In this document: positions 1 to 64,000 of the stretch, one piece after another | Layout of the letters: each line of letters opens with the position of its first letter | Position numbering within the stretch: the stretch's first letter is position 1 | Translations under genes and position numbers: made by a program | Notes under the pieces: model-generated | What the model saw: only the letters and a program-made list of their open reading frames with translations | What the model was told of the DNA's origin: nothing | The model's database searches: none | From: Devosia marina | GTDB lineage: Bacteria > Pseudomonadota > Alphaproteobacteria > Rhizobiales > Devosiaceae | Length of the DNA: 64,000 nucleotides | Direction of reading: 5' to 3' | Assembly: GCF_009758415.1 (NCBI RefSeq) | Contig: NZ_WQRF01000001.1 | Location: 1-64,000, forward strand

Positions 1-488
1 ATATTAACGACGGCAAAGGGAAATACGGGCGCGAGCCGCAGCGCCAGAAGATAGCTGAAGGCATTGGCCTCGAAACCTTTCGCAACCTTGCCGGCAAATC
101 CGTCCACGCGCGAACGCAGCCCCTCCCCGAAGGCCGTCTGTGCGGCCCAGAACAGCAATGTCGCGCCGATGGTGGCACCCGTGGCTGCCAGCAGACCACC
201 AATCCAGATACCGTAGAGAAAGCCACCCGCCAGCGTGAGCAGCCAGGTTGCGGGGAAGGCCACCGACACTGCAATGGCGTAGACAAGCACATAGGTCAGA
301 ACGGCCAGCCAGCCATGGTCTGCGGCAAACGCCTTGAGGGTGGTGCGGATTTCGGCCAGATAGTCGAGCGTCAGATATCGGTGCCAGCCAAGCAAAAGGC
401 CGGTGGCCAGCAACACCAAGATCAGAGCCAACGGTGCGAAACGCAGCAGCGACTTGCCCCCCTGGGACGATGGTTCAGGGTAGCGCAT
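1..488 (-). CDS. TVP38/TMEM64 (VTT-domain) membrane protein, 3'-partial
   Basis: An ATG at 486-488 opens a frame that runs leftward off the window, so only about the first 162 residues are seen. A cytoplasmic N-terminus is followed by a membrane segment near residues 17-35, then the VTT core with FPATWLLTLAGG and a glycine-rich stretch. An LRLAP-FPF element near residue 150 is typical of the TVP38 branch. The family is related to DedA proteins and is linked to lipid scrambling or membrane homeostasis; the substrate cannot be told here. It starts one base after the stop of the fatty acid hydroxylase gene and is probably the last visible gene of the sigma-factor operon. Confidence 0.85.
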   Translation of the reverse strand, partial: MRYPEPSSQGGKSLLRFAPLALILVLLATGLLLGWHRYLTLDYLAEIRTTLKAFAADHGWLAVLTYVLVYAIAVSVAFPATWLLTLAGGFLYGIWIGGLLAATGATIGATLLFWAAQTAFGEGLRSRVDGFAGKVAKGFEANAFSYLLALRLAPVFPFAVVN

Positions 489-489
489 A

Positions 490-1305
490 TCAGCGTCTCC
501 GGAACGGCAGCAGCAGCGACCATCCAAGCCGCGTGGGCGCGGTGTCGCGATAGTCCGCCAGACCGATATCCATGTCCCGATGTCCCTTGGCGGGCTGATC
601 CGTATATGTCGCGAATATCCGGTCCCAGATGGCCAGATTGAAGCCATAATTGCTGTCAGTCTCGCGGCGATCTGTAGAGTGGTGGACGCGGTGCATGTCC
701 GGTGTCACCACCAGTAGGCGCACAACGCGATCTACCCGGGCAGGCAGGCTGATATTGGCGTGGTTGAACATGGCTGCGCCGTTGAGCACCACTTCGAAGA
801 TCAGCACCGACCAGGCCGGCGCGCCGAGCGCCACCACGATGGCCGCCTTCCATACCATGGACAGCACGATTTCCAGCGGATGGAAACGCAGTGCCGTGGT
901 GACGTCGAAGCCGGTATCGGCATGGTGCATACGATGAATGCGCCACAGGATCGGGATTTTGTGGCTCAACAGGTGCTCAAGCCAGACCGCGAAATCCAGC
1001 ACGATGATGGAAATCAGCGCCGCCAGCCAGAGCGGAACATCGAACTGGTTGAAAACCCCGATGTCCAGGCTTTCAGCCCACAGGGCAGTGCCCACGGCAG
1101 CCGCAGGAAAGAGAACGCGCAGCGTCACGGACGAGATCACCAGCATGCCCACATTGGTCAGCCAGCGCCGCGTCTTGAGCGCGGCAAGCATTTCGGGGCG
1201 TTCGAGCCGTGGATGAGTCAGTTCGATGATGGCGAGCATTCCAAAGATCAGCACGAAGGAACCAAACCGAATCACCGGTTCGGGCAGAAAGAGTGCATCA
1301 TTCAT
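490..1305 (-). CDS. sterol desaturase / fatty acid hydroxylase family protein
   Basis: This is a 271-residue integral membrane di-iron oxygenase. The histidine clusters that bind the iron pair are present: EHLLSH, then HRMHH about ten residues on, and HRVHHS near residue 203. Hydrophobic segments at residues 10-30, 45-70 and 90-110 fit the family fold. Members hydroxylate or desaturate sterols, carotenoids or lipid acyl chains, and the exact substrate cannot be read from sequence. It lies 42 bases after the upstream dehydrogenase gene and abuts the VTT gene, so it is likely co-transcribed with the ECF sigma operon and may adjust membrane lipids under stress. Confidence 0.88.
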   Translation of the reverse strand: MNDALFLPEPVIRFGSFVLIFGMLAIIELTHPRLERPEMLAALKTRRWLTNVGMLVISSVTLRVLFPAAAVGTALWAESLDIGVFNQFDVPLWLAALISIIVLDFAVWLEHLLSHKIPILWRIHRMHHADTGFDVTTALRFHPLEIVLSMVWKAAIVVALGAPAWSVLIFEVVLNGAAMFNHANISLPARVDRVVRLLVVTPDMHRVHHSTDRRETDSNYGFNLAIWDRIFATYTDQPAKGHRDMDIGLADYRDTAPTRLGWSLLLPFRRR

Positions 1306-1347
1306 TGTGGGCTCTGCCTTTGCATTTAAAGTCTGGCCTTCTGACTA

Positions 1348-2106
1348 TTACGTACGCTCGTCCGTGATAGACGGCGCTGCGCGCAGTTTTGTGAACAGGC
1401 CGCGCCGCATGAGGCTGGTCATCAGCGATGGCGCAGCAATGCCTAAAAGCCCCACCAGGGCCTGGGCCACAGTTCCGTATACGGTTCCGGGGCGGTGCCG
1501 CCGACTGACAACACGTCTGGCCAGAACGGAGGGGGACTGCCGCTTCCGGCCTTTGCTGCCCAACGGCGCATACCGTCTGGCGTGTTCGGTATCGAGCGGG
1601 CCAGGCAGAACTAAAAGCACACGGTAGGCACCGGTCTTGCGCAGCGACGCCGCAAAGGATTCAAGGCCCTGTTTGGTGGCGGCATAGACCGCAGCGCCAG
1701 GATAGCCCAGCCGGTTGGACAGCGAGCCGACAAAGATCAGGCTCCCGCCTTTGGCGACCATTTGTTTTGTCACAAGCAAGCGGGTCAGTTCCATCGGGGC
1801 CAGCAGATTGACAGCAAGCACCTTGTCGAGCTGTTTCGGGTCAATCTCCTCAAAAGCCCCTACTGCGCTGATACCCGCATTGAGAACGACGACCTCGAAG
1901 GGGTCGCCATCGACGAGGGCGGCAAGCAGTTCACGCAGAGCTGAGATGTTAGACAGATCGGCCTGAAGGTGATGGAGACCAGGCGTTTCACCTGCTGGCT
2001 GATCGCGATCAATACTGATCACCTCAAGGCCTTCTGCCAACAATTCGGCGACCAAGGCGGCGCCAAGCCCCGCCGATCCACCGGTGACCAGAGCGCGCTT
2101 GTTCAT
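1348..2106 (-). CDS. short-chain dehydrogenase/reductase (SDR)
   Basis: A 252-residue Rossmann-fold oxidoreductase. The N-terminus has the cofactor loop TGGSAGLG, followed by NAG in strand 4. The catalytic Ser is in VGSLS and the Tyr/Lys pair in YAATK. The ATG overlaps the stop of the preceding SDR gene by four bases, which indicates translational coupling. Two unlike SDRs in tandem beside a membrane hydroxylase suggest lipid or isoprenoid redox work, but the substrate is unknown. Confidence 0.88.
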   Translation of the reverse strand: MNKRALVTGGSAGLGAALVAELLAEGLEVISIDRDQPAGETPGLHHLQADLSNISALRELLAALVDGDPFEVVVLNAGISAVGAFEEIDPKQLDKVLAVNLLAPMELTRLLVTKQMVAKGGSLIFVGSLSNRLGYPGAAVYAATKQGLESFAASLRKTGAYRVLLVLPGPLDTEHARRYAPLGSKGRKRQSPSVLARRVVSRRHRPGTVYGTVAQALVGLLGIAAPSLMTSLMRRGLFTKLRAAPSITDERT

Positions 2107-2780
2107 TGACGTCCAACCAGCGTGAGAGGTGAGATCGATAGGCTTGCGGGCCCCCGCGTTTCAAGATTGCGAACCACAAATCGGGCCACCCGGTCCGGAT
2201 CCATAAGCAACCAGTCGATCTTGCGCGCGTCATAGCCGGCGCGCCCATGCATAGGTGTTCTTGTGGGCCATAAGCGATAATGCCGCACAGTGATGCGATC
2301 TGCCCACTCGGACCCAAGGGATCGGGCAAGCCCGGCAAGAGCGCCCTTCCCGGCACTGTAAACCGGCATGCCCGCCGCCCCCTTGGCAGCCACAGACCCA
2401 AGCAGGGCAACGCGACCGGATTGACGCGCAAGTGAAGGATAGAGTCCGTGCAGAAGGCGGACCACGCTACTGAAATTGACGGCCATGGTTTGGGCCAGCG
2501 CTGTTTGGTCCTCGCGCTCCATCGGCCGGTAGAAACCTGCCCCGGCAGCCAGGATGATGCGATCGGCGGGACTTGCAAGATCGATCAAAGGTTCGGCCGA
2601 ACTAGACAGGTCTAGCTGATGATAGGCGATATCTGGAAAATCCGAGGGCAAGTCCGAGGAGGCGCGCTGCCCGGTAGCGGTGACGTCATGGCCCTGGCCT
2701 GCCAGCGATTGCACAATGCTCAGGCCAATGCCGGAGCTCGCCCCGGTTACGAAGTAACGTCGGCGACCATGCTGCTGCAC
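2103..2780 (-). CDS. short-chain dehydrogenase/reductase (SDR)
   Basis: A 225-residue SDR with the cofactor loop TGASSGIG and the active-site pair in YSAGK. It is somewhat shorter than typical members. The start is GTG at 2778-2780, directly after the TAG stop of the anti-sigma gene, and the 3' end overlaps the next SDR by four bases. The gene therefore sits in the sigma/anti-sigma operon. No substrate can be assigned; a role in remodelling lipids or detoxifying carbonyls under the control of that sigma factor is inference. Confidence 0.85.
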   Translation of the reverse strand: MQQHGRRRYFVTGASSGIGLSIVQSLAGQGHDVTATGQRASSDLPSDFPDIAYHQLDLSSSAEPLIDLASPADRIILAAGAGFYRPMEREDQTALAQTMAVNFSSVVRLLHGLYPSLARQSGRVALLGSVAAKGAAGMPVYSAGKGALAGLARSLGSEWADRITVRHYRLWPTRTPMHGRAGYDARKIDWLLMDPDRVARFVVRNLETRGPASLSISPLTLVGRQ

Positions 2781-3017
2781 CTATGGTTTGCCCGCGGCAT
2801 TGCGGAAGACCTCAATGACGCGAGGGTCTGGTTCGGAGTTATCCTGCCCGGCCTGGGCTGATTTCAGGAGCGCTACTGTCTTTGCGAGCTGGTCGACATA
2901 GGCGCGGCAATGCTTGCACATGAGCAGGTGCATCTTGACGCCGACGCGCTGGCGCAAGGTCAGCGTGCCTTCGAGGTAGTCGGTCGCGGTCTCGCTGAGT
3001 TCGCGGCAACTGAGCAT
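2781..3017 (-). CDS. zinc-finger (zf-HC2) anti-sigma factor
   Basis: A 78-residue soluble protein with the HLLMCKHC motif near residues 31-38, matching the H-x3-C-x2-C half of zinc anti-sigma domains, within a helical stretch from RELSETATDYLEGTL onward. It would bind the ECF sigma factor encoded just upstream and may release it on thiol oxidation, as the family does. I chose the ATG at 3015-3017 with GGAG eight bases before it. A TTG seven codons earlier has no ribosome site. It follows the sigma gene by 90 bases. Confidence 0.82.
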   Translation of the reverse strand: MLSCRELSETATDYLEGTLTLRQRVGVKMHLLMCKHCRAYVDQLAKTVALLKSAQAGQDNSEPDPRVIEVFRNAAGKP

Positions 3018-3107
3018 GATCTGGTCTCCAGGGCACAAATGGCGGCACCCAATCTTGATCGTTTATGTAGGTGAGTAAGTCCAAGGCGCCAACTGTTACG
3101 CTCGGCT

Positions 3108-3734
3108 TCAGGAGTTTCCCATCAGCTCTTCGAGAGCCGCCCTAATACGGGAGCGTCCACGGTGCAGCAGAATGCGGTGATTGGCCTCGCTGACCTCAAG
3201 GATCGAGCAGGTTTCCTCAGGCGATAGACCTTCGAGATCGCGAAGTGTGACGACGGCGCGCTGATTGGGCGGCAGTGTCTCGAGAATGGACATGGCATGG
3301 GCCAACAATTGCTTGCCGCCTACGATGCGTTCCGGGTTGATTTCCGACCATCGCCCCGGCGGGGATAGCCAGGAGCCGTCGCCCAGGAACCGATCCGGAT
3401 CGACGGCGGGGTCATTGTAACCCATGTCCGTAAAGGACACCGATCGGCCGTTGCGCTTGGCCTTTGTGCGGGCGATGTTGGCCAGCACGGCAAACGTCCA
3501 ACTCTTGAGGGATGATCGTTCCTCAAATTTGGCGATCCCGGAAATGAGGGCTATCCAGGTATCCTGCACGGCCTCTTCCGCCGCCGAGGGATCGCGCAGG
3601 AATGTCCGCGCGAAAGCCAGCATCGACCTCTGCTGTTCTGCCACCAATTGGCGAAAGGCCTTCTCGTCTCCGCGCTTCAACGCCTGGATCAACGCGCGCT
3701 CGTCGCGCCTGGAGTTCGCCACTCCCAAAACCAT
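3108..3734 (-). CDS. ECF RNA polymerase sigma factor
   Basis: A 208-residue sigma-70 family protein of the extracytoplasmic-function type. Region 2 runs from about residue 20 to 85 (FRQLVAEQQRSMLAFARTFL, then AEEAVQDTW and SLKSWTFAVLANIA). Region 4 covers about residues 145-200 (LPPNQRAVVTLRDLEGLS, then EETCSILEVSEANHRILLHR). The ATG at 3732-3734 follows a GGGGG run with good spacing; upstream ATGs in frame lack this. A promoter of the form GTAACT-N16-CGAA lies upstream at 3793-3818, which may be its own target. It heads an operon with a zinc anti-sigma factor and lipid-type redox genes. Confidence 0.92.
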   Translation of the reverse strand: MVLGVANSRRDERALIQALKRGDEKAFRQLVAEQQRSMLAFARTFLRDPSAAEEAVQDTWIALISGIAKFEERSSLKSWTFAVLANIARTKAKRNGRSVSFTDMGYNDPAVDPDRFLGDGSWLSPPGRWSEINPERIVGGKQLLAHAMSILETLPPNQRAVVTLRDLEGLSPEETCSILEVSEANHRILLHRGRSRIRAALEELMGNS

Positions 3735-3792
3735 ACAAACCCCCAAATCCCCAGCAGCGTGACTAGCAGTCTTTTCTCGGATTCCCTCCCCA

Positions 3793-3818
3793 TTCGCATC
3801 ATTGTGACCGAAAGTTAC
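3793..3818 (-). promoter_or_regulatory. putative ECF promoter of the sigma operon (GTAACT-N16-CGAA)
   Basis: Read on the minus strand, GTAACT (3813-3818) is followed by exactly 16 bases and CGAA (3793-3796). This is the form reported for Caulobacter SigF-type ECF promoters (GTAACC-N16-CGAA). It lies about 60 bases before the sigma start, so autoregulation is likely. The same layout recurs before bufA. Confidence 0.6.
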
Positions 3819-3910
3819 AGTCGCCGCCCATGTGAATGTAACGAAGGCGGCAGCCGGCAGACATATGAGCATCGGGGTGGTCGATGGACGAATTCGGAAA
3901 GGAGCTGGCT

Positions 3911-4351
3911 ATGTCCAAGGTAGTAAGAGGTCTGATTGCGGGCTTTGTCGCAACGCTGGTGCTTTCGGCGCTTATGGTGATGAAACAAGCGGTGAGCCTC
4001 ATGCCCGAGCTGGATGTCGTTACCATGCTGACATCGATGCTTTCCCTTCCCTCCGTAGCGTTTGGCTGGCTCGTGCACTTCATGATCGGCACGATTGCCT
4101 GGGGTATCGGTTATGCCCTGCTGCGGCCCCACCTGCCGGGTGGTGCCATCTGGTCCGGCGTCCTTTTTGGCACGGCCGCCTGGCTGATGATGATCGTCGT
4201 CATCCCCATGGTCGGCGCAGGTCTGTTTGGGATCAATATGGGCATCATGGCGCCGATCATGACCTTCATGCTTCATGCCATCTTCGGCGCCGTACTTGGC
4301 GCAGTCTATCAGGCCCTTGCCGAATCAGCTTCGCGGCACTCGGTGGCCTAG
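3911..4351 (+). CDS. DUF6789-like four-helix membrane protein
   Basis: A 146-residue hydrophobic protein with four predicted membrane segments (about residues 7-25, 48-66, 74-95, 110-130) rich in Met and Gly. It resembles small integral membrane proteins of the DUF6789 group, which have no known function. The ATG at 3911 is preceded by AAAGGAG at good spacing, which favours it over the ATG nine codons upstream. It is divergent from the ECF sigma gene and precedes the peroxiredoxin gene by 31 bases. The family assignment is from memory of the pattern and is moderate. Confidence 0.7.
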   Translation: MSKVVRGLIAGFVATLVLSALMVMKQAVSLMPELDVVTMLTSMLSLPSVAFGWLVHFMIGTIAWGIGYALLRPHLPGGAIWSGVLFGTAAWLMMIVVIPMVGAGLFGINMGIMAPIMTFMLHAIFGAVLGAVYQALAESASRHSVA

Positions 4352-4382
4352 ACTTCTATTTCTCATTGACCTCAGAATAGCC

Positions 4383-4928
4383 ATGTTGCCGCCTCGAACG
4401 ACCATCTTCCCTCGACAGCCTGTTCCCTCATTGATCTTGCCGCTTGCCGGCGGGGGAGAATTTGACCTGTCCGGCATGCAGGCCGAGAGCTTTCATCTGC
4501 TTGTCTTTTATCGAGGGCGACATTGCCCGGTGTGCAAGACCCAGCTTGGTGCATTGCAGGCCCAGGCGGGCGCATTTGCCGAGCGCGGGGTCACGGTGAC
4601 GGCGATATCGTGCGACACCAAAGATCGTGCAGAATCTGCGGTAGCGGACTGGAACCTGCCCGACCTCCGCATCGCCTACGATCTGACGCCAGAACAAGCG
4701 AGACAATGGGGCCTGTTCATAACGGCGACGCGCGGCAAAACCTCATTGGGGCTCGATGAGCCCGCTCTATTCTCGGAGCCGGGGTTGTTCCTGATCAGGC
4801 CGGACCTGACGCTCTTCTTTTCCTCGGTCCAGAGCATGCCGTTTGTTCGCCCTCGGGCGGAAGACATGCTGGCCGCCATCGACTTCATCAAAAAGAATGA
4901 TTACCCGCCCCGCGGCGACGTCATCTAG
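4383..4928 (+). CDS. AhpC/TSA-type peroxiredoxin-like protein
   Basis: A 181-residue thioredoxin-fold protein. The active-site region reads FYRGRHCPVCKTQLGAL, a CxxC near residues 47-50, followed by the AFAERGVTVTAISCD strand-helix typical of peroxiredoxin-like families. Such proteins reduce peroxides or act as thiol oxidoreductases in the cytoplasm. There is no signal peptide. The start chosen is ATG 4383, since the longer upstream frame overlaps the previous gene and has no family-like residues. It stands 22 bases before a CDP-alcohol phosphotransferase gene, at the head of the ynj-like locus. Confidence 0.82.
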   Translation: MLPPRTTIFPRQPVPSLILPLAGGGEFDLSGMQAESFHLLVFYRGRHCPVCKTQLGALQAQAGAFAERGVTVTAISCDTKDRAESAVADWNLPDLRIAYDLTPEQARQWGLFITATRGKTSLGLDEPALFSEPGLFLIRPDLTLFFSSVQSMPFVRPRAEDMLAAIDFIKKNDYPPRGDVI

Positions 4929-4950
4929 GGCGAACCGCAAAGGCGAACAG

Positions 4951-5559
4951 ATGCTCGACAGCTACATCATTCCGACACAAGAACGGCTTCTGCGCCCTCT
5001 GGCGGCATGGCTTTTGGCGCATGGTGCCACCGCGAACCGAATAACACTTGTCGGGTTTGTCATTGGACTTGGAGCTGTTCCGGCTATTGCAGGCGGTCAG
5101 TTTACGCTCGGCCTGGTGCTCATCGCGCTAAACCGCATCTTCGACGGGCTTGATGGGGCAGTGGCACGACTGGCCGGTCCGACTGACCGCGGCGCCTTCC
5201 TCGACATTGCGCTCGACTTCTTCTTTTACGCCGCCATTCCATTTGCCTTTGTCTTGGTCGACCCCGCGGTGAACGGGCTGGCCGGATCGCTACTGTTGTT
5301 TTCCTTCGTCGGCACGGGGTCGAGCTTTTTGGCGTTTGCCGTGATTGCGCAGCGCCGGGGCCTGACCTCGCTGAAAATGCCCAAGAAGGGTCTCTACTAT
5401 CTTGGTGGCATCACCGAGGGCGCCGAAACCATCGCCTTGTTCGCTCTGATCTGCCTTTTCCCCGAGCACTTTGCCATCATAGCTACCGTGTTTGCCGCCC
5501 TTGCTTTCGTGACCACGCTGGTCCGTTGGTGGTGGGGCTGGAAGGCCTTTGCAGAGTGA
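4951..5559 (+). CDS. CDP-alcohol phosphotransferase family membrane protein (YnjF-like)
   Basis: A 202-residue integral membrane enzyme. Residues 56-82 carry the family signature DGLDGAVARLAG followed by G-x3-D-x3-D (GAFLDIALD), which binds the CDP-alcohol and divalent metal. About six hydrophobic segments follow. Members move a phosphoalcohol head group onto another alcohol in phospholipid synthesis. In E. coli ynjF lies with ynjBCD, as here, so YnjF is the closest contextual match. ATG 4951 begins MLDSYIIPTQERLL, typical of the group. The true lipid product is unknown. Confidence 0.82.
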   Translation: MLDSYIIPTQERLLRPLAAWLLAHGATANRITLVGFVIGLGAVPAIAGGQFTLGLVLIALNRIFDGLDGAVARLAGPTDRGAFLDIALDFFFYAAIPFAFVLVDPAVNGLAGSLLLFSFVGTGSSFLAFAVIAQRRGLTSLKMPKKGLYYLGGITEGAETIALFALICLFPEHFAIIATVFAALAFVTTLVRWWWGWKAFAE

Positions 5560-5599
5560 GAGCCGTTTTCTGTCGAGGCCCTGGCGTCGGGTGCCGGCC

Positions 5600-6658
5600 A
5601 TGACCTCGGTCGCGCTCCAGGGTCTTGCCAAGTCCTTTCCAGGGGCCACAGCGCTGGCCGGTATCGACCTGACTATAGCGCCCGGGGAACTCGTCACCCT
5701 TCTAGGGCCGTCTGGTTGTGGCAAGTCGACGATGCTGCGGCTGATCGCCGGCTTGGACGAACGTGATCAGGGCGCGATCCTGTTTGACGGACACGACATA
5801 TCCGGTCTTGAGGTCAGTGAACGCAATGTCGGGCTGGTCTTCCAGCGCTACGCTTTGTTTCCGCACATGACAGTGCGACGCAACATTGCCTTCGGCCTGC
5901 GCGTCCGGGGTACACCGGACACAGAGGTCAACAGCCGCGTCAACGAAGCCCTGGACACTGTCCAGCTTGGCGAGCTTGGAGAGCGGTTCCCCCACCAGCT
6001 TTCAGGCGGACAGATGCAGCGGGTGGCCCTGGCCCGTACACTGATCACCAGGCCGCGACTGCTCATGCTCGATGAACCCTTCGCAGCGCTCGACGCCGAC
6101 CTGCGCCGGCAGATGCGCAGCTTTGTGCGTGATCTGCAGCAGCGATTGGGCCTGACCACGATTTTCGTGACCCATGACCAGGCCGAAGCGATGGAGATTT
6201 CAGACCGCATCGCCGTGATGCAGGCCGGACGCATCCTTCAGGTGGACCAACCAGAGACAATTTATCATCGGCCCGTATCCGCAGTGGTCGCCCGGATGAC
6301 CGGCGAGGCCAATCTGGTACCCGGTAGCGTGGTCGGCTTGGGCGATGCGTTGGGCGTCGAACTTGGATTCGGCCCGGTTCCGCTGCGCCAAAACGGGTTT
6401 ACGCCGGGGACCAAGGTCCTGTCACTGATACGCCCCGAAGCCATTGCCATTACGCCAGTTGATCCGGGTGATGGCCATGGCGCGATACAGTCCAGCGCCT
6501 TCATGGGCCAGTCCATCCGCTACTCCATTACAGCAGGCCCCAACACCTTCCTCGTTGATGCGGTGTCCACCCGACGCCTTGTCGATGGGCAGTCCGTCCT
6601 GATGAGGGTCGATCCCGCTCATGTGTCCGTCTTTCCCCCTGCAAATAACCAGGCTTAA
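5600..6658 (+). CDS. ABC transporter ATPase (YnjD/PotA type)
   Basis: A 352-residue importer ATPase with Walker A GPSGCGKST near residue 35, signature LSGGQMQR near 134, Walker B LMLDEPFAALD, the switch His in THDQAEA and a C-terminal TOBE-like domain after residue 240. The ATG at 5600 begins directly before the nucleotide-binding domain; its ribosome site is weak and it lies 40 bases after the phosphotransferase stop. With the next three genes it forms a full importer. The YnjB-type binding protein ties it to the uncharacterised Ynj system rather than to a known polyamine or iron carrier. Confidence 0.9.
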   Translation: MTSVALQGLAKSFPGATALAGIDLTIAPGELVTLLGPSGCGKSTMLRLIAGLDERDQGAILFDGHDISGLEVSERNVGLVFQRYALFPHMTVRRNIAFGLRVRGTPDTEVNSRVNEALDTVQLGELGERFPHQLSGGQMQRVALARTLITRPRLLMLDEPFAALDADLRRQMRSFVRDLQQRLGLTTIFVTHDQAEAMEISDRIAVMQAGRILQVDQPETIYHRPVSAVVARMTGEANLVPGSVVGLGDALGVELGFGPVPLRQNGFTPGTKVLSLIRPEAIAITPVDPGDGHGAIQSSAFMGQSIRYSITAGPNTFLVDAVSTRRLVDGQSVLMRVDPAHVSVFPPANNQA

Positions 6659-6685
6659 CCAGCTCCAACTTTCTCGAGGTATCAG

Positions 6686-8035
6686 ATGCACCTTTGTCGA
6701 TCCGTCCTATTCGTCGCGGCCTTTCTTGCCTCCACAACCGCTGTCATGGCGGACGAGGCAGCGGCGGGCTTTCAGGATCAGATCCTGGCCGGTGACATGA
6801 GCTGGGACGACGTCCTGGCGCAGGCGCGCGTGGATGGAGAGGTGCAGTTCTTCTATTGGGGCGGCGACGACAACCTCAATGTCTGGATGGATAGTGTGGT
6901 CGCGCCAGCCATGGCCGAACTGGGCATTTCGCTCGTCGCCAACCGCATCACCGGCACCAAGGATGCCGTTGACCTGGTGATCGCCGATGCGGCTTCCGGT
7001 CGTACCATCGGCGAAGGTAGCGTCGATGCCATCTGGCTTAATGGCGAGAACTTCTACACCCTCAAGCAGCAGGATCTGTTGTTCGGTTCATTCGCCCAGT
7101 TGCTCCCCAATGCCGCCAACTTCGAATGGGACGAAGCAGACCCGCGTTCGCAGCTCAACCTCAGGGACTTCGGCACGCCCACCGATGGCGCTGAAATGCC
7201 ATGGTCCGGCGAGCAATATGTCTGCTCTGCCAACCGCGCGGTCCTTCCGGTGGAGCAGACGCCGCGGACGTTTGAAGATTTGCAGGCCTATCTGGAGGTC
7301 AATCCAGGCAAGTTCGCCTATATCAAGCCGCCGCATTATCTGGGGAATACCTTTGTCCAGCAGGTGCTCTATGCCTTCAATCCAGATGGGACCGGTGCCA
7401 CGCCTTTCCAGCGATCCATTGAGGGCCTTGGTGCGGCCGAACTGGCGCGACTTGCTGCGCCGGGCTTTGAATACCTCAAGGACATTGAACCGCTCCTGCT
7501 TGGCGGACCGCAGGGCGCCGTGCGTTATCCTGAAGACGCTGCCGCTGCCGAGGGTTTGTTTCGCAATAGCGAGATCCACATCAATTGCGGCTTCGGGCTC
7601 TATGCGGTGGCAACAAAGCGCGCCGATGGCAGCTACCCACAGACCGCCGAGGAAATCATCTTCCCGGCCGGCAACATGATCAAGAACAAGAACTATCTTG
7701 CCATTCCGGCCAACGCTCCGAACCCCGCGGCTGCACTGGTGTTTGCCAACTATATGTCGTCGGTCGAGGCGCAGGTCACCAAGCTCGACCTTGTTGGCTA
7801 CCCGGCAGGCATCGACCCCTGGAAGCTCGATCCGGCTGATGCCGCCGCGCTCGAAGCGGCAGCTCCCGCCCATTACGGCGTGACCCAGGATGAGCTGGAT
7901 GACAATATCGCCCCAGACACAAACGCTTCGCTGGTGGAGGTGATCGAGGCAACATGGCTCGAATACATAGAGCGCGGTTCGAGCCTGCCGCTGGAGGAGA
8001 TCGTTGCCAATGCCGTCGCCAATCTGGCGCCGTAG
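6686..8035 (+). CDS. ynjB: YnjB-type ABC transporter substrate-binding protein
   Basis: A 449-residue periplasmic protein with a signal peptide ending near VMADEAAA (about residue 22). Segments FYWGGDDNLNVWMDSVVAP, GSVDAIWLNGENFYTLK and PWSGEQYVC are typical of the YnjB family, a branch of the extracellular solute-binding proteins of unknown ligand. The ribosome site is GAGG about nine bases before ATG 6686. The 3' end overlaps the first permease gene, and unlike the other three binding proteins in the window there is no hairpin after it. Confidence 0.85.
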   Translation: MHLCRSVLFVAAFLASTTAVMADEAAAGFQDQILAGDMSWDDVLAQARVDGEVQFFYWGGDDNLNVWMDSVVAPAMAELGISLVANRITGTKDAVDLVIADAASGRTIGEGSVDAIWLNGENFYTLKQQDLLFGSFAQLLPNAANFEWDEADPRSQLNLRDFGTPTDGAEMPWSGEQYVCSANRAVLPVEQTPRTFEDLQAYLEVNPGKFAYIKPPHYLGNTFVQQVLYAFNPDGTGATPFQRSIEGLGAAELARLAAPGFEYLKDIEPLLLGGPQGAVRYPEDAAAAEGLFRNSEIHINCGFGLYAVATKRADGSYPQTAEEIIFPAGNMIKNKNYLAIPANAPNPAAALVFANYMSSVEAQVTKLDLVGYPAGIDPWKLDPADAAALEAAAPAHYGVTQDELDDNIAPDTNASLVEVIEATWLEYIERGSSLPLEEIVANAVANLAP

Positions 8036-8909
8036 GCCCACCCTGCAGAGGCAACAGGTCTTAGGCCTGTTGCCTCTGGGCGTCGTGATGATTGTGCTGT
8101 TTGGCGGAGCCCTGGCGCTCGCGTTGTTGCAGAGCCTCGGCTTTGCCCCCTGGCTCGGGATCAACAGTTTCCCCGATGTGAGTTATTTCATTGCGCTCTG
8201 GGGCGGTGCCAGCTTCTGGTGGTCGCTGTGGTTCACGCTCTACTACAGTTTGGCGGCCACAGTGATCGCGCTGGTCCTGGCCATTCTCCTCGCCCTGGGT
8301 CTCACGCGGGCTTTTCCAGGCCGTGCGGTTTTCGGCTCGCTCTATAAGCTGCCCTTGGTTGTGCCCTATGCCGTCGGTATTGCCTTGGCCGTCATCATGA
8401 TGGGCAATGGCGGCGTGCTGTCCCGCCTGGCCTTCGCTCTGGGCTGGATCGATGACCCAGCCCAGTTCCCGCTGCTGCTTACTACCAATGCGGGCTGGGG
8501 CGTCATTGCCGTCTATGTCTGGAAGCAGTTACCCTTCATGGCCCTTGCTATCCATGCCGTGCTGATCAGTGCCGGTCGCGAGCAGGCAGAAGCCGCCGCT
8601 GTGCTTGGCGCCAACAGGCGTCAGATCTTCCGCGAGATCACCTGGCCCCAGATTGTTCCCGGCATCGTCTCGTCCACGCTGATCTGCTTTGCCTTCAACA
8701 TGGGCGCGTTCGAGGCGCCCTTTATCCTTGGAGGCGGATTTCCGGACACGCTTCCGGTCATGGCCTGGCGCTATTTCAACGATGCCGACTACACGCTTCA
8801 GCTTCAGGGCATGGCGGTCGTGGTCTCGATCGGCCTTGTTGCCGGCATGATGATTGCCGTCTATCTTGCGACCTATCGGCGCTATGAACGCAGCTTGGGT
8901 CGGGTCTAA
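8010..8909 (+). CDS. ABC transporter permease (YnjC N-half-like)
   Basis: A 299-residue inner-membrane permease with about six membrane segments and the EAA loop EAAAVLGANRRQIFREITWPQI near residue 195, which docks on the ATPase. The start ATG 8010 lies inside the end of ynjB and has GGAGGAG ten bases before it. It pairs with the next permease two bases downstream. In E. coli YnjC is a single fused permease of twice this length; here the two halves are separate genes. Confidence 0.88.
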   Translation: MPSPIWRRRPTLQRQQVLGLLPLGVVMIVLFGGALALALLQSLGFAPWLGINSFPDVSYFIALWGGASFWWSLWFTLYYSLAATVIALVLAILLALGLTRAFPGRAVFGSLYKLPLVVPYAVGIALAVIMMGNGGVLSRLAFALGWIDDPAQFPLLLTTNAGWGVIAVYVWKQLPFMALAIHAVLISAGREQAEAAAVLGANRRQIFREITWPQIVPGIVSSTLICFAFNMGAFEAPFILGGGFPDTLPVMAWRYFNDADYTLQLQGMAVVVSIGLVAGMMIAVYLATYRRYERSLGRV

Positions 8910-8911
8910 CC

Positions 8912-9748
8912 ATGGCGCGATCGCAAGCGTCTCCCCACGCAGCTCGCTTCTATGTGGTTCTGATTGTGCTGTTCATGGTTGGACCATTTGTCCCACTGCT
9001 GGTCCAATCCTTCGCCTTCCAATGGGACTGGCCCAATCTTCTGCCGTCCGAGTGGTGGTTCACCGCGCGGGATCGCGCTCGCCTGCCTCTGGGCTGGGAC
9101 TATGTTCTGTCACCCTATAGCCGGTTGGGCGAGGCCGTTCTGAATACGGTTCTGATCGGGAGCGCCACGACGCTGATTTGCCTCGCAATCTGCCTTCCCG
9201 CAGCGCGCGTCCTCGCGCGGGAGGACTTTGCCGGCAAACGTGCCTTCGAGTTCTATCTGTCCATGCCGCTGATCGTGCCGGAAGCCGCAGTCGGATTGGC
9301 GCTCTCGGTGATGTTTGTCCGAGTGGGTCTTGCGGGAAGCTATGCGGGGATCATCATTGCCCACCTTATCCCTACCATACCCTATATGGTGCGCATGCTG
9401 ACGGCCGTCTATCAGGGGCTGGATCGAGGCTTTGAGGAACAGGCCCGGGTTCTGGGGGCGAGCCGATCGCAGGCGCTGCGCCTGGTCACCATACCGATGC
9501 TTCTGCCGGGAATTCTCGCAGGATGCCTGTTCACCTTCCTTGTCTCAACCAATCTGTTCCTGCTCACCTTCCTGCTTGGACAGGGCAAGATCATCACCCT
9601 GCCGACATTGCTCTTCGCCAAGATATCCGGCGGATCGCTCGACGCTTCGGCCGCAGGCATTGCGTTGGTGGCAACGCTACCGGGAATAGTCCTGCTGCTG
9701 ATTTCCGAACGCTACCTGAATGGCCTCAACCAATTGACGGGTCGATGA
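8912..9748 (+). CDS. ABC transporter permease (YnjC C-half-like)
   Basis: A 278-residue permease with six predicted membrane segments and the EAA-type loop EEQARVLGASRSQALRLVTIPM near residue 170. It starts two bases after the preceding permease and closes the ynj-like importer operon. The final gene ends 25 bases before a convergent small membrane-protein gene. Confidence 0.88.
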   Translation: MARSQASPHAARFYVVLIVLFMVGPFVPLLVQSFAFQWDWPNLLPSEWWFTARDRARLPLGWDYVLSPYSRLGEAVLNTVLIGSATTLICLAICLPAARVLAREDFAGKRAFEFYLSMPLIVPEAAVGLALSVMFVRVGLAGSYAGIIIAHLIPTIPYMVRMLTAVYQGLDRGFEEQARVLGASRSQALRLVTIPMLLPGILAGCLFTFLVSTNLFLLTFLLGQGKIITLPTLLFAKISGGSLDASAAGIALVATLPGIVLLLISERYLNGLNQLTGR

Positions 9749-9773
9749 TGCCGGGCGCCAGGCCTGGGGTTGA

Positions 9774-10157
9774 TCACCGGCCAGCGTGGGGTCGGCCAGG
9801 CCACAAGACGAGTGCCAGCATGACGGACAATGCAGCCATCACGCCAATCCAGCCGAAATACCAGAAACGGCCTGCCAACCCGTTCTCAGCGAAACTGGCC
9901 GCAAATTCCGCTTTCCCGAAATGCGCGCTCAAGCCAGCCAATATGAGGAGCATGGCTGCCGCGATAATTGTTAGCGGGCGTCGCAAGCCCATTGCCACCG
10001 CAACTATCGCCAGGGCAAGGCCAATAGGCGCGCCAATCCAGGCGATACTGACTGACCACCATGGATGAGCGCCGAGCCAGGTGGTCGCGCCTGAATAGGC
10101 AAGCAGAACAGGGAAAATTGCTGCTGCGGCCAGTGCGGCCAGTCGTTTGGCTAACAT
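9774..10157 (-). CDS. small four-helix membrane protein, unknown
   Basis: A 127-residue very hydrophobic protein with about four membrane segments (near residues 5-25, 35-55, 60-80, 100-122). I do not recognise its family. ATG 10155-10157 with GGGAA before it is preferred to a GTG twelve codons earlier whose upstream GGAG is too close. It follows the glutaredoxin gene in the same direction and probably belongs to the nrsF-glutaredoxin transcription unit, so a link to redox or metal stress is possible but unproven. Confidence 0.65.
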   Translation of the reverse strand: MLAKRLAALAAAAIFPVLLAYSGATTWLGAHPWWSVSIAWIGAPIGLALAIVAVAMGLRRPLTIIAAAMLLILAGLSAHFGKAEFAASFAENGLAGRFWYFGWIGVMAALSVMLALVLWPGRPHAGR

Positions 10158-10198
10158 CGAATTTCCCGGACCTGATTTCTTAAGCAGCAACACTCCAA

Positions 10199-10474
10199 TT
10201 AGCCGACAGACGCCAGAAGCGGGTCCAGCCGACCCTGACCGTCAAGGTCGTACAAGTCGTCGCAACCACCCACATGGGTAGATCCAATGAAGATCTGCGG
10301 AACCGTACTTCTGCCTCTCGCCCTGCCGATCATGGCGGCACGCTCCGTTGGGTGGCGCGAAATGTCGATCTCGACATAGTCGACCTTCTTGCGGGTCAGG
10401 AGGTGCTTGGCATCGGCGCAATAGGGGCAGCCGGGCTTGGTATAGATAGTGACCTGGGGTGATGGATTGCTCAT
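10199..10474 (-). CDS. glutaredoxin 3-like (GrxC family)
   Basis: A 91-residue dithiol glutaredoxin. The active site CPYC is at residues 16-19 after YTKPG, followed by the glutathione-binding elements TVPQIFI and GGCDDL near residues 58-72. It would reduce protein disulfides and mixed glutathione disulfides in the cytoplasm. The extra Cys in GGCDD is common in GrxC proteins. It lies 100 bases downstream of the nrsF-like gene and likely supports thiol control in the adjoining bufferin/anti-sigma locus. Confidence 0.92.
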   Translation of the reverse strand: MSNPSPQVTIYTKPGCPYCADAKHLLTRKKVDYVEIDISRHPTERAAMIGRARGRSTVPQIFIGSTHVGGCDDLYDLDGQGRLDPLLASVG

Positions 10475-10574
10475 CGGTCGGGCGCCTTTCAGGTAGCGAC
10501 AGCTTCGGCACTAGTACCGCACCTGTCCGCAGCCTTAGTCGTCGGCCCTGGCGCGCTGTTACAGTCTTGGTGGC

Positions 10575-11216
10575 TTACCACCGCACCAGAAACCGCCCCA
10601 GGACGGCGCCTGCGACCATCAGGAGGGCAATGCCGATTGGATACCAGGTCACCACGAATAGCGGTGAATCATCGGTGCAGTGCGCTGCGTAAACACTTGC
10701 CGATATGCCGCCGGCGACAAGCCCGGCGAGAGCACCGGCGCCGGTTGATGAGGTGGGAGCCCCCTTCCTCAGGGCCAGCATGAATGCCGAGAGCGGCGCC
10801 AGTCCCAAAAGCGGAATGAAGGTCATGCAGACCCTGCTGTTCTGCCCAATTTGAGCGCCGGGCCAAAGTTCTCGCGGGATGGATATGAGTTCGAGAACGG
10901 CCGCGACAATGATGACGCCTACTGGGGCCAGTAGCCAGACGACTGGCAAGCCTCTTCCCGGGACCAGAGAAGCCTTTAAGACAACAAGGCCAAATCCGAA
11001 CAGGCTGAAGGTAAAGACGAATTTCGCGACGAAGCGAACTGAACCGAGCGAAGCAACGGCGTCGGGGCGAGGTCCAATCGTCAGGTAAAGGCCAGCGATC
11101 GCGGTAATGACGGCGATGAGTGTGGCGAGCATCAAAACTGTGGCCAGTCCGAGGGGACGCCGGTCGAGGTCGGCAACGAGCGCGTCTATCAGTGCGTCCC
11201 AGTTCCTGATGGCCAC
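10575..11216 (-). CDS. nrsF: NrsF-like (DUF1109) membrane anti-sigma factor
   Basis: A 213-residue protein with six predicted membrane helices, matching DUF1109. The two conserved cysteines are visible in NSRVCMTFIPLLGLAP (about residue 130) and YAAHCTDDSP (about residue 180). In Caulobacter NrsF holds an ECF sigma factor (SigF) until metal or oxidant stress acts on such cysteines. The start is GTG 11214-11216 with AAAGGA before it. It diverges from bufA, and no sigma gene adjoins it; the nearest ECF gene is 6.8 kb away at 3108-3734. Family identity is strong, partner identity is inference. Confidence 0.85.
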   Translation of the reverse strand: MAIRNWDALIDALVADLDRRPLGLATVLMLATLIAVITAIAGLYLTIGPRPDAVASLGSVRFVAKFVFTFSLFGFGLVVLKASLVPGRGLPVVWLLAPVGVIIVAAVLELISIPRELWPGAQIGQNSRVCMTFIPLLGLAPLSAFMLALRKGAPTSSTGAGALAGLVAGGISASVYAAHCTDDSPLFVVTWYPIGIALLMVAGAVLGRFLVRW

Positions 11217-11246
11217 GGCATCATCCTTTCGCCCGCCTACAACATA

Positions 11247-11274
11247 TTCGTGCCGCCAATGGCGATTTCGTTAC
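11247..11274 (-). promoter_or_regulatory. possible ECF promoter of nrsF (GTAACG, weak -10)
   Basis: On the minus strand GTAACG (11269-11274) is followed by CGAA only after 18 bases (11247-11250), or CACG after 16. The -35 matches the sigma and bufA promoters but the spacing is off, so confidence is limited. Confidence 0.35.
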
Positions 11275-11319
11275 GTCGTCCGACAGCTGCCCGTTCACTG
11301 TTCTGTGAAGAGCAGGGTC

Positions 11320-11345
11320 GTAACGGTCGAACGGGTCGATCCGAC
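11320..11345 (+). promoter_or_regulatory. putative ECF promoter of the bufferin operon (GTAACG-N16-CGAC)
   Basis: GTAACG at 11320-11325 is followed by exactly 16 bases and CGAC at 11342-11345, about 50 bases before bufA. It matches the promoter before the ECF sigma gene at 3793-3818 in both elements and spacing, and the known form of SigF promoters that drive bufferin operons in Caulobacter. Confidence 0.6.
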
Positions 11346-11395
11346 TACTGAGCACGGAGCCACTTCGGTTCCGCCTCTGAAAGGGAGAACTCATC

Positions 11396-11689
11396 ATGAA
11401 CCGTCGGACCTCGCTCGCTCTGGCCGCGTCACTGCTCACCGCCGTTTCCGGCCTTTCCGTCCAAGGCGCTGTTGCCCAGGATGCTACCGAGAAGTGCTAC
11501 GGCGTTGCTCTTGCCGGGCAGAATGACTGCGCCGCCGGCCCCGGCACCACCTGCGCCGGAACGTCCGTCATCGACTATCAAGGAAATGCCTGGAAGGCCG
11601 TTCCGGCAGGGACCTGCCTAACCATTTCGCTGGAAGGTGGTCGCACCGGTTCGCTTGAAGCCCTCGATCGCGACCTGCCACAGGCCTGA
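11396..11689 (+). CDS. bufA1: bufferin precursor peptide, DUF2282 (BufA1-type)
   Basis: A 97-residue exported peptide with a signal sequence of about 28 residues ending at VAQDA. The mature part has the DUF2282 core: [20 protein letters not shown], then [14 protein letters not shown] and GTCL, with four spaced cysteines. In Caulobacter such peptides are modified on cysteines by the BufB/BufC enzyme pair and bind copper in the periplasm. The ribosome site GGGAG stands before ATG 11396. It is first in the operon, and a strong hairpin separates it from bufB. Confidence 0.93.
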
Positions 11690-11709
11690 TCGACGCCGCC
11701 TCCAAAGCA

Positions 11710-11737
11710 CCGGAGATCCGTCCCCTCGGATCTCCGG
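11710..11737 (+). terminator. hairpin between bufA and bufB
   Basis: CCGGAGATCCG (11710-11720) pairs perfectly with CGGATCTCCGG (11727-11737) around a six-base loop. There is no T run, so it may be an mRNA-stabilising or attenuating stem that makes the peptide message more abundant than that of the enzymes. Confidence 0.6.
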
Positions 11738-11760
11738 CCTTCCCCAAAGGGAGATCGAGA

Positions 11761-12630
11761 ATGGACGCACCGCATCTTCCTCCTCGCGCTGGTCTGGGTC
11801 TCAAGCCCCAGCATTATGCCGAGATACTTGGGGAGCGCCCCGATATCGGATTCTTCGAGGTGCATGCCGAGAACTACATGGGCGACGGTGGACCACCACA
11901 TCGGTACCTGGCAGCGATCGTTGAGCACTATCCGCTCTCTCTGCATGGCGTGGGCCTGTCGATCGGCGACGAGGCTCCGCTCAATCGGGACCATCTGCGG
12001 CGCCTGCGGTCCTTGGTCGACCGCTATAGGCCGCAGTCCTTTTCCGAGCATCTGGCCTGATCATCGCATGAGGAGACAAACCTCAACGACCTGCTGCCGC
12101 TGCCCTATACCAATGCGACGCTGGACCGGGTAGTCGCCCATGTCGACGAGGTCCAACAGGTACTGGGCTGTGTTATGCTGCTCGAAAACCCGTCCACCTA
12201 TGTGCTGTTCGCCGAAAGCACGATCGACGAGATCCATTTCCTGGCGACCATCGCCGACCGGACCGGCTGCGGACTGCTGCTGGACGTCAACAATGTCATG
12301 GTCTCCTCGGTAAATCACCGCATGGACCCATTTGCCTATATCGATCGCTTTCCGGTGCATGCCGTGGGCGAGATTCATTTGGCCGGCTATGACGAAACCA
12401 CCGACGCCGTTGGCGAGCGGCTCCTGATCGACGCACATGCGTCGCGGGTCAGCCAGGATGTCTTTGCGCTCTTTCGGCATACGCTCGGCCGAACAGGGCC
12501 GGTGCCGACGCTGGTGGAATGGGACAATAACGTGCCCGCCTTTTCAGTGCTGGCGGACGAGGCGCGCATTGTCGACCTCGCCATTGCGGAAGTCTCCGCG
12601 CGTGGCGACCGTCGGGAGCATGTCGCATGA
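11761..12630 (+). pseudogene. bufB: bufB (DUF692/MNIO enzyme) interrupted by an in-frame TGA
   Basis: The frame encodes a 289-residue DUF692 multinuclear iron oxidase (MNIO), the enzyme that modifies bufferin cysteines. N-terminal [26 protein letters not shown] and [10 protein letters not shown] are typical, as are MLLENPSTY, LLLDVNNV, GEIHLAGY and VEWDNNVP after the break. At 12058-12060 the codon between SEHLA and SSHE is TGA where the family has Trp (TGG), a one-base change. Reading frame is kept on both sides. Either the gene is freshly inactivated, the stop is read through, or the assembly has an error. Other genes here use TGA as stop, so general recoding is excluded. Confidence 0.85.
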
Positions 12631-13379
12631 CAGTCCAGCCCGTGCGTCAGACAGACTTTGCCGCCGCTCTGGTCGACCCGGCACGAGCCGTGCCGCCCGG
12701 CATCGTCTCCTATCGCTGCGACAGCGATCCAAAGCGTTTCGCGGTCTATCGCAACAATGTCCACGTCGGACTGGTTGGTGTGCTAGCCGCCAAGTTTCCG
12801 GTTTGCGCGCAACTGGTGGGCGAAGAATTCTTCACCGCCATGGCGCGCATCTATGTGGCCGACCGCAAGCCCACCTCGCCGATCATGATGCATTACGGGG
12901 CCGAGTTCCCCGCATTTATCAGCGACTTCGTCGGCGCACGTTCGGTGCCTTATCTTTCGGACATGGCAGCGCTCGAGCAGGCATGGAGCGTCGCCTACAA
13001 TGCGGCCGATGCCGGCCCGGTCACCTTGGCTGAGATCGCCGCAATCGATCTGGACAATTTGCCAGATCTGACCCTGACACCCCATCCAGCATCCGGCCTG
13101 CTCCGGTCGGACTACCCGACAGGCTCCATCTGGGCCGCGCATCAGGCGCCGGGGGTAAAGGTTCGCTCGGGCGCTGAGGCCATTCTGGTCACGCGCCCTG
13201 CAATGGACGTCAAAGTGACAGTAATTCCCACGGCAGACGCTGCCTTCGCGCAGGACCTGTTGCGAGGCGCGGCTGTTGGAGATGCCATTGAGCGGGTGCT
13301 GATCGGCCAATCCGAATTTGATTTCGGACGCGCGCTGGTGGGGCTTTGTTCCCTTGGCGCGTTTTCCCAACCGGTTTGA
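12627..13379 (+). CDS. bufC: bufferin partner protein, DUF2063 (BufC-type)
   Basis: A 250-residue cytoplasmic protein of the DUF2063 family, which partners DUF692 enzymes to recognise the precursor peptide. The N-terminal helical domain has the conserved FAVYRNNVHVGLVGVLAAKFP and FFTAMARIYV stretches, then FPAFISDF and YLSDMAALE. A beta-rich C-terminal half follows. Its ATG overlaps the bufB stop by four bases (ATGA), so its translation should depend on ribosomes finishing bufB. The premature stop in bufB might therefore lower its level. Confidence 0.88.
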   Translation: MTVQPVRQTDFAAALVDPARAVPPGIVSYRCDSDPKRFAVYRNNVHVGLVGVLAAKFPVCAQLVGEEFFTAMARIYVADRKPTSPIMMHYGAEFPAFISDFVGARSVPYLSDMAALEQAWSVAYNAADAGPVTLAEIAAIDLDNLPDLTLTPHPASGLLRSDYPTGSIWAAHQAPGVKVRSGAEAILVTRPAMDVKVTVIPTADAAFAQDLLRGAAVGDAIERVLIGQSEFDFGRALVGLCSLGAFSQPV

Positions 13380-13398
13380 CTTAGAAAGCAGGCTCATC

Positions 13399-13899
13399 AT
13401 GCTGCAAAAAATTGGAAGTCTCTGTCAGGCTGCGGACCGGCTGATTGCGGCCATCCTGCATTCCATCGGCCTCCTGGCCCTGCGCGTGGCGCTCGCCATC
13501 CCATTCTGGCGTTCCGGCATGACCAAATGGGATGGATTTTTCAATCTCTCAAGCGGCGCGCGCTACCTGTTCCAGCAGGAGTTCAAGCTCAACATCTTTG
13601 GGCAGGCCATTGCCTATCCTTTTCCGCTGACTGCCGCCTTTCTGGCCGGCGTGGGCGAGATTGTGCTACCCGTGTTGCTCGTGCTGGGCCTGGGCACCCG
13701 ATTTGCCGCGACAGGCATTCTGCTCATGACACTGGTCATTCAACTGACCATTCCGGATGGTCTGATCAACTTCCACCTGCCTTGGGTTGCCATGGCACTG
13801 TGTCTGATGGCTTTCGGGGGCGGGCGGTTGTCGATAGACTCCCTCGCAATGATGATGCTAGGGCAGACTCCGGCTCGACAAGCCCCGCATCCCTCGTGA
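13399..13899 (+). CDS. DoxX family membrane protein
   Basis: A 166-residue membrane protein with four helices and the DoxX pattern: RVALAIPFWRSGMTKWDGF near residue 32, then FPLTAAFLAGVGEIVLPVLLVLGLGTRFAA and GLINFHLPWVAMAL. Members occur in redox or thiol-stress complexes and are a frequent fourth gene in bufferin operons. ATG 13399 is 19 bases after bufC. The extra N-terminal 27 codons of the longer frame overlap bufC and look non-coding. Confidence 0.86.
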   Translation: MLQKIGSLCQAADRLIAAILHSIGLLALRVALAIPFWRSGMTKWDGFFNLSSGARYLFQQEFKLNIFGQAIAYPFPLTAAFLAGVGEIVLPVLLVLGLGTRFAATGILLMTLVIQLTIPDGLINFHLPWVAMALCLMAFGGGRLSIDSLAMMMLGQTPARQAPHPS

Positions 13900-13915
13900 C
13901 AGGCGCGTCAAAGGC

Positions 13916-14356
13916 ATGATCAGGATCTTTGCGAAACTGCCAGAAGCCGGAGTGGCGTTCTTTTCCTTTGCCTTCCATTTTGTCTGGGAGATGCTTCAGG
14001 TCCCCACATATCAGGGGATGGCCGACCTGCCGCATTGGGAAGGCGTGCTGGTCTGTACGCAAGCGACCCTGGGCGATGTCGGATTTGCCTTGATCGCTTT
14101 CTGGGCGGCCGCCCTTTTCCAAAGATCGCGAGGCTGGATGCTGGAGCCCGATAGGTCCAGCATTGCGCTGTTCCTGCTGGTGGGGCTGGCCCTGACCATC
14201 GCCTTTGAGTTCTACTACACCCAAGTTACGCATCGCTGGAGCTATTCGGAGATCATGCCCCTCGTGCCGCCTTTCGGGACCGGGGCGAGCCCGCTGGCGC
14301 AATGGGTGGTCATTCCTTTGTTGGTGGTCGAGTTGATGCGTCGCAGGTCCGTGTAG
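13916..14356 (+). CDS. unknown membrane protein next to the bufferin operon
   Basis: A 146-residue protein with about four membrane segments (near residues 10-27, 45-66, 80-100, 122-140). Notable polar residues in or near the membrane are FHFVWEMLQ, HWEGVLVCTQATLGD and FEFYYTQVTHRWSYSE. I do not recognise a family. It starts 16 bases after the DoxX gene in the same direction, so it is likely co-transcribed with the bufferin genes. His, Cys and Met in these segments would allow metal or quinone binding, but this is only suggestion. Confidence 0.7.
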   Translation: MIRIFAKLPEAGVAFFSFAFHFVWEMLQVPTYQGMADLPHWEGVLVCTQATLGDVGFALIAFWAAALFQRSRGWMLEPDRSSIALFLLVGLALTIAFEFYYTQVTHRWSYSEIMPLVPPFGTGASPLAQWVVIPLLVVELMRRRSV

Positions 14357-14363
14357 CGGCCTC

Positions 14364-15140
14364 TCAGGAACCGGACGTCTCGCTCGCCTTCGGCAACAGG
14401 GCGTGGCCAAGCGCCCAGATCCACACGAGAACGTATAGAGCCGCCCCGATTGCTTCACCCAGAAGTCGCGTCCCCTGGCCGACCAGAAAACGGTGGGACG
14501 CAGCCTCACCCGGGATGAACCAGAAGGGCGCGATGGCGGGAAGATAGCTGAGCATGGGGATGATCACGCCTTCGATGGACAGCCAGAGCGCAATATAGAT
14601 CGCGGTCAAGGCCAGGCTGGTCCCCAGTGGGGTGCTGCGCCAGGCAGAGAACAGGCCGGTGGCTTGGCCGGTTGCATAGTGTCCGGCGCCGAACAGCCCG
14701 CGCAGGACGACAAAATAGACGGCCGTCTTGGCGTAGATCAGAAGAAGAAACGCTGCGCGGAAGCTCTCACCTCCCATTGGCATCCCACCGAACTGCAGGA
14801 AGTAGCCGGCAGAGTCGAAGCCCAGCAGCAAGGCGCCCAAGAGCACTGCGACACCGCCCCACAGGCCAAGGAAACGACCCCAGCGCACATGCTTACCGAC
14901 CGTCGGGCGCATGATCAGACAGATCGATCCACCCAGGATCGCAACCTTTATGACTTCTGCCAGGGTCGAGATCGCAACGGTCAACCACTCGGCTTGCTCC
15001 ATGGAGGTGAGGGGAATCCAATGGTCCATGAAAACAATCGAAACCTGTTCCAGAACACTCAGGGCGGCGATGAGCACCCCGGTTCCGGCGAGAAGGACCA
15101 TGGTGCGCGCGCGGCGCGAGGTGAAAATTTCAGTCGGCAT
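14364..15140 (-). CDS. unknown six-helix membrane protein
   Basis: A 258-residue protein with about six membrane segments spread over the whole length and no motif I can name. It is convergent with the preceding membrane-protein gene, only seven bases apart. ATG 15138-15140 is used; a GTG at 15165-15167 with AAAGG before it is a fair alternative and would add nine residues. A perfect palindrome (CCTAGACCAGGTCTAGG) lies 60 bases upstream and may be its operator. Confidence 0.65.
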   Translation of the reverse strand: MPTEIFTSRRARTMVLLAGTGVLIAALSVLEQVSIVFMDHWIPLTSMEQAEWLTVAISTLAEVIKVAILGGSICLIMRPTVGKHVRWGRFLGLWGGVAVLLGALLLGFDSAGYFLQFGGMPMGGESFRAAFLLLIYAKTAVYFVVLRGLFGAGHYATGQATGLFSAWRSTPLGTSLALTAIYIALWLSIEGVIIPMLSYLPAIAPFWFIPGEAASHRFLVGQGTRLLGEAIGAALYVLVWIWALGHALLPKASETSGS

Positions 15141-15200
15141 GAGCTGGGGAGTGGTTGTGGACTGCACCGCATGGGCCTTTCGCAAAGTCGCCGTGTAGAT

Positions 15201-15217
15201 CCTAGACCAGGTCTAGG
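15201..15217. promoter_or_regulatory. perfect palindrome, candidate operator
   Basis: CCTAGACCAGGTCTAGG has two perfect 8-base arms about one central base. It sits between a membrane-protein gene and the nrtS-like gene, where a promoter for the former would be expected. No regulator can be matched to it. Confidence 0.4.
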
Positions 15218-15250
15218 CAACTGGACTTTGTCTTGCTGGCATGGGTGCTG

Positions 15251-15508
15251 TTACGAGCCGACACCGTTTTTTCGGCGCATGGCCATGGCCATGCTCCAGG
15301 CGCCATAAGTGGAGACGAGGAATGGCACCGCATAGGTCAACAGGAGCTTGGGGATATTGAGCGCCGTGCCCGCCAGCATGGCGTCGCCTTGATTTATGAG
15401 ATTGAGCGCGGTTCCGCCCACGATGGCGACGATGACAGACTGCTTCACAACCCGCTTGCTTAGGGCAAGCTGTAGCGGCGTCGCTTGCCGTTCATTGCGA
15501 TAAGACAT
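15251..15508 (-). CDS. nrtS: NrtS-like nitrate/nitrite transporter small protein
   Basis: An 85-residue protein with two membrane helices. The stretch GGTALNLINQGDAMLAGTALNIPKLLLTYAVPFLVSTYGA contains the NrtS hallmarks NQGD and LTY-VPF-V-TYGA. Small NrtS proteins have been described as nitrate/nitrite transporters. It stands alone, divergent from the EAL phosphodiesterase gene, so its physiological role here is open. Confidence 0.72.
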   Translation of the reverse strand: MSYRNERQATPLQLALSKRVVKQSVIVAIVGGTALNLINQGDAMLAGTALNIPKLLLTYAVPFLVSTYGAWSMAMAMRRKNGVGS

Positions 15509-15606
15509 GCCCTGTCCCTAGTGCCAGCCACTTCACGTTGTCGTGCTGGTTAACCGATTAAAAGTCTCTGCCGCCTACTCTTTGTTTCAAGAGTACGGAG
15601 TTCGCC

Positions 15607-17211
15607 GTGGCGGTCACGATAGCGGAAAAAGGTTATCGTGCCGTTCTGAGAACGCTGATCGTGGCGGGCTCGGCGCTGGCCTTTGCCTGGGTGGGATGGG
15701 CTGGACTGGAAGGGCTGCGGACCCAGCGAAACCTGGCGCAGCTCGAAGAACTCAGCGGGCAGCTGCTGCAGCGCGCCGAACTGGCCGTTGATTACGCCGT
15801 CATCACGCTGGGCGACTACGCGGCGCCGAGCAACGACCTGTGCAATATCGACGCGCTCCGAACCCTTCGTCGTCAGACCTATGCCCGCGGCGCCATCAAG
15901 GACATCGCCGTACTGGCGTCCGATGGCCAACCGATGTGCTCTACGGCCCCGGTTCAGTTCGACCTGCTGTCTTCTAGAAGCGCCCCAATTGCCGAATATG
16001 AATCGCGGAACACTTCGATAGTTTTGCAACCAAGCCATGCCGAGGGCAGTGGACTCTTCCGAGTCATCTGGCGCGTCAGCGACACGCATTTGGTCGCCGC
16101 CACCCTCAATATCGATATGTTGATGTTTGACATCTTCCCCGCCCAATTGCGGGATGAGGCGCTGGCTGAAATTCGGATTGGGACCGGCGATGTGGTGGCG
16201 CGATTTGGGGATATGGCGAGCAAGGAGGCAGGGGAAACGGCTCGCGCATTTGAGTCCGCCTCGGATCGCTATCCGGTCAGCGTGGCCCTTGCGGTGAGCG
16301 ATAGCAGCTTTCGCAACTGGAATCCCTGGCCGCTTGCCCCGGTTCTCGCTGTCGGGGCCATTGCTGGCACCCTGGTCGGGCTGCTGCTTGCCCAATCCAG
16401 CATGCGGCCGCCAGGCCCGGTGGATGCACTTCGGATTGCCATACGCCGGGGTGAACTTGTTCCCTACTACCAGCCGATCTTTGAGCTGGCGACGGCCCGG
16501 ATCGTTGGCTGCGAGGTCTTGGTGCGCTGGGTCCGGCGGGACGGCGAATTGGTCTTTCCCGATCGCTTCATTCCCATTGCCGAAGCGAGCGGCCTTATCG
16601 TCCCGATGACGGAGCGGCTGGTCGAGCAGGCGCTGTCCGAGTTGGCGCCGCTTCTATCCGGGCGGCCAGAATTCAAGACTGCCTTCAACATCGACCCGGC
16701 CCATTTCGTGCAGCAAGGGTTTCTCGACGCACTTGATCAAATAGTCGCTCAGACCGGATGGCCCAATACCCGCATCGTTCTCGAGCTAACCGAGCGCAAC
16801 GCCTTTCCTGACATGAAGCAGGCTGTCGCAGTGACCAAAGAGGCCCGCACGCGCGGATACCGCATTTCGCTGGACGATACCGGCGCTGGCCATAACGGGC
16901 TGGGACACATTCAAGACCTCAACCCGGACATCATCAAGATAGACAAGAAGTTTGTTGGCGTCGCTGGCACGGTTGAAGCCGCGGATGCCATCATAGAGGT
17001 GCTGGTCAATCTGGGGCAGCGCATGGGCGCGGTCGTGGTCGCCGAAGGCATCGAAACCGAAGACCAAAGGGCTACGCTGGCACACGCTGGCGTAGCCCAG
17101 GGCCAAGGTTACCTCATATCCAGACCGGTGCCTCTGGCCCGGTTCCGCACCTTGATTCGCGACCACGAACTTGTCGCGCAACCGGCCGCCAACGATCCGC
17201 AAATGGCTTAG
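15607..17211 (+). CDS. CSS-motif EAL-domain cyclic-di-GMP phosphodiesterase
   Basis: A 534-residue inner-membrane enzyme. An N-terminal helix (residues 12-33) leads to a periplasmic CSS-type sensor (to about 235) with cysteines in NDLCN and QPMCSTAP, which can form a redox-switch disulfide. A second helix (about 240-262) leads to the EAL domain. Its catalytic set is present: EVLVRW for EAL, FNID, LELTER, LDDTGAG (DDFGTG elsewhere), IKIDKKF, AEGIE and QGYL. It should hydrolyse c-di-GMP to pGpG. The start is GTG 15607 with CGGAG before it. Confidence 0.92.
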   Translation: MAVTIAEKGYRAVLRTLIVAGSALAFAWVGWAGLEGLRTQRNLAQLEELSGQLLQRAELAVDYAVITLGDYAAPSNDLCNIDALRTLRRQTYARGAIKDIAVLASDGQPMCSTAPVQFDLLSSRSAPIAEYESRNTSIVLQPSHAEGSGLFRVIWRVSDTHLVAATLNIDMLMFDIFPAQLRDEALAEIRIGTGDVVARFGDMASKEAGETARAFESASDRYPVSVALAVSDSSFRNWNPWPLAPVLAVGAIAGTLVGLLLAQSSMRPPGPVDALRIAIRRGELVPYYQPIFELATARIVGCEVLVRWVRRDGELVFPDRFIPIAEASGLIVPMTERLVEQALSELAPLLSGRPEFKTAFNIDPAHFVQQGFLDALDQIVAQTGWPNTRIVLELTERNAFPDMKQAVAVTKEARTRGYRISLDDTGAGHNGLGHIQDLNPDIIKIDKKFVGVAGTVEAADAIIEVLVNLGQRMGAVVVAEGIETEDQRATLAHAGVAQGQGYLISRPVPLARFRTLIRDHELVAQPAANDPQMA

Positions 17212-17599
17212 CGCTCTCGGCCCATGCGAGTTTTCCAGAGCGGTCGTTGACCAACATTATTTCGTCGTCATTGTCAGCTTTGGCCGTAGGTCCACCCAAA
17301 ACCAGTCAGGCTACTACCGGCCCCGCTTAAGGCGCAGGCGTGGAGAATTGTGGGGCAGGGGACTTCCATAACCCGCCGATCAGCAACGCGCCCCCATTCG
17401 GCCGTTGAAACTAACCTCACGCGTGCCCAAGAGCAGACATTCGGATCGCCGGTAATTAGGTCAGGCTCTTATCGGGCCTCCCCAATCACATTTGGCGGTG
17501 AGTGACCCTACGCCCATCAGGGTTTGCAGGACCGACCCGCGGGTTACCTCTGCTTCGGCGTCTTCGGAGCTTTCGTATTGCGGTATCGGTCGTTAGAAA
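17212..17599. other. gene-poor stretch, nothing recognised
   Basis: About 390 bases after the EAL gene hold no frame with family-like sequence, no tRNA cloverleaf and no clear repeat. Short frames here look random. Confidence 0.5.
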
Positions 17600-17834
17600 T
17601 CGGAGGCGCCTATTACCCCGCTTTACGGCGTGCCAGTTCGTCATCCAGCCGTTGACGCCAGTCGAGCGGCATTGGAAAGTCCATCCGGTCGTCGATCAGA
17701 TCCCTTTTTGGCATGGTGTCGTCGCGAAAGAAATGGAACACCTCGAGCTAGCGCGAACCCCACTCGCTAAGGGCCCGCACGCCAGCATCAGGATATAGCA
17801 TCACCGATATGACGAGCAGCGCTTTCAGCCCTGC
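17600..17834 (-). pseudogene. possible degenerate gene remnant
   Basis: Reading leftward, one frame gives a protein-like end: FHFFRDDTMPKRDLIDDR, then MDFPMPLDWRQRLDDELA, ending before a TAA. Upstream in the same frame a TAG interrupts and then VMLYPDAGVRALSEWG continues. Amino-acid use looks coding, yet the frame is broken and short. A 33-codon gene starting at the ATG near 17713 is the other reading. I cannot name a family. Confidence 0.3.
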
Positions 17835-18296
17835 TCACATCAGCGAGCGCAGTGCGGCTACCGCTAACCGATGATCCTCAACGTCCGGCAGGCCGCTCAC
17901 TGCGACCGCCCCCGCGACTCCCACACCCTTGATATGGATGGGCACGCCTCCGCCGCTTGCTGCATAGTCGCTTTCCGGGAGCCGGTAACGAGGGTGGAAA
18001 TTGACATTCTTGCTCTCGCACAACAGCCGCATGTAGAGCGAGCTGTGGTGAAATCGCAGGGCTACAGAGCGTTTGCGCCGAACCCAGTCCACATTGTCGG
18101 GGGTTGCGCCGGGCATCAAGGCCAAAAATACCGGGGTATGGCCATGCGACACCTCAATGCCGATTGGCAACTCGCGCTCGGCGGCTACAGACTGGATATA
18201 GGCTCCAACCTGCCAGGCCGAGGCATAATCGAATCGATTGAGGATCAAGCCGGTTTCTTCGTCCAGCAACTCTTCCATTGTGGGCGTAGTGCTCAC
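17835..18296 (-). CDS. UPF0303 / heme-degrading-domain (HbpS-like) protein
   Basis: A 153-residue protein of the UPF0303 group (GlcG/HbpS-like fold). Typical features are EELLDEETGLILNRFDY at the start, the IGIEVSHGH strand, then WVRRKRSVALRFHHSSLYM, and the C-terminal GGGVPIHIKGVGVAGAVAVSGL with DHRLAVAAL. The biochemical role is not settled; relatives sit in sugar-acid and glycolate gene clusters. GTG 18296 with AAGGAG seven bases before it is the best start. It is the last gene of the leftward catabolic operon, 28 bases after the SDR gene. Confidence 0.85.
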   Translation of the reverse strand: MSTTPTMEELLDEETGLILNRFDYASAWQVGAYIQSVAAERELPIGIEVSHGHTPVFLALMPGATPDNVDWVRRKRSVALRFHHSSLYMRLLCESKNVNFHPRYRLPESDYAASGGGVPIHIKGVGVAGAVAVSGLPDVEDHRLAVAALRSLM

Positions 18297-18323
18297 GTGC
18301 AAGCTCCTTGAGATTCTGCAGAT

Positions 18324-19094
18324 TTAGGTGATCGAGTACCCGCCATCGACGACGAGGGTTGCCCCAGTGACAAAAGACGCCGCGGGCGAACAGAGATAAA
18401 GCACGGCGTTTGCCACATCCTCGGGCAAACCCCAACGTTTGAGGGGTGTACGCGAAAGAATGGATTCGGCCCGCTCAGGATCATCGCGCAGAGGCTTCGT
18501 CAGGGGCGTGGCAATCCAACCCGGAGCGACGGCATTGACCCGGATGCCGTCCGCTGCGAATGCAATGGCCAGCGACTTGGTGAGTTGGGCTATGCCACCC
18601 TTACTGGCCGAATAGGCGGGCACCAGGCCGCCACCGAAGAACGACAGCATTGAGGCTAAGTTGACGATGTTGCTGGCATTCGCCGTCAAAAGCGGCCGTG
18701 CGGCCGCACACATGCGCATCGTGCCGTTGAGGTTGACGTCAACCACCTGTTCGAACACCGCGAGGTCGAGTTCCTCACCGCGCCGGATCATGCCGGCGCA
18801 GTTGACCAGAATGTCGAGGCCATCGAGGCCAGAGAGCAGGCCGTCAATGGCCTGCTCGTCGCGCACGTCCAGCAGCCTCAGACTTGCAGAGGTGAAGTCT
18901 TCGTCACCCGCCAGTGCATCCAATTCGTGCTGGGCAACGCCCGTCGCCGTTACCTGCGCACCGGCATGCAGAAAGGCCCGCGATACTGCGGCGCCAATGC
19001 CGGAGGTTCCGCCCGTCACGAGGATGCGCTTGCCTGCGTACCACGCCTTCGCCCAGGCATAGTCAGCAGGGTCAGCGGATGAACTGGTCGACAT
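18324..19094 (-). CDS. SDR family sugar (acid) dehydrogenase
   Basis: A 256-residue SDR with the NAD(P) loop TGGTSGIG, NCAG, and the catalytic YSASK followed by the usual PGWIATPL region, a layout common to gluconate 5-dehydrogenase and 2-deoxygluconate 3-dehydrogenase relatives. ATG 19092-19094 overlaps the cupin gene by 23 bases. The operon context of dehydratases and a sugar importer suggests oxidation or reduction of a sugar acid. Confidence 0.88.
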   Translation of the reverse strand: MSTSSSADPADYAWAKAWYAGKRILVTGGTSGIGAAVSRAFLHAGAQVTATGVAQHELDALAGDEDFTSASLRLLDVRDEQAIDGLLSGLDGLDILVNCAGMIRRGEELDLAVFEQVVDVNLNGTMRMCAAARPLLTANASNIVNLASMLSFFGGGLVPAYSASKGGIAQLTKSLAIAFAADGIRVNAVAPGWIATPLTKPLRDDPERAESILSRTPLKRWGLPEDVANAVLYLCSPAASFVTGATLVVDGGYSIT

Positions 19095-19575
19095 AGTCGC
19101 CTCCCAGGCCAATGCTTTCATAATGGGCACGGCACATGTCTATCTTGGTGAACACATCTTCATAGCCGACATGCTGGTTGGCTTCATTAAGGTAGACCAT
19201 CGAGCCGGTAATGTTGAAGAAGGTGATCATCTCCTCGACGTCTTCGGGCACGAGTAGCGTGTGGATCTCGCCCGGCGGTTCGAAGACGTAGGAGCCGGTT
19301 TCGGCTACCCAATCATGTTCGCGATAGTGCCAACGCCCCTTGATGACATAGCCATGGACAGGGTTGGGGTGGAGGTGACGGGACAATATGCCCGAGCGTC
19401 GAACCCGCAGGAGGTTGCACCATTGACCGACCAGCGTGTTCAGCATCAGTGGCCGGAACCAGACTCCTTCGGCCTGGGGCACCCATACACGCTCATCGTC
19501 CGGCACCGCCTTGACTGCGATTTCGGGCGGCGCGAGCGCATGAGCAGATCCGTTCATGACCTCATACATACTCAT
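19072..19575 (-). CDS. cupin protein, 2,4'-dihydroxyacetophenone dioxygenase-like
   Basis: A 167-residue single-domain cupin. The metal-site pattern is visible: SRHLHPNPVHGYVIKGRWHY (motif 1 with two His and a later His/Glu) and EPPGEIHTLLVP (motif 2 His). Several such proteins are annotated as 2,4'-dihydroxyacetophenone dioxygenase relatives, but most act on unknown substrates. ATG 19575 has GAGG five bases before it. It lies between the RraA-like gene and an SDR gene and may be a sugar-acid isomerase or oxygenase in this pathway. Confidence 0.8.
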   Translation of the reverse strand: MSMYEVMNGSAHALAPPEIAVKAVPDDERVWVPQAEGVWFRPLMLNTLVGQWCNLLRVRRSGILSRHLHPNPVHGYVIKGRWHYREHDWVAETGSYVFEPPGEIHTLLVPEDVEEMITFFNITGSMVYLNEANQHVGYEDVFTKIDMCRAHYESIGLGGDYVDQFIR

Positions 19576-19582
19576 TTTTGCC

Positions 19583-20335
19583 TCAGTTCTCAGCGGGTTG
19601 GGAGGCGCGCCAAGCCTGATATTCGTCTTCAACCTCTGCCGTCAGAGGGTAGTATTTTCGCAAGTCTGCACCCTGAGAAAGCCTGAAGCGCGCGAACTCT
19701 TCCCATTCGGCGTGCTTGCTGGCCTCCCTGATCAGATCTTCAGCCATGCCAACAGGAACAACGACGACCCCATCATCGTCAGCTACGATGATGTCGCCGG
19801 GCATGACCAGAGCGCCGCCGCAGGCGACCGGAATATTCACGGCGAATGGAATGAGGTTGGTCTGCGCGTGGTAGTTGGGGCTCACGCCCTTCACCCAGAT
19901 GCCCAGGTCGAGCTCTGCAGCCTTGGCGGAGTCGCGAATGCAGCCGTCAACGACGACGCCGGCGCCGCCGCGTCCGGCCAGATAGGTCAGCATCATTTCG
20001 CCAAAGATTCCACTGGCCATGTCGCCGCGGGCGTCCACCACCACCATGTCTCCTGCCTGCGCCGGGTAAAGCACGTGCCGGTGCAACTGACGTTCCGGCT
20101 CTTCGTACTCGTTCGAGCCGTATAAATCTTCTCGCTTGGGCATCATCTGCAGCGTCAGGGCGGGCCCTGCCACCGAGCGGCCGGTCTTGAGTGGTCGGGG
20201 ACCACGTATTTGCGCGTCGCGAATCCCCATCAGGCTGAGCTCGCTGCTCGCAGTGGCCGTGCCGATCTGGGCGAGGGCGTCGCAGTGGGCCCGCGGGGGA
20301 CGGTTGATGTCGCGGATGTCTGAAGGTGACTGCAT
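19583..20335 (-). CDS. RraA-like family protein (possible class II aldolase)
   Basis: A 250-residue RraA/MenG-like fold protein. The core GIFGEMMLTYLAGRGGAGVVVDGCIRDSAKAAELDLGIWVKG holds the G-x-GG-x-V-x-DG-x-RD motif whose Arg-Asp pair binds metal and pyruvate in aldolases such as HMG/CHA aldolase. VMPGDIIVADDDGVVVVP follows. Close relatives in sugar clusters may cleave or decarboxylate 2-keto sugar acids. The C-terminal helix (after residue 200) is longer than in RraA itself. ATG 20335 has AGAGG before it. Confidence 0.85.
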   Translation of the reverse strand: MQSPSDIRDINRPPRAHCDALAQIGTATASSELSLMGIRDAQIRGPRPLKTGRSVAGPALTLQMMPKREDLYGSNEYEEPERQLHRHVLYPAQAGDMVVVDARGDMASGIFGEMMLTYLAGRGGAGVVVDGCIRDSAKAAELDLGIWVKGVSPNYHAQTNLIPFAVNIPVACGGALVMPGDIIVADDDGVVVVPVGMAEDLIREASKHAEWEEFARFRLSQGADLRKYYPLTAEVEDEYQAWRASQPAEN

Positions 20336-20372
20336 TATGAAGCCTCTGGAAAGCAGGTATAAAGAATTCAGG

Positions 20373-21128
20373 TCAGACCCAGCCGCCATCGGCGACATAG
20401 TTCTGCGCGGTGATTGCACTTGCATCCTCGGAGGCAAGAAAGAGTGTGAGCTTGGCGATGTCGTCGGGGTAAATGCGACGCTTCAGCGACTGGCGGGCAC
20501 TGCGTTCCGCATCGGCTTCCGGTGTTAGCCAGAGTTCGAGCTGTCGCTTTGTGATGATCCAACCGGGCGTGATGGCATTGACGCGGATATTGTCACCACC
20601 AAAATCGCGCGCCAGCGAGCGCACCATGCCGAGAACCGCGGATTTGGACGCGGTATAAATAGGCATGCCGCCAAAACCGGCCATCCAGGATATCGAGCTC
20701 ATGCAGATGATGGCTCCACCACCTGATGCCTGCATGTCGGGAAGCACGGCTTGGCTGGCAAAGAACTGATGCCGCAGATTGACGGCAATCCGCTCATCAA
20801 AATACTCGGGCGTCACCTTGAGCGCCGGATGGCGCTCATCATGGGCGGCATTGTTGACGAGCACACCCACCGGGCCGAACAGTTTCCGGATTGTCGCAAT
20901 GCCAGCTTGGAGCGCCGAAATATTGCGCAGGTCCAAGGCTTCGAAATGAACCGCATGTCCATCTGCAGACAACTCGGTCATCAAGGCGGATCCCGCTGCC
21001 TCGTCTATGTCGAGGAAGCCCACCCGTGCCCCTTGCGCAGCGAAGGCGCGTACAATGGCTTCGCCTATGCCCGTGGCGCCGCCCGTGACCACTACTACTT
21101 TGCCTGAGAGATCGGGATAGATTGCCAC
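20373..21128 (-). CDS. SDR family sugar dehydrogenase
   Basis: A 251-residue SDR with TGGATGIG, VLVNNAA, SSISW and the catalytic YTASK, and PGWIITKRQLELW in the substrate loop. The loop and length resemble L-fucose, L-arabinose and galactose 1-dehydrogenases of sugar-oxidising pathways. It is 12 bases upstream of the ABC ATPase stop in the same leftward operon, so it probably takes the imported sugar as substrate. Confidence 0.88.
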   Translation of the reverse strand: MAIYPDLSGKVVVVTGGATGIGEAIVRAFAAQGARVGFLDIDEAAGSALMTELSADGHAVHFEALDLRNISALQAGIATIRKLFGPVGVLVNNAAHDERHPALKVTPEYFDERIAVNLRHQFFASQAVLPDMQASGGGAIICMSSISWMAGFGGMPIYTASKSAVLGMVRSLARDFGGDNIRVNAITPGWIITKRQLELWLTPEADAERSARQSLKRRIYPDDIAKLTLFLASEDASAITAQNYVADGGWV

Positions 21129-21140
21129 GGTCGGCTCCGA

Positions 21141-22202
21141 TCAGTCCTGACCCAGGCGAAGGCCGGATTGCCCATCAAACAAATGGATGCGTTCCGGATC
21201 GAGTTTTACCGTCAGGCATTCTCCTGGGCGGGTAGTGATGCGCTCGCGAAACACCGCGACCACTTCGTGACCGCCCAGGAGCATAGCAACCTGGGTCTCC
21301 GATCCGGTCGGTTCCACTGTGATGACCTCGGCTGCCATGCCGTTGGGATCGAGTGCGAAATGCTCCGGACGAATGCCTAGGCTGACGGTTTCATCGTTCG
21401 TGCTAGCAGGGATAAACGGCAGGTTGATCGCACTGCTGTCAGCCGTGATGAAGCTGTTGCCCGAAAGCTTGCCAGACAGGATGTTCATGGATGGCGAGCC
21501 GATAAAGGCAGCTACGAACAAGTTGCGAGGGAAATCATAAAGCTCGAGCGGGGTGCCGATCTGTTCGACCACCCCGTCGTGCATCACTACTATCCGGTCA
21601 GCCATGGTCATGGCTTCGATCTGGTCGTGGGTCACATACACAGTCGTTGTCTTGAGGCGCTGATGGTTTTGCTTGATTTCCGAGCGCATCTGGACGCGCA
21701 ACTTGGCATCCAAGTTGGACAGAGGCTCGTCAAACAAGAAGACCTTGGGATCACGCACCATTGCCCGGCCCATGGCGACACGCTGGCGCTGCCCACCGGA
21801 CAATTGGCGCGGATAGCGATCGAGATAGGGAGTTAAGCTCAGCATGTCAGCAGCCTTGGCAACACGTCTTCCGATTTCCTCTTTGGGAGCGCGGCCAAGT
21901 TTGAGCGAAAAGCCCATATTCTGGGCAACAGTCATGTGCGGGTAGAGCGCATAGCTCTGGAAAACCATCGCAATGTCGCGCTCCTTGGGATGGAGCGCGT
22001 TGACGACCTTGTCATCGATGGCGATTTCGCCACCGGTGATTTCTTCCAGCCCTGCCAACATGCGGAGCAAGGTTGACTTGCCGCATCCCGAGGGCCCGAC
22101 AAGAACGACAAACTCGCCATCGGCGATGTCGATTGAGACGCCGTGCAGGATTTCCATTGATCCGTAGGACTTACGGACATCGCGAATTGAGACTGATCCC
22201 AT
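21141..22202 (-). CDS. sugar ABC transporter ATPase (UgpC/MalK type)
   Basis: A 353-residue ATPase with Walker A GPSGCGKST, signature LSGGQRQR, Walker B FLFDEPLSNLD, switch THDQIEA and a C-terminal TOBE domain, the UgpC/MsmK layout for oligosaccharide and polyol importers. ATG 22202 has AAGGAAA before it. It serves the permeases at 23070-24778 with the aldo/keto reductase gene in between. Confidence 0.93.
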   Translation of the reverse strand: MGSVSIRDVRKSYGSMEILHGVSIDIADGEFVVLVGPSGCGKSTLLRMLAGLEEITGGEIAIDDKVVNALHPKERDIAMVFQSYALYPHMTVAQNMGFSLKLGRAPKEEIGRRVAKAADMLSLTPYLDRYPRQLSGGQRQRVAMGRAMVRDPKVFLFDEPLSNLDAKLRVQMRSEIKQNHQRLKTTTVYVTHDQIEAMTMADRIVVMHDGVVEQIGTPLELYDFPRNLFVAAFIGSPSMNILSGKLSGNSFITADSSAINLPFIPASTNDETVSLGIRPEHFALDPNGMAAEVITVEPTGSETQVAMLLGGHEVVAVFRERITTRPGECLTVKLDPERIHLFDGQSGLRLGQD

Positions 22203-22228
22203 CTGAATTTCCTTTTCGAAGCGCCGCG

Positions 22229-23044
22229 TCAGTCGTCCCAATGGGGGGACTTTGTCGGATTGATGTGGCGGTAGCCGCGATCAAGCTGACGGATCGCATC
22301 CATGTGTTGAGCGGAAAGCGACAGAGCAGTCGCCGCGCGATTGTTCTCGAGATTGCGGCGGCTGCTCGACGCGGGAATGATGATGTGCCCCTCGGCCATA
22401 AGGAAGGCCAAGGCGACCGCTGCCGGAGTAGTGGCAAGCTCGTTGGCAATCGCCTTGAGCACATCGTCCTGCGCCACCTGACCCTTGACGAGGGGCTGGT
22501 AGGCCGTCAGCCTCAAGCCGGCAGACCGGGCATAATCACGCATGGTCGGTACCTGCAGCCAGGGATGAATTTCCACCTGGTTGGTTACCAGAGACCCCGG
22601 ACCGAGAAGCTTTGCTGCGCGCTCAAGGTGATCAATGGTGAAGTTCGAAACACCGATCAGGCGGGCATAACCCTTGTCTTGCGCATCCTTGAGAGCCGTC
22701 ATGTAGCTCTCAAAGGGTACGACGTCGTTTGGCACCGGCCAATGAATGAGGAGTAGGTCCACCTGATCGACGCCAATAGTGTCGAGACTGCTGCGAACGC
22801 TTGGCATGAAGTCGGCAGGCGCCAGGTGGGTGTCGGCCACCTTGGTCGTGATGAACACCTCGTCACGGGCTAGTCCCGAGCGGCGTACGGCCTCGCCGAC
22901 GGTTTGCTCAGTGTTATAGCTCTGTGCTGTATCGAGATGGCGGTAGCCGATCTCGAGTGCCAGCTCGATCGCCTGGATGCCGTTGTCGCCGGTTCGCCCG
23001 AAGGTGCCCAGGCCAAGCTGTGGAATTGCAGAGTGGTTGGCCAT
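22229..23044 (-). CDS. aldo/keto reductase (2,5-diketogluconate reductase-like)
   Basis: A 271-residue NADPH-dependent TIM-barrel enzyme. Visible are the catalytic Asp and Tyr in DTAQSYNTE, the Lys in TTKVAD and the His in LLIHWP, and the C-terminal cofactor site IIIPASSSRRNLENN. This branch reduces sugar ketones and aldehydes. Its place between ABC genes of the same operon implies action on the transported compound. Confidence 0.9.
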   Translation of the reverse strand: MANHSAIPQLGLGTFGRTGDNGIQAIELALEIGYRHLDTAQSYNTEQTVGEAVRRSGLARDEVFITTKVADTHLAPADFMPSVRSSLDTIGVDQVDLLLIHWPVPNDVVPFESYMTALKDAQDKGYARLIGVSNFTIDHLERAAKLLGPGSLVTNQVEIHPWLQVPTMRDYARSAGLRLTAYQPLVKGQVAQDDVLKAIANELATTPAAVALAFLMAEGHIIIPASSSRRNLENNRAATALSLSAQHMDAIRQLDRGYRHINPTKSPHWDD

Positions 23045-23069
23045 ATGACTGGTCCTTGAAATTCTGGGC

Positions 23070-23921
23070 TCAGCCCTTGGTGGCACCGGCAGTCATGCCG
23101 CCAACGAAGAGGCGCTGCATGGACAGAAACAGGATAGCGATGGGCAGGGTCATGACCATGGACGCGGCCATGACCGCACCCCAATCTGTATTGAACTCTG
23201 TCGAGAACTCCGCCAGCCCGATCGGCAGCGTCTTGACCGAACTGTCGGTGGCAAAGCACAGCGCGAAGATGAACTCGTTCCAGGTGGTCACAAAGGCGTA
23301 GACTAATACCGACACGAGGCCGGGGACGGAGAGCGGTAGGGTAATGCGGAAAAGCACCCCAATGCGGCTGGCTCCGTCGATGATTGCCGCCTCTTCGAGT
23401 TCGACCGGGATGGCTCGGAAATAGCTGGTCAGCATCCACACCGACAGCGGCAGGGTGATGATCATGTAGACCAGGATCAGACCCCAATAGCTGTTGACCA
23501 GTCCGAGCACACGTAAGGTGATGAAGAGGGGCACGATGATTGCCGCTGTGGGCAACAACTGACCGATGAGCACAAAGGACTGCAGTGCCGGCTTTCCCTT
23601 GAAGTCAAAGCGGGCAAATCCATAAGAGGCGAAGATTGCGAGGATTAGCGCCAAGGCGGTCGAGCCAACGGAGATCACCACGCTGTTGAGAAAGTATCGA
23701 GGGATGTTCGATTCAAAAAGAACAGTCCGATAGTTGTCCAGGGTCGGAAGGCTGGGCCACCAAATCGGCGGGATCGTGTAGAGCTCGCGAAGCGTCTTGA
23801 TAGACGACAGCCCCATCCACCAGAACGGAAAGAGACACACGAGAACCAGCAAGGCTGATCCGACGATGACCAGCGGCATTGGCATGCCGGTGCGCTTGAG
23901 CTTTAGGGTGGTGTCGCTCAT
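23070..23921 (-). CDS. carbohydrate ABC transporter permease (MalG type)
   Basis: A 283-residue permease with six membrane segments and the EAA loop EEAAIIDGASRIGVLFRITLPL near residue 195. It overlaps the MalF-type permease gene by four bases. Confidence 0.93.
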   Translation of the reverse strand: MSDTTLKLKRTGMPMPLVIVGSALLVLVCLFPFWWMGLSSIKTLRELYTIPPIWWPSLPTLDNYRTVLFESNIPRYFLNSVVISVGSTALALILAIFASYGFARFDFKGKPALQSFVLIGQLLPTAAIIVPLFITLRVLGLVNSYWGLILVYMIITLPLSVWMLTSYFRAIPVELEEAAIIDGASRIGVLFRITLPLSVPGLVSVLVYAFVTTWNEFIFALCFATDSSVKTLPIGLAEFSTEFNTDWGAVMAASMVMTLPIAILFLSMQRLFVGGMTAGATKG

Positions 23922-24778
23922 TTCGAAGCTCCAGCATTGCCCGCAGTGGTGCGGATGTAGAAGAAGACCACGGTAATCGCGACGGCGAAGAACATCACGG
24001 ACAGAGCCGCGGCCTGATTGAACTGGACGCTCTCAAACGCCGTTCGGAAGATCTGGATTGGGGTGATCAGCGTGCGATTTGCCGGGCCACCACGCGTGAT
24101 AGCGTAGATGATGGTGATGTGGTTGAGTGCCCAGATGACCAGCAGCAAGGTCACTGCTACGATGACAGGTCGCACCTGGGGTAGCATGACGTACCACACC
24201 TCTTCCCAGAAGCTGGCTCCGTCGATACGCGCCGCTTCATACAGGTCGTTGGAAATTGACTGCAGGCCCGCCAGAACCATGATTGCAACGAACGGGAACA
24301 TCTTCCACACGTTGATGGCAATCATGACTGGCAGGACTGTACTACCATTGGTGAGCCAGCCGACAGGTTCCTCCAGCACGCCCGGCGCGGTCAGCATATA
24401 GTTGATGATGCCGAACTCGGTGTGCAGCATCCAGGCCCAAGTCGTGGCGGCAACGATGCCAGGGACCACCCAGGGGATCAGAGTGACCGACCGCACAATG
24501 GCGCGCCCGCGGAATTTCTGGTTGAGCAGGATGGCTGTGAGGACACCGAGGACCACCTGAAAGACAATAGATCCCACTACCCACCACAGGGTATTGAAGA
24601 AGGCCGTCGGCGTAGCCCGGGCACCAAGAATGGCCCTGAAATTGTCGAGGCCAACCAGGTTACCCTGATTGTCAGTGACGCTAAGCAATCCGGTATAGGC
24701 GACGGGATAGGCGATAAGCATGCCCAGCACCAGGAGCGCCGGCAGGACAAATAGGTAGCCAGTGGATTTTCTATGCAT
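23918..24778 (-). CDS. sugar ABC transporter permease (MalF type)
   Basis: A 286-residue permease with six membrane segments and the EAA loop YEAARIDGASFWEEVWYVMLPQ near residue 185. It follows the binding-protein gene after a 59-base gap that carries a perfect hairpin. Confidence 0.93.
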   Translation of the reverse strand: MHRKSTGYLFVLPALLVLGMLIAYPVAYTGLLSVTDNQGNLVGLDNFRAILGARATPTAFFNTLWWVVGSIVFQVVLGVLTAILLNQKFRGRAIVRSVTLIPWVVPGIVAATTWAWMLHTEFGIINYMLTAPGVLEEPVGWLTNGSTVLPVMIAINVWKMFPFVAIMVLAGLQSISNDLYEAARIDGASFWEEVWYVMLPQVRPVIVAVTLLLVIWALNHITIIYAITRGGPANRTLITPIQIFRTAFESVQFNQAAALSVMFFAVAITVVFFYIRTTAGNAGASK

Positions 24779-24797
24779 CAGGTCACCGGGAGTAAGT

Positions 24798-24827
24798 GTC
24801 TCCGGCTACACAAATGCAGCCGGAGAC
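24798..24827. terminator. hairpin after the sugar-binding-protein gene
   Basis: GTCTCCGGCT and AGCCGGAGAC pair perfectly over ten bases with a ten-base loop, just downstream of the binding-protein stop on the minus strand. With no T run it more likely protects the 3' end of the abundant binding-protein message than ends transcription. Confidence 0.6.
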
Positions 24828-24837
24828 CGGGAGGCGT

Positions 24838-26052
24838 TTAGAGAAGGGCTTCGATATCGGCGGCAACGCCATCCATCGCCGTCTGCACGTCTTCATCACC
24901 CAGCAGGATGCGCTGGATGCCGTCGAAATAGGCCTGCGAGATCTGCACCCAGTTCGGATGCGATGGCACCGGACGACCGTAGGGCAGCATTTCCTTGAAC
25001 ACTTCCAGGATCGGGTCGTTGAACCGTTCTGCGCTCATGGCCGAAACGCGAGCCGGGAAAGTGTCGGTGAGGACCGCCTGGCTTTCAGTTTCGCCCAGGA
25101 AGGCAAGAAACTTCTTCGCGTCTTCTGGGTTCTTGGCGTCGGTCGGCAGCACCAGGCTCCAACCGCCCAGGATAGCGGCGGTGTCAGCGCCTTCCGGATG
25201 CGGAATAGTCATGACGCCAACATCGATATCGGGGTTTTCCTGACGGATCGAGTTGATATCGAACTGACCCGACTGGTACATCGACACCGTTTCGGCGATG
25301 AAAAGGCGGCGGTTGGCTGTGCCGTCGTTCTCGAGCGTCGAGGAAGGTGAGATACCATTCTTGTAGAAGTCTGTGTAGAACTGAACGGCCCGGACCGTCT
25401 CGGGGCTGTTGACCAGCACTTCAGTGCCGTCATCGGAAATGATTGCCCCGCCGGCCATCCAGATGAACGGCAATGACCGGAAGATCGTGTTTCCGACCTC
25501 ACCGCCACCGGTAACGGCAAAGCCCGACTTGCCATCTTTGGTCATCGCTTCGGCGGCTGCGATGAACTCTTCCCAAGTCTGAGGCGGATTTGCCGGATCA
25601 AGGCCGGCGGCCACGAAGTCGCCCTTGTTATAGATGATGGCGTGGGTTTCGATGCGGTAGGGAAGGGCCCAAAGCTGGTCGTTCCAGGTGACATAATTGA
25701 GTGCGGCCGGGACGTAATCTTCCCTCTCGGTGACGACATCATCCAGCGGCACAACCAGATCGTTTTGGGCATAGCCGTTCACCCAACCATGCTGCACGTC
25801 AATGATGTCGGGAGCAGAGCCCGACCGGAGTGCGGTCAGAATACGCTGTGGCAAGCCGTCGGTGGTGGTGATTTCTAGATTTATCGTGATGTCGGGGTTG
25901 GCGGCCTGGAATTTCTCCGCCAGCTCACGCGCACGCGCTTCATTGAAGTTCGGTGTCCACCAGGTGACCTCACCGGCATTGGCCCATCCAGCGGACAGGG
26001 CAAGCCCTGACACAGTCAGACCCAGAATAGCTGCTGTTTTGAATACTCTCAT
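24838..26052 (-). CDS. sugar ABC transporter substrate-binding protein (family 1)
   Basis: A 404-residue periplasmic protein with a signal peptide (MRVFKTAAILGLTVSGLAL to ANAG, about 25 residues) and the family 1 core: EVTWWTPNFNEARARELAEKFQAANP, then SGSAPDIIDVQHGWV and IPHPEGADTAAILGGW. ATG 26052 has GGGAGGAAG before it. It heads the importer genes and is the likely determinant of which sugar or uronide enters. The ligand cannot be read from sequence. Confidence 0.93.
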   Translation of the reverse strand: MRVFKTAAILGLTVSGLALSAGWANAGEVTWWTPNFNEARARELAEKFQAANPDITINLEITTTDGLPQRILTALRSGSAPDIIDVQHGWVNGYAQNDLVVPLDDVVTEREDYVPAALNYVTWNDQLWALPYRIETHAIIYNKGDFVAAGLDPANPPQTWEEFIAAAEAMTKDGKSGFAVTGGGEVGNTIFRSLPFIWMAGGAIISDDGTEVLVNSPETVRAVQFYTDFYKNGISPSSTLENDGTANRRLFIAETVSMYQSGQFDINSIRQENPDIDVGVMTIPHPEGADTAAILGGWSLVLPTDAKNPEDAKKFLAFLGETESQAVLTDTFPARVSAMSAERFNDPILEVFKEMLPYGRPVPSHPNWVQISQAYFDGIQRILLGDEDVQTAMDGVAADIEALL

Positions 26053-26110
26053 AACTTCCTCCCTAAATGCGAACATATCGCGGGTTCCTCCCGGCCGAAG
26101 CCGGACTGGT

Positions 26111-27244
26111 TTACCGCCTTGTGGCGATGCGTGTTTCCGGCCCACGGGCCGGCGAATAAGTTTGTGAGGCTGAAGACAGAGTCTCGGTCTGAGCGACCAG
26201 CGCCCTCATATAACCGACTGTATATGCGTGGCCGGCATGCCAAGGCGCAGAGCAGGCGAGCTCGGGCACATGATCGGGGACTAGAACCCCGTCATAGCCT
26301 TCCTCGTGCAGCACCTTGACGATCTCAGCCATGTCGACATCGCCGTCATCCACGAATGTCTCGACATAGCTGGGTACCTTGCCCCGGACGTTGCGGAAGT
26401 GGACATAGGCGATGGCCTTGTTCCGAGCAAAACGCCGGGTAGTCTCGTAAATGTCGCCCTCGGCCATTTCAGCGAGTGATCCCACGCAAAATTCTAGGGC
26501 GTTCGCGCGACTGGGCATCAGCGCGAGAAGCCGATCGTATTTGGCGTGAGAGTTTACCAGTCTTGCCGCGCCGCGCAGACGCTCGACGGGCGGATCATCT
26601 GGATGGGCGGCCAGTCGCACGCCGGCCTCCTCGGCAACAGGCACCAGCTCACGAAGAAACCATTCGACGCGCTTCCAGAGCGTTGCCTCGTCCACCTCGG
26701 CGGGTTCTGCCCCAGCGATAGCCGGCCGATAGCGCATGTTGCCAACCATGCCATCAGGAATGGGGCATTGCGCATCGATCTCGTCCATGGCGAAGACGGC
26801 GGTAACCGCTCCGCCTCTGGCGACAGGCTTGCGCTGCCAACCCCATACTCCCGCCAAAGAAAAATTGTAGCCAATGACAGGAATGCCAGCCTGCCCGCAG
26901 GCGCGGACCAGACTTTTCATGGCATCCATCTGTTCCAGCTTGGCTGGGCCGTCGAGCAGAATGTCGGACCAGAAGTTTGGCGAAATGTTTTCTATCGCGG
27001 CAACCCGCAGGTCGTGCCGCGCGAGCATGGCGACCACTTCCCCGAGCCGATCGGCTGTCCAGAGAGGCACGTCTATGCAATCACCGTTGATGGGCCCAAC
27101 GCCACCAGCGCGATAAGCGGCAGCATCGGCGTTGCGGCTATAGTCGGTCAGATGCACGACAACATCCTGAACGCCCAACTGGCGCGCAAACCGCGCACCG
27201 GCCTCGCTCAGCATCTCCCCATGCAAACTGATTCCGACTCGCAC
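26111..27244 (-). CDS. UxuA-like mannonate dehydratase family protein
   Basis: A 377-residue TIM-barrel protein of the UxuA family. Family features are VAAIENISP, the GYNFSLAGVWGW strand, RLAAHPDDPPVERLRGAARLVNS, EFCVGSL and YVHFRNVRG with a C-terminal VPDHVPE. The family dehydrates D-mannonate to 2-keto-3-deoxygluconate, but many cluster members act on other sugar acids. GTG 27244 after GGGGGGAG is preferred over a GTG 15 codons upstream with no ribosome site. It lies 58 bases before the binding-protein gene. Confidence 0.85.
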   Translation of the reverse strand: MRVGISLHGEMLSEAGARFARQLGVQDVVVHLTDYSRNADAAAYRAGGVGPINGDCIDVPLWTADRLGEVVAMLARHDLRVAAIENISPNFWSDILLDGPAKLEQMDAMKSLVRACGQAGIPVIGYNFSLAGVWGWQRKPVARGGAVTAVFAMDEIDAQCPIPDGMVGNMRYRPAIAGAEPAEVDEATLWKRVEWFLRELVPVAEEAGVRLAAHPDDPPVERLRGAARLVNSHAKYDRLLALMPSRANALEFCVGSLAEMAEGDIYETTRRFARNKAIAYVHFRNVRGKVPSYVETFVDDGDVDMAEIVKVLHEEGYDGVLVPDHVPELACSAPWHAGHAYTVGYMRALVAQTETLSSASQTYSPARGPETRIATRR

Positions 27245-27282
27245 CGGACCGCTCCCCCCACATGCCCTGCCGTTTTCGGCGT

Positions 27283-27298
27283 AGTTCACATTTGAACT
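27283..27298. promoter_or_regulatory. palindrome AGTTCACATTTGAACT, candidate IclR-type operator
   Basis: Two perfect six-base arms around four bases stand upstream of the UxuA-like gene and the ABC operon. The half-site TGAAC recurs in the palindrome before the local IclR gene at 30252-30272. Confidence 0.45.
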
Positions 27299-27370
27299 TA
27301 AGCAATTCGTATGTTAACTTTGCGCAATTGGGACGGCGGAGTCAACCGCCATCCTGCAATTGGTCGCTGA

Positions 27371-28537
27371 CTATTTGCCGAACGTCTGCTTGCCCGTTGC
27401 AACGCCGCTCGTATTCATCGAGCCATCAAACAGCGGCACATTGGTCGCTTCGTAGGGGAAGCGCGCGCAGGCATCTTCAATCAGCTCTACGCCGAGGCCT
27501 GGTGCTGTCGGCGCCAACATGTAGCCGTTCTCGAACTTGAGCGTTTCCCTAACCAGTTCCTTGCGCCACGGCACATCCACCGAGACCGTCTCGAACACTG
27601 AAAAATTCGGGATAGCGACGGACATGTGAAGGGTCATGGCGTTCATAACCGGGCCGACCGGATTGTGGGGAGCGATTGGAATTAGATGCGTGTGTGCATT
27701 GTGCGCGATGCGCTTGGTCTCGCCCATGCCGCCGGCGTGGGACACATCGGGCTGAAGTATGTCCACGGCCTTTTTTGACAAGGCTTCGAGAAAGCGAGCG
27801 GGCTCGTAAAAGCGCTCGCCCGCAGCAATGGGCACTGGGCTGTTGGCGCGGACATCGGCCAATGCATCTATGCTTTCCGGCGGCGTTGGCTCCTCGATCC
27901 AGGTCAGATCGAAGCGTGCCAGAGCTTTGCACATTGCAATAGCCGTGGGTACGTTCAGGCGTCCGTGCACATCGAGCATCAGATTTACGTCGGGCCCAAC
28001 CGCGTCTCGGACGGCCTCGACAATCTCGATGGTTTGTCGGCGCTGCTTCCGATCCATCTCGAGATCGGCTATGTCGAAAGGGTCCCACTTCAGCGCATTA
28101 TAACCCATCGCCACGGCCTGTCGGGCGTTGGTTGCGTATTGCTCAGGGGTGGTCGCACCGAAGAACCAATGGTTGGCGTAGCAGGCGACACGATCGCGGT
28201 ACTTGCCGCCGAGCAGTTCAAAGACCGGCACGTTCAGCGCTTTGCCCTTGATGTCGAGCAAGGCGGCTTCGATTCCGCCCAAGGCGGTGCGGAAGACCGC
28301 GCCAGTCCGCCAATAGCTATCGCGGTGCAATTGCTCGAGAATGGCATCAACCGCAAACGGATCCTTGCCGATCAGGACTCGCTCGAGTTCTTCAAGGGCA
28401 GCGACCACCGTGTTGGTCTTCCACTCCAGTGTGGCTTCCCCGACGCCGTCGATGCCTTCATCGGTGTAGAGCTTGACGAAGACAAAGTTGGTTCGCGAAA
28501 CATTGGCGACGAATGTCTTGAGAGCGACTATTTTCAT
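27371..28537 (-). CDS. enolase-superfamily sugar-acid dehydratase (DgoD-like)
   Basis: A 388-residue mandelate racemase/muconate lactonizing enzyme relative. The metal ligands and acid/base groups are in place: LMLDVHGR (Asp, His), WIEEP (Glu), AAGERF (Glu) and APHNPVGP (His). The D-x-H-G-R form is that of galactonate and related dehydratases. It would convert an aldonate to a 2-keto-3-deoxy acid. The start overlaps the stop of the Fe-dependent dehydrogenase gene by four bases. Confidence 0.9.
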
Positions 28538-29688
28538 TTTGCGGTTTCCGGTGAAGGAGTGTCAGCCATTGCCGCTTCCAGAATCGCGCGGTAGTCCTCG
28601 GCCGAGAGGGGGCGCGGATTGGTAGGGTGACTGTGATCGGCAAGTGCACGATCGATGATCCAGTCGAAGTGCTGGCGCGTCACGCCCATCGCAGCTAGAC
28701 CCGATGGCAGGGCAAATGACCGGTTGAGCGCTTCAAGAGCAGCAGCGAGATCATCGTTGGTCGAGAGGCCCATGGCTGCCTTCAGGCGGCCGAGCTTGTC
28801 GCCCACGGCAGACGCGTTGAAGCGCACGATCAGAGGCATGAGAATGGCGTTCAGAGTGCCATGATGCAGTTTCAGATCCTGTAGTCCGCCCAGCGCATGG
28901 CTGAGCGAGTGCACGGCGCCGAGTCCTTTCTGGAAGGAGAGACCGCCATGCAGCGCTCCCAGCATGACCTCCTCGCGCGCGTCGCTATCTCTGCCATCGG
29001 CAAAGGCTCGTGGCAGATTGCGCCAGATCCGCCCTGCACCATCCAGGGCAATGGCTTCCGCGGTCGGATTGATCCGTGGTGAGAAAAAGGTCTCGATGCA
29101 ATGAGACAGAGCATCCAAGCCCGTCGCAGCCGTAAGATATGGCGGGAGACCGAGCGTCAATTCGGGGTCGCAAATGGCGCGGCGCGGGATCAGATGGGGA
29201 CTGATAATCCCGAGTTTGCGGCCATCCGTCAGGGTGAGCAGAGCCGCGCGGCCCACTTCAGCACCAGTTCCGGCGGTCGTCGGGATTGCGATCAATGGCG
29301 CTACACCCGGCGTGATTCGCTCTATGCCACCATAAATGGCTGCGAATTGCTCCAGACTGCCCTTGTGAGTGGCGAGGAGCGCCACCCCTTTTGCCAGATC
29401 GATTGGTGAGCCGCCGCCCAGCGCCACGATACCGTCGCACTGATTGCTGCGGTAGGCTGCAAGAGCGGCCTCCACGGCTGTTTCGGTCGGGTTGGGCGGC
29501 GTTTCGAGGAATGCCGCATTGGTGGCGGGCAAGAGAGCTTCGGCCCTGGTCAGCAAGCCCGATGCAGCAATGCCATGATCGGATATCAGAAGGGGCTTGG
29601 TTATGCCGAGTTCAACGAGCGCAGAAGGCAGGCTCTTCAATTCTCCAAAGCCAAAATCGACCGTCGTCAGATAGGTGATGCGGGCCAT
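28534..29688 (-). CDS. iron-containing alcohol dehydrogenase
   Basis: A 384-residue group III dehydrogenase. The cofactor site reads [11 protein letters not shown] and [12 protein letters not shown]; iron ligands lie in DALSHCIE and in HSLSHALGG with a further HHG. It may reduce or oxidise an aldehyde released from the sugar acid, such as lactaldehyde or tartronate semialdehyde. It sits between the VOC and dehydratase genes in a tight leftward set. Confidence 0.92.
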
Positions 29689-29691
29689 GTG

Positions 29692-30123
29692 CTATTTCGC
29701 CTTGATCCGGGCCACGGCTTGGGCCTGCATGGAATTTTCGGCCATCTGCATCAGCTCGATCCGGTGTCCGTCCGGATCTTCGATCCAGGTCTGCCAATTG
29801 CCGTCGGCACCCTGCACCTTTGGACGGATCAGCTCCACGCCCATCTGGGCGAGTTCCCGAACCGTTTGTTCGATGTCCGGCACCTGCAGGCAGAGATGGT
29901 TAAAGCCCACAGCTTCTCGCTCGCTGGCTTTTTCTCCTTCGCCCTCCGGAAAAACTTCAAGAAACTGGTCGTCGGTAATGCGCAGATAGACCAGCCAAAG
30001 CCGGTCATCCCGATCCAGCCGAAACATTTCAGCGAAGCCCAGTTTGTTGACGTAAAACTCCAGGGTGCGACGAATATCCTTTGCCCGAATGGCGACGTGG
30101 GTAATGGAAGAAACTGTGAGCAT
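29692..30123 (-). CDS. VOC family protein (glyoxalase/dioxygenase fold)
   Basis: A 143-residue protein with two beta-alpha-beta-beta-beta modules. THVAIRAKDIRRTLEFYVNKLGF and FNHLCLQVPDIEQTVREL begin the modules; metal ligands are likely the His of THVAI, the Glu of FLEVF, the His of FNHLC and the Glu of HRIELMQ. Function within the sugar pathway is unknown; a lactoylglutathione-like or isomerase role is possible. ATG 30123 opens the leftward operon, divergent from the IclR gene. Confidence 0.88.
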   Translation of the reverse strand: MLTVSSITHVAIRAKDIRRTLEFYVNKLGFAEMFRLDRDDRLWLVYLRITDDQFLEVFPEGEGEKASEREAVGFNHLCLQVPDIEQTVRELAQMGVELIRPKVQGADGNWQTWIEDPDGHRIELMQMAENSMQAQAVARIKAK

Positions 30124-30251
30124 GTGGAAAAACTCTGTTGGCCGCGACCACGGCAAACCCGCCAGTCAGCGGTCTGTCGCAATGCGTTTGGGTTATGCAG
30201 GTCCTCGGCAGCGGCGTTGCGCTGAATGGCTGTTGTGCACAACAATCCAAA

Positions 30252-30272
30252 TATGAACTTTGACAGTTCATA
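30252..30272. promoter_or_regulatory. palindrome TATGAAC-N7-GTTCATA, candidate IclR operator
   Basis: Perfect seven-base arms lie in the divergent gap between the VOC and IclR genes. A TATAAT stands at 30294-30299, about 25 bases before the IclR ATG. The position suits autoregulation plus control of the leftward operon. Confidence 0.55.
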
Positions 30273-30324
30273 AACTTATGCTAGTTCAGACGTTATAATT
30301 GTCAACTCCAGATTGCGGACCAAC

Positions 30325-31107
30325 ATGGCGTCGATCGATCCGAACACAGCCAGCAAGCACACCATTCCGGTGATTGATCGCATGATGGAATTGCTCGAGG
30401 CGCTCGAGCAAAGAGAGGCCGGGATGACGATCAGCGATCTGATCGTCGTGCTGAACCAGCCTCGGACTTCTGTGTACCGAATTCTGAATACGCTTCAGTT
30501 GCACGACATGGTGCGCCGGGACGACAGCGGCGCCTATCACCTTGGGGCTCGATTGCTGACCCTGGCGTCTCATGTCGCCACGCGCGCAAGTGACTTCGAC
30601 CTCGTCGCCGTAGCGCAGTCACATATTGATCAGCTCGCGGCAGAGCTTGGCGATGGTGTCAAACTCAGCGTCATCGACAATGAAGGCATTCTCGTCCTAG
30701 CCGCCGCGCAGGGGCGGCGCGAGTATGCCCTGACTGTAGCGCCGGGGCAGCGCATGCCTATCCACGCCGGCGCCGCAAGTAAGTTGTTGCTGGCCTATCT
30801 GGACGCCAAGGAGCAAGAATATTGGATCAACCGGCCCCTCAGCGCCTACACCGGCAAGACGATTACAGATCCCAAGCGATTGCGTACTGAGCTGGCCCGC
30901 ATCCGTCGCCTGGGCTGGGCGCAGGACAAGGGGGAGAATGCCCCCTCCATCCATGCCTTTGCAGCCCCCGTAATTAATAAGGACGGCAAGGTGATCGCGG
31001 CCCTAAGCGTCCCTTTTCTTAGCGGAACCGAAGCGGCACGAATGGAAACCATTCGAATGGCGGCAATAACGACAGCTGCCGCAATCAGCACAGCGCTGCA
31101 AGCCTAG
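30325..31107 (+). CDS. IclR family transcriptional regulator
   Basis: A 260-residue regulator. The N-terminal winged helix (residues 12-75) has MTISDLIVVLNQPRTSVYRILNTLQ; the C-terminal effector domain has HAGAASKLLLAYLD and SIHAFAAPVINKDGKVIAALSV. IclR proteins in sugar-acid clusters sense 2-keto-3-deoxy acids or related intermediates. ATG 30325 is preferred to a TTG four codons earlier. Confidence 0.93.
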   Translation: MASIDPNTASKHTIPVIDRMMELLEALEQREAGMTISDLIVVLNQPRTSVYRILNTLQLHDMVRRDDSGAYHLGARLLTLASHVATRASDFDLVAVAQSHIDQLAAELGDGVKLSVIDNEGILVLAAAQGRREYALTVAPGQRMPIHAGAASKLLLAYLDAKEQEYWINRPLSAYTGKTITDPKRLRTELARIRRLGWAQDKGENAPSIHAFAAPVINKDGKVIAALSVPFLSGTEAARMETIRMAAITTAAAISTALQA

Positions 31108-31129
31108 ATCACGATACCGAGGAACCCAC

Positions 31130-32320
31130 GTGAAAATCGTTGACTTGAAATGCGCCATCATTGGCAAGAGCCCAATCGTGCGCATCGTGACCGATGAAGG
31201 GATTTCGGGCTATGCTCAGGCCGAGACTTGGAAGCCCTATCTCAAGCCGCACATCCTGGCATTTCGCGATGCCCTGATCGGCGAAGATCCGACCTTGGTG
31301 GAGCGGGTCATGCTCAAGATCCGCCAGCGTGGCGGCTTCAAGCCTTGGGGAACGGCGGTCAGCGTGATCGAAATGGCCCTGTGGGACCTGGCTGGAAAGG
31401 CGGCGGGGTTGCCGGTGCACAAATTGCTCGGTGGCAAGGTTCGCGACAAGGTCCGGGTCTACAATGGATCGGTGCGCTTCCCATTTACCGGCTATCGCCC
31501 CGAAGATTATGCCGAAGACATGAAGAAGATGATGGCCCTGCCACAGGGCTTCACCATCTTCAAGCAACCCATAGGCTTCCACTCCGCAATGAAGCGCGAA
31601 GTGCCCGATTTCTACTATGGTGAACCTGGAGCCGGCGCGTTCCATGGGGCACTCGATCGCGGTCCAATTACCGAAAAGGGCCTGCACCATTTCGTCGATT
31701 GCGTCGCGGCGATGAAGGAAGTGACCGGTGATTCAGTGGGTCTGGCGCTCGATTGCGGCCCCGGCTGGATGCTTGGCGATGCGATCCGGCTGGCCCGCAT
31801 GCTGGAGCCTTATAACCTGATGTGGATCGAGGATTTGCTCACCGGCGACTATACCCCCTGGGTCAATGCCGGCGTCTATCGCGAACTCACGCGGACCTCA
31901 ACGACCCCGATCCATACCGGCGAGCAGATCTACCTGCGCCAGAATTTTAAGGAACTCATCGAGTCCCAGGCCGTACATGTCGTCGGCCCCGATCCGGCTG
32001 ATGTGGGCGGTATTGCGGAACTGAAGTGGATCGCCGAATACGCCGATCTGCATGGCATTACCATGGCCCCTCACGGCACCGCCAATGGCGTCCTCGGCCT
32101 GGGTGCTCTGGTGCAGGTCTCTGCAACTTTGCCCAACAACTTCATCGCCTTCGAATACACGCATGGCGATCCCGACTGGTGGGACGACATCGTTGAGGGG
32201 CTACCGGCCGTCGAAAACGGCATGATTACCGTCCCTGACCGGCCAGGAATGGGTGTGGAAATCTTGCCAGAACGCGCCCAGCGCTATCTCGGCCCCGATG
32301 ATCAAGACTTTTTCCGCTAA
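31130..32320 (+). CDS. enolase-superfamily protein (mandelate racemase type)
   Basis: A 396-residue protein. Metal ligands are recognisable in LALDCGPGW (Asp), WIEDL (Glu) and HTGEQIY (Glu), with MAPHGTANG supplying the late His. The second-sphere Lys is in TIFKQPIGF. The pattern differs from the DgoD-like enzyme at 27371, so it likely acts on a different sugar acid. GTG 31130 lies 22 bases after the IclR stop. Confidence 0.88.
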   Translation: MKIVDLKCAIIGKSPIVRIVTDEGISGYAQAETWKPYLKPHILAFRDALIGEDPTLVERVMLKIRQRGGFKPWGTAVSVIEMALWDLAGKAAGLPVHKLLGGKVRDKVRVYNGSVRFPFTGYRPEDYAEDMKKMMALPQGFTIFKQPIGFHSAMKREVPDFYYGEPGAGAFHGALDRGPITEKGLHHFVDCVAAMKEVTGDSVGLALDCGPGWMLGDAIRLARMLEPYNLMWIEDLLTGDYTPWVNAGVYRELTRTSTTPIHTGEQIYLRQNFKELIESQAVHVVGPDPADVGGIAELKWIAEYADLHGITMAPHGTANGVLGLGALVQVSATLPNNFIAFEYTHGDPDWWDDIVEGLPAVENGMITVPDRPGMGVEILPERAQRYLGPDDQDFFR

Positions 32321-32389
32321 CACCGTGCAGGACCTAGCAAGCCTGCCGTTCAACGCACCATTTAACAGAATAGGCCTAGGAGAGTTGCC

Positions 32390-33388
32390 ATGAAAAAGGT
32401 TCGCTGGGGTATACTGTCGACCGCCAATATCGGCATGGAAAAAGTGACGCCTGCCATTATGGCCTCCCCGCATTCGGAGGTCGTGGCAATTGCCTCGCGC
32501 GATCTGGGTAAAGCGCAGGCAGCAGCCACCAAACTCGGCATTGCCAGGGCCTATGGCTCGTATGAAGAGTTGCTTGCCGACCCTGAGATCGACGCGATCT
32601 ACAACCCTTTGCCCAATCATTTGCATGTGCCTATGACCGTTGCCGCTGCCAAGGCAGGCAAGCACGTGCTTTGCGAGAAGCCGATTGCTCTGTCCGCGGC
32701 GGAAGCGGAGAAACTGCGCGAATGCCCCTCGGACCGCATTGTCCTTGAAGCCTTCATGATCCGGTTCCACCCGCAGTGGCTGCGTGCGCGAGACCTTATT
32801 CGTTCCGGTGAATTGGGCGAAGTGCGGGCCATCAATGCGGTGTTCTCCTATTTCAACGACGATCCTGCCAATGTGCGCAACCAGTCCGATATTGGCGGTG
32901 GTGGCATCATGGATATCGGCTGCTATCCGGTCACGGCAGGACGGTTCCTCTTTGAATGTGAGCCCAAGCGTGTCGTGGCATTGGTTGAGCGCGATGTGAA
33001 GTTCGGCACGGACCGACTTGCCAGCGTATTGATGGATTTTGGGAATGGGCGACAGCTCAGCTTCATCTGCTCGACCCAGGCAACGCCCGAGCAAAGCGTT
33101 CAGGTGCTGGGGACTAAGGCGAAGGTGAGCCTGTCTATTCCCTTCAATGCCCCGGCCAATGAGCGCACCGCACTAAGCGTGGATATCGGCGCTCCTCTTG
33201 ATGGCTCCCTGGCGGCACGGGAAATACTTCCGGCCTGCGATCAATATACTGAACAAGCTGAAGCCTTTGCGCTGGCCGTGCTGGGTGAGAAGTTCCTGCC
33301 CTGGGGCATCGAGGACGCAATTAGTTCTATGAAGGTCCTCGATGCAATTGTCGCTAGTGAAAAGACAGGGGGCTGGGTGACGGTTTAG
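32390..33388 (+). CDS. Gfo/Idh/MocA family oxidoreductase
   Basis: A 332-residue NAD(P)-dependent sugar dehydrogenase. The Rossmann start reads WGILSTANIG, EKPIA follows near residue 100, and the C-terminal sheet begins with GELGEVRAINAVFSYF; GGGIMDIGCYPV holds the substrate region. It may be a D-xylose or myo-inositol-type dehydrogenase. AGGAG precedes ATG 32390, 69 bases after the enolase-superfamily gene. Confidence 0.9.
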   Translation: MKKVRWGILSTANIGMEKVTPAIMASPHSEVVAIASRDLGKAQAAATKLGIARAYGSYEELLADPEIDAIYNPLPNHLHVPMTVAAAKAGKHVLCEKPIALSAAEAEKLRECPSDRIVLEAFMIRFHPQWLRARDLIRSGELGEVRAINAVFSYFNDDPANVRNQSDIGGGGIMDIGCYPVTAGRFLFECEPKRVVALVERDVKFGTDRLASVLMDFGNGRQLSFICSTQATPEQSVQVLGTKAKVSLSIPFNAPANERTALSVDIGAPLDGSLAAREILPACDQYTEQAEAFALAVLGEKFLPWGIEDAISSMKVLDAIVASEKTGGWVTV

Positions 33389-34070
33389 TTTAGTAGCCGA
33401 ATGTTCTGCGTCGGCGACGATGGATGAAACGTTTAGCCCAAAATCCGCGGGTGAGTTGCTGTGCCGAGACAGATCCATTGTCGCCAACTGTTGGACGATT
33501 GCCATGTCGTTGGCATTTGGAGGCGATTTGTGCGCTCACTCAGGCGGTCGCCGAGCTCGTCTGCTGGGCATGGAAGGGCACTCTCTCAAGCTCTCCAACA
33601 ATGAGTGTGATCGCAGCGTCCGGCAAGAATTCAGCCCGAACACAAAACCATTAGGCAATTTCGGCTCTAGTTAGGTTGATTATGGCTTCCTGCGGAAGGC
33701 TCCGGGCCATGGGCGCCAGATCAAAGCTATCGTCGTCCCCATCCGGGCACAAATATTCCGCACTCCGTCAATCGCTCAGTTTCTTGGTCAATGCCATCGG
33801 AGGGATATCGCTCGAAGGTTCAGTGCGACGCGATTAAATAGCCACCGTTTTCGTCGGCGTGGGGCATGGAGGACAGTTCGGGCACCTTGTTTCTTTGCAC
33901 GGTCGCAGTTGCTCAAAGGCGCCACCCGGATGGCCGCCCACTGAACGGCTGAATTTGATCATGTGACCGCCAGAACCAGACCGACCGCAAACCACCGAGT
34001 TCATGCCACCGATTGTGTTACGTACCTCAGCGCGCTACCTTTTGAGTGACTCACCGGGAGAGCGAGTTGG
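33389..34070. other. gene-poor stretch, nothing recognised
   Basis: About 680 bases without a convincing gene. The 84-codon frame at 33420 has no family-like sequence and competes with an overlapping frame of equal quality. No tRNA or inverted-repeat ends of an insertion sequence are seen. Confidence 0.5.
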
Positions 34071-34088
34071 CATTGTGAGGAGGAAGCA

Positions 34089-35150
34089 ATTCAAAGCGTA
34101 GAGATCAAGGGTGCCCATGAAGCCGTAGTGTCGGAGCGCCCAGACCCGCAGGCGGCAGGAGATGTCGTCAAGGTCCGGGTCCTGGTTGCGCCGATGTGCA
34201 CGGAGTGGCAGTCCTGGCGAGAGGGCAAGCACTCCTGCGAACTCGGTCATGAGGCTGTCGGAGTTGTGGTCGATGCTGCTCAATCCAAGCGCCTCAAGAA
34301 CGGTGATCGGGTTGTGGTAATGCCGCATGCCGGCTGTGGAACTTGCCCGGCATGTCTTGCGGGTGAGCACATTCACTGCACGGATCAACGCGACCTTTTG
34401 GCTGAGACCGGATCCTCCAGCGGGATCGGTTGCTACGCAGAATACCTGCTCAAGCCCGACTATCTGCTCCATCCCGTGCCTGACGACATCGAGACCGATC
34501 ACGCTGCCATGGCGGTGTGCGCACTAGGGCCGAGTTTCACGGCGATGGAACGTATGCAGGTTACCCCATCCGACACGGTGCTCGTGTCGGGATGCGGCGC
34601 AGTGGGGCTCGGAGCCATCATCAATGCCCGCACCATCGGCGCTCGGGTGATTGCAGTGGAGCTCCATCCTTATCGCACCGACCTCGCCCGCGCTCTTGGT
34701 GCCGAACATGTTCTCGATCCGCGTGCGCCCGACCTCATCGAGCAGGTGAGGGCACTCACGGGGGGCTATGGTGCCGATGCCGCGATCGAAACCAGCAACA
34801 ACCCGGCAGCCCCGCCGGTGGTCCTCGAGTTGTTGCGGGCGCGGGGACGGTTGGCATTCGTCACCTGGTCGGGCGAACTCCCCGTCAAGCGCATCACGGG
34901 CAAGGGCCTTGAGATCTTCGGTAGCTGGCACTGGAACCACGAACAATTCGGCGATCGCATGATGCAGCGAGTGCGGGATGCCCGCCCGCTGCTGGACAAG
35001 CTGACCACACACCGTTTTGCTCTTGCCGATGTTGCGGATGCCTTCGCCCTTCAGGCGACAGGCAGATGCGGTAAGGTGCTCCTTTATCCAGCAGGGGTGC
35101 CCGACCGGATGCCCGCGATGGGCACAGCCAAAGCGGAGCCAGCCCTATGA
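34089..35150 (+). CDS. zinc-dependent alcohol dehydrogenase, probable ATT start
   Basis: A 353-residue medium-chain dehydrogenase. Catalytic zinc ligands are the Cys of APMCTEW and the His of LGHEAVG; the structural zinc site is CGTCPACLAGEHIHC. The Rossmann loop is GCGAVGLGA. The family N-terminus (QSVEIKGAHEAVVSERPDP) extends 13 codons upstream of the first GTG, and the only codon that fits an AGGAGGAA ribosome site is ATT at 34089. A start at GTG 34128 would cut the first beta strand. The 3' end overlaps the isomerase gene by four bases. Confidence 0.85.
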   Translation: MQSVEIKGAHEAVVSERPDPQAAGDVVKVRVLVAPMCTEWQSWREGKHSCELGHEAVGVVVDAAQSKRLKNGDRVVVMPHAGCGTCPACLAGEHIHCTDQRDLLAETGSSSGIGCYAEYLLKPDYLLHPVPDDIETDHAAMAVCALGPSFTAMERMQVTPSDTVLVSGCGAVGLGAIINARTIGARVIAVELHPYRTDLARALGAEHVLDPRAPDLIEQVRALTGGYGADAAIETSNNPAAPPVVLELLRARGRLAFVTWSGELPVKRITGKGLEIFGSWHWNHEQFGDRMMQRVRDARPLLDKLTTHRFALADVADAFALQATGRCGKVLLYPAGVPDRMPAMGTAKAEPAL

Positions 35151-36019
35151 CGTTCAGGATCGGTGGATATGGCATCGACTACACCGGTGACCCGGAGGCT
35201 TATGCGAGGGCGCATGTAGAGTTCGGCTACAACGCGGGCTACATGCCTAACATCAGCATCGAAAACCGTGACGAGATCGCTGCCATCGTTAAGGCGATGG
35301 CCGATGCGGACGTGGTGATCGCGGAGGGCGGGGCGTGGCGCAACCTCATCGCCCATGATGAGAAGGTGCGAAAGGCCAATCTGGACTATGCCGTTCATCA
35401 GCTTGCACTGGCTGATGAGATGGGTGCACGGGCCTGCGTTGCGTTCCACGGCACGGTCGGCCATGCGGGCGACCCCTGGCAGCTCAGCGACAATTACGAC
35501 TATGGTCCCCATCCGGACAACCAGACGGAAGCCGGCTTCGAGCGAGCCGTCGAAACCGCCCGCTATGTAATTGATGCCGTCAAGCCGACACGAGCCAAGT
35601 TCTCGCTCGAAATGGTCCCGTGGCTCGTGACAGACACGCCTGAGAACTACCTCAAGCTCCTTAGGGCGATCGATCGGCCACAGTTCGGTGCCCATATCGA
35701 TGCGGTGAACATGGTCATCACGCCGCGGCTCTATTTTAACACCGGACGAATGATCCGGGAGGCGTTCGAGCTGTTGGGACCCTGGGTGGTCTCGTGCCAT
35801 GCCAAGGACATCGTCATGCAGGGCGGGCCAGGAACGATCTCGTTCCATTTCGATGAGGTGCCGCCCGGCGACGGCAATCTCGACTATGCCGCCTATATTA
35901 CCAAAATCTCTCGGCTCGGGCGCGAGGTGCCGCTGATGCTGGAGCACTTCGACGTGCCGGCCTATCGGCGAGGGCTTGCCCACATCAAGTCGGTGGCGCA
36001 GGCGGAGGGGATTGCTTGA
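35147..36019 (+). CDS. sugar phosphate isomerase/epimerase family protein
   Basis: A 290-residue AP-endonuclease-2-like TIM barrel. Metal-site elements include KFSLEMVPW (Glu), FGAHIDAVNMV (Asp/His), SCHAKDIVM and the final VPLMLEHFD (Glu). Such proteins interconvert ketoses or keto-sugars. Translationally coupled to the zinc dehydrogenase by an ATGA overlap. Confidence 0.88.
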   Translation: MTFRIGGYGIDYTGDPEAYARAHVEFGYNAGYMPNISIENRDEIAAIVKAMADADVVIAEGGAWRNLIAHDEKVRKANLDYAVHQLALADEMGARACVAFHGTVGHAGDPWQLSDNYDYGPHPDNQTEAGFERAVETARYVIDAVKPTRAKFSLEMVPWLVTDTPENYLKLLRAIDRPQFGAHIDAVNMVITPRLYFNTGRMIREAFELLGPWVVSCHAKDIVMQGGPGTISFHFDEVPPGDGNLDYAAYITKISRLGREVPLMLEHFDVPAYRRGLAHIKSVAQAEGIA

Positions 36020-36087
36020 GGCGAGCCGAGCAAGGGAGGGGCGTGAAACTCATCCTCTGCGATACCATGTAAATCAACGCCCCAGAT

Positions 36088-36804
36088 CTACATAGCGGGT
36101 TTCGAGATGGGCGCTTCTTGCTTGGAGATGGGAGGCGTAATCGGGGTACCGGGTCCCCATTTGGCGAGACACTCCGCAGTGGATTCGTCGGCAGTGATCT
36201 CGTCATTGACCGCATTGAAGATTTGGAACCCGAGACCGTCGTGGGCAACGCAAAGGTTCACGATCTGCCCGAGGTCCCGCGCGTCGATATAGCTCAAAGC
36301 GTTGCGCTTGCGTGATGACGGGTGCGCGATGAAGTCCGGGAATCGATCATATTCGTGCGGCTCGACGACATTGCCGATGCGCAGCGCATAGATGTCCGCG
36401 CCTGATCGCATCGCGAAGGCCCGGGCGGTCTTCTCGTTGACCACCTTGGAAAGCCCGTAGCTATCCATGGGGTCGACATCGCAATCCTCGTCCAGCGGGA
36501 AGTTATGGTAGTCCTTGTCCCCTTCGGCAAAGCAGACGCCGTAGGTCGTTTCACTGGAAGCGATGATGACTTTGCGGATGCCCAGCTTTACCGCCGCTTC
36601 GATGACATTGTAGGTGGAGACGACATTGGCTTGAAAAGTGACGTTGTCTGGCTGCAGCAGGATTCTGGGGACGGCAGCAAAGTGGACCACGTCGTCCACC
36701 CGGGCCGGACCGTAGCCGCTTTCCAGTCCCTCGAAATCGAAGTGCATGGACAGGGCGTTGAACACCTGGCCGCTGTCGCGCAGATCTACGTTCAGCGTGG
36801 TCAC
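36088..36804 (-). pseudogene. NAD-dependent epimerase/dehydratase, 5'-truncated
   Basis: About 238 codons of an extended SDR remain, from VTTLNVDLRD onward, with VVHFAAVP, SSETTYG and the catalytic YGLSK, then RIGNVVEPH. The first 30-40 residues, which should carry the G-x2-G-x2-G cofactor loop, are absent; a TAG stands in frame five codons before the first GTG. Without that loop NAD cannot bind. The break near 36805 faces another 5'-truncated epimerase on the opposite strand. Confidence 0.75.
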
Positions 36805-36868
36805 CCCGGGAAGCCTTTGCTAGTCATTGCGGGCAGTACATCCTAATCTCCTCTGCTTCGGTCTATAA

Positions 36869-37540
36869 GAAAACTGCACGCCAATATGGATCACCGAGGA
36901 AGCTCCGGCCATTAATCCCTATTGGCCCTGCAGCCAGGCCAAGATTGCCTGCGAAAAGTCGCTGGCGAATACGCAGGATCTGGAGTGGACCATCGTGCGC
37001 CCCAGCCATACGGTACGCACCGGGCTGCCCATCATGACAGGTGACAGCGACGTCATGGCTCGCCGCATACTCGATGGCGAGCCCGCCATTGTCGCCGGCG
37101 ACGGCCACACTCCCTGGACGCTCACCCGTTCGGCTGATTTCGCAGTGCCTTTTGTCGGACTGTTCGGCAACACGGCCGCCTACCGCGACATTTTCCATAT
37201 CACCAGTGACTGTGCTCATATCTGGGACGACATCCAGAATACCATCGCCAGCATGCTCAAGGTCGAAGCGAACATCGTCCATGTTCCGACCGATACGCTG
37301 ATCCGATACAATCCCGAATGGACTGGTCCTCTGGTCGGAGACAAGGCTTGGACTGCCATCTTCGACAACTCCAAGATCAAGAGCGTGGTAGGAGATTTCA
37401 GTTGCGCGGAGCGGCTCGAGGACATCTTGGCTGAGCCAATAACTAACCTCAAACAGCGCCTTGCAGCACAACGTCCACCCAGAGCCGAGTTGGATGCGCT
37501 TGTAGATTGGATTTGCCGGGAGCAATCCAGTCTTGGATAG
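36869..37540 (+). pseudogene. NAD-dependent epimerase/dehydratase, 5'-truncated C-terminal part
   Basis: A coherent frame opens after a TAA at 36866 with PIWITEEAPAINPYWP, then the catalytic Tyr/Lys stretch YWPCSQAKIACE, EWTIVRPSHTVRTGLP, GHTPWTLTRSADFA and PTDTLIRYNPEWTGPLVG. This is the C-terminal two thirds of an epimerase; the Rossmann half is missing and no good start exists. It points away from the truncated epimerase at 36088-36804, with only about 65 bases between the two breaks. Confidence 0.75.
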
Positions 37541-38230
37541 GTGCAGATCAGAACGCCCCAATCACCCTAAAGGCTGAGGCTAGGGAGTGTTACGTAGTGC
37601 GGGCAACCGGCCCGGCTTCTGCGGACGGCTTCCTGCGTGACCTCTCGAACTTCACAACGCCTGCTGGGAGCTGGGAAAGCGGCAGTCGCCTTCCCTGCTC
37701 GGCTCGGCCTAAATGCTCCACAGGCACATCGTACGGCCGCTGGCTGTAGGGGGATCCGCTGGGGCGCGAATAGCGAGCCGCGCTTTTTGTAAGGGTCGGG
37801 TGGCTTCAGCTGATCGGGCCCGTGCCCGAGTGCCCGGTATCCGCGGTGGCAGCAGAGTGGAGGCCCTTTGTACTCCTTATGAACAGAAATGCAGCAGGAG
37901 CCCGCCCTGACGACCCTCCCGGCTAGACCTCTGGTGCGCCTGCCAGGCTGAGTGGTGCGCCACCTTCTGGACGGGGCTACCGACCTGGTGTACAGGAGTG
38001 GGTACAGGCTTGTTGCCCTAGTGAGCTTTCTCAAGAGGTTAGTCGCACCCACAATCCTGGCTCCGAATTCTGGCGCCCCAGCCAACAATTTCCCTTGGCA
38101 TCTTTCTACTCAGGCTACCCGCCCGGCCCTAGGAACGGGCCTGAACCGCATTTCCGTCCGGTGCCGTACGGTCTGACTGGACCGTTTCGAACCGACTTCG
38201 AGGTGCCCTGTGATCCTCATCATTGATGCG
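37541..38230. other. gene-poor stretch of unknown nature
   Basis: Around 690 bases with no recognisable gene. A 173-codon leftward frame exists (37567-38088), but its sequence is rich in Arg, Pro and Cys with no domain-like pattern. The stretch has many short GC stems and could be a decayed mobile element. Confidence 0.45.
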
Positions 38231-38251
38231 AGACACGGCAAATCAAATCTG

Positions 38252-38264
38252 CTAATGCCATTAG
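38252..38264. promoter_or_regulatory. palindrome CTAATGCCATTAG, candidate LacI operator
   Basis: Two perfect six-base arms around one base stand about 20 bases before the LacI gene. A further CTAATG half-site overlaps its start codon at 38283-38288, which would suit autorepression. Confidence 0.4.
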
Positions 38265-38285
38265 TAATTGGATTTATGATTGCTA

Positions 38286-39368
38286 ATGACGGGCACCAAG
38301 ACAACATCATCGGTAGCGCGCGCCATGCGCCGGCCTGATCGTCGCGTGCGACGCGTCACCATGACCGATATCGCGCGTGAGGCGGGCTGCTCCCAGGCGA
38401 CGGTGTCGTTTGTCATCAACAACGCGCCAGGCATCCGCTTGTCCGATGAAACACGCCGCCGCGTCCTCGATGCTGCCCGGCGCCTGGGCTATAGCGTGCC
38501 GGCGGGCAAAGCCGAACCCAAGCAGCAGGCGGGAAAGCGCAACCGGCGGATTGGCTTTATTGTCGATCAGCTTGCGACCAGCCCGGAAGCGGTGCAGGCG
38601 ATCGAAGGGTTGACGCAGGCGGCGCGGGCGCAAGGCGATTTGGTGTTTGTCGGCCAGAGCGACAATGACGCCGAGATCGAGTCCGCGCTGATCGATGCCT
38701 TTGTCGATCAGGGCGTTTCGGCGCTGGTCTATATGACCATCTTCACGCGTGAGGTGGACCTGCCGCTCGAGCTGAAAAGCCTCGATACCCCGGTCTATTT
38801 GCTCAATTGCTACGCTGCGGGCCTGGCCCGTCCGGCCGTTGTGCCCAGCGAGATTGCGGGGGGGCAAAGGGCCACGCATTATCTTGTCAGCAAGGGGCAC
38901 CGGCGGGTCGCGACCATCACCGGCGAAATCTGGATGGAGGCGGCGCAGGACCGGCTCAAGGGCTATCGCCGCGCGCTGGCGACCGCCGATATCCCTTTCG
39001 ATCAGGACCTGGTTTTCAACGGCGATTGGTCGGCCAGCGCCGGCTATGACGCCACGCGCAAGATCCTCGCTTTGCCCGAAAGGCCCACCGCCATCTTCTG
39101 CCAGAACGACCGCATGGCCATTGGCTGCTATGAGGCTTTAAAAGAAGCCGGCCTCGACATCCCCCGCGACATGTCGGTGATTGGCTATGACGACGAGGAA
39201 ATTGCCCGCCACCTGCATCCGCGCCTGACCACAACGGTGCTGCCGCACCGCGCCATGGGGCAATGGGTGTTCGAACAGATGCTCGATGGCGTGGTCGAAG
39301 ATCGCTATCCGTTGACCAAGCTGGAATGTCCACTGGTCGAGCGCGATTCCGTCGATAAGCCCCGTTAG
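38286..39368 (+). CDS. LacI family transcriptional regulator
   Basis: A 360-residue regulator. The helix-turn-helix is VTMTDIAREAGCSQATVSFVINN near residues 25-48, preceded by a basic N-terminal extension; the hinge and periplasmic-binding-like core follow, with GYDDEEIARHLHPRLTTTVLPH late. ATG 38286 is the start nearest a promoter-like region, but ATG 38325 is possible. It converges, four bases apart, with a second LacI gene whose C-terminal region is alike (GFDDEDIAANMDPPLSTMVLPH), so they are probably paralogues sensing related sugars. Confidence 0.9.
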   Translation: MTGTKTTSSVARAMRRPDRRVRRVTMTDIAREAGCSQATVSFVINNAPGIRLSDETRRRVLDAARRLGYSVPAGKAEPKQQAGKRNRRIGFIVDQLATSPEAVQAIEGLTQAARAQGDLVFVGQSDNDAEIESALIDAFVDQGVSALVYMTIFTREVDLPLELKSLDTPVYLLNCYAAGLARPAVVPSEIAGGQRATHYLVSKGHRRVATITGEIWMEAAQDRLKGYRRALATADIPFDQDLVFNGDWSASAGYDATRKILALPERPTAIFCQNDRMAIGCYEALKEAGLDIPRDMSVIGYDDEEIARHLHPRLTTTVLPHRAMGQWVFEQMLDGVVEDRYPLTKLECPLVERDSVDKPR

Positions 39369-39372
39369 GCCG

Positions 39373-40395
39373 CTAACCCTTTGGTTGCGCTATTGAATCG
39401 CGATCCACTAGTTCGCACTCGATCTTGAGCTTCTGCAGCCGCTCATCGGCGTCGATGCCATCGAAGCCGTCCAGCAACTGGCCCACGGCCCAGCGGGCCA
39501 TTTCATCATGCGGCAGCACCATTGTGGACAGCGGCGGATCCATGTTTGCGGCAATGTCCTCATCGTCAAAACCGACAATCGACAGATCGCCGGGAACGGA
39601 AAGGCCCAGGCTGCGCGCCACTTCATAACATCCAATCGCCATACGATCATTGAAACAGAAAATGGCGGTCGGCGGGTTGGGTTGCGAGAGTAGCGCCAAT
39701 GCGCGCTCGCGCCCGGCCCGTATGGTCCAGCCCCCCAGGGTGACCAGGCTTTCGTCCACCGGGACGCCCCATTTTTCCATGGCTTGTCGGAAGCCCTGCT
39801 CACGGTCGACGGCTGCCTCGACAATATGTTCGCCTGCCAGATGGGCAATGCGCCTGTGTCCGGCGCGGAGCAGGGCGTCCGTGGCGGTGAAGCCGCCGAC
39901 AATGTCGCCGGGCACCACTGAGGGGTGCCGCACTTTCTTTTCATAGCAATTGAGCAGCACCAGTGGGAGCTGCGAAAATGCTTCGGGAACAGTGACTTGC
40001 CGCGTAATGAGGGTGCAGTAGATGGCGCCGATGGCGTTCTGGGCGACCAGCATGTCGAGCCCCGCCTGCTCAAGTGCCGGATCATTGCCGGTGCAGAAGG
40101 TGGCGATGGTGACGTCCTGCAGCGCAGCCTCGTCCCGGGCCCCCTCGATGAACGGAGCGGCAAAGGGCGTGGTCGAGACTTCATCGATGAAGAGGCCGAT
40201 AACGCGCGTCCGTCCAGCGGGGACAGGATGGGTCTTGCCGCGGCGATAGCCCAGCTGCTCGGCTGCCTCCTGTACGCGACGGCGCGTGGCCTTGGATACC
40301 CGGGCATTGGGAACGCCATTGAGGACCAGCGAAACCGTGGCCTGGGAGACCCCGGCCAGTTCAGCCACCTCATGCATGGTCGCGCGCTTTTCCAA
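39373..40395 (-). CDS. LacI family transcriptional regulator
   Basis: A 340-residue regulator with the helix-turn-helix ATMHEVAELAGVSQATVSLVLNG at the N-terminus and a sugar-binding core. TTG 40395 with GGGGAG before it is the likely start; the next ATG would shorten the basic N-terminus by six residues. It diverges from the GH2 gene, so it probably controls GH2 and the importer. An inverted repeat of two nine-base arms lies upstream at 40416-40462. Confidence 0.9.
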   Translation of the reverse strand: MEKRATMHEVAELAGVSQATVSLVLNGVPNARVSKATRRRVQEAAEQLGYRRGKTHPVPAGRTRVIGLFIDEVSTTPFAAPFIEGARDEAALQDVTIATFCTGNDPALEQAGLDMLVAQNAIGAIYCTLITRQVTVPEAFSQLPLVLLNCYEKKVRHPSVVPGDIVGGFTATDALLRAGHRRIAHLAGEHIVEAAVDREQGFRQAMEKWGVPVDESLVTLGGWTIRAGRERALALLSQPNPPTAIFCFNDRMAIGCYEVARSLGLSVPGDLSIVGFDDEDIAANMDPPLSTMVLPHDEMARWAVGQLLDGFDGIDADERLQKLKIECELVDRDSIAQPKG

Positions 40396-40415
40396 CCGTC
40401 TCCCCAGTTTTTCTT

Positions 40416-40462
40416 TTCAGGCGAATTGGTTGGCAGACTGTTAGCACTGAGCGTCGCCTGAA
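40416..40462. promoter_or_regulatory. inverted repeat TTCAGGCGA-N29-TCGCCTGAA
   Basis: Perfect nine-base arms at 40416-40424 and 40454-40462 lie between the divergent LacI and GH2 genes. Two facing half-sites 38 bases apart suggest a looping or tandem operator, or a leader-RNA stem. The protein is not known. Confidence 0.45.
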
Positions 40463-40579
40463 GGTAGCTCACGTGCCAACTTGCCCATTTGTGCAGACCC
40501 TTCGCAACCCCCTTGCCAAACCCTTCGCTTCGGTCATATGGTGATAATAATATAACTAATACTGCTTAGGGTGGAGATT

Positions 40580-43360
40580 ATGAATTTGGGTCGGGCAATG
40601 ACTTCCGAGGCGATCAGCGCGTCGCGCAGCAGCCTGTCGCTGGATGGCGTCTGGCAGTTCCGGCATGAGGATGGGCCCTGGCGCCAGGCCCATGTCCCCC
40701 AGCCCTGGCAGGCTGAATTTTCCGATCTGGTCGATACCTTCGGCCACGCCGCCTACAAGCGCAGCTTCATCCTTCCGGCCGGCTGGGAAGATCGGGACCT
40801 GGCGCTGCATTTTGGCGCCGTCAGTTACGCCTGCGAGGTCTTCCTCAATGGCGAGAAGCTGGGCAGCCATGAAGGCGCCTTCCTGCCCTTCGAAGTCACA
40901 ATCGACAACGCAAAGCTAAGGCCGACCAATGAAGTCGAGGTGCGGGTCACCATGCCTTCGGCCGACCAGTCCGCCTTTCCCGAATTTCCCTTTTCGGAAA
41001 TCCCGCATGGCAAGATTTCCTGGTATGGCCGCATTGGCGGGCTGTGGCAGTCGGTCTCGCTGTTGGCGCGTGATGCGCGCCGCCTTGACCATGTGGTGAT
41101 CGAGGCAGGCATGGATGGCGTTGTCCGGGCCGACCTGGCTTTCACTGCCGCGGCCAATGGCTTGCCGGTCAAACTGCAGGTTCGGGACGGCGAGGGAGCC
41201 GTTGTTGCGTCAACCGAGGTTTCGGCAGCCGAAGCCGTTGGTGTGACGCTCGAAGTTCCAGGCGCCAAGCTCTGGGATGTCGGTCAGCCCAATCTTTATA
41301 CCCTTGCGGTGACCCTGGACGGCGGCGTCGATGCGGTCGAGGAAAGCTTTGGCTTTCGCACCGTCACCACGGCCAATGGTCAGATCCTGCTCAACGGCAA
41401 GCCCGTCTATATGCGCGGCGCGCTGGATCAGGACTATTACCCCGACGGCATCTACACGCCGCCTTCGCTGGAATTTCTTGAAGACCAGGCCAAAAAGGCC
41501 ATCGAGCTCGGCCTTAACACGCTGCGCTGCCACATCAAGGTGCCGGACCCGCGCTATTACGATGTCGCCGACCGCTATGGTCTGCTGGTCTGGACCGAAG
41601 TCCCCAATGTCCAGAGCTTTACATCTGACTCGGCGCGCCGCATGCGCGAAACCATGATGGGCATCCTAAAGCGTGACCGCAACCATCCCTCGATCATCGC
41701 CTGGACGCTGATCAATGAGGATTGGGGCACGCGGCTGGTGGAAAATGCAGAACACCGGCAGTGGCTCAAGGACAGCTATGACTGGCTCAAGGCCGAGGAC
41801 ACGACGCGGCTCGTGGTCGACAATTCGGCCTGCTTCCCGAACTTTCACGTCAAGACCGACCTCAACGACTATCATTACTATCGCTCGGTCCCCGAACGCC
41901 GGCAGGAATGGGACGACATCACTGCCCAGTTCGCCGCCGGCGCCGACTGGACCTTCTCGCCATTGGGCGATGCCGAACGCCGTGGCGATGAACCGCTGAT
42001 CGTGTCCGAATTCGGCGTCTGGGGTCTGCCTGATCCAAGCAAGCTGCGCAAAGAGGATGGCTCGGAGCCGGACTGGTTCGAAACCGGTTCGCTCTGGGGC
42101 GACGGCGTGGCGCTGCCCCATGGCATCGAGCAGCGTTTCGGCGCGCTGGATATGGCCCGCACCTTCGGCAGTTTCGAAGGGTTCATCGAGCAGGTGCAGT
42201 GGTACCAGTTCATGAACCTGCGCTACCAGATCGAGGAAATGCGCCGCTATCCCACGATCATGGGCTACGTCATCACCGAGCTGACGGATGTGCATTGGGA
42301 AGCCAACGGCCTTCTCGATATCGAGCGCAATCCGCGCGTCTTCCACGATGTATTTGCCACTATCAACGCCGATATCGTCATCGTGCCGCGTCCGGCGCGC
42401 TACTCGGCCTGGGCGGGCGAGGCGCTGCCAGTCGAACTCAGGATCGCCACCGGCGGCGGGTCGATCCCGGCCGGGGCCAAATTAAGCTGGACCGGCGATG
42501 TCACCGGATCGCTCGATGTGCCCGCGACCGGTCCGGTATCGGTTGCAGATCTGGGAACCACAAGCCTCTCAATGCCGGCGGTTTCCGACAATACCACGCT
42601 GCGCCTTGACTTCATTCTCGAAGCCAACGGTGTGGTACTGGCGCGCAATAGCTGTGAGATCGCGCTTTACTCCCAGCGCAAGACGGCAGGGCTTTCCTCC
42701 ATAGCAACTGCCGATCCCGATCTCGCAGTTTACGCCAGCGGCCTTGGTTATCCGGTCGTTCCGGCAGCCGAGGCCGACATTATCCTCTGCCATGCAGTCA
42801 ATGGTGCCGATGTCGAGACCATCAAGGCTGGCGCGCGATATGTGATCCTTGCCGATGGCAGCGTCGAGACCAACAGGAACCTGCGCACTGACATGCCTGA
42901 TGGGGAGTTGCCGCATCGCTCCATCGTGGCCGATGGCAAGCAGTTCCGTCCGAGCCTGGATCAGCATCTGCCCGGTATCAGCCTGGTCGAACGCGATGGC
43001 ACCATCTGGCGCGGCGACTGGATTGCCGGTTTCTCCTGGGTACGGCGCGAAGGCCATTTTGCTGCCATTCCGGGCGGCCCGCTGTTCGATCTCAGCTTTT
43101 CCGATGTGGTGCCGCACCATCTGCTCACCGGGTTCCGGCCCTGGGAGTTCGGCAGCAATGTCATCGCGGGCATGGTCTGCGGCTGGGTTCACAAGCCGGC
43201 GGCGATCGTCGGTCAGAAGCGCGTGGGACGCGGCGGCGTTGTCGCCACCACCTTCCGACTGACCCGCGAGGTGCCCGGTGCCGATCCGGTTGCTGCGGCC
43301 TTGTTCGATGCCCTGGTGGCAACGGCCGCTGACCTGCCAGTGGACGAGGGGAATATCTAG
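40580..43360 (+). CDS. glycoside hydrolase family 2 protein
   Basis: A 926-residue enzyme with the GH2 order: a sugar-binding jelly roll (residues 10-170, with LDGVWQFRHEDGPW and YKRSFILPAGW), an Ig-like domain (to about 275), and a TIM barrel. The acid/base Glu is in WTLINEDWG (about residue 378) and the nucleophile Glu in IVSEFGVWG (about 476). Extra beta domains fill the last 300 residues. No signal peptide, so it should cleave imported oligosaccharides in the cytoplasm. GH2 covers beta-galactosidase, beta-mannosidase and beta-glucuronidase; the specificity is open. ATG 40580 follows GGGTGGAG. Confidence 0.9.
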   Translation: MNLGRAMTSEAISASRSSLSLDGVWQFRHEDGPWRQAHVPQPWQAEFSDLVDTFGHAAYKRSFILPAGWEDRDLALHFGAVSYACEVFLNGEKLGSHEGAFLPFEVTIDNAKLRPTNEVEVRVTMPSADQSAFPEFPFSEIPHGKISWYGRIGGLWQSVSLLARDARRLDHVVIEAGMDGVVRADLAFTAAANGLPVKLQVRDGEGAVVASTEVSAAEAVGVTLEVPGAKLWDVGQPNLYTLAVTLDGGVDAVEESFGFRTVTTANGQILLNGKPVYMRGALDQDYYPDGIYTPPSLEFLEDQAKKAIELGLNTLRCHIKVPDPRYYDVADRYGLLVWTEVPNVQSFTSDSARRMRETMMGILKRDRNHPSIIAWTLINEDWGTRLVENAEHRQWLKDSYDWLKAEDTTRLVVDNSACFPNFHVKTDLNDYHYYRSVPERRQEWDDITAQFAAGADWTFSPLGDAERRGDEPLIVSEFGVWGLPDPSKLRKEDGSEPDWFETGSLWGDGVALPHGIEQRFGALDMARTFGSFEGFIEQVQWYQFMNLRYQIEEMRRYPTIMGYVITELTDVHWEANGLLDIERNPRVFHDVFATINADIVIVPRPARYSAWAGEALPVELRIATGGGSIPAGAKLSWTGDVTGSLDVPATGPVSVADLGTTSLSMPAVSDNTTLRLDFILEANGVVLARNSCEIALYSQRKTAGLSSIATADPDLAVYASGLGYPVVPAAEADIILCHAVNGADVETIKAGARYVILADGSVETNRNLRTDMPDGELPHRSIVADGKQFRPSLDQHLPGISLVERDGTIWRGDWIAGFSWVRREGHFAAIPGGPLFDLSFSDVVPHHLLTGFRPWEFGSNVIAGMVCGWVHKPAAIVGQKRVGRGGVVATTFRLTREVPGADPVAAALFDALVATAADLPVDEGNI

Positions 43361-43457
43361 CCGAAACGCTCACTTCTCCCTGACGGGAAGGTGAATGAGC
43401 TACCGACGATTTGGGTGAGACGCGAAAACGCGCCGCCTAACCAAGGAGGAGAACAAC

Positions 43458-44540
43458 ATGGCCGATATCGTGCTCAAGGACGTGAGCAAGTCCTACGGCG
43501 CCGTCGAGGTGCTCGAGCGGGTAAACATGCATATTCGTTCGGGCGAGTTCATCGTTTTCCTCGGCCCCTCGGGCTGCGGGAAATCGACCTTGCTGCGGAT
43601 GATTGCCGGGCTTGAGGCAGTCAACGCCGGCGAAATTCATATTGGCGAGCGCCGGGTGGACAATCTGCCGCCCAATCAGCGCGGCGTGGCCATGGTGTTC
43701 CAGAACTATGCGCTCTATCCGCATATGAGCGTGCGCCAGAACATGAGCTTCGGGCTGGAAAATATCGGCACCGACAAGGCCGAAATTGCCCGGCGCGTCG
43801 ACGATGCAGCCCGGATGCTCGAAATCGGGCCACTGCTCGATCGGCGCCCGGCCCAGCTTTCCGGCGGACAGCGTCAGCGCGTCGCCATCGGCCGTGCCAT
43901 TGTGCGCGAGCCGCAGGCCTTCCTGCTCGATGAACCGCTGTCCAATCTCGACGCGGGTCTTCGAGTTCGCACCAGGGTGGAACTGGCCCAGCTCCATCAG
44001 CGCATCGGCACGACGATGATCTTCGTTACCCATGACCAGACCGAGGCCATGACCCTGGCCAGCCGCATCGTGGTGATGAACAACCGCAAGGTCGAGCAGA
44101 TCGGCACCCCGATGGAGGTCTATTCGCGCCCGGCCAGCCGCTTCGTGGCTGCCTTTGTCGGCTCGCCTTCGATGAACTTCATTCCCGTCACCGGCATCGA
44201 AACCGGCGCGGATGGTCTCAGGATCAACGTGGCGGGCGCACTACTCGCCACCACAATCCGCCAGCAGCCGAAAGACAAAGGCGAGCTGACCCTGGGCGTT
44301 CGCCCGGAATCCCTGCGCGTCGCGCAGGATGGGGCCGGCGACATCACCGGACAGATTGCCCTGGTGGAGCGGCTGGGAGACCGCACGCTGGTGCATGTCA
44401 CCCTTCCCGACGGCACCAATGTCGTCGCCGAGGACGAAGGCAAGAGCACGCTCGCGGCCGGAGGCCCGGTGTCGCTCAAGGTGGACGGAACAGCCACCCA
44501 TCTCTTCGACGCATCCGGTCTGGCGTACCACGCGGACTAG
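43458..44540 (+). CDS. sugar ABC transporter ATPase (UgpC/MalK type)
   Basis: A 360-residue ATPase with GPSGCGKST, LSGGQRQR, FLLDEPLSNLD, THDQTEA and a TOBE domain. GGAGGAG precedes ATG 43458. It lies 97 bases after the GH2 gene and ahead of its binding protein and two permeases, giving a full importer in one operon. Confidence 0.93.
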   Translation: MADIVLKDVSKSYGAVEVLERVNMHIRSGEFIVFLGPSGCGKSTLLRMIAGLEAVNAGEIHIGERRVDNLPPNQRGVAMVFQNYALYPHMSVRQNMSFGLENIGTDKAEIARRVDDAARMLEIGPLLDRRPAQLSGGQRQRVAIGRAIVREPQAFLLDEPLSNLDAGLRVRTRVELAQLHQRIGTTMIFVTHDQTEAMTLASRIVVMNNRKVEQIGTPMEVYSRPASRFVAAFVGSPSMNFIPVTGIETGADGLRINVAGALLATTIRQQPKDKGELTLGVRPESLRVAQDGAGDITGQIALVERLGDRTLVHVTLPDGTNVVAEDEGKSTLAAGGPVSLKVDGTATHLFDASGLAYHAD

Positions 44541-44633
44541 GCGGCGGCGATTTCGGCCGGTGCGGCCAATGGCTCAATGCACCACATCGGCCGACACATT
44601 TTTCGCATTGAGCTTTTTTGGGAGGAAAGCGAC

Positions 44634-45911
44634 ATGAACAAGACTATCAAGCGTCTTGCCTTGGTTTCCACGGCCCTGATGGCCCTCACATCGGTGGCAG
44701 CCGCTCAGCAGACCGTGGTCTGGTGGGATTTTCTGGCCGGCGGCGACGGCGTCCGCATGAAAGCACTGATCGACGCCTTCAATGAAGAGCATGCGGGCGA
44801 GATCACAATTGAGGGCACGACCCTGGAATGGGGCACACCCTTCTACACCAAGCTGCAGACCTCGGCCGCGATCGGGGAGGGCCCCGATATCGCGACCTAT
44901 CACCTCAGCCGCATGCCGCTGGCGGTCGATAGCGGCACGCTGGCCGAGATCAGCGACGAGGACATGGCCTCGGTCGGTCTCTCCGACGACAGCTTCACCG
45001 CTGCCGCAGCCCAGGCCGCCAAGGTGGACGGCACCCGTTATGGCGTACCTTTCGATCAGCATGGGCTGATCCTCTACTATAACAAGGAAATGCTCGGCGA
45101 AGCCGGCATGCTCGATGAAGGCGGCATGCCCAAAGGTCTCGATGGCATGGAGAATTTTGAGGCGGCGCTTGCCCAGTTCACCACGGACGATGGCAAATAC
45201 GGCCTCTCCATGCCCACTGGCGACCGCTACCGCGCTGTCTATTCCTTCTTCGGTCAGCAGGGCGGCACCATGTTCGACGCCGAGGCGGGCGGGTTCTTCC
45301 CCACCGATGACGACGTCAACAAGCTTGCTACCGCCACCGAGACGATGAAGCGCTGGGTGGACAATGGCTGGACCCCGGCCCAGATCGAAAGCCCGGCCGC
45401 GCTGGCCCAGTTCACCTCGGGTCAGGCCGCCTTCTTCATCATGGGCAATTGGGAAGTCCCCACCTTCACCGATCTCGCCGCCAAGGGCGAATTGTTCGAA
45501 TGGGGCGCGGTGGAACTGCCCGTGCTGTTCGATCAGCCGGCCGCATGGTCGGATTCCCATGCCTTCGTCATCCCGGCCAATGGCGGCAAGGAGAACGATC
45601 CCGAAAAGCGCGCTGCGGTGATGGAAGTCATCGCCTGGATGGACAAGAACTCGCTCGACTGGGCCGGTGCCGGTCACATCCCGGCCTATAACGAGGTGCG
45701 CGAAAGCGAGGGCTTCGCCTCGATGAAGCCGCAGTCCGACTATGCCGGTTTCGCCGATACCGCCGTTTTCGATCCGCGCACCGTTTTGGCCGGTCCTGCC
45801 GCGCCGTTGGGCGACGCGTGGTCCAACTTCATCAATCCGGCCACCACCGGCGAACTCGACCCGGCCGATGCCGCCATGGAAATGCGCGACGACCTCAACA
45901 GCCAGCTCTAG
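44634..45911 (+). CDS. sugar ABC transporter substrate-binding protein
   Basis: A 425-residue periplasmic protein with a signal peptide ending near SVAAAQQ (about residue 23). Family 1 features include VVWWDFLAGGDGVRMKALIDAFN, IGEGPDIATYHLSRMP, GVPFDQHGLILYYNKEM and AFFIMGNWEVP. ATG 44634 has GGGAGGAAAG before it. The ligand is probably the oligosaccharide cut by the GH2 enzyme. Confidence 0.93.
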   Translation: MNKTIKRLALVSTALMALTSVAAAQQTVVWWDFLAGGDGVRMKALIDAFNEEHAGEITIEGTTLEWGTPFYTKLQTSAAIGEGPDIATYHLSRMPLAVDSGTLAEISDEDMASVGLSDDSFTAAAAQAAKVDGTRYGVPFDQHGLILYYNKEMLGEAGMLDEGGMPKGLDGMENFEAALAQFTTDDGKYGLSMPTGDRYRAVYSFFGQQGGTMFDAEAGGFFPTDDDVNKLATATETMKRWVDNGWTPAQIESPAALAQFTSGQAAFFIMGNWEVPTFTDLAAKGELFEWGAVELPVLFDQPAAWSDSHAFVIPANGGKENDPEKRAAVMEVIAWMDKNSLDWAGAGHIPAYNEVRESEGFASMKPQSDYAGFADTAVFDPRTVLAGPAAPLGDAWSNFINPATTGELDPADAAMEMRDDLNSQL

Positions 45912-45924
45912 AGCTTGTGACTTC

Positions 45925-45948
45925 GGCCGGCGCCCATGGGCGCCGGCC
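45925..45948. terminator. 24-base perfect palindrome after the binding-protein gene
   Basis: The arms GGCCGGCGCCCA and TGGGCGCCGGCC form a perfect palindrome directly after the binding-protein stop and before the permease gene. It matches the hairpins after two other binding-protein genes in the window and should stabilise the upstream message. Confidence 0.6.
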
Positions 45949-45979
45949 ATCAAACGGTTATTGTGGGAGGAGAACCGAC

Positions 45980-46861
45980 GTGATCCGCGACAAGCGCTCG
46001 GAATATCTGGCGGCCCTGATCCTGGTCGGGCCCTTCGTGGTCATTTATGGCCTGCTGTTCGTCTGGCCCACCATCCAGATGGTGATGCTCAGCTTCACCG
46101 ACGCCCCCCTGATCGGGCCGGGAGAGTGGGTCGGCATCGAGAATTATGTCGAAATCCTCACCCACCGTCTGTTCCGCAACGCGACCTGGAACACGGCCTA
46201 TTTCGTACTGCTCACGGTCGTGCCTAACACGCTCGTGTCGCTGGCTATTGCCATGGCGGTCAACCGGCTCAAGGGCTGGCAGCAGGGCTTCGTCATGGCC
46301 TGCTTTTTCCTGCCCTATATTCTGCCCGTCTCGGTGGTCTATCTCACCTGGAACTGGATCATCGACGTGCAATATGGGTTGGTCCAATACATCGTGCGCC
46401 CCTTCAATGGCGGCGAGCCGATGTCACTGACCCGCACCATTCCCTTTTTCATGCCGACTGTCGCCGTGGTCACCATCTGGTGGACGCTGGGCTTCAACGT
46501 GCTGCTGTTCATCGCCGGGCTGCGCAACATTTCGCCCGAGATTTATGAGGCGGCCTCGCTCGACAGCGCCGGACGCTGGCGCCAGTTCCGCAAGATCACC
46601 TGGCCGCTGATCTGGCCGGTGACCGCGCTGGTGCTGACCATCCAGCTCATCGCCCAGCTCAAGATCTTCGATCAGGTCTATCTGTTCTCGATCGGCGGGC
46701 GACAGGATCCCACCATCGTGCTGGTCCAATACATTTACAAGCTGGCGTTCCAGCAGAACAAGGGCGGTGAGGGCGCTGCCGCCGCGACCCTGCTGTTCGC
46801 GATGATCATCATTCTGAGTGTCCTGCAATATCAGGCGCTGCGCGCAAGGGGGGAGAAATGA
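45980..46861 (+). CDS. sugar ABC transporter permease (MalF type)
   Basis: A 293-residue permease with six membrane segments and the EAA loop YEAASLDSAGRWRQFRKITWPL near residue 190. The start is GTG 45980 after GGGAGGAG; the longer frame upstream overlaps the binding-protein gene and lacks family features. It overlaps the next permease gene by four bases. Confidence 0.93.
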   Translation: MIRDKRSEYLAALILVGPFVVIYGLLFVWPTIQMVMLSFTDAPLIGPGEWVGIENYVEILTHRLFRNATWNTAYFVLLTVVPNTLVSLAIAMAVNRLKGWQQGFVMACFFLPYILPVSVVYLTWNWIIDVQYGLVQYIVRPFNGGEPMSLTRTIPFFMPTVAVVTIWWTLGFNVLLFIAGLRNISPEIYEAASLDSAGRWRQFRKITWPLIWPVTALVLTIQLIAQLKIFDQVYLFSIGGRQDPTIVLVQYIYKLAFQQNKGGEGAAAATLLFAMIIILSVLQYQALRARGEK

Positions 46862-47739
46862 GCTCCGAAGCAATCACCCGTCCGGCCGAAAGTGCTGCGC
46901 GCCTCAAGGGCGACCGCCTGATCGATTTCGGTGGGCTGGCCCTGACCATCGTGACGCTGGGCTTTGCGCTGATGGCGATCTTCCCGGTCTATTGGGCCGT
47001 CGTCACCTCGTTCAAATCGGAAACCGAGGTGATCGCCTCGGGCATTGCCCTGTGGCCCTCGCGGATCAATACCGAGGCCTATGAACACATCTGGACCAAT
47101 ACCAATATCGGCATCTGGTACATCAACTCCTTCGTCACCTCCACGCTGATCACCGCCGGCGTAATCGTCTCCTCGGCAGGCTGCGCCTATGCGCTCAGCC
47201 AGCTCGACTTCCCGGGCCGGCGGCTGATCTATGTGCTGATCCTGGCCTGTTTCATGGTTCCGATGCAGGCGCTCATAATCAATCATTTCGTGCTGATGGC
47301 GCAGTTCAAGCTGCTCAATAGCTGGGCCGGCATCATCCTGCCGCAGCTGATCGTGCCGGTGACCATCATTGTCTACAAGCAGTTCTTCGACAATGTGCCG
47401 CGTGAGTTCCGCGAAGCTGCGCAGATGGATGGGGCAGGGCACTTCAAGACGCTGTTCCGCATCTACCTGCCCATGAACTGGGGCATCACCAGCGCGCTGG
47501 CGATCATCACCTTCATCGGCGCCTGGAACAGCTTTCTCTGGCCATTCCTTGCGGCGACCGGCGAAGCGACCATGACGGTCCCGGTCGGTATTACCCAGGT
47601 CAAGGACGCCTATGGCATCGTCTATGCCCGGCAAATGGCCTCGGCCGTCATGGCTGGCTTGCCGGTGGCCGTGCTCTATCTCATCTTCCAGCGCCGCGTG
47701 ACCCAGGCAATCATGCTCTCGGCAGGCGTCAAGGGTTGA
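46858..47739 (+). CDS. carbohydrate ABC transporter permease (MalG type)
   Basis: A 293-residue permease with six membrane segments and the EAA loop REAAQMDGAGHFKTLFRIYLPM near residue 182. Last gene of the GH2 importer operon. Confidence 0.93.
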   Translation: MSSEAITRPAESAARLKGDRLIDFGGLALTIVTLGFALMAIFPVYWAVVTSFKSETEVIASGIALWPSRINTEAYEHIWTNTNIGIWYINSFVTSTLITAGVIVSSAGCAYALSQLDFPGRRLIYVLILACFMVPMQALIINHFVLMAQFKLLNSWAGIILPQLIVPVTIIVYKQFFDNVPREFREAAQMDGAGHFKTLFRIYLPMNWGITSALAIITFIGAWNSFLWPFLAATGEATMTVPVGITQVKDAYGIVYARQMASAVMAGLPVAVLYLIFQRRVTQAIMLSAGVKG

Positions 47740-47852
47740 CGCACGCTACAGCCACCCCGGTCCGGCGCTCAACGGCGCTGGATCTGTTCAAGACGCTGCT
47801 GGTGGTGGGCATGGTGCCGTCAACACGGTCCACCGCCTGGTCGCTTGCTGTC

Positions 47853-48158
47853 CTAGCAGGCGCAATAGATATCGTAGAGCGTCACCAGCACCCGGCGCAC
47901 ATCGTTTGACGCCAGCGTATAATTGATCTGCTGACCCTCGCGCCGCGTGCTGACCAGGCCCCAGGCGCGCAGTTTGGACAGATGCTGGGACAGCGGCGAC
48001 TGGCCCAGATCGACGCGCTCGGCCAGATCACTGACATTGAGCTCCTTGTCGAGCAGGTTGCACAGGATCAGTAGCCGCTTCGGGTTGGCCATCGCCGTCA
48101 GGAGCTGAGATGCCCGTTCGGCATTCTGCTCCATCTTCTCCATTTCCATCTTGATCAT
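47853..48158 (-). CDS. bigR: ArsR family regulator, BigR/SqrR-like persulfide sensor
   Basis: A 101-residue winged-helix repressor: ASQLLTAMANPKRLLILCNLL, the recognition helix LGQSPLSQHLSKLRAWGLV, then TRREGQQINYTL. The two sensing cysteines of BigR/SqrR are present, in LILCNLL and in LYDIYCAC at the C-terminus. Such regulators leave DNA when hydrogen sulfide forms a polysulfide link between them. It diverges from the sulfur genes and faces a palindrome at 48177-48188. Confidence 0.9.
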   Translation of the reverse strand: MIKMEMEKMEQNAERASQLLTAMANPKRLLILCNLLDKELNVSDLAERVDLGQSPLSQHLSKLRAWGLVSTRREGQQINYTLASNDVRRVLVTLYDIYCAC

Positions 48159-48176
48159 ATTAGGGATCTCGTATAT

Positions 48177-48188
48177 ACGAATATTCGT
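48177..48188. promoter_or_regulatory. palindrome ACGAATATTCGT, candidate BigR operator
   Basis: A perfect 12-base AT-rich palindrome in the divergent gap between the bigR-like gene and the sulfur operon, 19 bases before the regulator's ATG and about 48 before the DUF2892 gene. AT-rich palindromes are usual for BigR sites. Confidence 0.55.
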
Positions 48189-48235
48189 CTAAAAGACTTA
48201 TCGCTCTTTTTCGGGCGGTTTTCAAGGAGTTTGAG

Positions 48236-48454
48236 ATGCGCATCAATCTTGGGTCTGCCGACCGTATCGCTCGAATCATTCTGGGCCTCCTGCTTGTCGT
48301 CCTGGCCTTTGTACCGGCCCTGCCGCTCGCTGCGTCCCCCATTTTGCAATGGGGCGCGGTGATCATTGGCGCCGTTTTGATCGTCACCGCCCTGGTGCGC
48401 TTCTGCCCGCTCTATGCGCTTTTTGGTCTCTCAACCCGCAAGGTTTCCCATTGA
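48236..48454 (+). CDS. DUF2892 inner-membrane protein (YgaP-C-like)
   Basis: A 72-residue two-helix protein: N-terminal INLGSADRIARIILGLLL, second helix ending VTALVRFCPLYALFGLSTRK. This is the membrane part of YgaP-like rhodaneses and is often found in sulfide operons. The conserved Cys-Pro-Leu-Tyr near the end is present. AAGGAG precedes ATG 48236. Its stop overlaps the next start (TGATG). Confidence 0.9.
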   Translation: MRINLGSADRIARIILGLLLVVLAFVPALPLAASPILQWGAVIIGAVLIVTALVRFCPLYALFGLSTRKVSH

Positions 48455-48882
48455 TGACTGAGTTTACCCCAGTGGCGTCGCTGTTCGGCGGCGCCCTGAT
48501 CGGCCTGTCTGCCGTTCTTCTCATGGCCTTTCACGGCCGCATTGCCGGCATGACCGGAATATTGTCCGGCCTGTTGCCGCCCATGTCCAGTGATTGGACC
48601 TGGCGCGCAGCCTTTGTCGCCGGCGCAATCGTGGCGCCCATACTCATTCTGGGCGTGTCCGAAACCGCCATTGGCTATGACAGCCCCGTGCCCATGCCCT
48701 GGGTCATCGCCAGCGGCCTGATTGTTGGCGGCGGTGTCTATTTCAGCTCCGGTTGCACTTCGGGCCACGGCGTCTGCGGCATGGCGCGTCTCTCGCTGCG
48801 CTCGCTGGCTGCCACCGCCACCTTCATGGTCGCGGCCTTTCTCACTGTCTTTGTCATTCGCCATCTCCTCGGGGGCTTCTGA
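48454..48882 (+). CDS. YeeE/YedE family transporter subunit (PmpA-like)
   Basis: A 142-residue membrane protein with four helices and the family motif GGGVYFSSGCTSGHGVCGMARLS, whose cysteine passes thiosulfate or persulfide sulfur in YeeE. Half-length proteins of this kind come in pairs, and the partner follows with a one-base TGATG overlap. It probably moves sulfur compounds across the inner membrane. Confidence 0.9.
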   Translation: MTEFTPVASLFGGALIGLSAVLLMAFHGRIAGMTGILSGLLPPMSSDWTWRAAFVAGAIVAPILILGVSETAIGYDSPVPMPWVIASGLIVGGGVYFSSGCTSGHGVCGMARLSLRSLAATATFMVAAFLTVFVIRHLLGGF

Positions 48883-49322
48883 TGCAGCGCACACTTTTCG
48901 CCGGCATGATCGGCCTCGTCTTCGGCGCCGGCATAGCCCTCTCGGGCATGGCCAACCCCGCCAAGGTTCTCAATTTCTTCGATCTGGCAGGAACCTGGGA
49001 TCCCTCCCTGGCCTTCGTTATGGGTGGTGCATTGCTGGTGACGGCCATCGGCTATCGTTTCGTTCTCAAGCGCGACAAGCCCGTTCTAGAGGCCCGGTTC
49101 CATCTGCCCACCAGCCGCAAGCTTGACCTGCCACTGCTCGGTGGTTCGGCAGTCTTCGGTGTCGGCTGGGGCATCTCCGGCTTCTGCCCCGGTGGTGCCA
49201 TTCCGGCGCTGGGCCTGGGTGAAGTTTCGGCCTGGGCCTTTGTCGGCGCCATGCTCGCCGGCATCTTCGCCGCCCGCTCCATCCGCTTCGCGCTCGGACA
49301 GCGCGCCACGCAAAACGCGTGA
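48882..49322 (+). CDS. YeeE/YedE family transporter subunit (PmpB-like)
   Basis: A 146-residue membrane protein with four helices. The N-terminal GMIGLVFGAGIALSGMANPAKVLNF and C-terminal GWGISGFCPGGAIPALGLG are the paired halves of the YeeE/YedE repeat, with the conserved GFCPGG cysteine. It is translationally coupled to the PmpA-like gene. Confidence 0.9.
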   Translation: MQRTLFAGMIGLVFGAGIALSGMANPAKVLNFFDLAGTWDPSLAFVMGGALLVTAIGYRFVLKRDKPVLEARFHLPTSRKLDLPLLGGSAVFGVGWGISGFCPGGAIPALGLGEVSAWAFVGAMLAGIFAARSIRFALGQRATQNA

Positions 49323-49343
49323 GTTCAACTCAAGGAGTTCGTC

Positions 49344-50237
49344 ATGAGCACAATTCCGTTCACCCCCGATCTCTCGGTCAAGCCGGAGGTCACCGCCTTC
49401 TTCGATGCGCCGACCAACACCATCTCCTATATCGTCAAGGATCCCAATTCGACGTCCTGTGCCGTCATCGACTCGGTCATGGACATCGATTACGCCGCCG
49501 GCCGTATCTCCTATGAGGGGGCCGATGAAATCATTGCCTTCATCGAGAAGCACAATCTCAAGCTTGAATGGCTGATCGAAACCCACGTCCACGCCGATCA
49601 TCTGTCTGCTGCGCCCTACATCCAGGGCAAGCTCGGCGGCAAGCTGGGCATCGGTGAGAACATCACCATCGTTCAGGACACCTTCGGCAAGATCTTCAAC
49701 GAAGGTACCGAATTCCAGCGCGACGGCAGCCAGTTCGACCGCCTTTTCACTGATGGCGACAGCTACCAGATCGGCGGTCTCACCACCCATGTCATGCACA
49801 CGCCCGGACACACCCCCGCCTGCATGACCCATGTCGTGGGCAATGCCGCTTTTGTCGGCGACACCCTGTTCATGCCCGATGGTGGTTCGGCCCGCGCCGA
49901 CTTCCCCGGTGGCGACGCCCGCACGCTCTACCGCTCGATCCAGCGAGTCCTGTCCCTGCCGCGTGAGACGCGCCTGTTCATGTGCCACGACTATGGCCCG
50001 AACGGCCGCGACATCCAGTGGGAAACCAGCGTCGGCGACGAGATCGACCACAATATCCATGTCGGCAAGGGCACGGACGAGGACACCTTCGTCAAGATGC
50101 GCGAAGAGCGCGACGCCACCCTGGCCATGCCCAAGCTGATCATCCCTTCGCTGCAGGTCAACATGCGTGCCGGCCAGCTCCCCCCCAAGGACGAGAGCGG
50201 CAAGAGCTTCCTCAAGGTCCCCCTCAACGGTCTGTAG
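49344..50237 (+). CDS. blh: MBL-fold persulfide dioxygenase (ETHE1/Blh type)
   Basis: A 297-residue metallo-beta-lactamase-fold enzyme. Metal ligands are visible: THVHADHLSA (H-x-H-x-D-H), HTPGHTPACMTH, VGDTLFMPDGGSARADFPGGDA and CHDYG. It oxidises glutathione persulfide to sulfite and glutathione, clearing sulfide. In Agrobacterium Blh the DUF442 rhodanese-like part is fused to this domain; here it is the separate gene that follows. AAGGAG precedes ATG 49344. Confidence 0.92.
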   Translation: MSTIPFTPDLSVKPEVTAFFDAPTNTISYIVKDPNSTSCAVIDSVMDIDYAAGRISYEGADEIIAFIEKHNLKLEWLIETHVHADHLSAAPYIQGKLGGKLGIGENITIVQDTFGKIFNEGTEFQRDGSQFDRLFTDGDSYQIGGLTTHVMHTPGHTPACMTHVVGNAAFVGDTLFMPDGGSARADFPGGDARTLYRSIQRVLSLPRETRLFMCHDYGPNGRDIQWETSVGDEIDHNIHVGKGTDEDTFVKMREERDATLAMPKLIIPSLQVNMRAGQLPPKDESGKSFLKVPLNGL

Positions 50238-50353
50238 GCGCACCCCCAAAACTGCGCGCGCAGGCCGGCTCCTCCTCCCGACCGCAACGGGGGGAGGGGC
50301 ACAGCCCAGCATGGCACCCCATGTTTTCCTTTTTTAAATCACGAGCCAACACC

Positions 50354-50680
50354 ATGAATGTCCGCAAGCTTGACGACAATTTTTCCGTGACCGGCCAGAT
50401 CACGCCGGAGCAGGTCAAGGCCGTCTCCGAGGCCGGCTATAAGTCCATTGTCTGCGCCCGCCCCGACAATGAGGAATTCGGGCAGCCCGGCTTTGACGAG
50501 ATCGCCCGCGCCGCCGAGGCCGAAGGGATACAGATCGTCCATATTCCGGTCTCGGGCCCCCTGGGCGAAGGCCAGATCATTCGCTTTCACGACGCCTGGG
50601 AGAACTTGCCCAAGCCCGTCCTCGGATATTGCCGCTCCGGCGCCCGCGCCGGCAGCCTTCATGCCACACTGACCCGCTGA
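50354..50680 (+). CDS. TIGR01244/DUF442 family sulfurtransferase-like protein
   Basis: A 108-residue protein of the Blh N-terminal (DUF442) family with a dual-specificity-phosphatase-like P-loop, GYCRSGARAGS, whose Cys would carry persulfide sulfur. The start MNVRKLDDNFSVTGQITPEQ is typical. No strong ribosome site precedes ATG 50354; an in-frame ATG at 50321 adds 11 residues and is possible. It lies between the dioxygenase and the SulP transporter genes. Confidence 0.85.
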   Translation: MNVRKLDDNFSVTGQITPEQVKAVSEAGYKSIVCARPDNEEFGQPGFDEIARAAEAEGIQIVHIPVSGPLGEGQIIRFHDAWENLPKPVLGYCRSGARAGSLHATLTR

Positions 50681-50738
50681 CCCTCATTGCATCGGCCTTT
50701 GCCCGCCTGGCGGCGGGTCGTGGGCAACCGGACCGACC

Positions 50739-52496
50739 ATGAACATCAAGACCTATTTCCCGATCCTTGACTGGGGCAGCCGCTACAATCGCCAGACGCT
50801 GACCAGCGATCTGATTGCCGCGATCATCGTCACCATCATGCTGATCCCGCAATCACTGGCCTATGCGCTACTGGCCGGCCTGCCGCCGGAGGTGGGTCTT
50901 TATGCCTCCATCCTGCCGCTGATCGCCTACGCCATTTTCGGCACCTCATCGGCGCTGGCGGTCGGGCCGGTTGCCGTGGTGTCCCTGATGACAGCGACGG
51001 CGGTTGGCCGGCTGGCCGCCGAGGGGACGGCAGACTACGCCAGCGCGGCAATCATCCTGGCCCTGCTCTCGGGCGCCATGCTGGCGTTGATGGGACTTTT
51101 CCGGCTTGGCTTTATCGCCAACTTCCTTTCCCATCCGGTCATCTCCGGCTTCATCACCGCCTCTGGCATCATCATTGCCACCTCCCAGATTGGTGGCCTC
51201 CTCGGCATCAAAACCGAAGGGCACGCCATGCCCGAGCTGGTGATGTCGATCCTGGGCAATATCGGGCAGGTCAATGTCTACACCCTGGCCGTCGGCATGG
51301 TCGCCGTGGGCCTGCTGCTCTGGATACGGCTCGACCTCAAGAACTGGCTGGCCCGCTTTGGCGTGCCCAAGGGCCTCGCGACCATCATTGTACGCGCCGG
51401 TCCGGTGCTGGTGGTCTTTCTCACCATGGTCTGGTCGGTCGGCATGGATCTGGGCGCCAGAGGCGTGTCTTTGGTGGGTCAGGTGCCGCAGGGCCTGCCC
51501 ATGCTGTCCCTGCCCAGCCTCAATCTCGACACCATCCAGCAATTGGCCGTGCCCGCCCTGATCATCTCGATTGTCGGCTTTGTCGAATCCATCTCCGTGG
51601 CACAGACCCTGGCCGCCAAGCGCCGCGAGCGCATCTCGCCCAATCAGGAACTGATTGGCCTGGGCGCCTCGAACATCGCTGCTGGCCTGGGTGGCGGCTA
51701 TCCGGTCACTGGTGGCTTCGCCCGCTCAGTGGTCAATTTCGACGCCGGCGCGGCAACCCCAGCCGCTGGAGCCTTCACCGCCATCGGCATTGCCGCGGCA
51801 ACCCTGCTGCTCACCCCGTTCCTCGCCATCCTGCCCAAGGCGACCCTGTCGGCAACCATCGTCATTGCCGTGCTGACCCTCGTGGATTTCTCGATCCTCA
51901 AGCGCGCCTGGTCCTATTCCAAGGCCGATTTCGCTGCCGTCGCCTTTACCCTTGCGGGCACGCTGCTGCTGGGCGTTGAGGTCGGCATTTCCCTCGGCGT
52001 CGGGGCCTCCATCCTCATCTTTCTCTATCGCTCGTCCCAGCCGCACGCGGCCATTGTCGGTCAGGTGCCGGGCACCGAGCACTATCGCAACATCAAGCGC
52101 CACCAGGTCGACACCGTGCCGGGCGTGCTCTCAATCCGCGTCGATGAAAGCCTCTATTTCGCCAATGCACGCTATCTGGAGGATCTGGTCATCAACCAGG
52201 CGACCGCCAATCCCGGCCTCACTGACGTCGTGCTGATGTGTTCGGCCGTGAACACCATCGACATGTCTGCGCTCGAGAGCCTGGAAGCCATCGAACATCG
52301 CCTGGCGGATCTCGGCGCGCGCCTGCACCTCTCCGAGGTCAAGGGCCCAGTCATGGACAAGCTCAAGAATACCGATTTCCTGTCCCAGCTTTCGGGCAGC
52401 GTGCATCTCAGCCAGCATCAGGCGATCCGGGCCATCCTGGACGGGCGCGCCGCTTCGCCGCCCCCAAGCGATCCGACGCTTCGCGCCGCGCAATAG
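50739..52496 (+). CDS. SulP family anion (sulfate) transporter
   Basis: A 585-residue membrane protein of the SLC26/SulP family. The start has the conserved DLIAAIIVTIMLIPQSLAYALLAGLPPEVGLY, followed by about 11-13 helices with EVGISLGVGASI late, and a C-terminal STAS domain (about residues 430-555, including DESLYFANARYLEDLV and VLMCSAVNTIDMSALESLE). It likely imports sulfate or exports the sulfite/sulfate made from persulfide. It ends the BigR-type operon. Confidence 0.93.
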   Translation: MNIKTYFPILDWGSRYNRQTLTSDLIAAIIVTIMLIPQSLAYALLAGLPPEVGLYASILPLIAYAIFGTSSALAVGPVAVVSLMTATAVGRLAAEGTADYASAAIILALLSGAMLALMGLFRLGFIANFLSHPVISGFITASGIIIATSQIGGLLGIKTEGHAMPELVMSILGNIGQVNVYTLAVGMVAVGLLLWIRLDLKNWLARFGVPKGLATIIVRAGPVLVVFLTMVWSVGMDLGARGVSLVGQVPQGLPMLSLPSLNLDTIQQLAVPALIISIVGFVESISVAQTLAAKRRERISPNQELIGLGASNIAAGLGGGYPVTGGFARSVVNFDAGAATPAAGAFTAIGIAAATLLLTPFLAILPKATLSATIVIAVLTLVDFSILKRAWSYSKADFAAVAFTLAGTLLLGVEVGISLGVGASILIFLYRSSQPHAAIVGQVPGTEHYRNIKRHQVDTVPGVLSIRVDESLYFANARYLEDLVINQATANPGLTDVVLMCSAVNTIDMSALESLEAIEHRLADLGARLHLSEVKGPVMDKLKNTDFLSQLSGSVHLSQHQAIRAILDGRAASPPPSDPTLRAAQ

Positions 52497-52558
52497 CGGT
52501 TGCGCCTCAACGTCTTGGGCTGCCGCCTTGTTGACGCGATTATGAGCCAGAATAGCAA

Positions 52559-52580
52559 GGTGGCGCCGAATGGCGCCACC
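52559..52580. terminator. bidirectional hairpin between SulP and GH127 genes
   Basis: GGTGGCGCC and GGCGCCACC pair perfectly over nine bases with a GAAT loop in the gap between two convergent genes. It could end transcription from both sides. Confidence 0.65.
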
Positions 52581-52604
52581 AGCTTCCAATCAATATCGAG
52601 AAGC

Positions 52605-54515
52605 CTAGCCCTCGCGAATCCAGACCTGCATCGGCCCCGCCTCTCGATTGGCCCAGAGATAATAGGGTATGGCGGTCAGCGTCGTATCAGCGGGTGCCGG
52701 CGGCGTCGTGCGATAAAGGTCCGGCCCCCAATCATCGCTGCCAATGCTCTGTGCCGGCGCGGTCAGGGTGACGATGCCATCGAAAAGATCTGCCCGCGGC
52801 GTTTCGGTGATTGCCGCATCTCGCGACAGGATCAGGTCCGGCACCGGCGTCTCGTTGTCCACCTGCTCGGCGCAGTAGACCAGGGGGCCCCGTGCCAGGG
52901 CAACGCGGTGCCGGTCCATCTTGACCTTGGGATTGGCGTAGATGCGGCGGGGCGCCATGGGCAGGTCGAGTTCGACCACATCGCCCTCGATCCAGTCCCG
53001 CTCGATCACCAGATAGCCGTTCTGCAACTGGCCCGGCACATCGAGCGGATTGCCATTCAACATCGCCACACCATCGCGTGCCCAGCCCGGAATGCGCAGC
53101 TTGAGCGCGAACACGCCATGACCATCGGGATGCACGCTGACCTTGATCTTGCCAGACCAGGGATAGTCCGACTGTTCCTCGATCCGGACGCGACGCCCAT
53201 CGAGTTCGAGTTCCGCGCTGTTGCCACCATAGAGATTGACCGCAATGGCACCCGGACCCACTGAATAGAAATAGCCACTGACCGAGGCCACCAGGCGCGA
53301 CACATTCATCGTGCAACAGGGGCAGGGGTGCCAGGGCCAGCGGCGATGGCTGCCATCGCTGTCGAGCTTGTTCTCGTAGAAATAGAGCTCGCCATCCCTG
53401 GAAAGACCGGACAGCACGCCATTGTAGAGCGCCAGTTCCATGGCCTCTGCATATTGCCCGTCGAGCTCAAGGTTAAGCATGCGCTGGGCCCAGAACACGA
53501 AAGCGATGGACGCGCAGGTTTCGCAATAGGCGGTGTCATTGGGCAGGTCGTAGTCGGTCGTGAACCCCTCATTCGAGGCCGAGGGGCCAAAGCCACCGGT
53601 GACATACATTCGCGTGGTGGTCACATCTTTCCACAGCACTTCACAGGCATGGCGCAGGCTGTCATCGTCCAGTTCCGCCGCCAGGTCTGCCATGGCGGTG
53701 TACATATACATGGCGCGCACGGCGTGCCCCACCACCTTGTCCTGCTCGCGCACCGGCTTGTGGGCCTGTCCATACTCGTAATTGCCAGTGTTGAAGAAGT
53801 GGTACTTGGTCGGGTCATCGCCCCGCGCAATCGCTTCTTCATCGAAATAATGCGGCTGGCGGCCGCGTTCGTCGATGAAATAGGCGGCCAGATCGAGCTG
53901 CTTGCGCTCCCCGGTAAGCTGGTAGAGCCGGATCAGCGCGATCTCGATTTCCTGGTGGCCGGGATAGCCGCGCTTCTGGCCGTCACCGGTCCCGAACGTG
54001 TTGCGGATATGGTCCAGGCTGCGCTCCATAACCTCAAGGAATTTGCGCTTTCCTGTCGCCTGGTAGTAGGCGATCGCGCCCTCGAGCAGGTGCCCGATAT
54101 TGTAGAGCTCGTGCCGGTCCCGCAGATTGGTCCAGCGGTTCTCGATTTCGTGGCCCTGGTACCAGAGGTTGAGATAGCCGTCGGGCATCTGCGCGGCTTC
54201 AAGCTTGTCGACGATCTCGTCTACCTGCCGCTCGATTTCCGCATCGCGGCGATGGCGCAGCGCATAGCCTGCCGCTTCGATCCATTTGCCGATGTCCGAA
54301 TCCCAGAAGTACTGCATGGTGAAGCCATGTTCGTTAAAGGGTACGCGCAGCGGCGGTGGCGGATCCTTCAGCTCCAGGGATTCGAGAATGCCGTTTTCGT
54401 CGAGCTTCTTGTACTGGCTGGGCACCGTGCGTGTGAGCACGGTTTCAAGCCGCTCCGACCAGAACGGGCCGGTCAGTTGCACACGGGTGAAATCGACTGG
54501 GGAATAGCGGCGCAT
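52605..54515 (-). CDS. glycoside hydrolase family 127 (beta-L-arabinofuranosidase-like)
   Basis: A 636-residue enzyme of GH127. The alpha/alpha barrel has DSDIGKWIEAAGYAL, DGYLNLWYQ and GHAVRAMYMY. The zinc-thiolate centre is visible: AYCETCASIA (about residue 332, Glu and Cys) and HPCPCCTMNVSR (about residue 400), where a Cys is the nucleophile. Beta domains follow. No signal peptide, so it acts in the cytoplasm on imported arabinosides. ATG 54515 has GGAGGAG before it. It follows the LacI gene by 29 bases, so the two form an operon. Confidence 0.92.
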   Translation of the reverse strand: MRRYSPVDFTRVQLTGPFWSERLETVLTRTVPSQYKKLDENGILESLELKDPPPPLRVPFNEHGFTMQYFWDSDIGKWIEAAGYALRHRRDAEIERQVDEIVDKLEAAQMPDGYLNLWYQGHEIENRWTNLRDRHELYNIGHLLEGAIAYYQATGKRKFLEVMERSLDHIRNTFGTGDGQKRGYPGHQEIEIALIRLYQLTGERKQLDLAAYFIDERGRQPHYFDEEAIARGDDPTKYHFFNTGNYEYGQAHKPVREQDKVVGHAVRAMYMYTAMADLAAELDDDSLRHACEVLWKDVTTTRMYVTGGFGPSASNEGFTTDYDLPNDTAYCETCASIAFVFWAQRMLNLELDGQYAEAMELALYNGVLSGLSRDGELYFYENKLDSDGSHRRWPWHPCPCCTMNVSRLVASVSGYFYSVGPGAIAVNLYGGNSAELELDGRRVRIEEQSDYPWSGKIKVSVHPDGHGVFALKLRIPGWARDGVAMLNGNPLDVPGQLQNGYLVIERDWIEGDVVELDLPMAPRRIYANPKVKMDRHRVALARGPLVYCAEQVDNETPVPDLILSRDAAITETPRADLFDGIVTLTAPAQSIGSDDWGPDLYRTTPPAPADTTLTAIPYYLWANREAGPMQVWIREG

Positions 54516-54544
54516 AGGGTCTCCTCCGGCCATTATTGGCCTGG

Positions 54545-55558
54545 TTATGGGGTTGGAACGGTGCTGGCGCGGGGAACTAGCGTGCAGGGCAGGCGGCTTG
54601 TGCCGCTTTCCCTTTCGCCGCGGATCATGCGGATCAGCCGCTGCCCGGCTTCCTCGCCGAGCAATTTGAGATTCATGTCGACGCTGCTCAGTTGCGGTCG
54701 GCTCGCCTCTGTCATCACCGACCAGTTGTCAAAGCCGATCACGGCAATGTCCCGAGGTACGGAAATGGCATTGTCGCGCAGCGCCTCGACAATGCCGCGC
54801 GCGATCTGGTCATTGCCGGCAAAGATCGCGTCGGGCCGCACCGGCATGGCGAGCAGGCGCGTTGCCGCCTCCCGGCCCCAAGCCTCCGACCAGGGGCCGT
54901 GCAGGATCAATGCCGGGTCGACCTTTGAAAGGCTCGCTTCATATCCGCGCCGGCGCAAGCGGACAGCCTCGAAATCCTCCGGGCCGGTCACATGGGCAAT
55001 CCGCGTTCGCCCAAGCGAAAGCAGATGCGCGGTGGCAAGGCGGGCGCCGCCCTCATCATCGGGCAAAAGACAGGCAGCACCCGGCTCGTCGCTTTGCGAG
55101 AAGACGTACAGCACCGGCAGATTGCCCAGTGCCAGGCCGGGGACGGGGCGGCGGTCGGCCCGGCGCCCGGTGAAGATCAGCCCATCGACGCGTTTGCCCA
55201 GCAATTGGTCGATGTGGCGCTTTTCGCGTTCCGGATCGTCCGTGGCGTTGCACATGAACAGCGCAATGCCGGCTGCGTGCAGAACGGTTTCCAAGCCCTC
55301 CATGATGGGCATGGTGAACCGCCCGAAGCTGTCATTGGAAATCAGGCCAACGGTAAAACTCTGGCCGCGATGCAGGGCCTGGGCCAGATCGTTGGGCCGA
55401 AACCCCAGTTCATCGGCTGCCTTGAGCACCTTGTCGCGTGTTTCCTGCCGCAGCGTGCCCGATTTGTTGAGCGCCTTGGATGCCGTGCCCAGGCTGACCC
55501 CGGCATGCCGTGCAACATCGCGCAGGGTGTAGCGATTTGGCGATTTTCCCTGGGACAT
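54545..55558 (-). CDS. LacI family transcriptional regulator of the GH127 operon
   Basis: A 337-residue regulator with helix-turn-helix YTLRDVARHAGVSLGTASKALN and core GLISNDSFGRFTMPIMEGLE, ending in the usual dimer region. It is close to the LacI protein at 58921 over the whole length (for example AGNDQIARGIVEALR against CGNDQIARGVVDALR). A perfect palindrome GGAAAAGCTTTTCC lies 52 bases upstream, the likely operator for autorepression and control of GH127. Confidence 0.92.
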   Translation of the reverse strand: MSQGKSPNRYTLRDVARHAGVSLGTASKALNKSGTLRQETRDKVLKAADELGFRPNDLAQALHRGQSFTVGLISNDSFGRFTMPIMEGLETVLHAAGIALFMCNATDDPEREKRHIDQLLGKRVDGLIFTGRRADRRPVPGLALGNLPVLYVFSQSDEPGAACLLPDDEGGARLATAHLLSLGRTRIAHVTGPEDFEAVRLRRRGYEASLSKVDPALILHGPWSEAWGREAATRLLAMPVRPDAIFAGNDQIARGIVEALRDNAISVPRDIAVIGFDNWSVMTEASRPQLSSVDMNLKLLGEEAGQRLIRMIRGERESGTSRLPCTLVPRASTVPTP

Positions 55559-55610
55559 GCTGGTCTCAAATGGCGCGGAACATTGCGTGAAAATGGGTCA
55601 GAAATCATTC

Positions 55611-55624
55611 GGAAAAGCTTTTCC
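55611..55624. promoter_or_regulatory. LacI operator GGAAAAGCTTTTCC
   Basis: A perfect 14-base palindrome upstream of the LacI-GH127 operon. Very similar sites stand before the paralogous LacI gene at 58867-58904. Confidence 0.6.
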
Positions 55625-55689
55625 GATTCACGAGAGCATCACTTCAGGCGTGGTCCGTGTCAAGGCGGTCGTTGGGAATTGGTCGCCGA

Positions 55690-56730
55690 CTAGTTGTTTG
55701 CAACCGGCATGTCGCTGTCGCCTTCGACCAGCTCCAGCGGCACGATTTTGCGCACGACTCCGAGCGGATAATGTGCGGCATAGGCCGGCATCGTGGCCAG
55801 CAGCGCCTCGGCCAGGGCAATTCCGAGATCGCGCAGCGACAGCCGGAAACTGGTCAGCTTGGGGACCAGAAAATGCGCCTGCGGACTGTCCCGGCTGATG
55901 ACGGCAAATTTCTGCCCTGGCGTCAGACCGACTTCATACAGACCGTTGTAAAAACCCAGAGTCATCAATTCATTGGTCAGGATGAAGCCGGTCGGTTGCT
56001 TTTTCGCCGGCATGGCGGCGATGGCATGGGCAATGTCATGGCCGCCGCGTTCATTGGGGTGGGCCCGGAAGATCAGGTCGGGATCAAACGGCAGTCCGCG
56101 CTGTTCCAGCGCCTTGCGATAGGCCTCGATGAACACATATCCCAGATTGGTGTCGTCGAGCGGGGCGAAGATCCCGATACGCTTGTGCCCCTTGGATACC
56201 AGCCTGGCCACGCCGGTTTCGGCCATGCCCTCGAAATCAAGATCCAGCCAGGGGTGACCCGCATCGGTCTGCGACCGGCCCAGGGCAATAAATGGAATAT
56301 TGCGGCTGGCCAGATATTCGATGCGGTGGTCTTCCCGTTTGGTCGCTGAAATCATCAGGGCGTCGGCAAAACCACGGGCCACGACGCGCTGCATATAGGC
56401 ATCCGGATCTTCCTCCGACGAACAGAGCAGAGCCACCAGATCGAGCTGGTGCCGCGCGAAAACGGTCTGCACCCCGTCAAACACACTCATGAAGAACACA
56501 TCGCCCTCGCCGGTGATCTGCGCGCCAGTCTGCATCATGAAGCCAATAACGCCTGTAGCGCCCTTGCGCAGGGAGCGACCGGCCTGGTTGGGCACATAGC
56601 CCATCGTATTGGCAGCCTCCAGAACACGCCGCCGCGTCTGCTCGTTGACATCGGGCTTGCCATTCAGGGCACGAGAAACGGTGCCGATGGACAGGTTGAG
56701 GCGCTGCGCCAACTCTCTGATGCCAGTCAT
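55690..56730 (-). CDS. LacI family transcriptional regulator
   Basis: A 346-residue regulator with helix-turn-helix TGIRELAQRLNLSIGTVSRALNG and a sugar-binding core (GVIGFMMQTGAQITGEGDVFF). ATG 56730 is the start closest to the DNA-binding motif; a longer frame adds unrelated residues. It diverges from the Gfo/Idh oxidoreductase gene and faces two CGTTTACG operators. It belongs to a different LacI branch from its two neighbours. Confidence 0.92.
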   Translation of the reverse strand: MTGIRELAQRLNLSIGTVSRALNGKPDVNEQTRRRVLEAANTMGYVPNQAGRSLRKGATGVIGFMMQTGAQITGEGDVFFMSVFDGVQTVFARHQLDLVALLCSSEEDPDAYMQRVVARGFADALMISATKREDHRIEYLASRNIPFIALGRSQTDAGHPWLDLDFEGMAETGVARLVSKGHKRIGIFAPLDDTNLGYVFIEAYRKALEQRGLPFDPDLIFRAHPNERGGHDIAHAIAAMPAKKQPTGFILTNELMTLGFYNGLYEVGLTPGQKFAVISRDSPQAHFLVPKLTSFRLSLRDLGIALAEALLATMPAYAAHYPLGVVRKIVPLELVEGDSDMPVANN

Positions 56731-56766
56731 GTTTTCCGTACTTTTCCCACAGCCCCAATCGCCAAC

Positions 56767-56780
56767 AAAAACGTTTACGA
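56767..56780. promoter_or_regulatory. LacI-type operator O1 (AAAACGTTTACG)
   Basis: A near-palindromic AAACGTTT core between the divergent LacI and oxidoreductase genes. Its centre is about 52 bases from the second site, roughly five helix turns. Confidence 0.55.
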
Positions 56781-56787
56781 AATCCAG

Positions 56788-56815
56788 TTGACAGCCGAAA
56801 CGTGTCAAATGTAAC
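56788..56815 (+). promoter_or_regulatory. putative sigma-70 promoter (TTGACA-N16-TGTAAC)
   Basis: A consensus -35 box at 56788-56793 and a four-of-six -10 at 56810-56815 lie between the two LacI-type operators, about 80 bases before the oxidoreductase start. Confidence 0.45.
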
Positions 56816-56817
56816 GT

Positions 56818-56831
56818 CGTAAACGTTTACG
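56818..56831. promoter_or_regulatory. LacI-type operator O2 (CGTAAACGTTTACG)
   Basis: A perfect 14-base palindrome at the expected transcription start of the oxidoreductase gene, well placed for repression by the divergent LacI protein. Confidence 0.65.
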
Positions 56832-56895
56832 GGACTTTCTGCCCTGACGCCGCACAAGATGGCAAGGGCGGTCTAAAGTCCAGAGGGAGGACATC

Positions 56896-57930
56896 TTGGT
56901 CTATTCTGCGGTGCTCGCCGGTTGCGGCAGCATGTCAAAGGGCTGGTTGACGGCACTTTCCGAGCATCCCCTGCTCAAGGGCAGGGTGCGGATTGACGGC
57001 CTCGTCGATCTCGACCGGCCAACAGCGGAGGCGCGCGCAAAAGAATTTGCCCTGGCCGATGTTGTCATCGGCACCGATCTCGACGCTGTCCTGACCGAGA
57101 CGAAATCCGCCCTGCTGTTTGACGTAGTTGTGCCAACTGCTCGCGCTGGCTTGGTCGAGACCGGGCTGCGCCATGGCTGCCACGTGCTGACGGAAAAGCC
57201 CATGGCGACGAGCCTCCCGGAGGCGAAGGCAATGATTGCCCAAGCCGAAGCGGCAGGCCGCGTCCACGCGGTGGTGCAAAACCGCCGCTACATCTCCGGC
57301 GTCCGCCGCATTCGGCGCCTGATCGAGAGTGGCGCGCTGGGTCAGATCACCAGCTTGAATTGCGACTTCTTTATTGGTGCGCATTTCGGCGGGTTCCGCG
57401 AGGACATGGACAATGTCCTGCTGCTCGACATGGCCATTCACACGCTCGACGCCGCGCGCTTCATGGCCGGCAAGGCGCCAAGGGCGGTCTATTGCCTTGA
57501 GACCAACCCGCCCGGCTCCTGGTATCGCCATGGTGCTGCAGCCAACGCGATCTTCGAGTTCGAAGACAATGTCGTCTTCAACTACCGCGGCTCCTGGTGC
57601 GCTGAAGGCGCCAATACGAGCTGGGAGAGTGCGTGGCGCATTGTCGGCACCAAAGGCACATTGCTCTGGGACGGTGAAGACCGGTTCGAGGCGCGCGTTG
57701 TCGACGGCGGCAGTGGCTTCTTTCGCCCCCTCAGGGATATCGAGGTGCCACCACCGTCCAATGGCGACCAGATTCACGGGCACGCCAGCGTCATCGCCGA
57801 CTTTCTCGCCGCCATCGAGTCTGGTGCCCAGCCCGAAACCGCGGGCAGCGACAATATCAACAGCCTGGCCATGGTCCTCGCCGCCATTGAGAGCGCGCGA
57901 ACCGGGCAGCGCATTCCCATTGCAGTTTGA
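56896..57930 (+). CDS. Gfo/Idh/MocA family oxidoreductase
   Basis: A 344-residue NAD(P)-dependent oxidoreductase: Rossmann loop AGCGSMSKGW, EKPMATSLPEA near residue 98, the second domain from ALGQITSLNCDFFIGAHFGGFREDMDNVLLLDMAIHTLDAARFM. The start is TTG 56896 after GGGAGGA; no in-frame ATG precedes the Rossmann loop. It is six bases upstream of a sugar isomerase gene and likely oxidises the sugar that the isomerase then reshapes. Confidence 0.9.
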   Translation: MVYSAVLAGCGSMSKGWLTALSEHPLLKGRVRIDGLVDLDRPTAEARAKEFALADVVIGTDLDAVLTETKSALLFDVVVPTARAGLVETGLRHGCHVLTEKPMATSLPEAKAMIAQAEAAGRVHAVVQNRRYISGVRRIRRLIESGALGQITSLNCDFFIGAHFGGFREDMDNVLLLDMAIHTLDAARFMAGKAPRAVYCLETNPPGSWYRHGAAANAIFEFEDNVVFNYRGSWCAEGANTSWESAWRIVGTKGTLLWDGEDRFEARVVDGGSGFFRPLRDIEVPPPSNGDQIHGHASVIADFLAAIESGAQPETAGSDNINSLAMVLAAIESARTGQRIPIAV

Positions 57931-57936
57931 GGAAAT

Positions 57937-58845
57937 TTGAACGTGAGTGACCCCGCAAATTCCATCCGCATCGGCACCATGGTTTCGGCTTCGGCCGGCA
58001 AGGCCGCTGAGCGCATTGCCGAAATCGCCGATCTGGGCTTTGAAAGCTTCCAGCCATTTTTCTGGCAGACCACCAATGGGCAGGACATCGCCGAGCTGGG
58101 CAAGCGCTGCAGGGACGCCGTGGGGGACCGTGACATCACCATTTCCACCCTGGGCATGTTCGGCAATGTGCTCGAAGACCAGGAGATGGACCGCCAGACG
58201 TTGCAGGGCTGGAAAGACTGCATAGACAACGCCCACCATTTCGGCGCCTCCTGCGTCGCCGGTTTCACCGGCCGCATTCGCAACAAGCCGCTGACCGACA
58301 GCCTGCCCAAATACCGCGAAGTCTGGTCGGAGCTGGCAAAGCGCGCCGCCGACAAGGGCATCAGGATCGCCTTTGAAAACTGCGCCATGGACGGCAACTG
58401 GCAGACCGGCGACTGGAACATTGCCCACAACCCCGATGCCTGGGAACTGATGTTCAACGAGACGCCCGATGACAATATCGGGCTCGAATGGGAGCCCTGC
58501 CATCAGATGGTGTATCTCATCGATCCGCTGCCGCAGATCCGCAAATGGGCGCCCAAGATTTTCCATGTGCACGGCAAGGACGCCACCATTCGCTGGGATG
58601 TGATCCGCGAGCATGGAATCTTTGGCAAGGAGCCCTTCGTCTTTATGCGCACGCCCGGCTTTGGGGACAGCAACTGGACCGACATCATCTCCGAGCTGCG
58701 GCTGGCCGGTTGGACGGGCTCAATTGATATCGAAGGCTGGCATGACCCGGTCTATCGCGATGCGCTGGAAATGACCGGCCAGATCCATGCTTTGAACCAT
58801 CTCAAGCAGGCGCGCGGTGGCGACTACCTCGCCCTTGCTGGATAA
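57937..58845 (+). CDS. sugar phosphate isomerase/epimerase family protein
   Basis: A 302-residue TIM barrel of the AP-endonuclease-2-like family. Metal-site elements are RIAFENCAM (Glu), GLEWEPCHQM (Glu/His), FHVHGKDA (His) and SIDIEGWHD (Glu). The likely start is TTG 57937 after GAGG; GTG 57943 is close behind. Paired with the Gfo/Idh gene as in inositol- and keto-sugar pathways. Confidence 0.9.
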   Translation: MNVSDPANSIRIGTMVSASAGKAAERIAEIADLGFESFQPFFWQTTNGQDIAELGKRCRDAVGDRDITISTLGMFGNVLEDQEMDRQTLQGWKDCIDNAHHFGASCVAGFTGRIRNKPLTDSLPKYREVWSELAKRAADKGIRIAFENCAMDGNWQTGDWNIAHNPDAWELMFNETPDDNIGLEWEPCHQMVYLIDPLPQIRKWAPKIFHVHGKDATIRWDVIREHGIFGKEPFVFMRTPGFGDSNWTDIISELRLAGWTGSIDIEGWHDPVYRDALEMTGQIHALNHLKQARGGDYLALAG

Positions 58846-58866
58846 ATTTGACGATTGACCGGGAAT

Positions 58867-58904
58867 GAAAAACCGTTTTACCAATATTGAGAAAAGGGTT
58901 TTCC
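58867..58904. promoter_or_regulatory. two LacI operator-like sites before the LacI gene
   Basis: GAAAAACCGTTTTAC (58867-58881) and AGAAAAGGGTTTTCC (58890-58904) have the same A-run/T-run form as the GGAAAAGCTTTTCC site of the paralogous LacI-GH127 operon. The second overlaps the expected ribosome-binding region. Confidence 0.5.
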
Positions 58905-58920
58905 ATTGAGGTGTGTGGAC

Positions 58921-59961
58921 GTGTCAAAGGCTGAACGCATTCGCATCTACGACGTCGCCCGCGTCGCTGGCGTCAGCGTTGCCACGGCCTCCAAGGCTCT
59001 CAACGATACCGGTCGAATGACCGAGGAAACCCGCAAGCGGGTTAAGCAGACGGCGGCGGCGCTCGGGTTTCGGCCCAATGCGATGGCCCGTGCCCTGACC
59101 CAGCAGCGCAGCTTTACCATCGGCCTTTTGACCAACGACACCTATGGCCGGTTCACGCTGCCGGTCATGGCCGGCGTGTCCGAGGCCTTGGTGGATCAGG
59201 GCGTGTCGGTGTTCCTGTGTGGCATCGAGGATGATGCGGCGCTGGCCAAGCTCCATCTCGACGCCATGCTCGACAAGCAGGTGGATGGGATCATTGCCAC
59301 CGGCAAGCGCATCGATAGGCGTCTGCCTGTCGATCTGTCCCACCTGTCGGTTCCGGTGGTCTATGCCTTCACCGAAGGTCCGGACGATGCGGTGACGCTG
59401 GTGTCGGACGATGGGCAGGGTGCGCGCGAGGCAACCCAATGGCTTGCAAATATTGGGCGTAGGACACTGGTGCATGTCACCGGGCCGGAAAGCTTCGCCT
59501 CGGTTTCGGCGCGCGCCGGTGCGTTCCGCGCGGTGGCGGGGCAGGGGGCGCAGGTTTTGCATGGGTCCTGGTCCGAAGCCTGGGGGCACGAGGCGATCGC
59601 AAAGCTCTGGAACGGCGATGCACCGCGCCCGGATGGGATTTTCTGCGGCAATGACCAGATCGCCCGCGGCGTGGTCGATGCCCTGCGTGAGCGCGGGGTC
59701 GATGTGCCGGGTGATGTTTCGGTGATCGGTTTCGACAACTGGGAAATCGTAGCGGCGGCCACGCGACCGCCGCTGACAACGGTCGACATGAATTTGAAGG
59801 AAATTGGCCGCGAAGCGGGCCGCCTGATCCTGGAACTTGCCGAAGGCAAGCCAGTCGAGCCGGGCATCCGCAAGCTGCCCTGCAAGCTCGTGCTGCGCCA
59901 ATCCTGTGGCGGTGATGCAATCGCCGCCCGCAACCAGGGGGAAGCGCTGCAGGAGAGTTGA
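58921..59961 (+). CDS. LacI family transcriptional regulator of the last ABC operon
   Basis: A 346-residue regulator with helix-turn-helix IRIYDVARVAGVSVATASKALND and core GLLTNDTYGRFTLPVMAGVSE, a near paralogue of the LacI at 54545. GTG 58921 with GAGG nine bases before is taken as start; TTG and GTG codons just upstream are alternatives. It precedes the binding-protein gene by 109 bases and may be co-transcribed with the importer. Confidence 0.9.
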   Translation: MSKAERIRIYDVARVAGVSVATASKALNDTGRMTEETRKRVKQTAAALGFRPNAMARALTQQRSFTIGLLTNDTYGRFTLPVMAGVSEALVDQGVSVFLCGIEDDAALAKLHLDAMLDKQVDGIIATGKRIDRRLPVDLSHLSVPVVYAFTEGPDDAVTLVSDDGQGAREATQWLANIGRRTLVHVTGPESFASVSARAGAFRAVAGQGAQVLHGSWSEAWGHEAIAKLWNGDAPRPDGIFCGNDQIARGVVDALRERGVDVPGDVSVIGFDNWEIVAAATRPPLTTVDMNLKEIGREAGRLILELAEGKPVEPGIRKLPCKLVLRQSCGGDAIAARNQGEALQES

Positions 59962-60070
59962 GATGCTGCCACGGGCGTTTGCACCGCCCATGGCAGCGAG
60001 GAAGGCCGCAAGGGAAAGAGGAAACCCGAGCGGCATGGTCGCGGCCCGAGGGCCGCAAAGGGAGGATATA

Positions 60071-61303
60071 ATGCAGTTTGCTAAACGGGGTCTATTGGCC
60101 GGGCTTGCGCTCGGCGCATTGGTCGCAGCGGTGCCGGCTCAGGCGCAGGACGAGGTGACCATCACTGTCTGGTCGATTGACGGCGCCAACCAGGTCGGGC
60201 CGTCCGATACCTTCTCCAAGGAATTCGACGAGATGGATAATGGCATCAATGTCGAATACCGGATCCTGCAGTTTGACGAGATCGTCAACGAGACACTGCG
60301 CGCCTTTGCCACTGGCAACGCGCCTGACATCGTCAGCCTCGATAACCCGGACTTCGCCCTGTTCTCGTCGCGTGGGGCGTTCCTCGACATCACGGACATG
60401 GCTGCTGAAAGCGACGTCATCAATCCCGAGGTTTACTTTGAGGGGCCGCTCAACTCGGTGAGCTGGGACGGACGCCTTTATGGCGTCGGCAAGTACACTG
60501 ACACGATCGGTGTCTTCTACAACAAGGACATGTTCGCCGAAGCCGGTATCGAGAACCCGCCGCAAACCTGGGCGGAGTTCGAGGAATACGCCCGCAAGCT
60601 CGCCAAGCCTGATCAGGGCTTATACGGCGCCACGCTTTCGGCCCGTGGCAATGAAGAGGGTACCTTTCAGTTCCTGCCCGTCATCCAGATGTCCGGCGGC
60701 GGCTATGAGAACGTCAACACCGAGGGTGCCCGCGAGTGGTTGTCCATGGTCAAGGGCATGATCGATGATGGCGTGCTGAGCCAGGACGTTCTCTCGCTCG
60801 GCCAGTGGGATTCCACCGGTACCTTCAACTCGGGCAACGCCGCAATGGCGATCTCCGGCCCATGGGAAATCGACCGCATGGTCGAAGACGCTGACTTTGA
60901 CTGGGGCGTAACCCTGCTGCCGACCTTTGGCGAAGGCGATGAACGTTCCTCGGCGCTCGGCGGCTTCAATCTCGGCATCATGTCCACGACCGAGCATCCG
61001 GAGGAAGCCTTCAAGGTCCTTGAATATTTCGTCAGCCAGGACGACCGCCTCTTCCCCGAATTCGGCTATCTGCCGACGCGGTCCGACGTCGAACTGCCGC
61101 TGTCCGGTATCGAAAAGAAGGACGCCGCGCTCGCTGTCTTCCAGGAACAGCTGCAATACGCCCAGCCGCGCGGTCCCCATCCTGAATGGCAGAAGATCTC
61201 CAAGGCGATCTACGACGCCGAGCAGGCGGCCCTGACCGGTCAGATGACGCCTGACGAGGCGTTGAGTCAGGCGCAGAAGACGATCGACACGATCCTCAAC
61301 TGA
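60071..61303 (+). CDS. sugar ABC transporter substrate-binding protein
   Basis: A 410-residue periplasmic protein with a signal peptide ending at VPAQAQDE (about residue 22). Family 1 features include VTITVWSIDGAN, ATGNAPDIVSLDNPDF, GVGKYTDTIGVFYNKDMFAEAG and AMAISGPWEIDRM. ATG 60071 has GGGAGGATATA before it. With GH127 nearby, arabino-oligosaccharides are likely ligands, as inference. Confidence 0.93.
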   Translation: MQFAKRGLLAGLALGALVAAVPAQAQDEVTITVWSIDGANQVGPSDTFSKEFDEMDNGINVEYRILQFDEIVNETLRAFATGNAPDIVSLDNPDFALFSSRGAFLDITDMAAESDVINPEVYFEGPLNSVSWDGRLYGVGKYTDTIGVFYNKDMFAEAGIENPPQTWAEFEEYARKLAKPDQGLYGATLSARGNEEGTFQFLPVIQMSGGGYENVNTEGAREWLSMVKGMIDDGVLSQDVLSLGQWDSTGTFNSGNAAMAISGPWEIDRMVEDADFDWGVTLLPTFGEGDERSSALGGFNLGIMSTTEHPEEAFKVLEYFVSQDDRLFPEFGYLPTRSDVELPLSGIEKKDAALAVFQEQLQYAQPRGPHPEWQKISKAIYDAEQAALTGQMTPDEALSQAQKTIDTILN

Positions 61304-61318
61304 GCCTGATGGCCACAA

Positions 61319-61351
61319 GTCTTCCCGGGGCCGCAGCGCATCCGGGAAGAC
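61319..61351. terminator. hairpin after the binding-protein gene
   Basis: GTCTTCCCGG (61319-61328) pairs perfectly with CCGGGAAGAC (61342-61351) with a 13-base loop, between binding-protein and permease genes. Third case of this layout in the window. Confidence 0.6.
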
Positions 61352-61390
61352 CCTGCACTTCAACAAACCAATACGGGAAGAGGTCGGACC

Positions 61391-62293
61391 ATGCGCCGCA
61401 TTCTGTCCAGCATCACCGATGGGAAGGGCTTCGATCTCATCATGGTCGGCATGACGATGCTTTTTCTGTTCGCCCTTGCCGGCGTACCGCTCGTCTACAA
61501 CGTCGTGATGAGCTTCCAGCAAGTCGATATGTTCAATCTCAACACGTTCTCCAGGCCCTTTGCCGGATTTGAGAACTATGTGGCGATTGTCAGCCAGCCC
61601 GAATTCTGGCTGGTCATCCGGAATACAGCAATTTTCGTCTTCGGCTCGATTGCCGGGCAGTTCATTTTCGGCTTCGCACTTGCCATCTTCTTTATGCTCA
61701 GCTTCCCCTTTGCCTCGACAATCCGTGGCCTGTTCCTCGTCTCCTGGGTCATGCCCGGCCTTGTGGTCGGCGCGCTCTGGGGCTGGATCCTGGCCGGCGA
61801 TTTCGGCGTGCTCAACGCGATCCTGCGCGGGCTCGGCATTATCGATGGCACCATGTTCTGGAAATCCGACCCGAACCTGTCGATCTGGGCCGTCACCATC
61901 GCCAATATCTGGCTCGGTCTGGCCTTCAACATGATGCTGCTATCGGTCGGTCTCGCCGGCATTCCGCGTGACCTCTACGAAGCGGCTGAACTCGACGGTG
62001 CCAATGGCTGGCAGCGTTTCACTACCATCACCCTGCCCATGATGCGCTCGACCATCGGCGCAGTCCTTGCCCTCGGCCTGATTTACACCCTGCAGCAGTT
62101 CGACCTGTTCCCCGCCATCACCGAAGGCGGACCCGCCAATAGCTCCAATGTGGCGCAATACTGGGCCTGGCAGTGGTCGTTCCAGCTCTTCGACTTTGCC
62201 AAGGGCGCCACCGTCTCGATGATGATGCTGATCTTCGTGCTGGTCGCTTCGATCGTCTATGTCCGCTCGACCCGCCATGAGGTGCGCGGATGA
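61391..62293 (+). CDS. sugar ABC transporter permease (MalF type)
   Basis: A 300-residue permease with six membrane segments and the EAA loop YEAAELDGANGWQRFTTITLPM near residue 197. ATG 61391 follows GGGAAGAGG. It overlaps the next permease gene by four bases. Confidence 0.93.
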   Translation: MRRILSSITDGKGFDLIMVGMTMLFLFALAGVPLVYNVVMSFQQVDMFNLNTFSRPFAGFENYVAIVSQPEFWLVIRNTAIFVFGSIAGQFIFGFALAIFFMLSFPFASTIRGLFLVSWVMPGLVVGALWGWILAGDFGVLNAILRGLGIIDGTMFWKSDPNLSIWAVTIANIWLGLAFNMMLLSVGLAGIPRDLYEAAELDGANGWQRFTTITLPMMRSTIGAVLALGLIYTLQQFDLFPAITEGGPANSSNVAQYWAWQWSFQLFDFAKGATVSMMMLIFVLVASIVYVRSTRHEVRG

Positions 62294-63117
62294 CCCGGGT
62301 TGCTGCACCAAAACTCCTGCTGATCCTCGCTCTGGCGCTGGCGGCAGTCTATCTGTTCCCGCTCTACTGGATGTATGCCACCAGCCTCAAGGGCGCTTCG
62401 GAGATCTTTGCCAATCCGCCGACCTTCTGGCCCCGCGAACCGGATTTCTCCATTTTTCCGGCGACCTGGGAGCGGCGGACCATGGACACGTTCCTCTGGA
62501 ACAGCCTGGTCATCGCCACCGGCGTGACCACCCTCACCGTCTTGCTCGGCACCGGTTGCGCTTATGTGCTGGCCCGTTACCGCAACCCCTGGATCGATAT
62601 TGGCCTGTTCGCCATCCTGATGCTGCAGGTCCTGCCGGCCTCGGTGATGATCACGCCGCTCTATGTCGGCTTCAACCAGCTCGGCCTGCTCGACTATCCG
62701 CGAACGGCGGTCATCATTGCCGCCGCGGGCAAGTCCATCCCGTTCTATATCGTGCTCGTCCGCGCCACCTTCATGAGCGTGCCAAGCGAGCTCGAGGAAG
62801 CGGCGCTGGTCGATGGCAATTCGCGCTGGGGTGCCTTTTTCTTCATCGTGCTCCCACTGGCGCGAAACGGCATCCTCGTGCTGGCCATTCTCACCTTCAT
62901 GCAGGCCTTCGGCGAATACATCTATTCGAAATCAATCATCACGACGCAGTCGCTTCAGCCGGCCAGTGTCGGCCTGTCGGGCTTCCTTGGCCCGAACTCC
63001 ACCGATTGGAACGGGATCATGGCCTATGCCGCGATGTATGTGACCCCAATCATCCTCGTCTTCGTTATCCTGCAGCGCCGCATCGTGTCCGGCCTAACCT
63101 CGGGAGCCCTCAAATGA
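62290..63117 (+). CDS. carbohydrate ABC transporter permease (MalG type)
   Basis: A 275-residue permease with six membrane segments and the EAA loop EEAALVDGNSRWGAFFFIVLPL near residue 174. Its stop overlaps the ATPase start (ATGA). Confidence 0.93.
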   Translation: MTRVAAPKLLLILALALAAVYLFPLYWMYATSLKGASEIFANPPTFWPREPDFSIFPATWERRTMDTFLWNSLVIATGVTTLTVLLGTGCAYVLARYRNPWIDIGLFAILMLQVLPASVMITPLYVGFNQLGLLDYPRTAVIIAAAGKSIPFYIVLVRATFMSVPSELEEAALVDGNSRWGAFFFIVLPLARNGILVLAILTFMQAFGEYIYSKSIITTQSLQPASVGLSGFLGPNSTDWNGIMAYAAMYVTPIILVFVILQRRIVSGLTSGALK

Positions 63118-64000
63118 GTGCCCAACCCCAGATCGAACTCGTCGGCATCGACAAGCACTATGGCACCTTCCACGCGCTCAAGAACATCGACCTGATCATT
63201 CCCAAGGGCCAGTTCGTGGCTCTGGTCGGGCCCTCGGGCTGCGGCAAGTCGACACTTCTGCGATCAATTGCTGGGTTGGAAAGCATCACCGGCGGCACCA
63301 TGAAGATCGCCGGCGAAGTGATGAACGGTGTGCCGCCGCGCAAGCGCGATGTCGCCATGGTGTTCCAGTCCTATGCGCTTTATCCGCATATGACGGTTGA
63401 GCAGAACCTGACCTATTCTTTGCGCCTGAAGCGCGTGCCCAGGTCAGAGGCCAGGAAAGCTGCAGACGAAGTTGCCAAGACCATTGGCCTGCAGCAATTG
63501 ATGCATCGCTATCCACGCGAGCTCTCCGGTGGCCAGCGCCAGCGGGTGGCCATGGGGCGGGCGATCATCCGCCACCCCAAGGCCTTCCTGTTCGACGAGC
63601 CGCTGTCCAATCTGGACGCCGCCCTGCGCGTGCATATGCGCAAGGAAATCCGTGCCTTGCACGACCGGCTCGGCGCAACCTCTGTTTATGTCACGCACGA
63701 CCAGATCGAGGCCATGACCATGGCCGATCATGTGGTGGTGATGCGTGATGGTGTCATCGAACAGCAGGGCAGCCCGCTCGCGCTTTACGACACCCCGGCC
63801 ACCCGCTTTGTCGCCGGTTTTATCGGTTCACCCGCGATGAACTTCATCCCCGGGACCATTGCTGACGACGGCCAGCATGTGACCTTGGAACTTGAGGGGG
63901 TCGCGGCCTTGCCCATTGGCCGAAGCCTGGAGCCAAGCCGGAAGGTCATTGTCGGATTGCGTCCAGAACATATCGAGGCGACCCCAGGCAAAAGCGGGCA
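63114..64000 (+). CDS. sugar ABC transporter ATPase (UgpC/MalK type), 3'-partial
   Basis: About 295 residues are seen before the window ends. Walker A GPSGCGKST, signature LSGGQRQR, Walker B FLFDEPLSNLD and switch THDQIEA are complete; the TOBE domain has begun (GSPAMNFIPGTI, then GLRPEHIEA). ATG 63114 is coupled to the permease gene. It completes the fourth sugar importer of the window. Confidence 0.93.
   Translation, partial: MSAQPQIELVGIDKHYGTFHALKNIDLIIPKGQFVALVGPSGCGKSTLLRSIAGLESITGGTMKIAGEVMNGVPPRKRDVAMVFQSYALYPHMTVEQNLTYSLRLKRVPRSEARKAADEVAKTIGLQQLMHRYPRELSGGQRQRVAMGRAIIRHPKAFLFDEPLSNLDAALRVHMRKEIRALHDRLGATSVYVTHDQIEAMTMADHVVVMRDGVIEQQGSPLALYDTPATRFVAGFIGSPAMNFIPGTIADDGQHVTLELEGVAALPIGRSLEPSRKVIVGLRPEHIEATPGKSG

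Follow-up and report, generated by a model that had tools for sequence, protein, structure and literature searches.

A recent nonsense mutation, a G-to-A change in the codon for Trp-100, has most likely inactivated bufB, the gene for an enzyme that modifies copper peptides, in a redundant second bufferin operon of Devosia marina. The operon was studied in a stretch of 64,000 nucleotides (here called the window), in which positions 12052-12069, read in the frame of the ATG at 11761, are CTG GCC TGA TCA TCG CAT. Both the sequence itself and the comparison with relatives indicate that the TGA (12058-12060, plus strand) replaces the codon of a conserved Trp, the last residue of the motif SEHLAW. 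The part of bufB before the premature stop (11761-12060, plus strand) encodes 99 amino acids and holds the iron-ligand positions H62 and H97, and the remaining frame (12061-12630, plus strand) is open, is still constrained and holds the ligands E142, D175, N178, H206, D224, H226 and E253. This is the only in-frame TGA in a frame that is otherwise open and free of gaps; when it is counted as a residue, the gene codes for 289 amino acids and runs from 11761 to the TGA at 12628-12630.

The interrupted bufB gene and its operon

The read-through bufB frame matched the Pfam family PF05114 (MbnB_TglH_ChrH; DUF692/MNIO) over residues 10-272 with 343.7 bits (cut-off 25), and the match spans the TGA. 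In a tblastn search of the fetched relatives, which ranged from members of the genus to a Coxiellaceae MAG, Trp was found at this position in all 50 loci that covered it, and the codon was TGG in each of the 11 relatives whose codons were inspected. The residue aligned with it in solved homologues is aromatic as well, Phe in 3BWW and Tyr in MbnB 7FC0. Since the relatives carry TGG, the ancestral codon was changed by a single G-to-A substitution at its third base, position 12060. When 75 genomes of the genus were searched in full, just one of the 21 listed PF05114 matches, the window bufB, contained an in-frame stop. An order-wide search gave one other stop among the best-scoring matches listed, a TAG in genome G252, and no second TGA case among them; as these were the best scores only, no rate of stops can be derived from them.

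The genes around bufB are intact, as the first-pass annotation of this DNA had stated. The bufferin precursor gene bufA (11396-11689, plus strand) codes for a DUF2282 protein of 97 amino acids (PF10048, 84.7 bits) with four Cys and an N-terminus that, judged by eye, is signal-like. Downstream of bufB lie bufC (12627-13379, plus strand), coding for the DUF2063 partner protein of 250 amino acids (PF09836, 90.3 bits), and doxX (13399-13899, plus strand; 166 amino acids; PF07681, 61.7 bits), both with open frames. The same annotation had placed a TGA at a conserved Trp codon within a bufB frame that was otherwise preserved on both sides, and the comparisons above bear this out. Its statement that the promoter is present holds in part. 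By motif comparison, a sigma-F-type promoter-like site, GTAACG-N16-CGAC, is recognizable at 11320-11345 (plus strand), beginning 76 bases before the bufA ATG, and resembles the Caulobacter sigma-F consensus GTAACC-N16-CGAA (PMC3511200); however, its -10 element is altered, since the 15 genus loci examined have GTAAC-N16/17-CGAA, with CGAA in 15 of 15 as against CGAC in the window.

The anti-sigma-F gene nrsF (10575-11216, minus strand; PF06532, 168.8 bits) is divergent from bufA and has no sigma gene adjoining it. In gene order and protein families, and with its promoter-like site of the sigma-F type, the window operon is like the known Buf1 (DUF2282) cluster, in which bufA, bufB (MNIO), bufC (DUF2063, PME1) and doxX are under sigma-F/NrsF control (PMC12452194, PMC3511200), but it differs from it in the TGA at codon 100, which leaves it without an intact MNIO gene, in the CGAC of the -10 element and in the divergent nrsF that lacks a neighboring sigma gene. 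The other nrsF of this genome (C25:43238-43849) has a sigma-factor-like ORF directly upstream.

Predicted fate of the truncated enzyme and of BufC

With codon 100 changed from TGG to TGA, translation would end after 99 of the 289 residues. The iron ligands of the homologous enzyme TglH are His71, His107, Glu151, Asp184, His216 and Glu258, with Asp184, Asn187, Asp229 and His231 binding a third iron (PMC10880893). Placed by motif, these correspond in the window BufB to H62, H97, E142, D175, H206 and E253, together with N178, D224 and H226. All nine are still encoded in the gene, yet only H62 and H97 lie before the stop, so that the 99-residue product does not unite the nine iron ligands of a functional MNIO in one polypeptide. 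In HvfB, alanine variants at the ligands of the third site were shown to be inactive (PMC13419390). With no more than two of nine ligands left in the fragment, and given that such variants of HvfB are inactive, the 99-residue BufB is expected to be inactive.

It might be argued that the two halves of the enzyme are made separately, the 99-residue N-terminal part and a C-terminal part of 151 amino acids begun at ATG 12175, the first in-frame start codon downstream of the TGA, and that together they form a working barrel. Each part would retain its own ligand residues, and an open ORF encodes the C-terminal one; nevertheless, residues 100-138, which are conserved among relatives, would belong to neither part, and a Shine-Dalgarno-like stretch before ATG 12175 was not apparent by eye. 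We regard such a split enzyme as exceedingly improbable.

The start of bufC overlaps the native bufB stop in the sequence ATGA (12627-12630), an arrangement also found in genome G032. As the last two thirds of bufB would be left untranslated upstream of this overlap, BufC synthesis should be lowered by the premature stop as well.

The possibility of readthrough of the TGA

The first-pass annotation had left a choice between a very recent loss, leaky or programmed readthrough, and an assembly error; recent loss is the best supported of these, the probability of an error is low, and readthrough found no support in the tRNAs, the context of the stop or the relatives. If tRNA-Trp were to insert Trp at the UGA often enough, full-length BufB would be made in a functional amount, and the enzyme dosage would be lowered but not abolished. 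That the lost residue is Trp, which a near-cognate tRNA-Trp could restore, and that the codons downstream of the TGA still look constrained are both in keeping with this proposal. On the other hand, TGA stands at the Trp-100 position in no relative, neither among the 50 covering loci nor among the 21 listed matches of the genus. The sole tRNA-Trp found has a CCA anticodon, a 5-bp anticodon stem, A9 and G24, whereas the forms of tRNA-Trp known to read UGA have a 4-bp stem, A9C or G24A (PMC13092985). ARAGORN and Rfam searches found no tRNA with a UGA-reading (UCA) anticodon, and all matches to tRNA-Sec in these searches were below the cut-off, the best of them being a tRNA-Ser. Furthermore, 29 of the 57 long ORFs in the window and the 16 kb that continue it end in TGA, more than in any other stop codon, so that TGA works as a stop here, and the RNA structure predicted after the bufB TGA is not unusual (z = -1.23).

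Neither a dedicated tRNA nor a TGA conserved among relatives, either of which would mark programmed recoding of UGA, was found. Decoding by selenocysteine or by a suppressor tRNA was considered and dropped, as no dedicated tRNA was found and the relatives carry TGG. Basal leakage at UGA occurs in any cell and would yield traces of BufB only. Readthrough giving a functional enzyme is accordingly most unlikely, and we give very little credence to a regulated, low-level form of it that would set the dosage of BufB, and of the coupled BufC, in the second bufferin operon.

Age of the stop and the possibility of a sequence error

A purpose-written codon model with separate branch rates was applied to bufB, with the G032 copy (86% nucleotide identity), the closest copy of the operon, included; G032 is not syntenic with the window over 14300-53900 and was used for codon evolution only. 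For the whole gene, omega was 0.09-0.10 on the window branch compared with 0.10 in the background. Downstream of the stop it was 0.085 on the window branch as against 0.116 in the background, with a likelihood interval reaching about 0.19 (2 delta lnL was 4.5 at an omega of 0.2 and 22.5 at 1.0). Several changes at conserved positions of bufB, such as G70D and A163T, are seen in the window only, and the rate is not raised by them. Any free evolution downstream of the stop would thus cover no more than about one tenth of the branch, counted from the divergence from the G032-type copy. As the codons past the stop are still constrained, the stop is either young or an error, and this constraint fits the two equally well.

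Were the true base at 12060 a G, bufB would be intact and the genome would have two working bufferin operons. Such an error would be a single substitution in a gene in which the frame, the nine ligands and the codon constraint are otherwise kept, a wrong base would be expected to leave no decay downstream, and the genome is a draft of 31 contigs. Against this, the assembly has a completeness rating of 99.7% and a contamination of 0, the TGA lies on a contig of 1.6 Mb, and a real loss is plausible given that the sister genomes are without the operon. In addition, the ORFs of the window and of the region around the second operon on contig C1 were compared with those of syntenic relatives (56 rows, about 50 of them usable), and a stop well inside a gene was found in bufB alone. 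Judging by the ones inspected, the remaining flags marked ORFs that were spurious or over-extended, apart from the gene at 3887-4366. The absence of another internal stop in about 50 comparisons argues against a generally poor assembly and makes a single-base error less likely, and we consider such an error improbable, while according it a small share of the probability.

The gene at 3887-4366 (plus strand) resembles one for a small membrane protein and has an in-frame stop near its 3' end that leaves it a few codons shorter than its relative in G005. A codon-likelihood scan for interrupted frames was also tried and proved non-discriminating, as it flagged tandem genes in the same frame and left the bufB stop unranked; it was replaced by the comparison with syntenic relatives.

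The nonsense mutation in bufB is most likely an ordinary, young gene loss. Like ordinary pseudogenization of a redundant paralog, it involves one disrupted copy, one intact copy and a locus that is gone in sister species; it differs in that decay of the window bufB has hardly begun, so that the gene would stand at the earliest recognizable stage.

An intact second operon and possible modification in trans

A second PF05114 gene is present in the same genome at C1:44830-45621, as part of a complete bufA-bufB-bufC-doxX operon whose genes, including those for the DUF2282, DUF2063 and DoxX proteins, are all open. The two nearest sequenced relatives, G005 and G009, are syntenic with this locus, with about 87-88% nucleotide identity across 11-13 kb. 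The loss of the window bufB would be tolerated because of this intact paralogous operon, at a locus common to the nearest relatives. Like Caulobacter, in which two bufferin operons (CC2905-2907 and CC3254-3257) belong to one sigma-F regulon (PMC3511200), this genome has two such operons; given the Caulobacter example, the presence of two operons alone is no proof of redundancy.

It was suggested that precursors encoded apart from MNIO genes are modified by enzymes from another locus, or stay unmodified (PMC12452194). The window and C1 precursors are almost identical over their cysteine region, and both may be substrates of the C1 BufB and BufC, in which case the window precursor would be modified in trans. 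The prediction of the earlier annotation that an unmodified DUF2282 peptide would be made does not follow; as the C1 enzymes may act on the near-identical window precursor, an unmodified peptide is one possibility and not the expected outcome. Whether a single MNIO/partner pair is able to act on a precursor from another place in the genome, a question raised in PMC12452194, has a natural test in the window operon. For thiooxazoles, a chromophore at roughly 305 nm has been reported (PMC13097082).

Probable loss of the operon in related genomes

G005 and G009 both lack the window buf operon and the ABC transporter near it. In G005, window positions 1-5566 are joined directly to 16604-17324, so that the segment 5567-16603 (11.0 kb) is absent; in G009, positions 4952-5570 are followed by 226 bp and then by 15527-17309, so that 5571-15526 (10.0 kb) is missing. 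Within the missing segment lie the ABC transporter, the nrsF stretch and the buf operon; of an EAL gene it includes a part or nothing. Its left end is common to the two genomes within 4 bases (5566-5570) and its right ends differ (16604 and 15527); the 226 bases at the G009 junction are unrelated. The more distant G077, in its copy 2, has the gene order of the window over 15-17324 minus a few stretches, chiefly 9729-11291 and 14020-15268.

The simplest reading of these gene orders is that the line of G005 and G009 deleted the window operon and that the species of the window separately acquired its nonsense mutation; gain of the segment in the line of the window, in place of a deletion in the other, would be less simple. 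As the two nearest relatives have no window operon, this clade can do without it. With a fresh nonsense mutation in one species, the whole operon gone in the two nearest to it and the C1-type paralog intact in all three, the clade provides a small, clean example of the loss of redundant metal-stress peptide operons.

Frameshifts were also seen in G025 (loci L111, at G025:C1:1003000-1010000, and L060): a divergent second copy of bufB has one, and so does the bufC of the first operon. They were dropped as a case of parallel loss, since an assembly that is a single contig and 91% complete makes indel errors likely. Of the two stretches missing from the otherwise syntenic G077 locus, that at 9729-11291 (1.56 kb) holds nrsF as well as a glutaredoxin gene, and that at 14020-15268, directly past doxX, has two ORFs without a Pfam match, at 13916-14356 (plus strand) and 14364-15185 (minus strand).
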